Source: Branchiostoma floridae
Taxonomy: Eukaryota > Chordata > Leptocardii > Amphioxiformes > Branchiostomatidae
Length of the DNA stretch: 64,000 bases
Assembly (NCBI RefSeq): GCF_000003815.2
Contig: NC_049993.1
Coordinates: forward strand, 18,844,621-18,908,620
Direction of reading: 5' to 3'
Every line of letters starts with the position of its first letter. Position 1 is the first letter of the stretch. Below are positions 1 through 64,000 of this stretch, one piece after another. The translations under genes and the position numbers were made by a program. The notes under the pieces are model-generated. The model searched no databases and had not been told where the DNA came from. It saw nothing but the letters and a program-made list of their open reading frames with translations.

Positions 1-118
1 AAATACACACACGCACACATGCACATACACACATACATACACACACACAAGCACGTACATGTACACATACAGACATACAAGCACACGCACACACACAGGT
101 ACATACACACACACAAAT
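1..118. repeat. CA-rich simple repeat
   Basis: Imperfect (CA)n/(ACAT)n microsatellite at the window edge. Apparent reading frames through it are compositional only. Confidence 0.9.
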
Positions 119-454
119 TCTACAATTCCGGTGTGTTTTCCAGTGTACTTCACTTCATGTTATTGGGCACAATATATAAACTGTTATTTTGCAATGCAGT
201 AGCTTAGTGACCTGTGCAAAGAGGGTTATGTTTTCAGTAGCACTGTCTTGTTAGAATCAAACAGGAATTGATTACAACATTATCTAAAGTATACCTGACT
301 GACAAAACACCTTTGTGACATCACCATGCTTATTAATAAGATAAAGTAATGCACGTACATGTACATGATATATGTCCAATGTGACAGTTATTCACTACTT
401 GTTCTATTGACACATTCCAAGTACATTCAATTTGGCTCCTTTCTGTCATGTCCT
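119..454. other. non-coding, nothing recognised
   Basis: AT-rich sequence. I see no exon, RNA gene or mobile-element end, and no second copy elsewhere in the window. Confidence 0.5.
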
Positions 455-975
455 CGGTGATTGGAGATCTTGGAAAGTTTGGGAATTGTTTAACTTAAGG
501 AGTAAATTAAAAACCAAGCTATTGTCAGAAAAGTTGACTGTGCAAATTAAGCAAGCGCCTAGAAATCTGACAGCAGATACATGTTATCTGTTTGACATTT
601 CCTTTTGGCCATTTTGTTATGAAGTATGAAGCAAACATATGATAGACCATTCATTCCAACTATTTTAGCTATCAAGGACTAAATCTTCACCTGGTAACTT
701 GTAGGGTAACAGGGAAGAAGTTGATTGACTTACCTCAGTATGGAAGGAAGATGTCTAATTCATCTACAAACTCCTTTAAGTATCAGAGAGTCTGTCTTAC
801 GTGAGCCCTTCAACTCAGCGCTGAGCTCATGAGGTGGTTGGACTACCTGAGGTTAAATTTAGGTTCAGCCAACACTGCCTATTGTTTTACATGCCCACAG
901 GTGATACATGCGGTAGTTACTTGTGCCAGCCGTCTGAACATAATGAGTTGTTTTTGTCAGGGCAGTACTACACGT
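455..975. repeat. recurrent 0.4-0.55 kb repeat, copy 1 of 7
   Basis: Diverged member of a family also found near 18765, 25226, 27355, 49996, 53187 and 55315. Shared landmarks are a TTTGACATTTCC block followed by CCATTTTG, a TTGATTGACT/TCACCT block near 721-740, and a 'CTCAGCGCTGAG...GGTTGGACTACCTGAGG' block near 815-852. Read on the minus strand, the middle block is a consensus splice donor (GGTAAGTCAATC). Ends are approximate. Confidence 0.7.
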
Positions 976-1207
976 AAGCTGCCTTAATTGGAGTTAGAAA
1001 CTTAGAACTGTAAATTTTGACATTAAGCCTGCTTTAAAGCCCAGACGCACAGTTGACATGAAAGCTTTGGCCATATTTCTCAATTCGTAGAAGGTTGCAG
1101 AATTTTACAATCGCCAGGTAGTTGAGCATATTCTTTGGCTGAGAATCTCCCCCAATACATTGGATGGGGTCAATGACCTGTGAACATAAGCTGTTTTCTA
1201 TAAACCA

Positions 1208-1372
1208 TACTCTCCAAGCAGAAGTTATAGGCTCCGGCTGTTTTTTTACGTTTGTTTCAGTCATTTTTATCGACCACAAGACATCAAGAAAGAGTACAGA
1301 ATAGAAAGCCCATTAAAAATGACTAAAAAAACGTCAAAAAACAGCCGGAGCCTAACCTCTGCTTGGAGAGTA
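1208..1372. mobile_element. hairpin MITE, TACTCTCCAAGC termini (copy A)
   Basis: About 165 bp with long inverted arms: TACTCTCCAAGCAG at the left and GCTTGGAGAGTA at the right, continuing inward through CTCCGGCTGTTTTTT and its complement. TA lies at both ends, as expected for a Tc1/mariner-type target site. A full second copy lies at 27961-28115 and a half copy at about 55914. Confidence 0.8.
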
Positions 1373-1753
1373 TATAAATCATAGTGATCGAGAAGACACA
1401 TTTGGATGTTTTCTCCTAAGTTTGATAAAATTGCCATTTAGAGCTGAAAGACTCATAGGCTCATCAGTTTTTCCTGATGTTGACTGGTGTTTTTGTTACT
1501 GGGAGAATTTACCCTGGTATTGCAACCAAATTACTTGGACTATTTTTTTATGAATCATTCTTCATCATAAACTTTAAGGTATTTTTGTGTGTTAATTAAA
1601 ATATATTTCTGTCTGGACAGAACCCTTTCTGAAAAATACTCAATTACATTTGAGAAAATGTTTAATTCGTAAACGATAATATATTCCTGTTGTTCCTTAG
1701 GAGAGAAACTTTTGTAAATCTAACTTTAAGATGATTTCTGTTGTTCCTTGAAG

Positions 1754-4046
1754 GAGAGAACATCTGTCTGCTGAAGACTTAAAGAAGAATAAGGAGCTGC
1801 TGGACAGTCTCAGTCGAGGATTCTTTGTGGAAAACAGCTGTGATGTGAGTAACATGCGCTCTCTTGGTTGCGCCTTGCCTGGGTGTCAGCCTTTTTAGTA
1901 CACCTTGGCCTGGGAAGTGACAGAGAGAGTGCAAAGCTAAAAAGGCTGGTACCCAGGCTTGATCTTGAAATCAGAAAAGTTAAAATGATGTTGATAGGAA
2001 TAAAAGCAGTAACAGCATGGAGGCATGTTTTAATGATATAAACATGTAAATGTACAACTTAAAACTATAAATGTACATAATAACTGATCTGAACTGAACT
2101 GTGCATATTTCAATTAGATATTGGCAGGTGGAGATTTCCACATGATGCTCTTTTTACTTGTTCTAACCATTAATGTGCCCCCCTCTTTACCCCCCCCCCC
2201 AGCAGCCCTGTGTGAGGAGGGAGTCCATCCAGCCCCCACCCCCCTCTCCTGTTAGCTGGGACGAGTACGTCACTGCACCCTCTGGAAGGTCAGCATTTAC
2301 ATTTATGGTCCTTAAACACTGTCTTCTTGTATGATCTAAAGAATGGTACTTTTATTGGGGAATAAAAAGCTATGATTTGCATGCTCTGATGATGCACAAA
2401 ATGCAGTCATCAGTTTATAGTAAGTGTGCAGAGGTTTAACATGTAGCTCATCAGTGTTGGATACATGCATTTTTAATTACACACAATTTTTTTATTTACA
2501 CAAGGGAAAAGACTTATCAATTTTTTTCCTGTCTTTGGATCGCTCTCAATTACGATTTTCTGCCTTATTTTTCATCATTTCGCTACACTTCAAACTTATA
2601 GTTGGTTGTCTTTGCAAGATTGTAAGATCTAGAAGTACATGATTTACTGTTTAGTACTTATTTGTAGATTGTTGTTCAACATTATGCCTGGGTTAGGATT
2701 AGGAATTTGGGTTGTGAGTATTGCTTTTTTAATTTACTTATCTGTTGTGACAGGTGGCCACACCTGGGCAGACCAATGGTCATCAAGGAGACCAGGAAGT
2801 CTCTCAAGGCAACTGTTGCCATGGTAACTATTTCTCTCAATGTTCTAAAACTATGATATAACCTTGACATAAACAGCATTAGTCATTCTTTTTACTGTTG
2901 TGGCTCAGGGGATACTTACACAGACCTGCTCATATTTGAAGTGTTGCCAGTATCTTAATGACAGTTTGTTTTTCTTCCTTCTTGCTGCAGAGTGAAGAGT
3001 TTCCTATCAGACTAGACAGGTACGTTATGATAAGTTTTTCCTCCCTCTAATCCTTCTTGTAAACAAAATTATCATATATGTACATGTATGTAAGTCAAAC
3101 ATACAAATCTACATAACGTAACATTTGCTGCAAGGTCGCTTTTGTCTTCTTTGGAATTATAGAACTTTTTGGTTTATCTGCATTATTTTTGTTTTAAACT
3201 GTAGATTGAATTTTAAGGGTAACAGAGTGTTCAGGACAGACCGTGTCAGTGTGTCCTTTTAAAGATCATCACTCCCTTTCAATGTCAAACACATATGTGT
3301 GCATGTGTGCATGAATTCTATCGATGGTTATTGAGAGGAAAGACCCCACTAATTTCTCTCCTCCTGCTGTAGGCTGCTGGATGTTCTGGAGATCATCGCT
3401 CCCTTTAAGCACTTCCTGAAGCTGAGAGAGTTCGTCCAGCTGAAGCTGCCGTCAGGATTCCCCGTCAAGATAGGTCAGTCTTCCCAGCATGCTTTGGTCT
3501 GAGGAAAACTTCGGCAAACTACATACTATATTATTAGACACTCCTCATAAGCTCAAACACTCATTTTCACAGGGCCTCTCGACCTCATCCTTTGTTGAGG
3601 ACGTACTCTGTGTCTCATCTACAGGACAGTGCTAGTTTGCAAACACAAAAGATCTTCTGCTGCATGATGGAAAGAAGCAATTCTCCCACCATTTTGAATT
3701 TGCATGCAAGAGGTCACTGTTGGTCACACGCTTACCACAATGGAATCCTGCGCTGCGGTTGTCTGCAATACTCTGAACACCTGACTACTGAGTATTAGTA
3801 TTATAAACAGCTACCGTTGCCCACAACAATAAATAATGACGGTCGCACGGGTCCAAATGTACATCTAAATGAAAAAAATTAAGCCCGAACTTCTGTTCTG
3901 TTGCAGAAATTCCCGTCCTCCCGACCATCACAGCCAAGATCACATTTCAGGACTTCCAGGCGAGAGACTCTGACTTTTACCCAGAATCCTTCTTCTGCAT
4001 CTCCAACAACTTCAAAGAAGACCCCAACAGGTTCCCTGACTTGTGA
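1754..4046 (+). CDS. ANKRD13C-like protein, 3' six exons (copy A)
   Basis: Six plus-strand exons with GT-AG introns: 1754-1844, 2203-2288, 2754-2823, 2991-3019, 3373-3473 and 3907-4046 (TGA at 4044-4046). Junction phases are compatible throughout, giving one frame: REHLSAEDLKKNKELL, then PCVRRESIQ with a proline run, HLGRPMVIKETRKSLKATVAM, SEEFPIRLDR, LLDVLEIIAPFKHFLKLREF, and an end at KEDPNRFPDL. This matches the C-terminal half of the GPCR-chaperone domain of ANKRD13C, an ER-associated ankyrin protein reported in vertebrates to control receptor biogenesis. The first exon starts in the last base of a codon, so upstream exons must lie before the window. Exon 2 has a CAGCAG tandem acceptor. 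This is the only copy with all six exons, so it is the best candidate for a working 3' end. Family call is strong; function is by homology. Confidence 0.85.
1874..1962. mobile_element. small AGCCTG-type palindromic element
   Basis: Inverted arms TGCCTGGGTGTCAGCC and GGCTGGTACCCAGGCT with short internal sequence, in the first intron of copy A. The same terminal motif recurs in other introns (28680, 30776, 33557, 23374, 53084). Confidence 0.55.
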
Positions 4047-7000
4047 GCACCTGTCACCCCTGTGGAGCAGTGGACCTGCCCATCACCTGCCTTGTTATGT
4101 CTCCGTCTGGACTGGTCCATGTGTGGAAAAAGGGTTGTTGGTTTTAGGATCATAGTTTTGTCCTGTATTATTATTTTTTGCAATATGAAAGGGAGACTAT
4201 GAAATGATATACTATCCTTTTCGTTTTCCAAGTCAAACTGCTTCCAGAAAAAGGAATCCTGGGCCATGCAAATAATGATGATGCTTCAAACAGTTTCTAA
4301 ACCAGACGTTAAGGCAAAAAGGTTTTATCACATACCTTTGTATTGTATTAAAATAACACATTTGAAATAAGCATGAAGACATTTGAAAGAAGTATCTTCC
4401 AAATTCAATCTTTAATACCTTATTTAGAACTACTGATCTCCCAAAATGTATCCTTGTGAAGTTAACATGTAGATTTTAAATCTTACAAAAATCTACCATT
4501 TTTCAATTTCACAATTTCTAAGATAAGGATCTTGAAAACATTATAGTCCACCTTTGAAATATACATAATATGATACAAAATTACTCATGGATCCACAATG
4601 TTTGCCAAGTTAAGTTAACATGTACAGATGTGCATTAATTTTTTAAAGGACACCGAATTCTACCATTACTTTCATGTTGTATTTAGAACTGTGCAAAAAG
4701 TCAAATATTTAAAGATAAATTAACCCCTCCCTGCTGAGTTATCCTAGACCATGATGAACACTTGTGTCATGGATATATCCTTAGCAGCTGCAGGGTTAAC
4801 CACAGAGACAAGTATGACCACAAAGTGCCATGACTTTGGATAGGAAATATTGTGTTGTACAGATATATTATGTGTAACTTAACGTTAAACATTAATGTCC
4901 TAAGATCGTTAAAGAGGTGTTAAAAGGGCTGGGATTGATGTTTATGGTGTCTGTGTACAATTTGTCCCCTTAGTAAAAAGTAATTGCTGAGTTCGTGACC
5001 ATATGCATATGAAAATTGGATTTGTCTAACTCTTGATTTGATAATTTGAATACGAAACACATGCAATGTTTAAGTATGATAGTTCTTAATCTCTTAAAAA
5101 TGGTGATCTGTGAGATATTTGGTTGCCCAGTGGTCCATCAGAAAGTGAATGTTCGGTGTTGAGTGAGGAAGGGTGAAGGCCGGCAACTTTCAACCTATTT
5201 TGTGCCTACCGTTGCCATGGTGAAATATTCAAGGTGGAAACTATTTAATTAGACATCATGCCTTAATATATGAGACACAAAGATGATATGTGTTGGGATA
5301 GATATAAGCTGCAGAGGTTTTTGGTGTTTAAGATTTGAGTATTGTCTGAAATGATGATTTCACCGCAGCAAGAAGTCTGTATATATACTGTACATCTGAT
5401 TTATGTATTTAAGTTTATGACAATGAAATCTAACATTTTATCTGGCTCCATGTAAAACATCTATATGTATTAATGTGTACTACGAAGAAGCTAAGCACAT
5501 CAGGTTTTCATGTGAAGATTACCTTTCATTAGTTTGTGAGGGAATACGGTTTTGAATTCCAAACTTTGAAGTTTGTAATTCTATCTCCAACTACCTGCTT
5601 GTTGATAAAAAAGAAATACAGCAAATAATCCCATCACTGATGTTATATAAAACACCTTTTGGATAAAAGCTTATACATAATTATGTAATAGATGTTGGGG
5701 GAAACCTATTGCTGTTAAGCTCTTAAGAAACTTTTAAGATTTGATAAAGGGTTTATCTCAAAGATTTGATACTGGTGATCATGACTGAGTTTTGTGTACA
5801 TGTAGTTCAGAGAAAGACTGAATATATGCATCTCTACAATGTTCCATGATAGTCTCCTTAGCACCGGCTGTACGTCTGTCTTTTGGGGCTTTAAATGTGC
5901 TTTTGTTTCTTATGGCATATCAGTCCTCGATTCCTTGTAGAATTGAAGTTTGCAATTGCATACCAATTTTCCCTAGGAAGCATTTTGTTTTAAAAAGTAT
6001 TTCCCGTTGAAACACCAAGTTTAAGCAAGCTCTTCAAAATTAGGCGTTCCCATACCCGTTTCATCTTTTTTGTCCTATGTTGTGTTGTTATTTTGTCTAG
6101 TGGTGTCTTTAATATAAGCCTGTGTGCTTGAGTGGGGGCACCACTATGTTTTGTACTGTATTAATGTTGCAATAGAAAATAAAAATAAAAGCTCTTCAGA
6201 GGCGACCCACTCAAGAAATTGGGTAACGATAACCATATGGCCATCAGAAATAAAGCACAATTTATATAAGCCCCAAAAGTCTGACTTGTAGAGCCTGCTA
6301 CGAAGGCTAGTCCCATGACATAATGTCATGTATCTACCTCAGACAGGATTGTATGTTGACATCTCTTAGCCTGGGCACCATCCTCCATCATCATCATCGG
6401 TCGGCTGCGATCCTCCATAGTAACTGCTGGCTCAATATCTTAACATGAGCGAACTATTGATGCAGCAGAGGATGGTACCCATGCTAAATATCTCTGGGCA
6501 CTCTGGAGATATGGATATAGAAAACAACTATTAGCCTACCATGTACTAGCCTGGGTGCCACCCTATTTAGTGTACTGGGGCTGCCATACTCAAAAGAGCT
6601 TGCATGGCCTTGAGCCTTAGCTGATGGTGTATGTATGGGAGCCTCAGTAAGGCTAATGTCACATTTCCACACCGGGGCATGGCTGGGCTGTTTGTCAAAA
6701 CAAAAAATAGAAATTACTTAAAACTGTACATCAGGAATACCCATGCCTATTCTCTCTACGTCTTCTGTAGTTTGGTGTCTTTTATATCATACTTTTCATT
6801 CCCGGAAGCTCCCCGGCCAGGCCCTGGTTTGGAAATGTGACATATGCCATAGCTAAAGTGGATGACACCAAAGCACATGTACATTTCTACATTGTATGTA
6901 TATCATTTGGCATGTCTATTCCTGTCTGCTATATAATTGTTCTGGACTAAGAATGTGTATCATTTTTATTTTTGTTGGGCATTTTAAATTTAGTTCATCA

Positions 7001-7500
7001 TGATACGTGTATTTATTTTTACTGTTAGTGCATAATTTATAATGTTAATCCATGAAATGGGAGAAATATAAGGATGCAGGTGTTTTAGTTCTATTTTATT
7101 TTATTTTAGTTATTTTGCTCATCAATATCATTATGTATGTAATTATTTGTAAAAAAACTCTGCCAAGTTTGTTTGAACTCCAAAATTTGTGTGGATTTTT
7201 TTCACACCCAAATATTTGCTTTGAATTATGCGATATAGTTACATTGGCATTACTTTTGGCCAATGCTTCCATCAGGCAACAACATAGGCAGAAATGGTAC
7301 CTAAGGTGGCTCACATTTTAGCATGCAATTGGTTTTGAGAGCTCAGGGGCCTTACTATGTGTACTTCACCTTTGAATAATGTATATTTAACTACTGCTTC
7401 ACTGTCAACTTTTTGTGGGTTAAGAGTGTAATTCACAGTATGTACATTTTGAAGGGTTACATCAGCAATAAAAATAAAAACAGAGGAATTATCTGTGTGA
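4047..7500 (+). other. downstream/3' UTR-like region shared by the ANKRD13C-like copies
   Basis: AT-rich, no supportable coding region. It aligns by eye over most of its length with 31066-34645 and with 61322-64000. Near 7468-7482 an AATAAAAATAAAAA stretch is followed by a GT-rich tract, and the same arrangement occurs near 34602-34650. This could be a distal poly(A) site giving a 3' UTR of about 3.4 kb; that is inference. A palindromic element with AGCCTGGGCACCATCC and its complement lies at 6368-6488. Confidence 0.5.
7469..7481 (+). terminator. candidate poly(A) signal, ANKRD13C-like copy A
   Basis: Overlapping AATAAA hexamers followed within 25-50 bp by a T/GT-rich tract; retained in unit 2 near 34602-34615. 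It is 3.4 kb past the stop, so assignment to this gene is tentative. Confidence 0.35.
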
Positions 7501-7766
7501 AGTTATTTATTTTGGTTTTCTTTGTTAGGACTGTATACATACTGCATTAGAGAGTTCTTCCCTTTTAAGCAGTGCTTCTTGTTTCTTACCCTCAAAACGA
7601 TTCAAAAAGATGGAATGTTACATTGAATCCAACGTTTCACCATGCACTTGGCCTTACAACGGTCTATTAGCGCTGCCCAGGGTAATAAATTCAGAATGCA
7701 GTATTTGCCATGAGAGTTTGCGTGCACTTGAAAGCGCCCCCATGCGGATGAAGAAATTATAGTCAC

Positions 7767-7791
7767 GTCACACTCACTCACTCACTCACTC
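7767..7791. repeat. (CTCA)n microsatellite
   Basis: Short run of ACTC repeats; the equivalent run in unit 2 lies at about 34903-34926. The flanking 7501-7974 stretch has no other recognised feature. Confidence 0.8.
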
Positions 7792-7974
7792 ATGGCCCGT
7801 AACCTCAGTGGTCGTAGGGGCTCACGTCACAACAGATGCGATACTCCCGGGCATTTCAAATCCAACAGGGCAAACTTCACATTCAAATTCATATGTTAAC
7901 ATTCATGAAATGATATGGATACTTCTATGGCTTCTTGTGATCCTAACTGTAGAGTGTTATTAAAGTTGCCTGGC

Positions 7975-8168
7975 GTCCTGTCCTTGGTGCTGAACGCCAT
8001 CCACACACAAGAAAACACACCTGTCCTTGGTGCTGAACGCCATCCACACACAAGAAAACACACCTGTCCTTGGTGCTGAACACCATCCACACACAAGAAA
8101 ACACACCTGTCCTTGGTGCTGAACGCCATCCACACAAGAAAACACACCTGTCCTTGGTGCTGAACACC
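7975..8168 (-). repeat. 43-bp minisatellite, minus orientation (unit 1)
   Basis: About 4.5 units. The core reads GGTGCTGAACGCCATCCAC on the plus strand and repeats every 43 bp (for example 7986 and 8029). It is the reverse complement of the array at 10423-10935. Only about 1.5 units remain at 35109-35172. Confidence 0.9.
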
Positions 8169-8170
8169 TC

Positions 8171-9059
8171 CAGCCTTCAATAATCACCAGAGTTAAGCCG
8201 AAAAGAGAGATACCTGATTCCTAGGTTGCAGTACCTTCACCCTACGTTGAGTGGCGCTTTATTGGTACCGTGTCACAGTCAGGTGCACCTTGATTGTTAA
8301 ACGCTGGGCAGAAGTGACTGCAGTACCTTCACCCGTCACTTGGCGGCGCTTTATGGGCGCCGTGCCGGCCAGATGTAGCCTCTTTGTGACGAGGAATGGA
8401 AATGACTTTGAGGTACGAGGCGGGATTGGGAATAAGATAGCCGAATAGACGAATAAAACTTCTGTTCCTTGCTCCAAAGGGCAGTTTCAAAATCTATAAC
8501 GTTAAGCGTTGTTGTGAAATTTCCACTGTATTCCCGACCAAAAACGAGTAGTGGAAATATTGTACGTTTAGCAACAGTGTAACTGTTGTATTGTAGAGCA
8601 TAATAGCTCATACTATTACATAGATGGTGTTTGTCGTGTTCACATATAGCTTTGCTCTCAGGCCGTCTCCATTTGAGGAGATCCACTCCTCAGCTGTCCG
8701 ACTGACATACTGCGACACTGTTGGAATGTCAGGTGTCAAAGTAGGAGGTCAAAGGTCAAAAAGCTTGCCATGTGAATGTAATACCTCGTGAATGAGTTGC
8801 CGGACGCGAGAGTTTCATGTCCTCTTCTTCTCGTGTCTTTAATGAATGACGATAAAAAGACGGCTGCTTTTCTCGACCTGCGAAAGGGTATGTTGATTGT
8901 TGAAGGTTCTGCGCGATGCTGATATAACGTATCAAAATTTAACCCAACTTTCAAATGTTTGTTCTAGACAGTTCGCTAAATGTTCTGTGTTTATGTTAGA
9001 AAAAGAAAGGCCGTTGCTGTCGCTTTCACTTCCAACTAAACATAGCATTCTGCGTGTGC
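8171..9059. other. non-coding, contains a diverged tandem duplication
   Basis: At 8230-8385 two diverged roughly 90-bp segments lie in tandem, each with GTACCTTCACCC followed by a GGCGCTTTAT block. No exon with homology was recognised. The stretch matches 35220-37560 of unit 2 apart from the CR1 insertion there. Confidence 0.5.
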
Positions 9060-9065
9060 AGCAGT

Positions 9066-9520
9066 AGTCAGACCTTACAGTGTGGTTTTGTACAGCCCCT
9101 CCAGACTGGGCTGACCTCTGCAGAGCCACACACATGTGGGAGGAGTCTGGTTTCTGTGCAAACTCAGGCGAGACCAGCCCTGGGGATAGGAGGGTGGATG
9201 TGGTCTGGGGAAGTCTCAGATATTATATGATCATAGAAATACAGTATGAATATGGTAGTGTTTTAGCCCATTCTTCATCCAGTTTAGTTTATAGTCCTTC
9301 TCACAGCATATCGCAAGACTTCACCAGTAGGCAGACCTTACAGTCGGGTTTTGTGCAGCCCCTCCAGACTGGGCTGACCTCTGCAGAGCCACACATATGG
9401 AAGGAGTCTGGTTTCTGTGCAAACTCAGGCGAGACCAGTCCTGGGGGAGGGGGGGTGGATGGCTTCAGGTGGTTAGTTTTTGAAGAAGACTACTCAAGAA
9501 CTGAATGGTCATAATCAAAC
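9066..9520. repeat. tandem duplication of about 265 bp
   Basis: Two copies of a block starting CAGACCTTACAG (about 9070 and 9331), each with the CTCCAGACTGGGCTGACC and AAACTCAGGCGAGACC landmarks. Unit 2 has one copy (about 37660-37800). No protein family is recognisable. Confidence 0.75.
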
Positions 9521-9530
9521 CCCTCCTATT

Positions 9531-10123
9531 GGTTAGGGATGGTACTTCAGAATAATTACAGCTGGTTTATACTTGTTTATAAGCAACGTTGCCTGAGAGA
9601 CTGTATTATGTATTTGTCACATTTCCGAATAGACAAATAAGTTGTGTAACTTAGAAAATAAGGTAACTGGCTGGTATGTGCAACATTTGCAACAAGAAAA
9701 CTTCTTTTTCCTTTTTAATTTTTCAAAAGTAAAGGTTTTTTCGTGTACAAGACATTATTTATTGGTGTTTGTAACCATTTGCTTGTTCATGACAGTTTCA
9801 TCTTGATGATTGCACACCTATGATATATAAAAACATTGTTATGTGAAGCCACACTAGATGACATCCGCATAATACTTTGGACCCATGACACATATCGGTT
9901 CTTGGCACTGTAGCGATATCACCATGTCCCTATCGCTGTAGAATTTTTTCATTTTTTCAAATCTTGATTTCAGTACTAGTATATACAACAAACAGGTGGT
10001 CTGTACATCTGTTCAATACATACAAGTTCATCAAGTGGTGTATTTGAAAAGAGGTATGTCAAGACTCTTGTGCACCTGTTGTAAGTTACATTAATTACAT
10101 GTTATTTTGTTGTTCCTGTCCAG
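9531..10123. other. AT-rich flank of the isolated exon
   Basis: Nothing recognised except a polypyrimidine-like tract leading to the acceptor TTCCTGTCCAG at 10123. Corresponds to 37850-38557 in unit 2. Confidence 0.45.
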
Positions 10124-10268
10124 AATGGACACGACGCTTGTGGATTTCTCGGACATGAGGTGGCAGCGAGGAGACTTGAGCTTCATCTTCAACGGACATC
10201 TCAGACCCAACGTCTCCTTGGTCGTCCTCGACAACGAACGTAAGGTGTTCCAAAGAATACGATGTGAG
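10124..10268 (+). CDS. ANKRD13C-like middle exon (unit 1)
   Basis: A 145-nt exon between an acceptor (CCTGTCCAG) and the donor GTAAGC. It starts in the last base of a codon, then codes for 48 residues including MDTTLVDFSDM, RGDLSFIFNG, and VVLDNE...VFQRI, and ends in phase 0. These are conserved blocks of the GPCR-chaperone domain of ANKRD13C, upstream of the part encoded by copy A. The nearest downstream exon of the family on this strand is at 28500, beyond an antisense LRR gene. That exon needs a phase-2 partner, so direct splicing would shift the frame, and I could not find the exon expected between them (the GWLF region). No ankyrin exons lie between 4047 and 10124. It may be a relic exon or part of a gene with undetected exons. 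Confidence 0.75.
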
Positions 10269-10422
10269 GTAAGCATTGATGTCCTTCTTAACACACTCCT
10301 TTGAAGATTTCCTTGATCTACCACGACCACTGTTGCCTGGTAACTGTAATTTGGCGATGGTGCTGATGCAGCCACTGGCTTGTTCAACATGTCCATACCA
10401 CTGGAGTCAGCGTAACATGGAT

Positions 10423-10935
10423 GGTGTTCAGCACTAAGGACAGGTATATTTACCTGTGTGTGGATGGTGTTCAGCACCAGGGACAGGTGTGTTTACCTAT
10501 TTGTGAATTGTGTTCAGCACCAGGGACATGTGGGTTTACCTGTGTGTGGATGGTGTTCAGCACCAGGGACAAGTGTGTTTACCTGTGTGTGGATGGTGTT
10601 CAGCACCAGGGACAGGTGTGTTTACCTATGTGTGAATTGTGTTCAGCACCAGGGACATGTGTGTTTACCTGTGTGTGGATTGTGTTCAGCACCAGGGACA
10701 GGTATGTTTACCCGTGTGTGGATGGTGTTCAGCACCAAGGACAGGTGCGTTTACCTGTGTGTGGATGGTGTTCAGCACCAAGGACAGGTGTGTTTACTTG
10801 TGTGTTGGTGGTATTCAGCACCAGGGACAGTTGTGTTTACTAGTTTGTGGATTGTGTTCAGCACCAGGGACAGATGTTTTTATCTGTGTGTGGATGGTGT
10901 TCAGCACCAAGGACAGATATGTTTGTGTATGTGTT
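10423..10935 (+). repeat. 43-bp minisatellite, plus orientation (unit 1)
   Basis: About 12 units of 43 bp with core GGTGTTCAGCACCAGGGACA and spacer TGTGTTTACCTGTGTGTGGA. Because 43 is not divisible by 3 and the unit has no stop, all plus-strand frames are open for long stretches. It lies in the intron-like flank 155 bp after the exon at 10124-10268. Confidence 0.95.
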
Positions 10936-12342
10936 GATTGCATTCAACAATGTCCCATAGAGTAACACACCAGCTACACATGCACACAGATACAGGAGAC
11001 CACTTAGCCAAGACACAGTTGAGTTTCCCTCAGCATTTAGCATTTATTGAAGATGCGATCATGGTACATCACACGGACAAGCCAGGCAGCAAGGGGTGCT
11101 GTGGCTGTCCCATGAAATGTACAGACAAGAACACAAACTAAAGCAGGCATGATCATTAAGTACACCATAAGTGAGCTTAACTTGCGAAAATACTGTGAAT
11201 TTCTGCTACACTTTGGACGTTGCAAGATGTCAGTCCTGTGTCTAATATTTGTGATATAATTTCAGGGGAGTTCTATCACATTACTGCAAATATACATATA
11301 GGAACTAGCTATGATATATACCAACCTAGCATGCTACCATGCTACTTTTCTCATTTTTTTAAATTGTATGTTAGCTTAAGTATCTTATATAAGTCACTTA
11401 ATTAAGACCTACTAGACTATTTATTATAACAGTCATTACAATTATCAATTTCATGCAAAACCATATGATGGTGATACAACCAGTCAACCAGTAACATACA
11501 ACAGATATTATGAGTAAGTTACATTTAGTGAAAATGCTTTGAATATATGCTTGTTTGCTCCAGTTTGGACATGGCAAGACATTAGTACTGTGTCTAAAAA
11601 AGGAGTCTGTTTTGAACAAGCTCTTTCCCATGACTATAGTTTATATATTATATTATCAACTCCTTTCACCAGCAATTCCTTTCACCAGGAGTATGGTTTT
11701 GACATTATTCTATTTTTCATGCAATTACATGTAATCTAACCATATGTACATTAACTCATCAATTAGTTACTACTAGATTATCCATTATTAATGTTGAAAT
11801 TATTTTACAATTTTTATAGTGAATTTGCAACTATAAGAAGTCTTAATTTCAGCAAAGTAACCCTTTAAGTTTACTGTAAATTTCAGTAATTATTACTAAT
11901 AATCAAAATGGTTCTATACCCTATTCAAAATGGTTCATCCCTACATTTGGTAAGAGCTTAAGCTTACTGAAATCTATAAAATCTTATTAAGATTACTTAT
12001 TCCACACCGCAGTTTGTAACATATTTTGTATAATTTGCGTATAAATATCATAGCAGATATACAATATTGTTGACTTACAAGAAAAGGATCCATGAAATAA
12101 CACTTCAGCTTTATGGAGTTAAGTAGAACCTTCAGCCAAGTCTCTTGGTCACAATTTATGTTTCTTCAAATATATTTATATTATCATAATTACTGGAGGT
12201 ATGATAAATATATTTCTAAGTTTCTATTGGGTTGGGGTGGCTATGTCATAATTTGTTTGTCTCTAATATCTTCCTGTGTGGTGACTATATTTGGTGATAC
12301 TTAAAATACATTGTGTTTTTTTTTTCATTTATAGGAAACCTT
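10936..12342. other. AT-rich spacer downstream of the LRR gene
   Basis: No coding signal, RNA gene or element end recognised. Matches 41166-42516 of unit 2 with many small indels. Confidence 0.5.
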
Positions 12343-12348
12343 TTTATT
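12343..12348 (-). terminator. poly(A) signal of LRR receptor copy 1
   Basis: AATAAA on the minus strand (plus-strand TTTATT), about 125 bp past the ancestral stop near 12474. Unit 2 has ATTAAA at the same place (42517-42522). Confidence 0.55.
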
Positions 12349-12473
12349 CTCAAGTCCTCCATTTCAGTAATCTGGTGTGCTTTACTGGCTATAGGTATTT
12401 GGAGTCCTACTCAGGGCCAGTCATTGTTTTCAGAGAGTTAATCCTTAAAGCAATGGTTTAACTTAGGTCTTAT

Positions 12474-12800
12474 CTAATGGTGTTGTAAGTACTGAGGCAG
12501 CAGGGATGTGTAGGTGTGCTGCTGCTGACCACTGGGGTTCCTCAGGGGTTCATAGTGGTTTGGTCTAGCAGCTGTGCTAACCTGTCTGTTCTCATATTTG
12601 TGGCACTGAGGGCCTTGTCTTGCTTGTGGACGGGCACCATTTTCAGGGCCCTGGGAGGGGGATGGAACCTCATATCCATTGTTAAAGCTGCCAAGATACT
12701 GTATGTTGCCTGCACCTTGGTATGGGCTTTCCCGTTGGTTGATTTCTGGTATGGTGTCATACACTGGGTCATCAGTTGGAACATTATAGACATGCTGGCT
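12474..12800 (-). pseudogene. out-of-frame remnant of the LRR receptor cytoplasmic tail
   Basis: This stretch codes in another frame for the tail that is intact in the second copy: the YDTIPEINQRESP, GYEVPSP, HYEPLRNP and YTSLLPQYLQHH blocks are all present and open to a TAA. A net 2-nt insertion near 12795-12808 puts it out of frame with the upstream receptor. The remnant has no further stops and is close to the second copy, so the break is recent, or it is an allele or sequencing difference. Confidence 0.85.
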
Positions 12801-12805
12801 GTTAA

Positions 12806-14761
12806 CTACATACCAGAATGGGACATTTGGGATTGACTGTTTATGTTTGTATGCCCCCTTATCTGAACATGACCATTGGACTTGCCTGTGGGGTTTTGGT
12901 TACTGGGGCCAGCACTAGAGGCTAGCGCATAAGTACGCTCCCTTTCCTTCCTCTTATATATGCACCTCTGAGTCACTGCAAAGGCAATAGCAGAAATGAT
13001 AAATATTCCAAGAACAACAAACAGAGTAGCAAGCACAGGCATGGGCAAGGAGATGGCACTGATATTAGGGCCCGGGTTGCTTTCTGTTGTTGTAGTCTCC
13101 TCACAGATCATGTCTTCAGGATTTACATCTGAAATGTTTTGCCCTGCAAGGTTAGCAGGACCAGCACATCTGATCTGGTCTTCAAATGGGTAAGACCCGT
13201 TCATCTTCTCTCTAAAGGGAAGCATCTTACAGTCACACTGCCAGGGGTTGTTGTCAATCCTAACACTTGGACCATAATATAACCAAGTGTAATATTCCCT
13301 AGCTGGTACAGAGGCCAGTATGTCATATGCCATTACTGGGAGTGTCTCCATTGTGTTATAGTTTAATTTAAGTTCTGACAGCACTGAAGTATTCAAATTT
13401 GATAAGGCTTCTAAAGGGAAAGTGCTGATGTTATTATAACTAAGTCCCAGTTCTTCAAGGTGAAGTAGATTCCCAAATGTGTCAGCAGATATGTTTCTGA
13501 TGTTGTTGTTGGCAAGATTTAGAATTCTAAGCTGTGTTGTGCCATTGAAGGTGCCTGCCTCGATACTGTGGATGTCATTTCTGCCAAGGTTAAGCCTCTC
13601 TAGATTATCAAGTCCCACAAATATGTCAGCTGGGAGAGTAGTAAACTGGTTAGAGGAAAGAGACAAGGTTTTTAGGTTCACAAGTCCCACAAATATGTCA
13701 GCTGGGAGAGTAGTTAACCGGTTATAGGAAAGAGACAAGGATTGTAGGTTCACAAGTCCCACAAATATGTCAGCTGGGAGAGTAGTTAACCGGTTATAGG
13801 AAAGAGACAAGGTTTGTAGGTTCCCAAGTCCCACAAATATGTCGGCTGGGATGGTTCTGATGTTGTTGTTTTCAAGATTTAGAATTCTAAGCTTTGTTGT
13901 GTCATTGAAGGTACCTGCCTCGATACTGTGTATGTCATTTCTGTCAAGGTAAAGCCTCTCTAGATTACCAAGTCCCACAAATATGTCAGCTGGGAGAGTA
14001 GTTAACTGGTTTAAGGAAAGCCACAAGGTTTGTAGATTACCAAGTCCCACAAATATGTCAGCTGGGAGAGAAGTTAACTGGTTCCAGTTAAGATTCAAGG
14101 TTTGTAGGTTCCCAAGTCCCACAAATATGTCAGCTGGGAGAGTAGTAAACTGGTTTGACCTAAGATCCAAGGTTAGTAGGTTCCCAAGTCCCACAAATAT
14201 GTCAGCTGGGAGAGTAGTGAACTGGTTTAAGGAAAGCTCCAAGGTTTGTAGGTTCCTAAGTCCCACAAATATGTCAGCTGGGAGAGTAGTTAAGTGGTTA
14301 TGGTTAAGATACAAGCGATGCAGATTACCAAGTTCCACAAATGTGTCAGCTGGGAGAGTAGTTAACTGGTTTGACGAAAGATACAAGATTCGTAGGTTAC
14401 TGAGTCCCACAAATAAGTCAGCTGAAAGATTAGTTAACTTGTTATTGAACAGGTACAGTTGAGTTAGTCTGGTTAAGTTGTAGAATGTTTTGTTTTGGAT
14501 CATGGAGATCTGATTGGAATGAAGATCTAACATTATCAAGCTCCTGTACCTTGAGAAATCAGACTGACTTATGTTTGTGATGGTATTCTTCCGTAAGTGA
14601 AGCCAAGTGATGTCTGTAGGCAGGTCCTGAGGAACACTGGTGAGGCCTCTGAAGCCGCATTGACAGTATGATGAACAGCTGCTGCTGCAGGCTGCGGTCG
14701 GTCCAGCTTCCTGCAGGATGATCAGCAGAAGAACCAGCATCCTCCTCGCTTTGTTGGACAT
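12806..14761 (-). CDS. LRR transmembrane receptor, copy 1 (truncated tail)
   Basis: Single-exon minus-strand gene of 651 residues from the ATG at 14761; the frame extends three codons upstream only by using TTG. Order: signal peptide (1-24, MLVLLLIIL core), cysteine-rich LRRNT (CSSSCSSYCQC), 17 LRRs (54-463, mostly 24 residues, type LxLxxNxxTTLPADIFVGLGNL) plus a partial terminal LRR, LRRCT (NNPWQCDC with Cys 509/511/532/553), a very short Thr-rich stalk, one membrane helix (about 571-596, MPVLATLFVVLGIF) and a basic stop-transfer RCIYKRKERER. The tail stops after about 50 residues at SHSGM because of a frameshift. Architecture suggests a cell-surface recognition receptor resembling LRR/VLR-like proteins. 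The ligand is unknown. It is nested antisense between ANKRD13C-like exons and is a paralogue or allele of 42649-45399. Confidence 0.9.
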   Translation of the reverse strand: MSNKARRMLVLLLIILQEAGPTAACSSSCSSYCQCGFRGLTSVPQDLPTDITWLHLRKNTITNISQSDFSRYRSLIMLDLHSNQISMIQNKTFYNLTRLTQLYLFNNKLTNLSADLFVGLSNLRILYLSSNQLTTLPADTFVELGNLHRLYLNHNHLTTLPADIFVGLRNLQTLELSLNQFTTLPADIFVGLGNLLTLDLRSNQFTTLPADIFVGLGNLQTLNLNWNQLTSLPADIFVGLGNLQTLWLSLNQLTTLPADIFVGLGNLERLYLDRNDIHSIEAGTFNDTTKLRILNLENNNIRTIPADIFVGLGNLQTLSLSYNRLTTLPADIFVGLVNLQSLSLSYNRLTTLPADIFVGLVNLKTLSLSSNQFTTLPADIFVGLDNLERLNLGRNDIHSIEAGTFNGTTQLRILNLANNNIRNISADTFGNLLHLEELGLSYNNISTFPLEALSNLNTSVLSELKLNYNTMETLPVMAYDILASVPAREYYTWLYYGPSVRIDNNPWQCDCKMLPFREKMNGSYPFEDQIRCAGPANLAGQNISDVNPEDMICEETTTTESNPGPNISAISLPMPVLATLFVVLGIFIISAIAFAVTQRCIYKRKERERTYALASSAGPSNQNPTGKSNGHVQIRGHTNINSQSQMSHSGM

Positions 14762-15638
14762 ACTGGCCAAGGTGTAGCCTTATGATATCATAACAGAGAT
14801 AGGATGATTTACATATTTTTTTTTATTTATTTATTATCTTATTCAGCTAATATAGTATATTTTGTATTAGTCAAGTAGCGCATTGCTAAATATAAAGCCT
14901 TTTACTCAAAACATGAAGATAAGAGTAAAGAAAAAAAAAGTTCCCAATCCGTATTTGCAGGATTTACAATGAAGCCAGTTTGGGAAAACTCAAGGTTTCA
15001 AAAGGGTGAGATTAATATTCAAGAGCAAGATAACAGTACTGGAATAACGTTTCACAGTTCTTTCACAGTCCAAACGTCTTTATCAGGTACCAAATTTAAG
15101 ATTTGTTGGTTCTGTGGGTATAGGATATCCACGGCATCACCATATATCGACCTAGCATGCGAAAAAACATTAGCATCACGCAAAAATAAACAGATCTTTC
15201 TGCACGCCACACCGTACGCTGTTTGTTCGAAACTTCCAATCCGGCCGCTGATTGGCCCCCGACAAATCAGGCAAGCTTATTAATATTCATAAGTAAGGCA
15301 CCCCTAATACCCGTTGTCTGTGGCTTAATTGTCAGGGGTGATATTGCAAGGCATTGCCGCGATAGTCAACCCTGAGTGGGCGGGTGGGTCAGAACTAATG
15401 TTGAAAATTTTTCGTCATTTGGCAACGATATTGGGTTGCGGAACTCTAGTTCAAAGTGTGCTTCACTAAATGTAGCTAATTTTTAACATTTTCAACATTT
15501 AAAAATACAAGTGGGTAAGATTGAAAAAGATTGTACCACCTGCCAAATTGAAAGACTCAGCAATTTTGTTACTTAAAACAAACTTCTATGCAGCCATGAG
15601 TTACCAGTGCATGTAATGTGTAGTCAACATTAATTTCA
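14762..15638. other. upstream region of LRR copy 1
   Basis: Holds any promoter and 5' UTR of the LRR gene. No clear TATA box or initiator could be assigned. The same sequence precedes the second copy, where a 634-bp hairpin is inserted (45507-46140). Confidence 0.45.
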
Positions 15639-16612
15639 TTAAAGGGACATATTGTGAAAAATAATGTCACTATATTTGGTCATTTTTCATTACACTGCAC
15701 AGCAATATTTACAACGTATGGATACGACTTTGCTGTGCCATGAGGACATCTTGAAATATGCGCACTTCCCTCCAAACGCTTGAGGTCTCAAAACACAGTT
15801 TTTCGCCTATGGGGATTTACATGGTTAAAGACCCCAAAGTGAGGTGGTTCGACGACTCAAACCTATAGTAAGGTGCAGATACAATTTACGTGAATTTAGT
15901 ATGTTGAAGTTGAGGGTACTGTCAAGCTACAAAATATCTGAAAATGAGCATAGATTTGCTGGCTCGTTTTTCTATAAAAGACACTTTGATTTGACCCCCA
16001 GCGGAGATCATGGAACTGCAGGTGGCGAACAGTAAGTGCCAGTAACCGTATCAAGGCGCAAATTCCTGCCGGCCGAAAAAGCAACGTAATCCAACTTATA
16101 CAGTATGAACACCGAATGTATTCCTCTACCATTCACCACAGATTCCACCTCGCTGTCGTGCACGGAAGAATAAATATGGCCTTTGCAACTACTGCGGTGC
16201 ACTATTTTAACCCGAACTACTTTGGGGGACGGGGGTCGCGGATGAATACTGTGTTTTGAGACCTTATTGAGTTGCCCGCCATTTTATCCAACTTTCTGAC
16301 GAACCAAGGCACGCTCTAGAACGTGTTCGGTGGTTCGCTCGAATCGTTACTGAAGTTTGTTGAAAGTCCCTGCAAAGCTCCGAAGATCTGCGACCCCAAC
16401 GGTCGTTTCGGATATCTAGGACTGACTTACTTCCGGGTATGCTACCCGGAAGTAAATAAATTTGGTCGCATCTTACTTTGGCGCGGTTAATTAGCGCTAG
16501 AAAGCTTATAAAATGACGCAGATGAGTTGGAAATAAGTCAATTTGACTTAAGATTTTAAAGTTCAGAACATTTGAAATTTTGGCGCCATAACTTTACAAT
16601 ATATCCCTTTAA
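15639..16612. mobile_element. TTAA-flanked non-autonomous DNA element (unit 1)
   Basis: TTAA at both ends (15639-15642 and 16609-16612) encloses 966 bp with imperfect TIRs: AAGGGACATATTGTGAAA at the left and, on the other strand, AAGGGATATATTGTAAA at the right. No transposase ORF. TTAA targets are typical of piggyBac and Kolobok; the family is not assigned. Unit 2 copy: 46931-47963. Confidence 0.75.
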
Positions 16613-16889
16613 GGTCCCAGTCATACACTAACTTCAAGTTGTTAAAAGTCAATTGTGAGTGGTCAGAAAAAGCATAATGAATCTAAAATATGTAAATAAA
16701 ATGAGTAATGACTGCCAAAACACTTAATGGGTAAATATGCATAAAATAACTGTTGGTACATATTAACCTTATACCAAAATGCACATAAGGGCCTTAATTG
16801 CATAACTGATATGACAATGCCAACTCTTATGTGGTGCATGATGGGAATTTTAAAAAATGTAAGTGTGCAAGGAATTTAATCACCATGCT

Positions 16890-18533
16890 TTAAGGAGGTA
16901 TGTCCAGAAATGGGGTAAATGTACGAAGTTAGTGTGTACGAAGTTGTACGAACTTGTACGAAGTTAAAGGTAGATATAGACCGTAATCGGTAAACTTCGG
17001 AAGTTTTAGGTGACGTCATCTAACTTCGTACAGGTAGGCAGGGTTGGTGTACGATGTACTATGTACGGAGTTAACAAATCTAACTTCGTAAAGGCAGGCA
17101 GGGTTGATGTACGATGTACGAAGTTTTAGGTGACGTCATCTAACTTCGTACAGGTAGGCAGGGTTGGTGTACGATGTACTATGTACGGAGTTAACAAATC
17201 TAACTTCGTAAAGGCAGGCAGGGTTGATGTACGATGTACGATGTACGAACTTAACAAATCTAACTTCGTACAGGTAGGCAGGGTTGGTGTACGATGTTAG
17301 AGTCGAATTAAAAAAAATGAGAGGTCTTATTAAAACACCATATTGAACGATGAAAAAATTACAAACTGTGATAAATAAGACCTATATCTATGTTCATCAA
17401 GTGCATTGAAGAATGGTGATCACGTCAGAAATACAAAGTTGACAGTTCTAAGACCGTGAAAAAATTACAAACTGTGATAAATAAGACCTATATCTATGTT
17501 CATCAAGTGCATTGAAGAATGGTGATCACGTCAGAAATACAAAGTTGACAGTTCTAAGACCGTACAGAAGGCACTTGAATAAGTTTTAAATAATAAAAAA
17601 TAACAAAATTTAGAATGATGGAAATAGTTCCCATAAATGTTATCGTTCTCACTAAGGCATAATGGTCAGGTATACAACAGTCACAAAAATGCTACCTAAT
17701 GTTAGTAAAAAAAAATGATCTTTACTAAAACTCATTTCATATAAGTTATTCTATAGGAACCTCTTACTTTTATGAGATGGTTGATTCTAACGTTATCTGG
17801 CCTAACACCACTGTTTGTTACCAATAGGGGTGTCAGGCAGGAGTGTAAACTAAGCCCTAGACTTTTTAATATTTTTATAAACGATCTAGTTCACGAGTTA
17901 GATGATACAGATTGTTCTCCACCCGCACTCAATAATTGGTGATCGATGATGTGCTTAACGCGTGGCTGACCATGTGCGATAGGTGAAAGTAGAATAGAAT
18001 ACTGCGTACGGAGTTAGCATAACCCACAGCATAGTCAAAACATCACCAGGCCCGACCCATATACGAAGATAGCATAACTCACAACAAAGTCAAAACATCT
18101 TAACTGCGTACATCTTACTTCGTACATTAGGCCCGCCCCATGTACGAACTTAGCATAACCCACAAAATAGAAAACATTTTAACTTCGTACATTAGGTCCG
18201 CCCCATGTACGAACTTAGCATAACCCACAAAATAGAAAACATTTTAACTTCGTACATCGTACTTCGTACATTAGGTCCGCCCCATGTACGAACTTAGCAT
18301 AACCCACAAAATAGAAAACATTTTAACTTCGTACATCGTACTTCGTACATTAGCTCCGCCCCGTGTACGAACTTAGCGTAGCTACGTCACAGATAATTGT
18401 CAACGTTTCCCGAACTTTGCCGACAGCGGTTGTCGGAAGTTGTCGGAAGATAGAAGTTGTCGGAAATTACGTGTGACGTAGGCTGATCCGAACTTCGTAC
18501 ATTTCACCCATTTCTGGACATGTATGGCTTTAA
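16890..18533. mobile_element. TTAA-flanked foldback element with GTACGAAGTT arrays (unit 1)
   Basis: TTAA at 16890-16893 and 18530-18533. The inward TIRs share ATGTCCAGAAATGGG and AAATGTACGAAGTT in opposite orientation. Left arm (16920-17300): tandem ~60-bp units built on CTAACTTCGTACAGG and GGTGTACGATGTACGA. Right arm (17995-18390): units with CATGTACGAACTTAGC and ACTTCGTACATTAGG. The core holds a 106-bp direct duplication (about 17349-17560; single in unit 2) and a reverse-transcriptase fragment. No transposase seen. Confidence 0.8.
17757..17942 (+). pseudogene. non-LTR reverse transcriptase fragment inside the foldback element
   Basis: A 61-codon open stretch with NRGVRQECKLSPRLFNIFIN followed by DLVHELDD. 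The order GVRQxCxLSPxLFNIFINDL is the RT motif-B region and what follows it in LINE elements. The catalytic YxDD region is absent. The unit 2 equivalent (about 49130-49320) has a 1-nt deletion in the codons after FINDL. It looks like a captured or nested LINE scrap. Confidence 0.75.
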
Positions 18534-18764
18534 GATATACGAAAGCACTATTATTAAATATTTCATGACAATATCAAAGTCAATTCAATATTTATGTAAA
18601 AAAGAGAGAATCTCAGTAAGCTGGCTGAAAAGATTGGAGAACATTCAGATTGAAGAAGGAATGTAGGACTGATACTAATATGGTAATTGTCTTGTTAATA
18701 TGTTAACACAATTTTATTTACCCAAGAAATCGTCTTTCTAGTATTAGTATTAGGCTTGTATAAG

Positions 18765-19215
18765 TGGAAATCCTGGAAAGTTTGTGTGAGATTTTTTAAC
18801 TTGTCGATGAGTGAAGAAAGGCTGATATCAGAAGTTGACAGTGCCAATTAACCAAGTTCCTCCTGACATATTCCTGTTTGACATTTCCTCGTCGCCATTT
18901 TGCGATGACGTATGAAGATTGATCAGACGGTTCTTCCCACAATTTTTCCTGTCATGGACAAAGAAATACCTGTACACTGCATCATGTAGGGTAACAGAGA
19001 AGGGGTTGATTTACTCACCTTAGTATGGTTGGTATCAATATACTTGTTTTCAGTCTGCGAACGCCTTTAATGTTTCAGAGGGTCCTTCAACTCAGCGCTG
19101 AGGTGGCTGGACTACCTGAGGTTACATAGAGACACTGGGTTCAGTTGACAGTGCCTATATGTTACATGCCCACATGTACAGGTGATACATGTGTGCCATA
19201 ATGAGTTACATAACA
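18765..19215. repeat. recurrent 0.4-0.55 kb repeat, copy 2 of 7
   Basis: Same landmarks as at 455-975, with CGCCATTTTGCGATGACGTA near 18890 and, on the minus strand, the donor-like CATACTAAGGTGAGTAAATC near 19010-19030. Ends approximate. Confidence 0.75.
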
Positions 19216-19386
19216 AAATTTTTTGCAAGTACGGGGTTTACTATTTCTTAAATGGTGCTTTAGTTTGCCTTCAGCTGTGGCATTTTGTGTAATGTGTAAA
19301 TTTTGTCACAATACATTATTATTAATATGCATACTCAAAAAAATTAACACCAATCATTTATAGGAACAAAATTGTGAAACATTTCT

Positions 19387-20400
19387 TTGGCAGTGCCATT
19401 TTTAAAATGGAAGATTCATGGGGCCTCTAAACTTTCAGGTAACTTTCTGCATCTAAACTCAAATATAACTATCAGTGGTAAACCTTTCTTTTCACAAGTA
19501 TTTCTTAGTAGGGGGGTCATATTTGTAAACGACATATTAGACTCAGAAAAAAACTTCTTATCATATGTTAATTTTGTTACAAAATTTGGAGTAGTGTGTC
19601 CTGAATTTAAATAAATTTCTGCTATTCCCCCATTTTGGAAGGCTAAGATGAAACTGAATTCTCCAAGTTTGGGTGTCTGTCTTCCTGTATGTAGAAACAT
19701 AGGCTGGCTTCATAACTGTAATAGTAATAAGTTTCTGTATTTATTCTCCATGAACGAAGCCAGTCTATGGGGCTCATCTGAAAGAATTAAACTTTCTTGG
19801 GAAGAGTATTTTGACACCCCACTACCATGGCAAAATATATAGTTTACCTTATAAACTTTCGATTGATTCATATACTCGAATATTTCAATATAAACTACTA
19901 TTTAAATTTTTACCTTGCAATAAAATATTATATTTATGGGGTCTGATAGACTCCCCATTATGTAGCCTCTGTAACGAGGAAGAAGAAACAGTCGTCCACC
20001 TTTTTTGGGATTGTTGTGTAACTTCAAATTTTTGGCGTCAGGTGGACGAATGGTTTTTCAATATAAATGATACTCATTTGCATATTAATGCACTCAGTAT
20101 AATTTTCGGTATTTCTAGTGATCGTTGCTCCGTTCTGTTGAATCTTATCCTGCTTTTAGGCAAAATATTTGTTTTCAAAAATCGTAAGCATTCTTTGAAT
20201 TTGTTTGCTTTCATATCCTATGTTTCATACTTTTATAAATTAGAAATAAACATAGCAATCCGGCAAGGCAAACTGCATAAACACAGGGGGAAGTGGGGAA
20301 ACTTAAATAAATTATTTTCTGTTAGAACCTGATATCTTAAATAAATGTATAACGGGGGCCGCCCTAAGACGGTCCCCGTCGTAAGATGGTACGGTTTTTT
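19387..20400 (+). pseudogene. Tx1/L1-like LINE ORF2 C-terminus (unit 1)
   Basis: Plus-strand remnant of the C-terminal part of a non-LTR retrotransposon polyprotein. 19387-19614 codes for a GVIFVNDILDSEKNFLSY block ending VCPEFK and an in-frame TAA; the frame continues with ISAIPPFWKAKMK. After a frame change, 19811-20332 holds SPLCSLCNEEEETVVHLFWD...FW, the CxxC-H-C zinc-knuckle-like (zf-RVT) motif of L1/Tx1 ORF2 C-termini. RT catalytic motifs are missing, so this is 5'-truncated and dead. A GC-rich hairpin (CTAAGACGG/CCGTCGTAAGA, about 20355-20395) closes the 3' end. The same remnant lies at 50618-51632, so it predates the duplication or haplotype split. Confidence 0.75.
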
Positions 20401-21177
20401 TTGCTGATCTTATTATCCATAAGTACACCGTGTTAGTTGTCACTGACTATGCTGATTACAAAGGTAAACAAGTGACCGTAGGTAACATACAGTGTAGTCT
20501 GTGACGTCGGTCTGGTATATGTTGGTTGTTTTGTCTTCTTTGGTGTGTGACGTTGTGCTTATATCCTATATGATTCTTTTCATGGTGTTAGATATATCGT
20601 TGTATCTAAAGTTGCTTAATATTTCTGTGTCATGTGAATCTTACTAAACAGGTACGGATTGTGAGATAACATGTGGCCAAATTCTAAAAGATATGGTGAC
20701 GATAAGTAACCGGATGGTCTAATACACAGGCACATTCACACACAGACACACCTACAAGACCGACAGACAGACTGATAAACGCACCAAGTATTAACATGTT
20801 TCTGTTCTGGACACAATAAGTGTGAAGCACGGAATAGGACCTTGATGTTTCTTAGTCGAAGTCCGGGAATATGATATGGCTAAACTTCATTTGGGACGAG
20901 AATTCTTACACGCTTCATTGCAAACGGCGACAGGCATTTGATTGACAGGGTCATTAGTGGAACATTAGATGTCGGTTCCCATGTCCCACATACGATAACA
21001 CACAGCTGTTGATGATGAACTGTGCGATAAGTTTTTAACTACTGTGAAGCCATAAGGTAGCATGACACAGTGTTAATGGGTGAATCCCGGGGTCCATGAT
21101 GCTGGTACATAAAGTAGGACGGATAAACTTGTTGAATGAGAGGTAGAAAGTAAAGGCGCGTAAAATTGATGCACATA
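20401..21177. other. unit 1-specific sequence, nothing recognised
   Basis: From about 20465 the sequence has no counterpart in unit 2, where the flanks join near 51700. A short CACACAGACACACC run lies near 20740. No coding signal. Confidence 0.5.
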
Positions 21178-21960
21178 TCGCGCATCTGCTTGACTATACC
21201 CATTTACCGCAACGGGCACCATATGCAGACATGGGCCAATACACTGTGAAACGTACAATTTGCAGGGGTGATTTCTGAAATTATTACATACATAATACAA
21301 ACAGCTGCCGAAAAAATTAAACACCTTGCATATATATAATCGTCCAACTATGTGCAGAGAACCTGCCAAACCACAAACGTATGCAACAACGGGAACATGC
21401 AGATACAGATGCGAACGCGCGTTACATTGACGACCAGAGAACATCACGCATCTGCTTGCAATATCTCAATTACAGCATGACCCATATACAGGGGATCTGG
21501 ACTAATACACCGGAAGATGAACATTTTGTAGGGGTGTTATTTTTATTACATCCGTAATAAAACCAACTACCGCAACAAAAAAAACAAAAAAACAACGTGC
21601 ATCATCGTCAACCTCAGTGCAGAGGCTCTGCCAAACAACGTAGGTATGGGACAACGGGAACATGCAAATACAGATGCGAACGCGAATAACTTTTACGATC
21701 AGATAAAACCACGCATCTGCTTGACAATATCAGATTACATCATGACCCACATGCAGAGGACCTGGACCAAAACACCGCAAGAAGAACAAATTGTAGGGGT
21801 GCTATTTTTATAACATCCATAACAAAACCACCTGCCGCAAAAAAAAATCACGTGCATCATCGTCAACCTCAGTACAGAGGACCTGCCAAACCACATAGAA
21901 TTCAGACAATGGGAACATATAGATACAGCTGCGAACGCGCGAAAACCAGACAAAACTAAA
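21178..21960. repeat. three diverged ~267-bp tandem repeats
   Basis: Units start with CGCATCTGCTTG at about 21180, 21447 and 21714. Each carries CAGAG(A/G)ACCTGCCAAACCAC-like and GATGCGAACGCG-like landmarks. Present only in unit 1. ORFs read from it differ between units and are not believable genes. Confidence 0.8.
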
Positions 21961-23472
21961 AGTCTGTCGACCAGAGGTTCTGGTCACAGACTAATAAACC
22001 AAGTCCATGTACACAGCTTTAATTTGCATTCCAAGTATACTTTAATATATTTACTTCATGTTTTTTTTTTTAAGAGCAGAATTCTAACAGTAATGTTGAC
22101 AGTGCTGAATCACTGCGGTCACAGGCCTCTGCATATTGGCGGCTCGTGTAGCTAACTATACGAACTCATCCAAGCAGTCACACAACTGCATGATACACAT
22201 AAATAAAGCTCCATAAAACACTATGAATATGGGTCTTCAAATGTTTGTTGAGTAGAAAACCAACCAAAAGGAAGCGACATAAACATTGTCACCATTGTAC
22301 TCCCAAGGGAGTGTGGCCGTGAAGGTGGCAGACTAGAGAACGCTCCAAAGATTTATTTGACTGTAACAAATGATTCGTGCTGTCTATGAAAATAGACTTG
22401 ACAGAGAGATGTAGATGATATTTTCATATAATCAGACAGAGTTTTGTTGATGTTGGCGGTGTCTTTTTTTCGTAATGTTTTTTTTAGTCGGGCATTCACA
22501 ATCAGTGCATTCAGCCCATTGCCCGTAAAACATCAGCTGGATTGTTCTAGGTACAGCCTTCCTCATGTGAGACAAGAGGTACATACAGTCACGATTTTAC
22601 TGTCAAAAGAAAGCTAAAATATCATACTATTAATTTTTTTCTGTGTACTTAGATTTACCACTTATTTCTGAAGAGAGCAAAATTTAAAAAAAAGCGTACC
22701 GAGTTAGGCACACTGTCCAGCGTAGTACAAAATTGGAAGGTTACATACACGAAATTGTCTCTCAGTGTTTGCCGCTTGTAACACGCAGCGCGAAAGGTTC
22801 ATGAACCACATGAATGCATTTCTTATTCAAGTATGTTGTTCAAATCTATGAGTAAAAAATTCAGTCATCAAAATTTGACCACTCTCAGGCATCTAGCGAT
22901 GGAGCGCCATGAGTTTGAGGGCAAGAAAAAGCGTACCGTGTTGCAAGGGGCACCTCCCGTTAGTAATGTTGTTGAATGAATATGGGCAAAGGGGTTTAGG
23001 ACAAACATTAACTGTTGTTACTGGTTTTTGCTTTTATTTCCTGGTTTTTACATGTGCTTTGTTAACGTATTTGTAGCTGCCATGCTTTCTTTTTGTTGTT
23101 TGTTTTGCAAAAAGTAATAAAGAAGGATTAAAAAAAAATTTCAGGTAACACCACAGATGTATGTAATATGTATGTAATGTATATAGATGGCATATTAAGT
23201 TCCAACATTACGCTGCATTGTCGTTGCACATAATGAAATCATTACAAACTTACGAGTGACCGTGCAGCTCATTCTGCATGGTCCCAAACCATTTACCATA
23301 GGACCACTCACTGCACGATCCCACAAACCTTTGGGTGCTTGTGGTAATTATAGCCCTAATCTTGTAATTGTTAGCCTGGAGTCCAGCATTGTTCGTTTTG
23401 TTCCGCTCCCAAATTAGGCAGGACTCCAGGCTAGTAATTGTTTCCTCTTTGTCAGGTTAACACAAGCACTAT
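21961..23472. other. repeat-derived non-coding stretch
   Basis: Matches 51715-53181 of unit 2. Near 23105-23140, AATAAAG followed by a run of A resembles the 3' end of a poly(A)-tailed retroelement on the plus strand. A small palindrome (AGCCTGGAGTCC/GGACTCCAGGCT) lies at 23373-23435. No gene recognised. Confidence 0.5.
23373..23435. mobile_element. small AGCCTG-type palindromic element
   Basis: Inverted arms TAGCCTGGAGTCCAGCA and GCAGGACTCCAGGCTA around a short core. The copy at 53084-53141 has a slightly shorter core. Confidence 0.55.
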
Positions 23473-25225
23473 TTGACCAGCCGCCACGCCATGCCGAGAG
23501 TTCTATGCAGTTTTCTTTTCCTTCCGCGAGAGAAAGTAGTCCGTTCCATGACTCCGGGTGTCAACACCCCTCACAAGAAAGCTTGTCGCTGGAGTATACA
23601 ACTGCGTATCTTCTTGATTTCTTATCATTCACAATATTTTAGCCTCCTTTTTAGCTCATATAGATTTTTGAACCGATTGTGTATCGTTTTCCAGTCACAA
23701 ATACGACCCCAAATCAGGTGACTTTCGTGTAAATTCCCCTGTTGTTTTGAACCTGTTGTAGATGTCAAACCAACAGGAAATCTCCTGCGTATGAAAGAGC
23801 AAACCTTCTAGTTTCTGAAAGTATAAGATTTATCACAGATTTTTGAGACGTAATGCATTTGCCCCGATATTCCGTGAAGTCATGACATAATTTTGACATA
23901 ATAGAACGCACCGGGTTTGACGATTTAGCCACTATCCACCCGGGACAGCTCCTCTCTCCGTAAATCTTAAAGTTAATGACCGGAATTTCTTTACGGTGGT
24001 CCCTAGTTTATGAATTCCGAGTTTCAAGTCAATATACCAACCCGAAGTGATTTAAATCTAACTTCAAATTTTCTGACTGACTGCCGTAGCGAACAGCGCG
24101 CCGTTTTGAGACAGTTGTACGTTCCATGAACCCCGGGCGTCGAGACTACCTACCAAAAAGCTTGTCGCTCGAGTTTACAACTATGTACAATCAATATTTC
24201 ATCACGTTTACAATTTTTAAGGTTTACATTTTACTCCTACGTAATTTTTAAACCGACTTTTACCTCTACCCGTTTGATGATATAATCTGAAATCAGTTGA
24301 TTTTAGCGCAAGTTCCCCGCTGCGTTTTACCTCACAACAGATTTCAGAACGAAAGGAAATCTAGTGCGTAAAATGCACCGAAGTCTCTTCTTTCAGGTGG
24401 TATATGGCATATTATCAATTTCGAGGGCGAAAAAGGCTTAAATTTGAACCGCGCGAGGCCACCTCATCAGAGGCGTCCGAAAAGGAACGCTTCAGCGCTG
24501 GCATCAGCGCCCGTTCCACAGAGCGCACGCCGGACTCGCACCATTGTATTTACATACTAGTTACCGTAAAACTGAGACTCCATTTGCTAATTCACTCCGT
24601 CTTCACGTGTACTTTAGGCATCCTTTGAAAACACTGGAGAGATATATTGGTGCCGATACTTGTGTTAAAAGTCGATTGCACTCGAATCAACCAAACCAAC
24701 GACTTGCAACATTTGGATTTGAAACAGTCAAAAAGGTGACCTCAGTAAAAGTGGAATTACAAACCTTCCCAGATTTCAAACCAACAAGATTTTCACAAGA
24801 GGTATAGTAGAAGATTCAACGATTCTGGCGCACTAGTCATTGACAAAAGAATCGAAGGCGTAATGCATTTGCCCCGATATTCAAATTCGTCGAAAATTTA
24901 GCTCATAATGGCACCACCATTTTGCCAATTTCACTGTGTAACAAATATGATCAGGAAACTAGTCATAATAGTTATAAAACCCCACAAAAATGGATCATAT
25001 CGAGATTACATGATATTCCTTTATGACACATATAACACAATCTTGGTAGAAAGGTCGGGAATCAGGTCTAAAGCAGCTATAAAACTCGGATGAAATTCCA
25101 TCCACCTGACGCGCTAGAAGCGTTTCCTTAGCAACGTGTTGCTAAGGACCGCGGAGCGATTCGAACTGCATAGAAAACCTGTTCGAAAACTGTTCGATTT
25201 AGGCCATGGCGTGCCGGCTGTTGAC
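23473..25225. mobile_element. 1.74-kb TIR DNA transposon with 5-bp TSD (unit 1 only)
   Basis: Element body 23478-25220 with TIRs CAGCCGCCACGCCATGCC (left) and, on the other strand, CAGCCGGCACGCCATGGCC (right). TTGAC is duplicated at 23473-23477 and 25221-25225. Unit 2 has the unoccupied site with a single TTGAC at 53182-53186. No transposase found; two diverged internal repeats (GGAG/CGAG contexts of AAAGCTTGTCGCT) lie near 23578 and 24160. Superfamily not assigned. Confidence 0.9.
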
Positions 25226-25760
25226 ACTTGAAATCTCCTTCCAAGTATTCTAATGTATGAGTTTTTTTGATATCCTTTAAACTTAAGTAAGATTTTTGAC
25301 TTGATAACAAAACAAGTTAATATCAGAATGTGGCTGACCTGTATCAACCAAGTTCCTTCTGATATGTTCCTGATATGTTCCTGTTCCACTTCCTCATTGC
25401 CATTTTGGTGTGACGTTTGAACTAAACATTTGATTGCACAATCTTGACAACTACTCTTTTGGACAAAAGATATCAAATATGATGTAGGGTCACAGAGAAG
25501 GAATTGATTGACTCACCTCAGTATGTGTAATGCCAGTATGCTTGTTTTCAGTCTGCAAACTCCTTGAAGTCTCAGTTTGTCTTAAGTGTGTCCTTCAACT
25601 CAGTGCTCAGGTGGTTGGACTACCTGAGGTTACATAGAGACACCGAGTTCAGTTGACTGTGTGTTAATGTGTTACATGCCCACAGGTGATGTGGTATTTA
25701 GATGTGGCAGTCGTCTGAGCATAATGAGTTGTTTGGGACACATTGTACAGTTAAATTTTT
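25226..25760. repeat. recurrent 0.4-0.55 kb repeat, copy 3 of 7
   Basis: Same landmarks; minus-strand donor-like CATACTGAGGTGAGTCAATC at about 25505-25525. Near-identical to 53187-53720. Confidence 0.75.
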
Positions 25761-26393
25761 TGGCAAGTATATACTATTTTATATACATGCATGCTTTGGC
25801 TTACAATTTCTTGAAGGGTGCTGCAAAATGCCTTCAGTTGTAGCGCCCTGTACAAAAAGAGGTCACAGAATTATGCAAACTCCATGTTTAATGCTAATCT
25901 TTTAAGAACAATTTTGCAAAATATTTATTGTGCTGAGGGACTTTTAAATTCCCCACTATTTCCTTCAGGCTCCCACAATGCTTGTACTAGTTCTTGCCAT
26001 GATTTAGTATAATAGTTGTTTCCTAGTTGACTTGTCATGTGGACAAAAGTACTATCTTAGACCTTGAACCCCCCCCCCCCCCAATAAAGCGAGCAGTTTA
26101 TTATTGGACTGAGCAGAGCACTTTGGAAAAATGCTTGTAGTCTTTTACAGCTTAAACATACCTTTAAGCTAATAGTATCTGATATTTTGTGAAAAACTTC
26201 TTTGGTACTCAACATATCATATTGATCCCAGTGGGGGTCTTCGAGCCTCGTTAAAAGTAAAAAAAAATCTTCAGATGTATTGACTCTTAAGATCTTGAGA
26301 TTTTTCATGAGAATCTTGAGATCATTGTATTAAGTCTCAAGATTCTTGAAAAAGATCTCAAAATTTTTTCCAGAAAGTCAGGCAGTGTAGAGG
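25761..26393. other. non-coding; poly-C run and AGATCTTGAGA palindromes
   Basis: A 14-C run at about 26069-26082, then several inverted TCTTGAGA/TCTCAAGA words at 26288-26360 able to form a hairpin. No gene seen. Equivalent stretch in unit 2: 53721-54361. Confidence 0.5.
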
Positions 26394-26690
26394 GTGCAGA
26401 AAAGTTCCAAAGCCATGACTCATTCTCATATGGACAAAAGGCTCCTGGGCGGTACCTTAAACAGACTGTTGCAAGGGTCAACGGAAGGTTACATTCATGC
26501 CTTTAAATATCAGAGTTACCAACCTAGGATTGATATATTCAAAAATTCGTACTTTACCAGAACTATCGTAGAGTGGAATTTGTTATCACCTTGAAGTACA
26601 GTAGGGGCATCTTCTCTGGGTAGTTTTAAAGAACGCTTGCAGATAGATGTGCAAAAGTTAGGTGTAATGAGTCGTTCAGTGTAGTATAAC
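26394..26690 (+). pseudogene. LINE (CR1-like) RT protein C-terminal fragment (unit 1)
   Basis: Plus-strand fragment with QPRIDIFKNSYFTRTIVEWN, then SLGSFKERL. The Y-K-x-S-F/Y-F-x-R-T-x-x-x-W-N arrangement is the usual C-terminal signature of CR1/jockey-type ORF2 proteins. A 3-nt difference from the unit 2 copy creates an in-frame TGA after NLLSP. No RT core is attached, so this is a 5'-truncated relic. Confidence 0.65.
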
Positions 26691-27354
26691 CAGCTGCTGC
26701 TGCGCCGCGTGCCTGTGAAGCTGCTGTGTAACGCCAAACAGCGGTTATACCGGCTGTATTGATACAGATTATGACAGATACATGTGCATTAAGACGCACC
26801 TATGTCAGACCAAGCCGCGTCACACATCTTCGATATAGTTAGAAAGATAAACATCACAAAATCAAATATACTTCAATCGTCCTGTCCGTGAGCTTTGACT
26901 TGATGACAAAACCGTCCTAAGGACATTTTGCTGGTTTTCAGCAGGGTTGACACCAGCAAAAGTGCTTGAGGGTCTCAATGGGCATAAATCATATTGTTTA
27001 GACCCAGACTGACAGGTCACTGATTAAATGTAGCTTACAATCGGATTTGGCTTAATTTGGCCCTTTGTTTTGTTTTTTACCACTTTATAATCGTCACTAC
27101 GTTGCGTGATGAACTAATTAATCTTTTAATCGAATGATCGCTATTTTTAAGTATTTTTCACAGTGTAACTCCCCAAGTTGCCAGTTCCCTCCCCCTTTCC
27201 CAATTATACAAACTTTCCTCCTCCAGAGTGATCGGCGAACAGGCAAGCACAGAACAGACTGTTTAAGCCTTCACCAGGCCTTCCTAAGGGGGTATGGATC
27301 GTAGAAATCCGCCAAAAGGGGAATATTTAGACAGAGAGCTTTGTTCTAACATTT
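26691..27354. other. non-coding boundary region of units 1 and 2
   Basis: No exon or element ends recognised. It is nearly identical to 54653-55310, so the highly similar part of the unit runs across this boundary. Confidence 0.5.
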
Positions 27355-27745
27355 TTCCTGTTTGACATTTCCTTGTCGCCATTTTGTTGTGACGTATGAA
27401 CCAAACATTTGATAGACCATCCGATCCAACTATTTCAGCTCACATGGACTAAATCTTCACCTGGTAACTTGTAGGGTAACAGAGAAGAAGTTGATTGACT
27501 CACCTTAGTATGGAAGGAAATCTTCAGTCTGCAAACTCCATAAAGTCGCAGAGAGGTTGTCGTAACTGTGTCTTTCAGTGTGTTCTTCAACTCTTCGCTG
27601 AGGTGGTTGGACTACCTGAGATTATTTTTATGGGTTTGGGTTTGGGCTGAAATGCCCACAGGTGATACCTGTGGTAGTTACTCGTTCCAACTGTCTGAAC
27701 ATAATGAGTTGTTTTTGTCTGCACTGCATGTCAGCTGCCTTGGAG
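27355..27745. repeat. recurrent 0.4-0.55 kb repeat, copy 4 of 7
   Basis: Starts TTTTTCCTGTTTGACATTTCC with CGCCATTTTGTTGTGACGTA at about 27376; minus-strand donor-like block near 27500-27512. Occupies the same position upstream of ANKRD13C-like copy B as 455-975 does for copy A. Confidence 0.8.
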
Positions 27746-27960
27746 TTAGTCATTTTGGAGTTAGAATAGGCCTGCCTTAAATCCCTGGCACACAGTTGGA
27801 GAGCTTTGGCCATATTTCTTGATAGCTAGAAGGTTGTAGAAGTTTACAATCGCCCTCTCAGGCTGGTAGTTGAGCGTATTCTTCGGCCGAGAATCTCCCC
27901 CTGCCAATACATTGGATGGGGCCAGTGACCTTTGAACAATTGGCTGTTCTCTGTGTATAA

Positions 27961-28115
27961 TACTCTCCAAGCAGAGGTTAGGCTCTGGCTGTTTTTAAGG
28001 CTTTTTAGTTGTTTTTATTGGCCACGATACATCAAGAAAGAGAACAAAATAATAGCAAGGCTGATTAAAATGACAAAAAACATAAAAATAACGCCTAACC
28101 TGTGCTTGGAGAGTA
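27961..28115. mobile_element. hairpin MITE, TACTCTCCAAGC termini (copy B)
   Basis: Left TACTCTCCAAGCAGAGG and right GCTTGGAGAGTA, about 155 bp. Orthologous position to 1208-1372. Confidence 0.8.
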
Positions 28116-28679
28116 ACTATATGAATCATACAGTGATCGAGAAAACACGTTTGGATGTTTTACTGATGAAATTGTCATTAAGAGCTGAAAGACTCATTGG
28201 CTGCTCAATTTTCCTGACGTTCAACAGGACTGGTGTTTTTGTTACTGGGAGAATTTACCCTGGTATTGCAGCCAAATTAACACTGAGTCTCTATTTGCAT
28301 GAATCATTAAAGTCTTTGTCATAAATAAAAGGTATTTTTATGTGTAATCTTTGGAGTGTATTTCTGTCTTGGACAGAACTCTTTCTGAAAACTCAATGCT
28401 TGAGAAATGTTTAATTCGTAAATGATGATTCCTGTTGGAAGAAAATTTTTGTAAATCTAACTAATATTGTAATAAGATGATTTCTGTTGTTCCTTTAAGG
28501 AGAGAACACCTGTCTGCTGAAGACCTGAAGAAGAACAAAGAGCTGCTGGACAGTCTCAGTCGAGGATTCTTTGTGGAAAACAGCTGCGATGTGAGTAACA
28601 TGTGCTTAGATCTTGTCTTCCTTGTATCTGAAATAAATATAGTCTTTTTAGCTCAAGTATGCTCTTTTGGTCACTCCTA

Positions 28680-28856
28680 CCCCGGGAGCCAGCCTTTAAG
28701 TAAGCTCTCTTGGCATGGGAAGATACTGAAGTCTCAGTGCATACTTGGCGAAAAACCTAGCCTGAGCATCCAAGCTAAGAGCAACCAAGAAAGCACTTCA
28801 ATATATATCTTATTAATAAGCTACATGTAAAAAAGGCTGGCACCCAGGCTATGGCT
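28680..28856. mobile_element. AGCCTG-type palindromic elements in intron 1 of copy B
   Basis: GGGAGCCAGCCTTTAAGTAA near 28685 and AAAGGCTGGCACCCAGGCTA at 28833-28852 form opposed arms with intervening TAGCCTGAGCATCC. Probably two nested or rearranged small palindromic elements; limits approximate. Confidence 0.45.
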
Positions 28857-29147
28857 TGGAGCAACTGAGAGGGCATTTTAAAGCTGAAAAGACTGGTACC
28901 CAAGCTATCTGGGCTGCCAAACGGTACCAAGATGTCGATAGGCATGAATGCAATGTAACAATTTAACAGCTACATTTTGTATGATAAAGAAGAAGGCAAT
29001 GTTTTTGCAAATGTACAGCTACTTTAAACTACAATGTACATATTCCAATAAGAAATTGGAAGGTAGAGATTTCCACATGATAGTCTTTTTACTTGTTCTA
29101 TACAATAAATAACCATAAATGGGTGCCCCCCTTTATCACCCCCCCAG

Positions 29148-29197
29148 CAGCCCTGTGTGAGGAGGGGGTCCATCCAGCCCCCACCCCCCTTTCCTGT
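29148..29197 (+). pseudogene. partial duplicate of ANKRD13C-like exon 2
   Basis: The CCCCCAGCAG acceptor and the first ~50 nt of exon 2 (CCCTGTGTGAGGAGG...) are repeated about 106 bp upstream of the true exon. It stops after TTTCCTGT, before the WEEY codons, and has no donor. Confidence 0.8.
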
Positions 29198-30775
29198 CTC
29201 ATGTTATAGTTAACATTAATGTGCCCCCCTTTTTCCCCCCCCCCCCCCCCCAGCAGCCCTGTGTGAGGAGGGAGTCCATCCAGCCCCCACCCCCCTCTCC
29301 TGTTAGCTGGGAGGAGTACGTCACCGCACCCTCTGGAAGGTTAGCAATAATAATAATGTTTATGACCCTTAAACAATGTCTTCTTGTGTAATCTTAAGAA
29401 TGGTACTTTTATTGGGGAATGAAAAACTACATGCTCTGATGATGCACAAACTTTAGTCATCTTTGTTTTGGGTCAACATATACAGTAGCTCATCAGTGTT
29501 ATGGTATGCTACTTTAAGTTTTTACACAAGGAGGAGGAAAAGCTCCTTATAGTAATACACAAGGGAAAGACTCATCAAATGTTTTACTGTGTCTTTGCAT
29601 CATTCTCAACTGGGATTTTGCCCCTTTCTTGTTTAAATATTATTGTACACTTCAAACTAAAAGTTGGGTGTCTTTGCAAGTTGGTAAGCTATGCATGATT
29701 TACTGACAGTGTATATTTATTGTTGTTTGAATATCTGTAGATTGTTGCGCATTGCAACAGAGTTATACGATTAGGGATTTTGGCTCTGACTATTGATTTG
29801 TTTCTATTCTTACCTGTTGTAACAGGTGGCCACACCTGGGCAGACCTATGGTCGTCAAGGAAACCAGGAAGTCTCTCAAGGCAACTGTTGCCATGGTAAC
29901 TACTTCTCTCCCGTTCTAAAACTACACAGATGTCAAAATTTTAACTCAATAGACAACAGTACAGGGACACTGTCTGAACTGCTGTGGCAGGAGATTATGA
30001 ACCACAGGCTTTGCTCAATTTTGCATCTTTAAAATACATTGATTTACTTTATTTGTTCTGCTGTATAAAGACATACAGCCAGGACTACCAAACTAGCCAA
30101 AGGCTATTGAAAAGGACTTGCCAGTATCTTACTGACAGTGTGCTTTTCTTCTGTTTTCTTCAGAGTGAAGAGTTTCCTATCAGACTAGACAGGTAAGTTG
30201 GCACCTCCTCCTTATAAACCATCTCATTTATGTAAATCATAGGAAAACGTGGTGACCAAATGTGGTGCCATTGCTTAGTTTCCTTGAACTTAATGTGAAT
30301 TTTTTATATTAAGTCTTCTTGATCCAGCAGAAAGTGTAGCCAGGAACCTGCCCCCCACCCCCACCCCAACACACACACACACACATCCATGTAAGCCCTC
30401 AGTGATTTGTCTAAGAATCAGCTGTGATCTTTTCCTCAGTCACCAAATTACGAAAACTGTTGGCAGCTGCTAAACAATCTTAAAGGGTTTGAAAGGCGCT
30501 GGAAGAAGGTGTTGAAGGGGACTGACAAAGTAACACTCAGGATAAGCAATTCTGTCTTTTGCAGAGTTAATTAAGATGAAGTGACCGTTACACATTTTCA
30601 GTTCAACCTAATAGTATGTGAAACTGTACAATCTCTATTTTTCTCTGACTCCTCAAGGGACTGCAGACAGGATTATTATGTGTGGGAAAGTAACCAAAGG
30701 GACCACCAAAAAAATGGCCATGTGGTCCTTATGCAAACTAAGGTAGTCTGTTACACTGGTACAAAAAGGTACTAG

Positions 30776-30863
30776 CCTGAGTATCAGCCTTGTTAGTTTA
30801 CCAGGGCTCCCATACTCACTGCCCTGGTAAACTACATGTAACAAAGCTGATACTCAGGCTTCA
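30776..30863. mobile_element. palindromic element (AGCCTGAGTATCAGC)
   Basis: Arms AGCCTGAGTATCAGCCTTGT and AAGCTGATACTCAGGCT with an inner inverted pair TTTACCAGGGC/GCCCTGGTAAA. Lies in the intron before the last exon of copy B. Confidence 0.7.
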
Positions 30864-31065
30864 AAATTAATGTACATCTATTCTAATTTAAAAAATAATA
30901 AAACCCGAATTTTCTTCTGTTGCAGAAATTCCAGTCCTCCCGACCATCACAGCGAAGATCACGTTTCAGGACTTCCAAGCGAGAGACTCCGACTTTTACC
31001 CAGAATCCTTCTTCCTCATCCCCAACAACTTCAAAGAAGACCCCAACAGGTTCCCTGACTTGTGA

Positions 31066-32708
31066 ACACCTGTCACCCCTGTGGAGCAGTGGACCTGCCC
31101 AACATCTGCCTTCTTCTGTCTCGATCTGGACTGGTCCATGTGTGGAAAAGGGGTGGTGTGCATTTTAAATCTTACCAAAATCTACCATTTTTCAATTTCA
31201 CAATTTCTAACATAAGGATCTTGAAAACATGTTATTATTATTAAGTCCACCTTTAAAATATACATACAAAATTACTGATGAAGCCAAAATGTATCCAAAA
31301 TGTTTGCCAAGTTAACATGTGCAGATGTGCATTTTTAATGGCACAGAATTCTACCATTGTTTTCGGGTTGTACTAGTATTTAGAACTGTGCAAAGGTTGA
31401 ATAAAAATTATGTTTCATTAACCCCTCCAGGCTGAGTTATGCTAGATCATGATGCACACTTGTGTCATGGAGGCATCCTTAGCAGATGCAGGGTTAACCA
31501 CAGAGACAAGCATGACCACAAAGTGCCATGACTTTGTAGAGGAAGATATTATGTTGTACAGAATGTATGTATAACTTAGCATTAAACATTAATGTCTTAA
31601 AGGTTGATAAAAAGAGGTTTTAAAAGGGCAGGGATCAATGTTTGTGTTGTCTGTGTACAATTTGTCCCCTCAGTAGAAGGTGATTGCTGAGTCTGTGACC
31701 ATGTGCATATGAAATTGGATTTGTCTAACTCTTGATTTGATATTTTGAATACGAGGCCAGACTTCAAATATGAAAAACAAAACACAATGAAATGTTTAAA
31801 TATGATAGTTCTTTATTTCTGAAATTTGTTGATCTGTCAAATATTTGGCTGCTCAGTACCAAGTCAATGGTCACAGAAACTGGGTGTTTGGTGTTTGGTT
31901 AGGTTGTAGGCCGGCAACTTTCAACCTACAAAAAAATGTAATTTGTGCCTACGGTTGCCATGGTGAAATCTTCCAGGTGGTAACTATTTAATTAGATATC
32001 ATGCCTTATATGAGACACAAAGATGACCTGTGTTGGAATAGATATAAGGAAGCTGCAGAGGTTTGTGGTGTTTAAGGTTCTAGTACTGTCCGAAACGAAG
32101 ATGTCACTGCAGCAATAAGTCTGTATATATACTGTACATCTGTTGTATGTAAGGTTATGACAATGAAATCTAACATTTTAACTGGCTCCATATGAAACTC
32201 CATCTATATATATTACTTTATGAAGAAGTTCAAGCACATTAGGTTTTCATGTGAAAGGAATACAGTTTTGGAATTCCAAACTTTGAGGTTTATAATTGAA
32301 TTATTCTATCTCCAACTAAAAGCCATCAAAATTCACCTGCATAAGTAGAAACAATGGCTTCTATCAAACACCAACTTTAGCTTGTTAAGAAAAAAGAAAT
32401 ACAGCAAATAAATTCCTATCACAGTGACTGAAATTATATAAAACACCTTTTTGATGAATCAGACTTAGATATACAGTAACTACATGTTTGGGGAAACCTA
32501 TTGTAACAGTAATGTTAAGCTCTTAAGAAACTTTTAAGATTTGAAAGGGGGTTCATCTCAAAGATTTGATACTGGTGATCATGACTGTGAGTATTGTATA
32601 CACATAGTTCCAGAGAAAAACTGAATATATGCATCTCTACAATGTTCCATGATAGCCTCCTTAGCATCAGTTGTACATGTCTAACTTTTGGGGCTTAAAA
32701 ATTGCTTC
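31066..32708 (+). other. downstream/3' UTR-like region of copy B
   Basis: Aligns by eye with 4047-5890 and 61322-63130; no coding region recognised. Confidence 0.5.
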
Positions 32709-33265
32709 TTAAAGGAGTCCTAAACTCCAGAGGGGAGTGTTATTTTCCAATAGATTATGTATCAATGAATACACAATCAGCGGATTTTTTTCATAATGTC
32801 ACTCGCGGTGAAATACACAACGTGTGTTTGTACAACAATATGACACTCACTAAACCCATGCAAACCCTACCCATGTATTTCCTATACGTATAGACACTTC
32901 CTTCATCATGCATATTTTCGGCATACATCAGAGGCGATGTTCACATCAAGAAAGCCAATTGTTCACAAAATATCAAAGAACGCATAACAGGACGAGTTTT
33001 TAACATCGCCTCTCAAATTGGTTTTGTAAGCTACCTTTTGTCAGGCTTTGTCAGACACATTGTATTCAGCCATAGGCTGACATTAATTAATTTAATTAAA
33101 GAGTACTTGGGGAGTTTAGTACAATACTGAATGCTTTTTGATGTACGCAAGATTAGTGGTTACTTTATCGTATAATGTGAAGTAGTATGTATTTTTTAGT
33201 TCCTAAAATTGATATCTATCAGAAAATAACACAGTTCTCTCTTCTGGAGTTTAGGACTCCTTTAA
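32709..33265. mobile_element. 549-bp TTAA-flanked MITE
   Basis: TTAA at 32709-32712 and 33262-33265. Perfect 20-bp TIR AAGGAGTCCTAAACTCCAGA at both ends in opposite orientation. No ORF with homology. The matching places in copies A (about 5890) and C (about 63130) lack it. Confidence 0.9.
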
Positions 33266-35108
33266 GTTTGGCATATCAGTCCTCGATTCCTTGTAGAACT
33301 GAAGTTTTTATCGCATACCAATTTTCCCTAGTAAGCATGTTTTTAAAACAATTTCCAGTTGAAACACCAAGATTAAGCAAGCTCTTCAGAGGCGACCCAC
33401 TGAAGAAATGGAGTATCGAGAACTGATCAGCCATCAGAAGTAAAGCACATTATAACGCCCCAGAACTCAGACTTGTAGAGTGACTGCTATAAGAAGGCAA
33501 TTCCATGACATAATGTATCTACCTCAGACAGGATTGTATAACAATTTGACATCTCTCAGCCTGGGTACCATCCTCTGTAGTAACGACCAACTCAATCTTA
33601 ATCAACAAGCAAAAAAGTTGATGCAGCAGAGGATGTTACCCAGGCTAGATATCTCTGAGTGCTCTGCAGATATCGATATAGAAAACAACACGTATAGCCT
33701 GGGTGCCATCCTATTTGGTTGATTGGGGCTGCCATACTCAGAAGAGCATGCATGGGCTTGAGCCTTAGCTGGTGGTGTATGCCTGGGAGCCCAGGGGAGC
33801 TAGTATTGCAGCCCCAATATGGCAAACGTCAAATTTCCAAACTGGGGCCCGGCTGGGCTGTTTGTGGAAACGGAAAATAGAAATGTAGATGTAAAATTAT
33901 ACACAAATTATGCCCACGACTGTTCTCTTTTCGTCTTGTGTAGTTTGGTGTCTTTTATATCATACTTTTTGTTCCCAAAAGCTGCCCGACCGGACTTTGG
34001 TTTGGAAATGTGACATTTGCTAAGCTAAAGTGGATGACACCAAGGCACATGTACATTTGTACATGTATGTATATCATTTGGCATATCAATTCCTGTCTGG
34101 ACTAAAAATGGTGTATCATTTTTATTTTTGTTGGGCATTTTAAATTTAGTTCATCACGATTTGTGTATTTATGTTTATTGTTATTGTTAATGCATAATTT
34201 ATAATGTTTATCCGTGAAATGGGAAAAATATAGGATGCAGGTGTTTTATTTTGTTTGGATTATTTTGTTCATTAATGTCATTATGTATGTAATTATTTGT
34301 GAAAAAAGCTCTGCCAAGTTTCTTTGAACTCCAAAATTTGCATGGATATTTTCACACCAAAATATTTGCTTTGAATTATGTGATGTAGTTATATTCATTG
34401 GCAATTTACTTTTGGCCAATGCTTCCATCAGGCAACAATATAGGCAGAAATGGTACCTAAGGTGGCTCACATTTTAGCATGCATTTGGTTTTAAGAGCTC
34501 AGGGGCCTTACTATGTATATTTAACTACTGCTTCACTGTCAACTTTTTGTGGGTTAAGAGTGTAATTCACAGTATGTACATTTTGAAGGGTTACATCAGC
34601 AATAAAAATAAAAACAGAGGAATTATCTGTGTGAAGTTATTTATTTTGGTTTTTTTTGTTAGGACTGTATACATATTGCATTAGAGAGTTCTTCCCTTTT
34701 AAGCAGTGCTTCTTGTTTCTTACCCTCAAAACGATTCAAAAAGATGGAATGTTACATTGAATCCAATGTTTCACCATGCACTTGGTCTTTCAACGGTCTA
34801 TTAGCGCTGCCCAGGGAAATAAATTCAGAATGCAGTATTTGCCATGAGAGTTTGCGTGCACTTGAAAGCACCCCATGCGGATGAAGAAATTATAGTCACG
34901 TCACACTCACTCACTCACTCACTCATGGCCCGTAACCTCAGTGGTCGTAGGGGCTCACGTCACAACAGATGCGATACTCCCGGGCATTTCAAATCCAACA
35001 GGGCAAACTTCACATTCAAATTCATATGTTAACATTCATGAAATGATATGGATACTTCTATGGCTTCTTGTGATCCTAACTCTAGAGTGTTATTAAAGTT
35101 GCCTGGCG
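33266..35108. other. continuation of the shared downstream region
   Basis: Matches 5925-7974. Includes an AGCCTGGGTACCATCC palindrome (33557-33645), the second copy of the candidate poly(A) site (about 34602-34615) and a (CTCA)n run (34903-34926). Confidence 0.5.
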
Positions 35109-35172
35109 TCCTGTCCTTGGTGCTGAACGCCATCCACACACAAGAAAACACACCTGTCCTTGGTGCTGAACA
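35109..35172 (-). repeat. 43-bp minisatellite, minus orientation (unit 2)
   Basis: About 1.5 units only, against about 4.5 at 7975-8168. Confidence 0.85.
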
Positions 35173-35499
35173 CCTCCAGCCTTCATCACCAGAGTTAAGC
35201 CGAAAAGAGAGATACCTGATTCCTAGGTTGCAGTACCTTCACCCTACGTTGAGTGGCGCTTTATTGGTACCGTGTCACAGTCAGGTGCACCTTGATTGTT
35301 AAACGCTGGGCAGAAGTGACTGCAGTACCGTCACCCGTCACTTGGCGGCGCTTTATGCACGCCGTGTCAGCCAGATGTAGCCTCTTTGTGACGAGGAATG
35401 GAAATGACTTTGAGGTACGTAGCGGGGTTGGGAATAAGATAGCCGTATAGACTAATAAACTTCTGTTCCTTGCTCCAAAGGGCAGTTTCAAAATCTATA

Positions 35500-37072
35500 G
35501 AGTAGAGTAGAGTAGAGTAGAGTTCTTCAGGCTCAGGTAGGAACTGCAGTTCCAGTTTAGGCCGCTCTTTCCTTCTAAGTCACTGACATCCCAGGTAATT
35601 GCGGATCGTCCAGAGCTCTAAAGTTGTAATACACGCTGTGTTTCTTCATGTGGTTGTCTAGTCTTTCCTTAAAGCAGTTTACACTTGGGGATGTCACCAC
35701 CGGCTCTGGTAGATTGTTCCACCATGAGACAACTCTGATGCAGAAGAAGTGTGATCTTCTGTTACTTTTCGACGCTTGTCTCTTAATCCGGAGGCAGTGA
35801 CCCCTTGTTCTTGTGCTCGTATTTAACTCAAACGGACATGAGGTGTCGTATATCCCATGTAGGAACTTGTAGGTGTTTATCAGGTCCCCCCTAAGTCTCC
35901 TATAGACCAGTGTAAGTAAGTTTAGAGCCTTCAGTCTCTCTTCATAGGGTAGACTTCTAAGGCCGGGAACTCTCTTCGTTGCTCTCTTCTGTACCCTTTC
36001 TAGATCCAGGGCCAGCTTCCATGTGTAGGGGGACCATGCAGGAGCCCCATACTCCAGCTGGGGACGAATGAGCGACTTATATAGGAGTAAGAACACCTCC
36101 TTATCTACATAGGCAAAAGTCCTCCATATGAGACCTGCGATCTGATTTGCCTTATTACAAATGTTGGATATATGTTTGCTGAAACTCAGCTCCTTGTCAA
36201 CAGTAATACCCAAGTCCTTTTCCTGTTGTGTAAATTCCAGTAGGGTACGAGTCTCATTATCCAACATTGAGTATGTGTAGTCAGGGTGTCCTTTTCCCAG
36301 TCTTATTACTGTACATTTCATGGGATGAAAGCTCAACTGCCATTTTATTGCCCAGTCCTGAAGTACTTGAAGGTCCCTCTGCAATTTGTTGCATTCTTCC
36401 CTTTGTACTACTGACCTATATAACTTAGTGTCGTCTGCAAAGAGCTTCAGCTTACTCTGCACAATTTCCGGCATGTCGTTGACAAATATAGTGAAGAGCA
36501 CCGGACCCAGGACGCTCCCCTGGGGAACTCCGCTTGTTACTTCGGCCCATTCTGATTTTTCCCCATTGACACAGAGTCTCTGTCTCCGTCCTGACAAAAA
36601 AAATTCAATCCAATTTAAAAGGTTTCCCGTGATCCCGTAGCTTTGTATTTTGGCTAATAGTCTCTTAATTGGTACTGAATCAAAAGCCTTGCGGAAGTCG
36701 AGATAGACCGCGTCAACGGGTGTTCCTCGGTCAAGCCACTCTGTCCACTCGTCTAAGCACTCCAACATCTGAGTGGTAGTAGATCTTCCTGGCAAGAAGC
36801 CATGTTGGTGTGGTGTAAAGAGATTGTTTACCTTCATATGCTTGACAATGGCGTCTCTAATCAACCCTTCCAGAATTTTTCCTACTACTGAGGTCAGGCT
36901 AACCGGGCGGTAGTTACCGGGTGATTTGTTACAACCTTTTTTGTAAATTGGCGTGACATTAGCGGTTTTCCAGGCATCGGGGAGTTTGCCTTCTTGTACA
37001 GTCTTGACATAGAGAATCTGCAGTGGAACCGCCACTCCCCCAGGGTGTCCGCCAATTCCTTTAACACTCTTC
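35500..37072 (-). mobile_element. 5'-truncated CR1-like LINE insertion
   Basis: Present in unit 2, absent from unit 1, whose uninterrupted sequence is at about 8490-8500. The minus-strand 3' end finishes in a pentanucleotide microsatellite (CTCTA repeated, plus-strand 35500-35523), as expected of CR1-type elements. CTATA at 35495-35499 and 37073-37077 is a possible short target duplication. The 5' end is truncated within the RT domain. Confidence 0.85.
35575..37035 (-). pseudogene. CR1-like reverse transcriptase (5'-truncated)
   Basis: 485-486 codons open to the 3' end. RT landmarks: WKTANVTPIYKKG (22-34), NYRPVSLTSV (41-50), AVYLDFRKAFDSVP (motif A, about 109-122), SGVPQGSVLGPVLF (motif B, about 168-181), KLFADDTKLY (motif C catalytic pair, about 197-206), then LEYGAPAWSPY and the CR1-type C-terminus with VVSWWNNLPEPVV. 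The apparent first Met is a GTG, not a start. Upstream the coding sense continues one frame over as RVLKELADTLG, so a 1-nt frameshift lies near 37037-37040 before the truncation point. The endonuclease domain is missing, so this copy cannot be autonomous. Confidence 0.9.
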
Positions 37073-37082
37073 CTATAACGTT

Positions 37083-38557
37083 ATAAAGCGTTGTTGTGAA
37101 ATTTCCACTGTATTCCCGACCAAAAACGAGTAGCGGAAATACTGTACGTTTAGCAACAGTGTAACTGTTGTATTGTAGATCATAATAGCTCATACTATTG
37201 CATAGATGGTGTTTGCCGTGTTCATATATAGCTTTGCTCTCAGGCCGTCTCCATTTGAGGAGATCCGCTCCTTAGCTGTTCGGCTGACAAACTGCGACAC
37301 TGTTTGAATGTCAGGTGCCAATGTAGGAGGTTAAAGGTCAAACAGCTTTGCCATGTGAATGTGTTGCCTGACGCGAGAGCTTCGTGTCCTCTTCTTCTTG
37401 TGTCTTCAATGAATGACGATGAAAAGACGGCTGCTTTTCTCGACCTGCGAAAGGGTATGTTGATTGTTGAAGGTTCTGCGCGATGCTGATTTAACGTATC
37501 AAAATTTAACGCAGCTTTCAAGTGTTTGTTCTAGACAGTTCGCTAAATGCATGCTAGTGCAGTGTGTTTGTGTGAAAAAGTTTGTTGCTGTCGCTTTCAG
37601 TTCCAACTAAACATAGCATTCTGCGTGTACAGCAGTTAGTCAGACCTTACAGTAGTCAGACCTTACAGTGGGGTTTTGTGCAGCCCCTCCAGACGGGGCT
37701 GACCTCTGCAGAGCCACACACATGTGGAAGGAGTCTGGTTTCTGTGCAAACTCAGGCGAGGCCAGTCCTGGGGGAGGAGGGTGGATGGCTTCAGGAGTTT
37801 TTGAAGAAGACTCACTCAAGAACTGAATGGTCATAATCAAACCCCTCCTATTGGTTAGGTGTGGTACTTCAGAATAATTACATCTCGTTTATACTTGTTT
37901 ATAAGCAACGTTGCCTGAGAGACTGTATTATGTAACGTTATTTGTTACATTTCCGAATAGACAAATAGATAAGTTGTGTATCTTACAACCTATTAACTGA
38001 AGAAAATAAGGTAACTCTATTATAACTGGCTAAGAAGTGAAAGGAGCGAAAATGACAGAGGGAGTATGTGCAACATTTGCCAACAAGAAAACTTTTTTTT
38101 TCTTTTTGAACATTTCCAAAGAAAGTTTGTGTGTGTACAAGACCTTATTTATTGGTGTATGTAACCCTTTAATTGTTCAAGACAGTTTCATCTTGATGAT
38201 TGCACACCTATGATATATAAAAACATTGTTATGTGAAGCCACGATGACATCTGCATATGCATTAATTTGGACCCATGATGACACATATCGGTTTGAGCAC
38301 TGTAGCGATATATTTATGTACTTCAGCATTATTTCACCATGTCTCTATTGCTGTAGATATTTTTTTTTATTTTTTCAAATCTTTATTTCAATACATACAA
38401 CAAACAAGTGGTATTTACATCAATACATACAAGAAGCAAGTGGTATATTTAAAAAGATAGTTACACAATGGGTAGATGAGCTTAGAGGTATGTCAAGACT
38501 CTTGTGTACCTGTTGTAAGTAACATTAATCACATATCATTTTGTTGTTCTGGTCCAG
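37083..38557. other. non-coding flank of the isolated exon (unit 2)
   Basis: Continuation of the stretch seen at 8500-10123. Includes the single copy of the block that is duplicated at 9066-9520. Low-complexity T-rich tracts; no gene recognised. Confidence 0.45.
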
Positions 38558-38702
38558 AATGGACACGACGCTCGTGGATTTCATGGACATGAGTTTGCAG
38601 CGAGGAGACTTGAGCTTCATCTTTAACGGACACCTCAGACCCAACGTCTCCTTGGTCGTCCTTGACAACGAACTTAAGGTGTTCCAGAGAATACGATGTG
38701 AG
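38558..38702 (+). CDS. ANKRD13C-like middle exon (unit 2)
   Basis: 145-nt exon, acceptor TCTGGTCCAG and donor GTAAGC, homologous to 10124-10268 with the same phases. It differs in MDMSLQRGD (against SDMRWQRGD in unit 1) and NEL for NER. The Trp replaced is in a well-conserved block, which fits relaxed constraint. The next family exon on this strand is at 56490, with the antisense LRR gene between; the exon that should follow was not found. Confidence 0.7.
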
Positions 38703-38856
38703 GTAAGCATTGATGTCCTTCTTAACACACTCCTTGTAAGATTTCCTTGATCTACCATGACAACTAATGCCTGGTAACTGGAATTTGGCGATGGTGCTGA
38801 TGCAGCCACTGGCTTGTTCAACATGTCCATACCACTGGAGTCAGCGTAACATGGAT

Positions 38857-39030
38857 GGTGTTCAGCACTAAGGACAGGTATATTTACCTGTGTGTGGATG
38901 GTGTTCAGCACCAGGGACAGGTGTGTTTACCTATTTGTGAATTGTGTTCAGCACCAGGGACAGGTGTGTTTACCTGTGTGTGGATGGCGTTCAGCACCAG
39001 GGACAGGAATGTTTACCTATGTGGATGGTG
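38857..39030 (+). repeat. 43-bp minisatellite, plus orientation (unit 2, left part)
   Basis: About four units, interrupted by the Penelope-like insertion and resuming at 40366. Confidence 0.9.
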
Positions 39031-39307
39031 GATGAAGGAGAATTCTTTGTACACAACCAGTGGGTACTTACATAGCTTACGTTTCGATGTCTCTCAGACA
39101 CCTTCGTCAGAGCTTCTAACTGGAGTTCTGCTTCTCACCGCTATATGTAGCCGATGTAGGTGGCGCTTTTGCGGTGAGAAAACAATCCCAAACGTGGCTT
39201 AGTTTGTATCCCCCCTCGTCCCGGTTCATCACTGGGGTTGACTTTCTTATCCAGATGGCCTCCTTAATCCACCGTGCCCGCCTATTGTCTTCCCTGTCTA
39301 TGACCTA

Positions 39308-39641
39308 TGTCAGCAAGAGCTCACAGACCACCTTAACAGCATCGACCCCACCGGCAACATACAGTTTACGTTTGAAGAGGAGAAGGAAGGCACACTACCT
39401 TTCCTTGACACCCTTCTAGTGCGTAAGGAGGATGGCACAGTGAAACTTTTGGTGTACAGGAAGAGTACGCACACGGACCAATACCTAAACTTCCAGTCCC
39501 ACCACCCTCTGCACCAAAAGTTAGGAGTAATCCGTACCCTGTTGGACCGATGCAACACCGTCACCACTGAAGACCAGGACAAAGAACAGGAAACACAACA
39601 TGTCAAGAGAGCCCTCGCACGCTGTGGCTACCCCCAATGGG
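39308..39641 (+). pseudogene. Penelope-like RT, C-terminal part
   Basis: Open frame running into the N gap: ELTDHLNSIDPTGNIQFTFE, then LPFLDTLL, VYRKSTHTDQYLNFQSHHPL, HQKLGVIRTLLDR and HVKRALARCGYPQW. The FLD...YRKxTHTDxYLxFxSxHP block is diagnostic of Penelope-like element RTs. No RT catalytic motif precedes it; the left side is the inverted arm. Confidence 0.9.
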
Positions 39642-39741
39642 NNNNNNNNNNNNNNNNNNNNNNNNNNNNNNNNNNNNNNNNNNNNNNNNNNNNNNNNNNN
39701 NNNNNNNNNNNNNNNNNNNNNNNNNNNNNNNNNNNNNNNNN
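39642..39741. other. assembly gap (100 N)
   Basis: Exactly 100 unknown bases inside the Penelope-like coding region, a conventional placeholder length. ORFs running through it are not real observations. Confidence 1.
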
Positions 39742-40245
39742 GGGATAGCCACTGCAGTCAAACCCCAAACAACACTGAGAAGTCTGTTAGTGCATCCTAA
39801 GGACAGACAGGAGGACTTAGCCAAAACAGACTGTGTGTACAGAATCCCGTGCCAGAGCTGTGATCAGGTGTATATTGGTGAAACAGGAAGGACTTTTGGG
39901 ACGAGGTTAGAAGAACACAAGAAAGAAGCCAACAACATAGATGCCACAAGATACACAAGATCACAGAAAAGACTTGCGCTCAAAGAAGAAAAGAAGTCGG
40001 CAGTTACAGACCATATCGCCAGGAACAATTGCGTAATTGACTGGGAGGGGGCGAAGGTCATAGACAGGGAAGACAATAGGCGGGCACGGTGGATTAAGGA
40101 GGCCATCTGGATAAGAAAGTCAACCCCAGTGATGAACCGGGACGAGGGGGGATACAAACTAAGCCACGTTTGGGATTGTTTTCTCACCGCAAAAGCGCCA
40201 CCTACATCGGCTACATATAGCGGTGAGAAGCAGAACTCCAGTTAG
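39742..40245 (+). pseudogene. Penelope-like GIY-YIG endonuclease domain
   Basis: Open frame from the gap to a stop at 40243-40245, continuous in sense with the RT fragment. It has CVYRIPCQSCDQVYIGETGR, the diverged GIY-YIG core with the Cys pair used by animal Penelope-like elements, then TFGTRLEEH (catalytic Arg), DHIARNNCVIDW and RWIKEAIWIRK (candidate catalytic Glu), ending near WDCFL. The domain itself looks intact. The element copy is incomplete upstream. Confidence 0.9.
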
Positions 40246-40365
40246 AAGCTCTGACGAAGGTGTCTGAGAGACATCGAAACGTAAGCTATGTAAGTACCCA
40301 CTGGTTGTGTACAAAGAATTCTCCTTCATCCTATATTCTACCAACCTGATGAAACTATTTTCGTA

Positions 40366-41165
40366 TGTGGATGGTGTTCAGCACCAAGGACAGGTGTGTT
40401 TACTTGTGTGTTGGTGGTATTCAGCACCAGGGACAGTTGTGTTTACCAGTTTGTGGATTGTGTTCAGCACCAGGGACAGATGTTTTACCTGTGTGTGGAT
40501 GGTGTTCAGCACCAGGGACAGGTGTGCTTATCTGTGTGTGGATGGTGTTCAGCACCGGGGACAGGTGTGTTTACCTGTGTATGGATGGTGTTCAGCACCA
40601 GGGATGGGTGTGTTTACCTGTGTGTGGATGGTGTTCAGCACCAGGGATGGGTATGTTTACCTGTGTGTGGATGGTGTTCAGCACCATGGACAGGTATGTT
40701 TACCTGTGTGTGGATGGTGTTCAGCACCAGGGACGGGTATGTTTACCTGTGTGGATTGTGTTCAGCACCAGGGACGGCTGTGTTTACCTGTGTATGAATG
40801 GTGTTCAGCACCAGGGATGGGTGTGTTTACCTGTGTGTGGATGGTGTTCAGCACCAGGGACGGGTATGTTTACATGTGTGTTGATGGTGTTCAGAACCAG
40901 GGGCAGCTGAGTTTACCTGTGTGTGGATGGTGTTCAGCACCAGGGACAGGTGTGTTTACCTGTGTGTGGATTGTGTTCATCACCAGGGGCAGGTGTGTTA
41001 ACCTGTGTGTGGATGGTGTTCAGCACCAGGGGTAGGTTTTTTCCTGTGTGTGGATGGTGTTCAGCACCAGGTACAGGTATGTTTACCTGTGTGTGGATTG
41101 TGTTCAGCACCAGGGGTAGGTTTTTTCCTGTGTGTTGATTGTGTTCAGCACCAGGGCCAGGTATG
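40366..41165 (+). repeat. 43-bp minisatellite, plus orientation (unit 2, right part)
   Basis: About 18-19 units with the same core as 10423-10935 and more unit variants (CCAGGGATGGGT, CCAGGGGCAGGT). Confidence 0.95.
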
Positions 41166-42516
41166 TTCTGGTTTGGCCTGGTCACACTTTACTTTAGAAT
41201 TGATCTATGTATGAACATACCAGCTCCACAGGCACACACAGACTGGAGACCACTTGGCCAACACAGTTGAGTTTCCCTCAGTATTTAGCATTTATTGAAA
41301 ATATGGCGGTACATTACACAGATTAGCCAGATAGCAAGGCTTGTATTGGCTACCCACAGAGATATACAGACAATAATACACTACTATACTAAAACACACC
41401 TACTAAGTGCAGCATCGGTGAGCTGCACTTGTTAATATGCTGTAAATTTCTGCTACATTTTGGGCATTGCAAGATGTCAGTCCTTTGTCTAATATAAGAG
41501 GCAAGTTCTTTTACAATATTGTTAGCTATAAGCTATAACAGCCAAGCAAGGAATGTACATGCAGTTGTGAACTACTTTTTCATATAATTGTATGTAAGCT
41601 ATCATAAGATTATATATGGTATTTAACTCACTAAATTCAATCTATTAGTCTAGACTGTCCATTATTACATCACAATAATCAATTTCCGACAGAACTATAT
41701 GAAAATTATACAAACAGTCAAGCACATATTAAGTAGAGAAAATATGATTAAGTAAGTTGTGCCTGCAAAATTGCTTTTCATTGCTCTTTTGCTCCAATTT
41801 TTGAGCTCAGTCACAAGCTCTTTCCAATGACTATAGTTTATAATTCATCAACTAAGCAATTCCTTTCACTGGGAGTATGGTAATGACCTTGTTCTATTTT
41901 TCATGCAATTGTATGTAATTTGATTATATGTTCTTTAACTCATCAATTAGCTACTAGATTATCCATCATTAATATTGAAATTATTTTACAGTTTCTATAG
42001 TGAAGGTGCAACTATAAGAACATTCTTAATTTCAGCAAAGTAACCCTTTAAGTTAACCATGAATTTCAGTACTTATATTAAAAATTATTACCAGTTATCA
42101 AAATGGTTCTATCCCCCGTTCAAAGTGGTCCATCCCTACTAAAAGTGATAAAAATATCATTAAGATTACTTATTCCACACCGCAGTTTGTAACATATTTG
42201 CCTTTGCGTATAAATATCACAGCAGATATACAATATTGTTGACTTAAAAGAAAAGGATCCATTTTGAAATAACATGTCAGCTTTATAGAGTTAAGTAGAA
42301 CCTTCAGCCAAGTCTCCTGGTCACAATTTATGTTTCTTCAAATACTTTTATATTATCATAATTACTGGACAGGTATGATATACAGTTGTAATATATTTCT
42401 AAGTGTCTATTGGGGTGGGGTGGCTATTTTTTGTCTCTAATATCCTCCTGTGTGGTAACTATATTTGGTGATACTTAAAATACATTGTGTTTTTTTTTTC
42501 ATTTATAGGAAACCCT
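41166..42516. other. AT-rich spacer downstream of LRR copy 2
   Basis: Matches 10936-12342 with many small indels. No coding or RNA feature recognised. Confidence 0.5.
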
Positions 42517-42522
42517 TTTAAT
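42517..42522 (-). terminator. variant poly(A) signal of LRR receptor copy 2
   Basis: ATTAAA on the minus strand about 130 bp past the stop, in place of the AATAAA of copy 1. Confidence 0.45.
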
Positions 42523-42648
42523 TCTCAAGTCCTCCATTTCAGTGATCTGGTGTGCTTTACTGGCAATAGGTGTTTTGAGTCCTACTCAGGGCCAGTCATT
42601 GTTTTCAGAGAGTTAATCCTTAAAGCAATGGTTTAACTTAGGTCTTAT

Positions 42649-45399
42649 TTAATGGTGTTGTAAGTACTGAGGCAGCAGGGATGTGTAGGTGTGCTGCTGC
42701 TGACCACTGGGGTTCCTCAGGGGTTCATAGTGGTTTGGTCTAGCAGCTGTGCTAACCTGTCTGTTCTCATATTTGTGGGACTGAGGGCCTTGTCTTGCTT
42801 GTGGACGGGCACCATTTTCAGGGCCCATGGAGGGGGATGGAACCTCATATCCGTTGTTACAGCTGCCAAGGTGTATGTTGCCAGCACCTTGGTTTGGGCT
42901 TTCCCTTTGGTTGATTTCGGGTATGGTGTCATACACTGGGTCATCAGTTGGAACATTATAGACATGCTGGCTGTTTCCTGTACCAGAATGGGACATTTGG
43001 GATTGACTGTTTATGTTTGTATGCCCCCTTATCTGAACATGACCACTGGACTTGCCTGTGGGGTTTAGGTTACTGGGGCCAGCACTAGAGGCTAGCGCAT
43101 AAGTATGCTCCCTTTCCTTCCTCTTATATATGCACCTCTGAGTCACTGCAAAGGCAATAGCAGAAATGATAAATATTCCAAGAACAACAAACAGAGTAGC
43201 AAGCACAGGCATGGGCAAGGAGATGGCACTGATATTAGGGCCCGGATTGCTTTCTGTTATTGTAGACCAGCCTGGGTTAGAGCCAGCAGTAGGTGTGTTG
43301 GTGGGTGTTGGGGACAATGTTGGTACCTTTGATATTGACTTTGTTGAAGTACTGAACATAGACCAGCCTGGGTTAGAGCCAGCAGTGGGTGTGTTGGTGG
43401 GTGTTGGGGACAATGTTGGTACCTTTGATATTGACTTTGTTGAAGTACTGAACATAGACCAGCCTGAGTGAGAGCCAGCAGTGGGTGTGTTGGTGGGTGT
43501 TGGGGACAATGTTGGTACCTTTGATATTGACTTTGTTGAAGTACTGAACATAGACCAGCCTGGGTTAGAGCCAGCAGTGGGTGTGTTGGTGGGTGTTGGG
43601 GACAATGTTGGTACCTTTGATTTTGACTGTGTTGAAGTACTGAACATAGACCAGCCTGTGTTAGAGCCAGCAGTGGGCATGCTGCTGGGTGTTGGGGGCA
43701 ATGTTGGTACCTTTGTTGTTAGCTTAGCTGACTGATGAAAAGTAGACAAGTTAAGGGTAGAGTCAACAACATGTTTTTTGGTCAAAGTGGAGTAGGCTGG
43801 TGTCGTCTCCTCACAGATCAGGTCTTCAGGATTTACATCTGAAATGTTTTGCCCTGCAAGGTTGGCAGGTCCAGCACATCTGATCTGGTCTTCAAATGGG
43901 TAAGACCCGTTCATCCTCTGTCTAAAGGGAGCCATCCTACAGTCACACTGCCAGGGGTTGTTGTCAATTATAACACTTGGAAACCAAGTGTAATATTCCC
44001 TAGCTGGTACAGAGGCCAGTATGTCATATGCCATTACTGGGAGTGTCTCCATTGGGTTATTGTTTAATCTAAGTTCTGACAGCACTGAAGTATTCAAATT
44101 TGATAAGGCTTCTAAAGGGAAAGTGCTCATGTTATTATAACCAAGTCCCAGTTCTTTAAGCTGAAGCAGATTCCCAAATGTGTCAGCTGGGATGGTTCTG
44201 ATGTTGTTGCGTGAAAGGCGTAGAACTCTAAGCTGTGTTGTGTCATTGAAGGTACCTGCCTCAATACTGTGGATGTCATTACTGCCAAGGTCAAGCCACT
44301 TTAGGTTACCAAGTCCAACAAATATGTCAGCTGGGAGAGTAGTTAACTTGTTAAGGTTAAGACGCAAGCTTTGCAGATTACCGAGTCCCACAAATACGTC
44401 AGCTGGGAGAGTAGTTAACTTGTTATGGTTAAGACGCAAGCTTTGCAGATTACCGAGTCCCACAAATATGTCAGCTGGGAGAGTAGTTAACCTGTTATGG
44501 TTAAGATCAAAGCTTTGCAGATTACCGAGTCCCACAAATATGTCAGCTGGGAGAGTAGTAAACTGGTTAAAGGAAAGATCTAGGGTATGTAGGTTCCCAA
44601 GTCCCTCAAATATATCAGCTGGAAGAGTAGTAAACCGGTTTGAGTAAAGATACAAGGTTTGCAGATTACCAAGTCCCACAAATATGTCAGCTGGGAGAGT
44701 AGTGAACTGGTTTGAGCTAAGAGACAAGGTTTGTAGGTTCCCAAGTCCCACAAATATGTCAGCTGGGAGAGTAGTGAACTGGTTTGAGGAAAGATACAAG
44801 TATCTCAGATTACCAAGTCCCACAAATATGTCAGCTGGGAGAGTGGGTAACTGGTTTGAGGAAAGAGACAAGGTTAGTAGGTTCCCAAATCGTCCCACAA
44901 ATATGTCAGCTGGGAGACTAGTTAACCAGTTTGAGGGAAGAGACAGGTACTGCAGATTACCCAGTCCCACAAATATGTCAGCTGACAGACTACTGGTGGT
45001 TACCTGGTTCCCGTTAAGTCTCAAGTACTGCAGATTACCCAGTCCCACAAATATGTCAGCTGGGAGACTTCTTAACTGGTTATTCCTCAGGTCCAGGCTA
45101 GTTAGGCTGGTTAAGTTGTGAAATGTTTTGTTTTGGATCATGGAAATCTGATTGGAACGAAGATCTAATCTTGTCAAGCTCCTATACCTTAAGAAATCAG
45201 ACTGACTTAAGTTTGTGATGGCATTGCCCCGTAAGTCAAGCCAAGTGATGTCTGTAGGCAGGTCCTGAGGAACACTGCTGAGGCCTCTCCTCCTGCAGTA
45301 ACACCATGATGAGCAGCTGCTGCTGCAGGCTGCTGTCGGTCCAGCTTCCTTCAGGATGATCAGCAGAAGAACCAGCATCCTCCTCGCTTTGTTGGACAT
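42649..45399 (-). CDS. LRR transmembrane receptor, copy 2 (full length)
   Basis: Single exon, 916 residues from the ATG at 45399. Signal peptide 1-24; LRRNT (CSSSCSSWCYC); 16 LRRs at 54-442 plus a partial terminal LRR; LRRCT with Cys 485/487/508/529; Ser/Thr/Pro stalk 530-724 with five 32-residue repeats (KVPTLSPTPTNTPTAG then GWSMFSTSTKSIS); one membrane helix about 727-752; basic anchor; tail of about 160 residues. Tail tyrosines lie in VYNVP (814), VYDTI (823), GYEVP (851), KYENR (877), HYEPL (891), TYTSL (905) and QYL (912). YEPL and YTSL are 10 residues apart, an ITAM-like spacing; YENR fits a Grb2-type YxN site and YNVP a YxxP site. Many LRRs are nearly identical in DNA. Likely a surface receptor signalling through SH2 proteins; ligand unknown and signalling is inference. 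Confidence 0.92.
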   Translation of the reverse strand: MSNKARRMLVLLLIILKEAGPTAACSSSCSSWCYCRRRGLSSVPQDLPTDITWLDLRGNAITNLSQSDFLRYRSLTRLDLRSNQISMIQNKTFHNLTSLTSLDLRNNQLRSLPADIFVGLGNLQYLRLNGNQVTTSSLSADIFVGLGNLQYLSLPSNWLTSLPADIFVGRFGNLLTLSLSSNQLPTLPADIFVGLGNLRYLYLSSNQFTTLPADIFVGLGNLQTLSLSSNQFTTLPADIFVGLGNLQTLYLYSNRFTTLPADIFEGLGNLHTLDLSFNQFTTLPADIFVGLGNLQSFDLNHNRLTTLPADIFVGLGNLQSLRLNHNKLTTLPADVFVGLGNLQSLRLNLNKLTTLPADIFVGLGNLKWLDLGSNDIHSIEAGTFNDTTQLRVLRLSRNNIRTIPADTFGNLLQLKELGLGYNNMSTFPLEALSNLNTSVLSELRLNNNPMETLPVMAYDILASVPAREYYTWFPSVIIDNNPWQCDCRMAPFRQRMNGSYPFEDQIRCAGPANLAGQNISDVNPEDLICEETTPAYSTLTKKHVVDSTLNLSTFHQSAKLTTKVPTLPPTPSSMPTAGSNTGWSMFSTSTQSKSKVPTLSPTPTNTPTAGSNPGWSMFSTSTKSISKVPTLSPTPTNTPTAGSHSGWSMFSTSTKSISKVPTLSPTPTNTPTAGSNPGWSMFSTSTKSISKVPTLSPTPTNTPTAGSNPGWSTITESNPGPNISAISLPMPVLATLFVVLGIFIISAIAFAVTQRCIYKRKEREHTYALASSAGPSNLNPTGKSSGHVQIRGHTNINSQSQMSHSGTGNSQHVYNVPTDDPVYDTIPEINQRESPNQGAGNIHLGSCNNGYEVPSPSMGPENGARPQARQGPQSHKYENRQVSTAARPNHYEPLRNPSGQQQHTYTSLLPQYLQHH
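43265..43744 (-). repeat. five 96-bp in-frame repeats coding the receptor stalk
   Basis: Units start GACCAGCCTGGGTTAGAG (plus strand) at 43265, 43361, 43457, 43553 and 43649. The middle units are almost identical and the outer one more diverged. The whole array is missing from copy 1, whose LRRCT joins the TESNPGPNIS segment almost directly. Confidence 0.95.
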
Positions 45400-45493
45400 A
45401 CTGGCCAAGGTGTAGCCTTATGATATCATAACAGAGATAGGATGATTTACATAATTCTTTTTATTTATTTATTATCTTATTCAGCTAATATAG

Positions 45494-46153
45494 TATATTT
45501 TGTATTTTTGTGAAGGTTAGACATCCAGGAATCGTTAGAATTGAAGACGAATAAATCTTTACTTCTGGATACTTTATTTTTATACAGACGTTTCGGAAGG
45601 CATCCGCCTTTCTTCCTCAGTGAAAAGAAAATGAAGACAAACAATTTCTTGGAACAAGGAATAATTCTTATGTTCTAAATAAACAAAAAAGGTAACGGCT
45701 GAGGTGTTCTAAAATAAACAACACAGGTAACTATTGAGGTGTTCTAACAATGTTCTAAACAAACAAAAAGGTAACTGACAAGGTTCTAGAATAATAGTTT
45801 ATTGAAGTGATTGATGGTTTTATGTATACACTTATCATGTTTTAATATTCTATTCCTTGTTAGTTCATTTTACTTTGCTTGAATTATTCTAGAACCTTGT
45901 CAGTTACCTTTTTGTTTGTTTAGAACATTGTTAGAACACCTCAATAGTTACCTGTGTTGTTTATTTTAGAACACCTTAGCCGTTACCTTTTTTGTTTATT
46001 TAGAACATAAGAATTATTCCTTGTTCCAAGAAATTGTTTGTCTTCATTTTCTTTTCACTGAGGAAGGAAGGCGGATGCCTTCCGAAACGTCTGTATAAAA
46101 ATAAAGTATCCAGAAGTAAAGATTTATTCGTCTTCAATTTTATATTTTGTATT
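45494..46153. mobile_element. 634-bp hairpin insertion with 13-bp TSD (Penelope-like ends)
   Basis: TATATTTTGTATT at 45494-45506 and 46141-46153 flanks 45507-46140; unit 1 has one TATATTTTGTATT in uninterrupted sequence (about 14861). The insert is nearly one long hairpin: about 45539-45798 is the inverse of about 45882-46138, with an 85-bp loop. The arm has ACTGAGGAAG...CCGAAACGTCTGTATAA, resembling the 3' ends of Penelope-like elements. It lies upstream of LRR copy 2, where a promoter might be. No ORF. Confidence 0.85.
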
Positions 46154-46930
46154 AGTCAAGTAGCGCATTGCTAAATATAAAGCCTTCTACTCAAAACATG
46201 AAGATAAGAGTAAAGAAAAAAAAAGTTCCCAATCCGTATTTGCAGGATTTACAATGAAGCCAGTTTGGGAAAACTCAAGGTTTCAAAAGGGTGAGATTAA
46301 TATTCAAGAGCAAGATAACAGTACGGGAATAACGTTTCACAGTTCTTTCAGAGTCCAAACGTCTTTTACATGTATCAGGTACCAAATTTAAGATTTGTCG
46401 GTTCTGTGGGTATAGGATATCCACGGCATCACCATATATCGACCTAGCATGCGAAAAAACATCAGCATCACGCAAAAATAAACAGATCTTTCTGCACGCC
46501 ACACCGTACGCTGTTTGTTCAAAACTTCCAATCCGGCCGCTGATTGGCCCCTGACAAATCAGGCAAGCTTATTAATATTCATAAGTAAGGCGCCCCTAAT
46601 ACCCGTTGTCTGTGGCTTAATTGTCAGCGGTGATATCGCAAGGCATTGCTGCGATAGTCAACCCTGAGTGGGCGGGTGGGTCAGAACTAATGTTGAAAAT
46701 TTTTCGTCATTTGGCAACGATATTGGGTTGTGGAACTCTAGTTCAAAGTGTGCTTCACTAAATGTAGCTAATTTTTAACATTTTCAACATTTAAAAATAC
46801 AAGTGGGTAAGATTGAAAAAGATTGTACCACCTGCCAAATTGAAAGACTCAGCAATTTTGTTACTTAAAACAAACTTCTATGCAGCCATGAGTTACCAGT
46901 GCATGTAATGTGTAGTCAACATTAATTTCA
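46154..46930. other. upstream region of LRR copy 2, distal part
   Basis: Nearly identical to 14870-15638. No coding feature; promoter elements could not be assigned. Confidence 0.45.
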
Positions 46931-47963
46931 TTAAAGGGACATATTGTGAAAAATAATGTCACTATATTTGGTCATTTTTCATTACACTGCACAGCAATAT
47001 TTACAACGTATGGATACGACTTTGCTGTGCCGTGAGGACATCTTGAAATATGCGCACTTCCCTCCAAACGCTTGAGGTCTCAAAACACAGTTTTTCGCCT
47101 ATGGGGATTTACATGGTTAAAGACCCCAAAGTGAGGTGGTTCGACGACTCAAACCTATAGTAAGGTGCAGATACAATTTACGTGAATTTAGTATGTTGAA
47201 GTTGAGGGTACTGTCAAGCTACAAAATATCTGAAAATGAGCATAGATTTGCTGGCTCGTTTTTCTATAAAAGACACTTTGATTTGACCCCCAGTGGAGAT
47301 CATGGAACTGCAGGTGGCGAACAGTAAGTGCCAGTAACCGTATCAAGGCGCAAATTCCTGCCGGCCGAAAAAGCAACGTAATCCAACTTATACAGTATGA
47401 AGTCAACACCGAATGTATTCCTCTACCATTCACCACAGATTCCACCTCGCTGTCGTGCACGGAAGAATAAATATGGCCTTTGCAACTACTGCGGTGCACT
47501 ATTTTAACCCGAACTACTTTGGGGGACGGGGGTCGCGGATGAATACTGTGTTTTGAGACCTTATTGAGTTGCCCGCCATTTTATCCAACTTTCTGACGAA
47601 CCAAGGCGCGCTCTAGAACGTGTCCGGTGGTTCGCTCGAATCNNNNNNNNNNNNNNNNNNNNNNNNNNNNNNNNNNNNNNNNNNNNNNNNNNNNNNNNNN
47701 NNNNNNNNNNNNNNNNNNNNNNNNNNNNNNNNNNNNNNNNNNGACCCCAACGGTCGTTTCGGATATCTAGGACTGACTTACTTCCGGGTATGCTACCCGG
47801 AAGTAAATAAATTTGGTCGCATCTTACTTTGGCACGGTTAATTAGCGCTAGAAAGCTGATAAAATGACGCAGATGAGTTGGAAATAAGTCAATTTGACTT
47901 AAGATTTTAAAGTTCAGAACATTTGAAATTTTGGCGCCATAACTTTACAATATATCCCTTTAA
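46931..47963. mobile_element. TTAA-flanked non-autonomous DNA element (unit 2)
   Basis: Second copy of 15639-16612, with TTAA at 46931-46934 and 47960-47963 and the same TIRs. Interrupted by a 100-N gap. Confidence 0.75.
47643..47742. other. assembly gap (100 N)
   Basis: Placeholder gap. The flanks match 16348 and 16395 of unit 1, where only 46 bp lie between, so the true gap is probably about 46 bp. Confidence 1.
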
Positions 47964-48241
47964 GGTCCCAGTCATACACTAACTTCAAGTTGTTAAAAGT
48001 CAATTGTGAGTGGTCAGAAAAAGCATAATGAATCTAAAATATGTAAATAAAATGAGTAATGACTGCCAAAACACTTAATGGGTAAATATGCATAAAATAA
48101 CTGTTGGTACATATTAACCTTATACCAAATATGCACATAAGGGCCTTAATTGCATAACTGATATGACAATGCCAACTCTTATGTGGTGCATGATGGGAAT
48201 TTAAAAAAATGTAAGTGTGCAAGGAATTTAATCACCATGCT

Positions 48242-49763
48242 TTAAGGAGGTATGTCCAGAAATGGGGTAAATGTACGAAGTTAGTGTGTACGAAGTTGTA
48301 CGAACTTGTACGAAGTTAAAGGTAGATATAGACCGTAATCGGTAAACTTCGGAAGTTTTAGGTGACGTCATCTAACTTCGTACAGGTAGGCAGGGTTGGT
48401 GTACGATGTACGATGTACGAAGATAACAAATCTAACTTCGTACAGGTAGGCAGGGGTTGGTGTACGATGTACGATGTACGAACTTAACAAATCTAACTTC
48501 GTACAGGTAGGCAGGGTTGGTGTACGATGTACTATGTACGGAGTTAACAAATCTAACTTCGTAAAGGCAGGCAGGGTTGGTGTACGATGTACGATGTACG
48601 AACTTAACAGATCTAACTTCGTACAGGTAGGCAGGGTTGGTGTACGATGTACGATGTACGAAGTTAAAAAATCTAACTTCGTACAGAGGGGCAGGGTTAG
48701 TGTACGATGTACGATGAACAAAGTTAACAGATCTTCAGTACAGATGGTCAGGCTTAACGTTGTACGAATCGTTAGAGTCGAATTAAAAAAAATGAGAGGT
48801 CTTATTAAAACACCATATTGAACGATGAAAAAATTACAAACTTTGATAAATAAGACCTATATCTATGTTCATCAAGTGCATTGAAGAATGGTGATCACGT
48901 CAGAAATACAAAGTTGACAGTTCTAAGACCGTACAGAAGGCACTTGAATAAGTTTTAAATAATAAAAAATAACAAAATTTAGAATGATGGAAATAGTTCC
49001 CATAAATGTTATCGTTCTCACTAAGGCATAATGGTATACAACAGTCACAAAAATGCTACCTAATGTTAGTAAAAAAAAAAATGATCTTTACTAAAACTCA
49101 TTTCATATAAGTCATTCTATAGGAACCTCTTACTTTTATGAGATGGTTGATTCTAACGTTATCTGGCCTAACACCACTGTTTGTTACCAATAGGGGTGTC
49201 AGGCAGGAGTGTAAACTAAGCCCTAGACTTTTTAATATTTTTATAAACGATCTAGTTCCGAGTTAGATGATACAGATTGTTCTCCACCCGCACTCAATAA
49301 TTGGTGATCGATGATGTGCTTAACGCGTGGCTGACCATGTGCGATAGGTGAAAGTAGAATAGAATACTGCGTACGGAGTTAGCATAACCCACAGCATAGT
49401 CAAAACATCTTGACTTCGTACACCAGGCCCGACCCATATACGAAGATAGCATACCCACAAAATAGAAAACATTTTAACTTCGTACATCGTACTTCGTACA
49501 TTAGGTCCGCCCCATGTACGAACTTAGCATAACCCACAAAATAGAAAACATTTTAACTTCGTACATCGTACTTCGTACATTAGCTCCGCCCCGTGTACGA
49601 ACTTAGCGTAGCTACGTCACAGATAATTGTCAACGTTTCCCGAACTTTGCCGACAGCGGTTGTCGGAAGTTGTCGGAAGATAGAAGTTGTCGGAAATTAC
49701 GTGTGACGTAGGCTGATCCGAACTTCGTACATTTCACCCATTTCTGGACATGTATGGCTTTAA
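48242..49763. mobile_element. TTAA-flanked foldback element with GTACGAAGTT arrays (unit 2)
   Basis: Second copy of 16890-18533 with TTAA at 48242-48245 and 49760-49763. The left array (48275-48770) has more units than in unit 1, the right array (49375-49620) fewer, and the 106-bp core duplication is single. The RT fragment at about 49130-49320 is frameshifted. Confidence 0.8.
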
Positions 49764-49995
49764 GATATACGAAAGCACTATTATTAAATATTTCATGACA
49801 ATATCAAAGTCAATTCAATATTTATGTAAAAAAGAGAGAATCTCAGTAAGCTGGCTGAAAAGATTGGAGAACATTCAGATTGAAGAAGGAATGTAGGACT
49901 GATACTAATATGGTAATTGTCTTGTTAATATGTTAACACAATTTTATTTACCCAAGAAATCGTCTTTCTAGTATTAGTATTAGGCTTGTATAAGT

Positions 49996-50445
49996 GGAAA
50001 TCCTGGAAAGTTTGTGTGAGATTTTTTAACTTGTCGATGAGTGAAGAAAGGCTGATATCAGAAGTTGACAGTGCCAATTAACCAAGTTCCTCCTGACATA
50101 TTCCTGTTTGACATTTCCTCGTCGCCATTTTGCGATGACGTATGAAGATTGATCAGACGGTTCTTCCCACAATTTTTCCTGTCATGGACAAAGAAATACC
50201 TGTACACTGCATCATGTAGGGTAACAGAGAAGGGGTTGATTTACTCACCTTAGTATGGTTGGTATCAATATACTTGTTTTCAGTCTGCGAACGCCTTTAA
50301 TGTTTCAGAGGGTCCTTCAACTCAGCGCTGAGGTGGCTGGACTACCTGAGGTTACATAGAGACACTGGGTTCAGTTGACAGTGCCTAATGTGTTACATGC
50401 CCACATGTACAGGTGATACATGTGTGCCATAATGAGTTACATAAC
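49996..50445. repeat. recurrent 0.4-0.55 kb repeat, copy 5 of 7
   Basis: Near-identical to 18765-19215 with the same minus-strand donor-like block. Confidence 0.75.
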
Positions 50446-50617
50446 AAAATTTTTTGCAAGTACGGGGTTTACTATTTCTTAAATGGTGCTTTAGTTTGCC
50501 TTCAGCTGTGGCATTTTGTGTAATGTGTAAATTTTGTCACAATACATTATTATTAATATGCATACTCAAAAAAATTAACACCAATCATTTATAGGAACAA
50601 AATTGTGAAACATTTCT

Positions 50618-51632
50618 TTGGCAGTGCCATTTTTAAAATGGAAGATTCATGGGGCCTCTAAACTTTCAGGTAACTTTCTGCATCTAAACTCAAATATAAC
50701 TATCAGTGGTAAACCTTTCTTTTCACAAGTATTTCTTAGTAGGGGGGTCATATTTGTAAACGACATATTAGACTCAGAAAAAAACTTCTTATCATATGTT
50801 AATTTTGTTACAAAATTTGGAGTAGTGTGTCCTGAATTTAAATAAATTTCTGCTATTCCCCCATTTTGGAAGGCTAAGATGAAACTGAATTCTCCAAGTT
50901 TGGGTGTCTGTCTTCCTGTATGTAGAAACATAGGCTGGCTTCATAACTGTAATAGTAATAAGTTTCTGTATTAATTCTCCATGAACGAAGCCAGTCTATG
51001 GGGCTCATCTGAAAGAATTAAACTTTCTTGGGAAGAGTATTTTGACACCCCACTACCATGGCAAAATATATAGTTTACCTTATAAACTTTCGATTGATTC
51101 ATATACTCGAATATTTCAATATAAACTACTATTTAAATTTTTACCTTGCAATAAAATATTATATTTATGGGGTCTGATAGACTCCCCATTATGTAGCCTC
51201 TGTAACGAGGAAGAAGAAACAGTCGTCCACCTTTTTTGGGATTGTTGTGTAACTTCAAATTTTTGGCGTCAGGTGGACGAATGGTTTTTCAATATAAATG
51301 ATACTCATTTGCATATTAATGCACTCAGTATAATTTTCGGCATTTCTAGTGATCGTTGCTCCGTTCTGTTGAATCTTATCCTGCTTTTAGGCAAAATATT
51401 TGTTTTCAAAAATCGTAAGCATTCTTTGAATTTGTTTGAATGCTTTCATATCCTATGTTTCATACTTTTATAAATTAGAAATAAACATAGCAATCCGGCA
51501 AGGCAAACTGCATAAACACAGGGGGAAGTGGGGAAACTTAAATAAATTATTTTCTGTTAGAACCTGATATCTTAAATAAATGTATAACGGGGGCCGCCCT
51601 AAGACGGTCCCCGTCGTAAGACGGTACGGTTT
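50618..51632 (+). pseudogene. Tx1/L1-like LINE ORF2 C-terminus (unit 2)
   Basis: Second copy of 19387-20400 with the same in-frame stop after VCPEFK and the same SPLCSLCNEEEE zinc-knuckle block. A small insertion after NLF shifts the end of the frame (ECFHILCFILL), so the C-terminus differs from unit 1. The 3' hairpin (CTAAGACGG) is at about 51600-51630. Confidence 0.75.
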
Positions 51633-53181
51633 TTTTTGCTGATCTTATTATCCATAAGTACACTGTGTTAGTTGTCACTGACTATGCTGATTACAAAGGT
51701 AAAAAAATTAAACCAAGTCCATGTACACAGCTTTAATTTGCATTCCAAGTATACTTTAATATATTTCCTTCATGTTTTTTTTTTTTAAGAGCAGAATTCT
51801 AACAGTAATGTTGACAGTGCTGAATCACTGCGGTCACAGGCCTCTGCATATTGGCGGCTCGTGTAGCTAACTATACGAACTCATCCAAGCAGTCACACAA
51901 CTGCATGATACACATAAATAAAGCTCCATAAAACACTATGAATATGGGTCTTCAAATGTTTGTTGAGTAGAAAACCAACCAAAAGGAAGCGACATAAACA
52001 TTGTCACCATTGTACTCCCAAGGGAGTGTGGCCGTGAAGGTGGCAGACTAGAGAACGCTCCAAAGATTTATTTGACTGTAACAAATGATTCGTGCTGTCT
52101 ATGAAAATAAGACTTGACAGAGAGATGTAGATGATATTTTCATATAATCAGACAGAGTTTTGTTGATGTTGGCGGTGTCTTTTTTTCGTAATGTTTTTTT
52201 TAGTCGGGCATTCACAATCAGTGCATTCAGCCCATTGCCCGTAAAACATCAGCTGGATTGTTCTAGGTACAGCCTTCCTCATGTGAGACAAGAGGTACAT
52301 ACAGTCACGATTTTACTGTCAAAAGAAAGCTAAAATATCATACTATTAATTTTTTTCTGTGTACTTAGATTTACCACTTATTTCTGAAGAGAGCAAAATT
52401 TAAAAAAAAGCGTACCGAGTTAGGCACACTGTCCAGCGTAGTACAAAATTGGAAGGTTACATACACGAAATTGTCTCTCAGTGTTTGCCGCTTGTAACAC
52501 GCAGCGCGAAAGGTTCATGAACCACATGAATGCATTTCTTATTCAAGTATGTTGTTCAAATCTATGAGTAAAAAATTCAGTCATCAAAATTTGACCACTC
52601 TCAGGCATCTAGCGATGGAGCGCCATGAGTTTGAGCGCAAGAAAAAGCGTACCGTGTTGGGGCACCTCCCGTTAGTAATGTTGTTGAATGAATATGGGCA
52701 AAGGGGTTTAGGACAAACATTAACTGTTGTTACTGGTTTTTGCTTTTATTTCGTGGTTTTTACATGTGCTTTGTTAACGTATTTGTAGCTGCCATGCTTT
52801 CTTTTTGTTGTTTGTTTTGCAAAAAGTAATAAAGAAGGATTAAAAAAAAATTTCAGGTAACACCACAGATGTATGTAATATGTATGTAATGTATATAGAT
52901 GGCATATTAAGTTCCAACATTACGCTGCATTGTCGTTGCACATAATGAAATCATTACAAACTTACGAGTGACCGTGCAGCTCATTCTGCATGGTCCCAAA
53001 CCATTTACCATAGGACCACTCACTGCACGATCCCACAAACCTTTGGGTGCTTGTGGTAATTATAGCCCTAATCTTGTAATTGTTAGCCTGGAGTCCAGCA
53101 TTGTTCGTTTTGTTCCGCTCCCAAAGGCAGGACTCCAGGCTAGTAATTGTTTCCTCTTTGTCAGGTTAACACAAGCACTAT
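51633..53181. other. repeat-derived non-coding stretch (unit 2)
   Basis: Matches 21995-23472; lacks the unit 1-specific block of about 1.5 kb. ORFs here (for example 52549-52788) have no recognisable family and change between units. A-rich tail near 52838-52855; palindrome at 53084-53141. Confidence 0.5.
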
Positions 53182-53186
53182 TTGAC

Positions 53187-53720
53187 ACTTGAAATCTCCT
53201 TCCAAGTATTCTAATGTATGAGTTTTTTTGATATCCTTTAAACTTAAGTAAGATTTTTGACTTGATAACAAAACAAGTTAATATCAGAATGTGGCTGACC
53301 TGTATCAACCAAGTTCCTTCTGATATGTTCCTGATATGTTCCTGTTCCACTTCCTCATTGCCATTTTGGTGTGACGTTTGAACTAAACATTTGATTGCAC
53401 AATCTTGACAACTACTCTTTTGGACAAAAGATATCAAATATGATGTAGGGTCACAGAGAAGGAATTGATTGACTCACCTCAGTATGTGTAATGCCAGTAT
53501 GCTTGTTTTCAGTCTGCAAACTCCTTGAAGTCTCAGTTTGTCTTAAGTGTGTCCTTCAACTCAGTGCTCAGGTGGTTGGACTACCTGAGGTTACATAGAG
53601 ACACCGAGTTCAGTTGACTGTGTGTTAATGTGTTACATGCCCACAGGTGATGTGGTATTTAGATGTGGCAGTCGTCTGAGCATAATGAGTTGTTTGGGAC
53701 ACATTGTAAGTTTACAGTTA
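53187..53720. repeat. recurrent 0.4-0.55 kb repeat, copy 6 of 7
   Basis: Near-identical to 25226-25760. Its left edge is the unoccupied TTGAC target of the transposon found in unit 1. Confidence 0.75.
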
Positions 53721-54361
53721 AATTTTTTGGCAAGTATATACTATTTTATATACATGCATGCTATGGCTTACAATTTCTTGAAGGGTGCTGCAAAATGCCT
53801 TCAGTTGTAGCGCCCTGTACAAAAAGAGGTCACAGAATTATGCAAACTCCATGTTTAATGCTAATCTTTTAAGAACAATTTTGCAAAATATTTATTGTGC
53901 TGAGGGACTTTTAAATTCCCCACTATTTCCTTCAGGCTCCCACAATGCTTGTACTAGTTCTTGCCATGATTTAGTATAATAGTTGTTTCCTAGTTGACTT
54001 GTCATGTGGACAAAAGTACTATCTTAGACCTTGAACCCCCCCCCCCCCCCAATAAAGCGAGCAGTTTATTATTGGACTGAGCAGAGCACTTTGGAAAAAT
54101 GCTTGTAGTCTTTTACAGCTTAAACTTACCTTTAAGCTAATAGTATCTGATATTTTGTGAAAAACTTCTTTGGTACTCAACATATCATATTGATCCCAGT
54201 GGGGGTCTTCGAGCCTCGTTAAAAGTAAAAAAAAATCTTCAGATGTATTGACTCTTAAGATCTTGAGATTTTTCATGAGAATCTTGAGATCATTGTATTA
54301 AGTCTCAAGATTCTTGAAAAAGATCTCAAAATTTTTTCCAGAAAGTCAGGCAGTGTAGAGG
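53721..54361. other. non-coding; poly-C run and AGATCTTGAGA palindromes (unit 2)
   Basis: Second copy of 25761-26393; nothing coding seen. Confidence 0.5.
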
Positions 54362-54649
54362 GTGCAGAAAAGTTCCAAAGCCATGACTCATTCTCATATG
54401 GACAAAAGGCTCCTGGGCGGTACCTTAAACAGACTGTTGCAAGGGTCAACGGAAGGTTACATTCATGCCTTTAAATATCAGAGTTACCAACCTAGGATTG
54501 ATATATTCAAAAATTCGTACTTTACCAGAACTATCGTAGAGTGGAATTTGTTATCACCAAGTACAGTAGGGGCATCTTCTCTGGGTAGTTTTAAAGAACG
54601 CTTGCAGATAGATGTGCAAAAGTTAGATGTGACGGGTCGTTCAGTGTAG
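54362..54649 (+). pseudogene. LINE (CR1-like) RT protein C-terminal fragment (unit 2)
   Basis: Counterpart of 26394-26690, here without the internal TGA: WNLLSPSTVGASSLGSFKER reads through to a stop after GRSV. Still only a C-terminal scrap. Confidence 0.65.
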
Positions 54650-55314
54650 TATAACCAGCTGCTGCCGCACCGCGTGCCTGCGAAGCTGCTGTGTAACGCC
54701 AAGCGGTTATACCGGCTATATTGATACAGATTATGACAGATACATGTGCATTAAGACGCACCTATGTCAGACCAAGCCGCTTCACACATCTTCGATATAA
54801 TTAGAAAGATAAACATCACAAAATATAATCTACTTCAATCGTCCTGTCCGTGAGCTTTGACTTGATGACAAAACCGTCCTAAGGACATATTAACTTTGCT
54901 GGTTTTCAGCAGGGTTGACACCAGCAAAAGTGCTTGGAGGGTCTCAATGGGCATAAATCATATTGTTTAGACCCAGACTGACAGATCACTGATTAAATGT
55001 AGCTTACAATCGGCTTTGGCTTAATTTGGCCCTTTGTTTTGTTTTTTACCACTTTATAATCGTCACTACGTTGCGTGATGAACTAATTAATCTTTTAATC
55101 GAATGATCGCTATTTTTAAGTATTTTTCACAGTGTAGCTCCCCAAGTTGCCAGTTCCCTCCCCCTTTCCCAATTATACAAACTTTCCTCCTCCAGAGTGA
55201 TCGGCGAACAGGCAAGCACAGAACAGACTGTTTAAGCCTTCACCAGGCCTTCCTAAGGGGGTATGGATCGTAGAAATCCGCAAAAAGGGGAATATTTAGA
55301 CAGAGAGCTTTGTT
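54650..55314. other. non-coding boundary region of units 2 and 3
   Basis: Near-identical to 26691-27354. No feature recognised. Confidence 0.5.
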
Positions 55315-55710
55315 CTAACATTTTTCCTGTTTGACATTTCCTTGTCGCCATTTTGTTGTGACGTATGAACCAAACATTTGATAGACCCATTCCAACTATT
55401 TCAGCTCACATGGACTAAATCTTCACCTGGTAACTTGTAGGGTAACAGAGAAGAAGTTGATTGACTCACCTTAGTATGGAAGGAAATATTCAGTCTGCAA
55501 ACTCCTTTAAGTTGCAGAGAGGTTGTCGTAACTGACTGTCTTTCAGTGTGTTCTTCAACTCTTCGCTGAGGTGGTTGGACTACCTGAGATTATTTTTATG
55601 GCTTTGAGTTTGGGCTGAAATGCCCACAGGTGATACCTGTGGTAGTTACTCGTTCCAACTGTCTGAACATAATGAGTTGTTTTTGTCTGCACTGCATGTC
55701 AGCTACCTTG
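55315..55710. repeat. recurrent 0.4-0.55 kb repeat, copy 7 of 7
   Basis: Near-identical to 27355-27745, upstream of ANKRD13C-like copy C. Confidence 0.8.
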
Positions 55711-55913
55711 GAGTTAGTCATTTTGGAGTTAGAATAGGCCTGCCTTAAATCTCTGGCACAGTTGATGAGCTTCAGCCATATTTTTTTATAGCTAGAAGTT
55801 TGCAGAAATTTACAATCGCCTGGTAGTTGAGCATATTCTTTGGCTGAGAATCTCCCCCCATACATTGGATGGGGCCAGTGACCTTTGAACAATTGGCTGT
55901 TCTCTGTATATAA

Positions 55914-55947
55914 TACTCTCCAAGCAGAGGTTAGGCTCTGGCTGTTT
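55914..55947. mobile_element. left half of the TACTCTCCAAGC MITE (copy C)
   Basis: Only the left arm is present (TACTCTCCAAGCAGAGG to GGCTGTTTTTA). It then joins GCGCCTAGCATGGGAGCC, equivalent to copy B near 28680. The right arm and ANKRD13C-like exon 1 are deleted between the two. Confidence 0.8.
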
Positions 55948-56489
55948 TTAATGCGCCTAGCATGGGAGCCACCCTTTTGGCTTTAGTAAGCTCTCTTGGC
56001 ATGGGAAGCCACAGAAAGTGCATACTTAGCTAAAAAGGCCTGAGCACCGGCATGCTAAGAACAACCAAGAAAACATACTAAAAGCTACAATGTAGAAAAG
56101 GCGCGCGCGCCCTGGGGTATGGCTCTAGGAGTAACTGAGAGAGCATATTAAAGCTGAAAAGACTGGTACCAAAGCTATCTGGGATATCAAATGTTACCAA
56201 AGTTGTTGATAGAGATGAATGCAGTTACAGTTATGATAATGTACAACAGTTACTTTAACTACAATGTACTTATGATTCAATTAGAAAATGGAAGGTACAG
56301 ATTTCCACTAGATGCTCTTTTTACTAGCCTGTGTTTACACAAGCTCTCGCCGGCTGGGCTTAATGACCCCCCCAATCTTAGGGCCGGCCGCTAGGGGCGC
56401 GATTTTAGTCAGGCTACTCTTTTTACTTGAATGTTCAGTACAATAAATAACCATTAAATGGAATGTGCTCCCCCTCTTTTATCCCCCAG

Positions 56490-59400
56490 CAGCCCTGTGT
56501 AAGGAGGGAGTCCATCCAGCCCCCACCCCCCTCTCCTGTCAGCTGGGACGAGTACGTCACCGCACCTTCTGGAAGGTCAGAGGTCACATTTAAGATCCTT
56601 AAACAATGTCTGGTACTTTTTATTGGGGAATGAAAAGCTATGATCTGCATGCTCTGATAATTTTATAATATCTTCATTTTATAGTGCAGAGGTTTAACAT
56701 GTAGCTCATCAGTCTCGGTATGCTTACTTTAAGTTTTTTTTTTTACTAAGTGGGTTTACACTAATGTCTTACATTGAAGGGAAAAGGCTCATTAAGATTT
56801 TTGACATCGTCTTTGCATCGTTCTCAACTGGGATTTTGTCCCTTTCTTTTTATAATTGACTACACTTCAAACTAATAGTTGGGTGTCCTTGCAAGTTGGT
56901 CCTTGCAAATTAAAGCTCTACATGATTTACTGTTCCCTAATGGTGTTAACTGTAGATTGTTGTTCATTGCAACAGGGTTATACGATTGGGGATTATTGGC
57001 TTTATTTCTATTCTTACCTGTTGTAACAGGTGGCCACACCTGGGCAGACCCATGGTCGTCAAGGAGACCAGGAAATCTCTCAAGGCAACTGTTGCCATGG
57101 TAACTACTTCTCTCAATGTTGTCTAAATGTAAAACTATGTAATGTCAATTCCTAGCGTCAGACATAGACAGCATAATACAGTCTGTCCTTCAACAGTTGT
57201 AGCTCAGGGGATACTTACACAGATCTGCTTATATTTGAAGTGTTTGTTTTTCTTCCTTCTTGCTGCAGAGTGAAGAGTTTCCTATCAGACTAGACAGGTA
57301 CGTTATGATAAGTTTTTCCTCCTTCTGATCCCTCTTGTAAACAAAATTATCATACATGTACATGTATGTAAGTCAAACACACAAATCTAAACGTAACATT
57401 TGCTGTAAGGTCGCTTTTGTCTTCTTTGGAATTATAGAACTTTTTGGTTTGATTATGCTGCATTATTTTTGTTTTGAACTGTAGATGAAATTTTGAGGGT
57501 TATAAATTGTATTCAGGACAGACTCTGATGGTGTTCTTTTAAAGATCCTCTCTCCCTTTAAACGTCAACACACGACTGTACATGTGTGTTACTGTGAGTG
57601 CGTGAATTCTATTGATAGGTTATTTGGAGGAAAGACCCCATTAATTTCTCTCCTCCTGCTGCAGGTTGCTGGATGTTCTGGAGATCATCGCTCCCTTTAA
57701 GCACTTCCTGAAGCTGAGAGAGTTCATCCAGCTGAAGCTGCCGTCAGGATTCCCTGTCAAGATAGGTCAGTCTTCCCAGCATGCTTTGGTTTGAGAAAAA
57801 CTTTGGCAAGCTCATCATAAGTTCAATGATTCATTACCTTATCTAAGGAGTCAAGCAAATTGTTTCCTCCTCTTTGCTTCTGTCAAAGTAACGTCTTGAA
57901 AGACTAATAAGGGATGAATAAATCTGGTCTGTGTGGACAGGAGTTCACTATAGACAGGATGTTTGTCTCAGTGAGAAAAATTCTGGTCACATTGAAATTC
58001 TAGTTTTATTCTAAGCATGAATACCAGTCCCAAAGTGCTTCTGAGATTTTCTTGCCATTTGAACCGCCGTTTTTTTGTATATTAAAAATGCTTCATATAT
58101 AGGTGAAGTGGAGGATTTTTTATATTTCATTTGGCAACCTTTGAGAAACTCTTACCATGCATGTGTCTGAAACATCATCAGTCGTTTTCAAGTTTGTCTT
58201 GGAACACTGTGTATGATTGTCTTGGAACTGAAGTCGGTCCCTTGTCAGGTATTAATTTCATGCTGACTAATTGGAGGTAATGCTCCAGTGGAAACAGGAG
58301 GACTTATTAATAAGTCATTTGGCAACCCTCAAGAAACTGTCCTTAGGTACTGGCCCATTTGTCTGAAACATGTTGTCTTTCAAATTTGGGAAGTCTGATT
58401 CCATTTTGTGTTCAAACTGCAATTGTGCCAGAACTGAAGTCAACCCCTATCAATTTGATGGTGGCTAATTGGAGCCTGAATGCTCCAGTGGAAACAGGGA
58501 GACTTCTGTCCATGTCTAAGTAATTGGCACCTGCAGCAGAGTGATCCACATTCCTGCTGACTGTGAGGTGGTTAGTGAGAACTGTGAACCCAGACTACAG
58601 GAAACATGGTCTAGCTACATGTATGGCTGATTACTGAGATCAGCTGGGGATGGCAGTTGGAACAAGCCTAGAAGTGTAGTAAGGCCAAGGTAACTACTTA
58701 CCAGGCGGGTTTGCGGAAACGGCTGCCCGGTCGGTCGACGGAAACGGCTGCCCGGTCCGGTCCGGAGGTTGGTTTTGGGGGTTTCAAGTATACCAAATGT
58801 AAACAAGATGGCTTGCTATCGCAGCAGTATTTAAGTGCATTTCTCGTGTAGGCTGTAAGTAGCGCTAATATCGTAAACATTACCGTAATTTCGGAAATTC
58901 GAAAACACAAACACGGCGTAATTTCGAACTTTGTACACGTTTTCGGTGAACACCAGATCTTGGTGCTACCAGCTCATTAACGCTAATGACGGTCGATATT
59001 GAGCCGCGCCGTGTCCTCACCGTAAGAACTGATTTGCGCCTTGATTTTTGTTTCAAAAATGTAATCCCCAACACTAGTTTTATAGTAATATACTCTGGAA
59101 TGGGAAACTATAGGTTGGATTGATTTGATTCATCGGAAGTTTTCGGCATTCCATGCGGCACACATTAACGTTAGGTCGTTGACCCCGAAATACGCAGTGC
59201 GTGTGGCCACGTTGATGTGTGAGGCGCTTCTAATAGGGGACAGTAGTAAACTTAATTATTACTTGTTCTTCGGAATAGCTTTAGACAAATAAGATGTGGC
59301 TATTGATCAGAGTATGAGTCATTCGTGTTCAAGATTAATTGCTAACTAAGAATTTTTCTCGAGCCGACCGTGGCCACGTTGTTTATGATATTATGATAAT

Positions 59401-61321
59401 ATCGGGTGTATTTTTGCAGCTAGTAGGTACCCAAAGTGTAATGAGGCTGTTTAACATGGTCGTGGCACCTCCTCGAGCACGGGACCCCCGTTTTACGTCC
59501 CTCCCGGAAGACGATTTCGTGGAAAGCTTCGTGAGGCTACAGCAATCCGGACGTCCTTGGTTGGGGGACTCCCATCCAAGTACTATGCGGACCGCGTGTT
59601 GCTTAACTTCCGAGATCGAGGGATCAGGTGTACCAACGCGCCACGCGGCCGTTATATCGCGGTGTTATTTGGGCTCTAGCCGCTCTGCTGATCTGAGATT
59701 GGATGGGATTATGCTGAGTTTCAGTGCTTTGACCACGAACACATTTATTAAATCCTTGGTTAAATCTTTACGATCTTTATTATCTTATCATTCCCGACAT
59801 GTGAGAAGATAGTATCGTGATCAATCAAAGAATTGTAGTGGGGGAAATCTTCAGACACTGGTGAAATCGCCATTTTTATCTTTCAAGAATTCAATGTTCG
59901 ATGACAAGTTTGCTTACGGGGAGGAAAGACTACGGCGGAGCCATTTTCGTGTGAAGTAACAAAATTATGTGAAAACATTGTACAGGATTAATATATAATT
60001 GACTACATTAGTTTAAACCAGAACCTGACACAAAAAAATTGAATCCATGCGCTTGTAAATGTACATTTTAGTATTAATTTAACTAAATTTGAATTCTTTT
60101 ACAGTTCTTAGACATAGTTTCTCCTCGGACATGTCAGACAGCTCGGCGCGGTAGTGCTGTCAAAATTGATCGATTTTTGTCGCTGGCGCCCGTGGCACAT
60201 ATGATATACTAGATCAAAGGACCGCCACCCTGTACAACCTTGACGTAGCAAACTTCTGACGTTCTGTACTGGGGGACGTTCTAATAGCAGCAGCTGGGGA
60301 CAATCTTACCAAGAAATGTCAACTTAATTTTTTTTTCAAAAGATAAGTAAATTGGCCAGCTTCCTTTGAACATTTAACAACATTACATCTAACAACCGTT
60401 ATGGAATATTTAAGTAGGCATTTTGTTTACTTCACTTACACTGCTGTATGTAATACTCGAAACCCCCAAAACCAACCTCCGGACCGGACTGGGCAGCGGT
60501 TTCCGCCGACCCCTTACCAGGCACGTGTATTTCATTGTATGTGAGGAATAGGCAAATGCCCTAGGCCTGCATGTCTCCCCTGTTTCTTGGTAAGGCGTAG
60601 GCAAGCCATTTTGATTTCTTCATAACTTGTAGGAAAGCCATCTTATTCACCTAACTCATAGCAGGGTGGTCAAACTTTGTCTCATTGCCTCCCTTGAACT
60701 TAATGTGAATTACATAGGAGTTATCCTGAATTTGGCAGTAAGTGTAGACAGGAAACCCCCATGTGAGCCCTCAGTGATTTGTCCAAGAATCAGCTGGGAT
60801 CTTTGTGTCCATCACCAAATTAAGAAAGCTATTGGCAGCTGTTGAACAATCTTAAAGGATTTGAAAGATGCAGGAAGGAATTGTTGAAGGGGACTGACAT
60901 TATATTAGTAACACTCAAGATAAGCACATTTTCAGTTCTTTGGATTCTGTATACACAGTATGTTTCAAAACTATGTGTACATAATCTCTTTATTTTTCAC
61001 TCAAGGACTGGAAGAGTGGCCACTTAATTATGTGTGGATCATTAGCAAAATAACCAATGTCCAACCACAAAAAGGTATACAAGTCTGTTGTACCAAGTAT
61101 AGAGATAACCTCCTTGGTTGTATGGGTCCAAATGTACGTCTAAATGAAAAAAAATTAAGTCCAAATTTTCTTCTGTTACAGAAATCCCGGTCCTCCCGAC
61201 CATCACAGCCAAGATCACTTTTCAGGACTTCCAGGCGAGAGACTCTGACTTTTACCCAGAATCCTTCTTCCACATCCCCAACAACTTCAAAGAAGACCCT
61301 AACAGGTTTCCTGACTTGTGA
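56490..61321 (+). CDS. ANKRD13C-like 3' exons, copy C, lacking exon 1
   Basis: Exons 56490-56575, 57030-57099, 57269-57297, 57665-57765 and 61182-61321 (TGA at 61319-61321) correspond to exons 2-6 of copy A, with matching phases and good splice sites. The exon coding REHLSAEDLKKNKELL is missing, deleted with the right half of a MITE. That exon ends in phase 0 and begins in phase 2, so its loss also breaks the frame with whatever preceded it. The last intron has grown to 3.4 kb by a long-TIR element insertion and unrelated sequence. Within exon 2 a synonymous change makes TGTGTAAGG, a possible cryptic donor. The frame itself is open over all five exons. It may be a pseudogene or use another upstream exon. 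Confidence 0.7.
57766..58696. other. intronic sequence of copy C with a diverged tandem duplication
   Basis: Two related segments about 190 bp apart (near 58125 and 58314) share GTCATTTGGCAACC, GTCTGAAACAT and AATGCTCCAGTGGAAACAGG. No exon seen. Confidence 0.55.
58697..60522. mobile_element. 1.8-kb long-TIR element (Mutator-like?) in the last intron of copy C
   Basis: CTTACCAGGC at 58697-58706 and 60513-60522 flanks 58707-60512. TIRs of roughly 85 bp include GCGGAAACGGCTGCCC and CCGGAGGTTGGTTTTGGGGG at the left, with the complements at the right (60450-60510). Long TIRs and a 9-10 bp target duplication fit Mutator-like elements. No transposase seen. The interior is more GC-rich than its surroundings and holds the 5S-like sequence. 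Confidence 0.8.
59535..59655 (-). pseudogene. 5S rRNA-like sequence
   Basis: On the minus strand about 120 nt keep 5S landmarks in order and at the right spacing: ACGGCC near the 5' end, GATCTCGGAAGTTAAGCA (box A region), TAGTACTTGGATGGGAG (intermediate element/box C region) and GATTGCTGTAGCC at the 3' end. The 5' third and the segment after GGGAG are diverged, and no T-run terminator follows directly. Total length equals a 5S gene. Could be a 5S pseudogene captured by the element, or the head of a 5S-derived SINE. Confidence 0.8.
60523..61181. other. remaining intron before the last exon of copy C
   Basis: From about 60690 it matches copy B (30285-30925), with a CCCTTGAACTTAATGTGAAT landmark. 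No other feature. Confidence 0.5.
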
Positions 61322-64000
61322 TCAACTTTCACCCCTGTGGAGCAGTGGACCTGCCCAACATCTGCCTTCTTCTGTCTCGGTCTGGACTGGTCTATTTATG
61401 GAAAAAGGGCTGGTTGGTTGGTTGGTTGTATCATAGTTTTGTCCCCTATTGTTTTTGTTGTTTTTTTGCAATGTGAAACAGGACTATAGAAATGATAATT
61501 ATATTATCCTCTTCATTTTCCAAGTCAAACTACTTGCAGAAAAAGGAATCTTGGGCCATGCAAATGATGCTTCCAACAGTTTCTTAACCAGAGATTAAGG
61601 TTGAAATACAAAATTACTGAATGTATCCAAAATATTTCTCAAGTTAACATGTACAGATGTGCATTTTTAAAGGACACAGAATTCTACCATTGCTTTATTG
61701 TTGTATTTAGAATTGTGCAAAAAAGTTGAATATGTTTAATTAACCCTTCCCTGCTGAGTTATGCTATATCATGATGCACACTAAGCAGATGCAGGGTTAA
61801 CCACAGAGTCAAGCTTAAGTTTGACCACAAAGTGCCATGACTTTGTATAGGAAATATTGTGTTGTACATATAATATCTGAATACGTCTGACTTAACGTTT
61901 AACTTTAATGTCTTAAGATTGTTAAAGAGGTTTTAAAAGGGCAGGGATTGATGTCTGTGGTGTCTGTGTACAATTTGGTACAAGAAGGTGATTGCTGAGC
62001 ATGTGACCAATGCATGTACCCAAAAGGCATATGAAAATTGGATTTGTGTATACAATATAACCCTTGATTTTACAATCGGAATATGATGACTTAAAGACAA
62101 CAAAACAAAACAAATGTTTAAGTATTAAGTTCTTTATGTTTGAAATTTGTTGATATGTCAAATATTTGGCTGCCCAGTGGTCAGTCAGCAGTCGCAGAAA
62201 GTGGGTGTTGGTGTTGGGTGCGGAAGGGTCGGGCTGGCAACTTTCAACCTACAAAAAATGTAATTTGTGCCTACTAGTAGATGAAATATTCAAGGTGGAA
62301 ACTGTAAGATATCATGCCTTATATGAGACACAAGGATGACATGTGTTGGGAGAGATATAAACTGCAGGGGTTATGGTGTTTAAGATTTACCCCTTAAACT
62401 GCCAAACCTGGATATTTCCAGGATAGCGTATTCCCCCGAAGTTGCACAAAAACCGGAAGTTAGGGACATCAGCCTTGTTCGGGGGGTTCTTTTTGGAGGT
62501 CAGCAGCCGACCCTGGCACTGATAGCATTTTATAGTGCTGAAACTCTGTCAGTTTAAGGGTTAAGTACTGTTTGAAGAGATGATGTCACTGCAGCAACAA
62601 GTCTGTATATATATTGTACATCTGTTGTATGTAAGGTTATGACAAAGGCTCCAAATGAAACTTCATGTATTACTGAATGAAGAAGTCAAGCACATTAAGT
62701 TTTCATATGAAGATTATCTTTCACTGGTTTGTGAGGGAATCCAGTTTTGAAATTCCAAACTTTGAAGTTTGTAATTCTATCTCCAGCTACCTGAAAGCAA
62801 TCAAAATTCACCTGACAGGTAGAAAAAATGGCTTCTATCAAACACCAACTTCAGCTTGTTAAGAAAAAAGAAATACAGCAAATAAGCCCATCACTGATGT
62901 TATATAAAACACCATTTGGATAAAGAAGACATAGAATATACTAGATGTTTTGGACAACCTATTGTAGCAGTTGGTAAGCTCTTAAGAAACTTTTAAGATT
63001 TGATAAAAGGTTTATCTAAAAGATTTGATACAGGTGATCATAACTGTGAGTCTTGTGTACACATAGTTCAGAGAAAGATTGAATATATGCATCTCTACAA
63101 TGTTCCATGATAGCCTTCTTAGCAGGCTCTACGACTCTTGCTTTTTGGGGGCCTGTGTGTGTAATGTGCTTTTGCTAATGGCAATTGTCAGGATTAGTTC
63201 ACAGTATTCAGTTTTTTGTGGGAAGTTGACCATGCCTAAGCATTTTTTTTTCAAATTTCCTTTTGAAACACCAAGATTAAGCACAAGCTCTTAAGGGGCA
63301 ACACACTCTGGAAAATGGAGTAATGAGAATTGATCTGCCATCAGAAATAAAGCACAATTTATCCTGAATAGCCTGAATTGTAGAGCCTGCTATAACTTAG
63401 TATAAGGAGGCTATTCCATGACATAATGTCATGTATCTACCTCAGACAGGATTGTATGTTGACATCTCTTAGCCTGGGTGCCATCCTCCGTAGTAACCAC
63501 CAACTCAATCTTAATCAACAAGCAAAAAAGTTGCAGCAGAGGATGTTACCCAGGCTAGCTATCTCTGAGCGCTCTGCAGATATCGATGTAGAAAACAACA
63601 TGTACTAGCCTGGGTGCCATCCTATTTGGTTGATTGGGGCTGCCATACTCAAAAGAGCATGCATGGGCTTGAGCCTTAGCTGGTGGTGTATGCATGGGAG
63701 CCCAGGGGAGCTAGTATTGCAGCCCCAATATGGCAAATGTCACATGTCCAAAGTGGGGCCTGGCCGGGCTGTTTCTGGAAACGAAAAATGTAGAATCTGA
63801 TGTAAAATTATACACAAATATTGTACACAAATATCATTTCTCTTTACGTCTTGTGTAGTTTGATGTCTTTTGTATCATACTTTTTGTTCCCAAAAGCTGC
63901 CCGACCGGGCCCCGGTTTGGAAAGGTAACCCAGGCCTAAATAGCTTATTATTGGCACCAAGGCACTGTACATGTGTACAGTACTACTTGTATGTATATCA
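61322..64000 (+). other. downstream/3' UTR-like region of copy C, cut by the window end
   Basis: Follows 4047-6900 and 31066-34080. No coding region recognised. AGCCTGGGTGCCATCC palindromes occur at about 63471-63560 and from 63607. Confidence 0.5.
62391..62560. mobile_element. 170-bp MITE with CCCTTAAACTG termini
   Basis: CCCTTAAACTG at the left and CAGTTTAAGGG at the right, absent from the matching places in copies A (about 5333) and B (about 32080). Target duplication not clear. Confidence 0.7.

Follow-up and report, generated by a model that had tools for sequence, protein, structure and literature searches.

The locus studied here raises the question of whether amphioxus encodes, in one polypeptide, both a diversified leucine-rich repeat (LRR) ectodomain and a tail able to signal through phosphotyrosines. 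The original prediction, made for one gene within a 64,000-nucleotide stretch of Branchiostoma floridae DNA (hereafter, the window), was that a VLR-like ectodomain is joined directly to an ITAM-like, tyrosine-rich tail, and that this is a candidate for an undescribed system. The gene, here called copy B, is intact; from its start Met at 45399 it encodes a signal peptide, LRRNT cysteines, LRRs, an LRRCT, a Thr/Ser/Pro stalk, one transmembrane (TM) segment and a tail, in this order (Table 1). Pfam matched LRR_8 in copy B with an E value of 9.8e-99 and the LRRNT weakly (E 0.088), and the LRRCT passed the Pfam cut-off both in copy B and in its tandem paralogue, copy A. The TIR domain that marks Toll-like receptors gave no Pfam match at E up to 0.1 in either copy. 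All the named tyrosine motifs lie in the minus-strand frame of copy B exactly where they had been placed, and ten residues separate YEPL from YTSL; the tail starts at 43134, upstream of the stretch originally described, and bears an extra motif, YALA, there. The LRRs and the tyrosine tail do belong to one polypeptide, but they are not joined directly, as a stalk of ~200 aa lies between the LRRCT and the TM segment of copy B. Copy A, when aligned with copy B, is without the tandem-repeat stalk.

Table 1. Features of copies A and B, numbered from the first nucleotide of the window.
Feature	Position	Strand	Remarks
Copy B, gene	45399-42649	minus	intact LRR receptor gene; single ORF, 916 codons + stop (ORF list)
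Copy B, ectodomain	43807..45327	minus	LRRNT cysteines, ~17 LRR strands, LRRCT
Copy B, LRRCT	43962-43807	minus	Pfam E 1.9e-4
Copy B, stalk	43263..43715	minus	Thr/Ser/Pro tandem repeat, 96-bp unit x 4.7
Copy B, TM-like hydrophobic segment	43206-43144	minus	VLATLFVVLGIFIISAIAFAV; judged from translation
Copy B, putative cytoplasmic tail	42652..43134	minus	161 aa; YALA, YNVP, YDTI, YEVP, YENR, YEPL, YTSL
Copy B tail, YNVP	42960-42949	minus	
Copy B tail, YDTI	42933-42922	minus	
Copy B tail, (G)YEVP	42849-42838	minus	
Copy B tail, YENR	42771-42760	minus	
Copy B, 69-nt block	42670..42738	minus	codes for PNHYEPLRNPSGQQQHTYTSLLP; near-invariant DNA in 17/18 places
Copy B tail, YEPL	42729-42718	minus	
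Copy B tail, YTSL	42687-42676	minus	
Copy B, stop codon	42651-42649	minus	
Copy A, gene	14761-12474	minus	tandem paralogue of copy B; ectodomain and TM open (ORF list, alignment)
Copy A, 69-nt block	12495..12563	minus	69/69 identical to copy B though out of receptor frame

The genome (513 Mb, 431 contigs) was searched with the tail as a query at a cut-off of E up to 0.01, the counts being lower bounds. At least 41 matching pieces were found, every one on a single contig (C15), and they fall into at least 18 places: nine at 18.74-18.89 Mb, in an array that includes both window copies, and nine at 19.40-21.51 Mb. Receptor sequence lies upstream of the tail in all places except L051, a remnant of the C-terminal end in which no upstream parts could be recognised. 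In 11 of the 18 places, the gene is one germline ORF from the signal peptide to the C-terminal block (in L054 across an N gap). The seven that are not one ORF comprise, besides the remnant, copy A, L039, L041 and L053, with a stop or frameshift within the tail; L049, with an upstream N gap and a replaced C-terminal block; and L047, broken within the LRRs, with the tail intact. That is, the tail is broken or lost in an otherwise receptor-like frame in five of the 18 places (copy A, L039, L041, L053, L049). These five and L051 were left out of the tail counts, which refer to 12 intact tails, L047 counted in. Judged from sequence, the window genes are two members of an 18-place amphioxus LRR receptor family with variable fronts and a common tail.

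The window contains a tandem duplication of ~30 kb with block identities of 76-99%. The tail DNAs of copies A and B are 96.6-97.7% identical, which is too alike for a selection test on that pair alone, and this test was dropped. In copy A, two additional bases and a stop codon close to the tail start end the ORF ~50 residues past the TM segment, so that the listed tail motifs, YALA excepted, are out of the receptor frame. A splice site at the frameshift was discarded, the GT-AG spacing there being below 25 nt as judged by eye. Haplotype mis-assembly as the source of the two copies is not favoured because nine related copies are spaced 9-30 kb apart over 143 kb; a local assembly error may have occurred, with some duplication blocks 97-99% identical.

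In this family, the signal peptide, LRRCT and tail motifs are near-constant, and what varies is the LRR number and the concave face. Among 65 unique 24-residue repeats, variability was highest at concave positions 6, 8, 10 and 11 (2.6-3.2 bits vs. 0-2.15 for the others). Pairwise omega was ~1.04 for these four positions, 0.09 for the framework and 0.43 for convex/loop positions, the pairs being non-independent and silent sites near saturation at some positions. The AlphaFold2 model of the copy B ectodomain, based on an 11-sequence alignment, is an LRR solenoid with a mean pLDDT of 90.4. The best 50 of its 1268 fold matches include generic LRR solenoids (TLR3, SHOC2, Toll, LGR4), and the sole VLR among these 50 is within an LGR4-VLR chimaera. 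VLRA and VLRB are found among many sequence matches of the short L048 ectodomain, and LRRTM and LRIG1 are also among the matches listed (best 60 of 305).

A VLR-like ectodomain with 24-residue repeats had thus been foreseen correctly, and it recurs in the 18-place family. The 65 repeats fit a pattern like that of the LRRV consensus XLXXLXXLXLXXNXLXXLPXXXFX, set between an LRRNT, weak by Pfam, and an LRRCT. The family resembles lamprey VLRs in the LRR type and the variable concave face; in contrast to them, it has complete germline genes, a near-constant LRRCT and a long tyrosine tail. Incomplete germline genes with flanking cassettes were not what the census revealed, and VLR cassette assembly was rejected for the family because 11 of the 18 genes are complete in the germline. 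Nor was the hypervariable LRRCT insert of VLRA/VLRB seen in the 11 aligned ectodomains, where the LRRCT is almost invariant in a summary view. As for amphioxus proteins described earlier, 101 B. floridae proteins have both LRRNT and LRRCT, and the VLR-like Bf66946 binds Gram-positive bacteria, its concave face being implicated in the binding (PMC4731796). Bf66946 shares with the C15 family the LRRNT, the 24-residue LRRV-type repeats and the LRRCT, but it is short, with few repeats; the study picked proteins without other domains, and the accessible part of it describes no signalling tail (PMC4731796).

Turning to the tail, every one of the 12 intact tails has both YxN and YxxP motifs. YxN is a binding motif for Grb2-type SH2 domains, and YxxP for Crk-type ones. 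From one to seven YxN motifs occur per intact tail, partly owing to a module, 'SHKYENSQVI...', that some copies carry more than once. The Tyr of YDTI/YDTV-like sites is kept in all 12 tails, while that of YNVP is missing in three. Column identity was 0.93 for seven Tyr columns vs. 0.77 for all 173 core columns (p=0.003), and 0.92 for five Tyr columns vs. 0.74 when the 3' block was excluded (p=0.007). As the 12 tails are mutually related, they do not represent 12 independent cases. Short tyrosine motifs also recur by chance.

Tyrosine motifs are not confined to this family. Sixteen other LRR frames (a non-random sample, the eight best and eight chosen among at least 216 matches listed) were viewed, and three without a TM segment were dropped; YxN or YED motifs were found in 11 of the 13 remaining tails, with ten YxN motifs in one of them (L056). 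Judging by these 11 of 13 sampled tails, amphioxus LRR receptors seem commonly to have a tyrosine tail, and it is the motif combination together with the terminal block that is distinctive in the C15 family. Moreover, the available part of a published report describes BbLcLRR of Branchiostoma belcheri, an inhibitory LRR-TM receptor that Lck phosphorylates at Y539, Y655 and Y690 (PMC8211107). For both reasons, 'undescribed system' was too strong a term; the titles and abstract openings that were surveyed, mostly open-access, named no receptor with the C15-family tail.

Selection on the 12 intact tails was estimated by maximum likelihood (GY codon model, fixed tree topology, likelihood ratio test vs. 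omega 1). The 39 codons around YNVP/YDTI, YEVP and YEN gave an omega of 0.54 (p=0.004), and the other 111 tail codons 0.84 (p=0.14). For the 23-codon YEPL/YTSL block, omega was 2.49, indistinct from 1 (p=0.12), with a tree length of 0.94 vs. 3.1-4.8 for the remaining codon sets. All 173 tail codons together showed weak constraint (omega 0.83, p=0.07). Parsimony counts of nonsynonymous/synonymous changes pointed in the same direction as maximum likelihood, though more weakly: 37/23 in the motifs vs. 353/132 elsewhere (p=0.09), and 5/5 at Tyr codons outside the block vs. 385/150 (p=0.16). The motif limits were drawn after the alignment had been viewed, while the motifs themselves had been named beforehand from one sequence. 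These data provide moderate evidence that the YNVP/YDTI, YEVP and YEN blocks are conserved as protein, apparently under purifying selection. Conservation of the tyrosine motifs beyond neutral expectation, proposed as a check of the original prediction, is supported for these blocks among the paralogues and not supported for YEPL-x10-YTSL.

Taken together, the results lead us to favour, with a probability of about 0.55, an amphioxus family of single-pass LRR receptors, encoded in the germline and expanded in tandem, whose tails serve as phosphotyrosine scaffolds of the Grb2/Crk type. The family does combine an LRR-TM architecture with SH2-type tyrosine motifs, and the preference for this reading is based on the C15 places, the presence of YxN and YxxP in 12 of 12 tails, the omega of 0.54 vs. 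0.84, the Tyr-column identity and the concave variability, as well as on what is accessible of three published studies (PMC8211107, PMC10199209, PMC4731796). Counted against it are the whole-tail omega of 0.83, the parsimony p values of 0.09 and 0.16, the loss of the YNVP Tyr in 3 of 12 tails, the post hoc motif limits and the chance occurrence of short motifs.

A receptor of this kind would probably act as follows. Ligand bound by the concave face would cluster the receptors, and a Src-family kinase would phosphorylate the tail, just as amphioxus Lck does with BbLcLRR. Going by the usual meaning of the motifs, pYxN would draw Grb2-type adaptors and pYxxP Crk/Nck-type ones, leading to actin, phagocytic or activating responses in the gut or gill. 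Signal strength would perhaps differ among copies with their YxN number, copies whose tails are truncated by a stop or frameshift might be silent or decoy forms, and the terminal YEPL-x10-YTSL may add docking, with an ITAM step being the least supported part of the mechanism. As far as its report can be consulted, FrLRR of B. belcheri is an LRR receptor that acts with Grb2 in gut phagocytosis; it differs from the C15 family in its fusion to a folate-receptor domain and a predicted GPI site, and no tyrosine tail is described in that text (PMC10199209). Components named slp76, GADS and Itk have also been reported from amphioxus (PMC5431462, part of the text).

The C15 receptors matter as a chordate family that can be counted, with 18 places on a single contig, and that couples a diversified LRR end to a tail of the phosphotyrosine type. 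They make it possible to ask whether signalling in the style of antigen receptors is older than the lymphocyte receptors of vertebrates. They also call for caution, since conservation of motifs among paralogues can be DNA-level, and the most ITAM-like piece of the tail is the one without protein-level support.

This piece is encoded by the 69-nt block, which matches copy B at 64 to 69 of 69 bases in 17 of the 18 places and is lost in L049. Broken copies are no exception: the block of L053 is identical to that of copy B, and those of L039 and L041 differ at 3 and that of L051 at 5 of 69 bases. Diversity per 10-nt bin, calculated from 17 copies (broken ones included, L049 left out), was 0.02-0.12 within the block vs. 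0.21-0.58 outside, with 0.14 in the adjoining upstream bin and abrupt borders in the profile. Synonymous changes per codon numbered 0.13 in the block vs. 1.03 in the rest of the tail, and none of 100,000 samples of 23 codons from elsewhere in the tail had as few. Loss of the pair's first Tyr is restricted to two broken copies, L039 and L051. Since the block is near-invariant at silent sites, in broken copies too, the conservation of the ITAM-like pair is, as these alignments read, nucleotide-level and lends an ITAM no support.

We consider it probable that the block is kept by short-tract gene conversion or as a nucleic-acid element, the peptide being a passenger. Besides the low diversity across the 17 copies, this is favoured by the genome search with the block, where each of the 17 strong matches belonged to one of the family places and three weaker matches (76-77%) were on contig C5, at 25193390, 25193537 and 25730606. 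As to the nature of such an element, an RNA structure or Rfam family was rejected, the block folding no more than expected by chance (z -0.55) and Rfam giving no match within 42000-46000 of the window; an overlapping gene was likewise rejected, as no second reading frame is long in all 17 block copies. These results count against the passenger explanation, and full recent homogenisation is countered by variants common to related copies and by the correlation of block divergence with upstream divergence (r 0.58), which favour slow evolution. The passenger explanation of the block is compatible with the scaffold reading of the remaining tail.

Single-chain ITAM receptors such as FcgammaRIIA and Draper have two YxxL/I motifs within one chain. 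The C15 tails share this feature: a YxxL/I pair 6-12 residues apart occurs in 11 of 12 intact tails, always as x10, vs. 0.8-3.2% of shuffled tails (1.9% for copy B; 5000 shuffles for each of the 12 tails), and in none of the 13 other LRR-TM tails (6 of these 13 frames reached the end of the DNA examined). Syk/Zap70 homologues co-occur across invertebrates with an ancient ITAM-Syk-CBM pathway, including CARD-CC/Bcl10, according to the available portion of PMC5978004. Still, a C15 receptor that binds Syk-type tandem SH2 domains through a doubly phosphorylated YEPL-x10-YTSL seems unlikely. The pair gives no sign of protein-level constraint, its silent sites being conserved at least as well as the replacement sites (17 nonsynonymous and 3 synonymous changes in the block by parsimony, along with the omega of 2.49); the tighter x6-8 spacing occurs in 0 of 12 intact tails, Cys replaces the second Tyr in L052 (CTSL), and in five of the 18 places the pair is missing, preceded by a stop or shifted out of frame.

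Somewhat more doubtful is a repertoire with constant ends and a variable middle, in which a 3' element of 69-77 nt is kept as DNA or RNA and encodes the ITAM-spaced pair incidentally. The element would then serve either as an anchor for paralogue conversion or unequal exchange or as an mRNA control element. Copies A, L039, L041 and L053, with their cut tails, and L049, with its block lost, would be signalling-dead partners comparable to vertebrate paired receptors.

Less likely still is an inhibitory receptor in which phosphorylated YxxL/V/I sites recruit SHP/SHIP phosphatases, as proposed by analogy with BbLcLRR. The precedent has the same overall architecture, LRRNT-LRR-LRRCT-TM with a tyrosine tail (PMC8211107, available part), and the YDTI/YDTV-like Tyr is invariably kept in the intact C15 tails, but ITIM-type sites ([SIVLT]xYxx[LIV]) are present in only 4 of 12 tails and absent from copy B. 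BbLcLRR, compared by its description only, also has a WSC domain and the sites DDYATV, HDYSEV and HDYDDP (PMC8211107, available part); WSC was absent from the Pfam matches of the two C15 family members scanned, and the sites here are YNVP, YDTI, YEVP, YEN, YEPL and YTSL. Tandem arrays, broken copies and a variable binding face are typical of recognition repertoires. All three are found in the C15 family and make a non-immune family of cell-adhesion or developmental LRR receptors the least likely reading, despite the generic solenoids among the best fold matches and LRRTM and LRIG1 among the sequence matches listed.

At the opposite end of the gene from the 3' block, silent divergence is low too: it amounts to 0.03-0.18 in the first ~54 codons, the signal-peptide/LRRNT end, and to 0.10-0.40 thereafter.

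Among the 18 places of the LRR receptor family on contig C15, five carry a break or loss in the tail after the transmembrane segment: copy A, which is one of the two members in the window, and L039, L041, L049 and L053 outside it. These lesions give rise to transmembrane forms without the in-frame terminal pair YEPL-x10-YTSL, and such forms are possible decoy or paired receptors. A genome search with the 3′ block, the near-invariant 69 nt coding for this pair, returned three DNA matches on contig C5 at 76-77% identity, two of which lie 147 bp apart.

Contig C5 also bears LRR receptors outside the family. The signal peptide of one of them, L002, is nearly the same as that in the family heads (LLIILKEAGPTAAC), as if front ends had been exchanged between families; the L002 tail is tyrosine-free and quite different from the family tail. 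Another, L056, has a 275-aa tail with ten YxN motifs in repeat-like units.

Coordinates of the features (window positions unless marked C5)
Feature	Position	Strand
3′ block matches	C5:25193390, 25193537, 25730606	
L056	C5:23143000-23147500	
Duplication blocks	14856-28001 vs 46141-55954	
Minisatellite	40363-41167; 10417-10949	
Inverted-arm element	39030-40331	
Its arms	39030-39306; 40331-40055	
501-aa frame	35575-37080	minus

In the tandem duplication, blocks that are mostly 94-99% identical adjoin others at 76-84%, a pattern that may reflect patchy conversion or blocks of differing age. Both halves contain a minisatellite (GTGTGTGGATGGTGTTCAGCACCAGGGACAG..., unit of about 43 bases by eye), the length of which differs between them.

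Two inverted arms (277 bp each, 100% identical) enclose frames with a GIY-YIG-like stretch, which we take to resemble a Penelope-like retroelement; a 100-N gap lies within this element. The 501-aa frame resembles a non-LTR retroelement reverse transcriptase.
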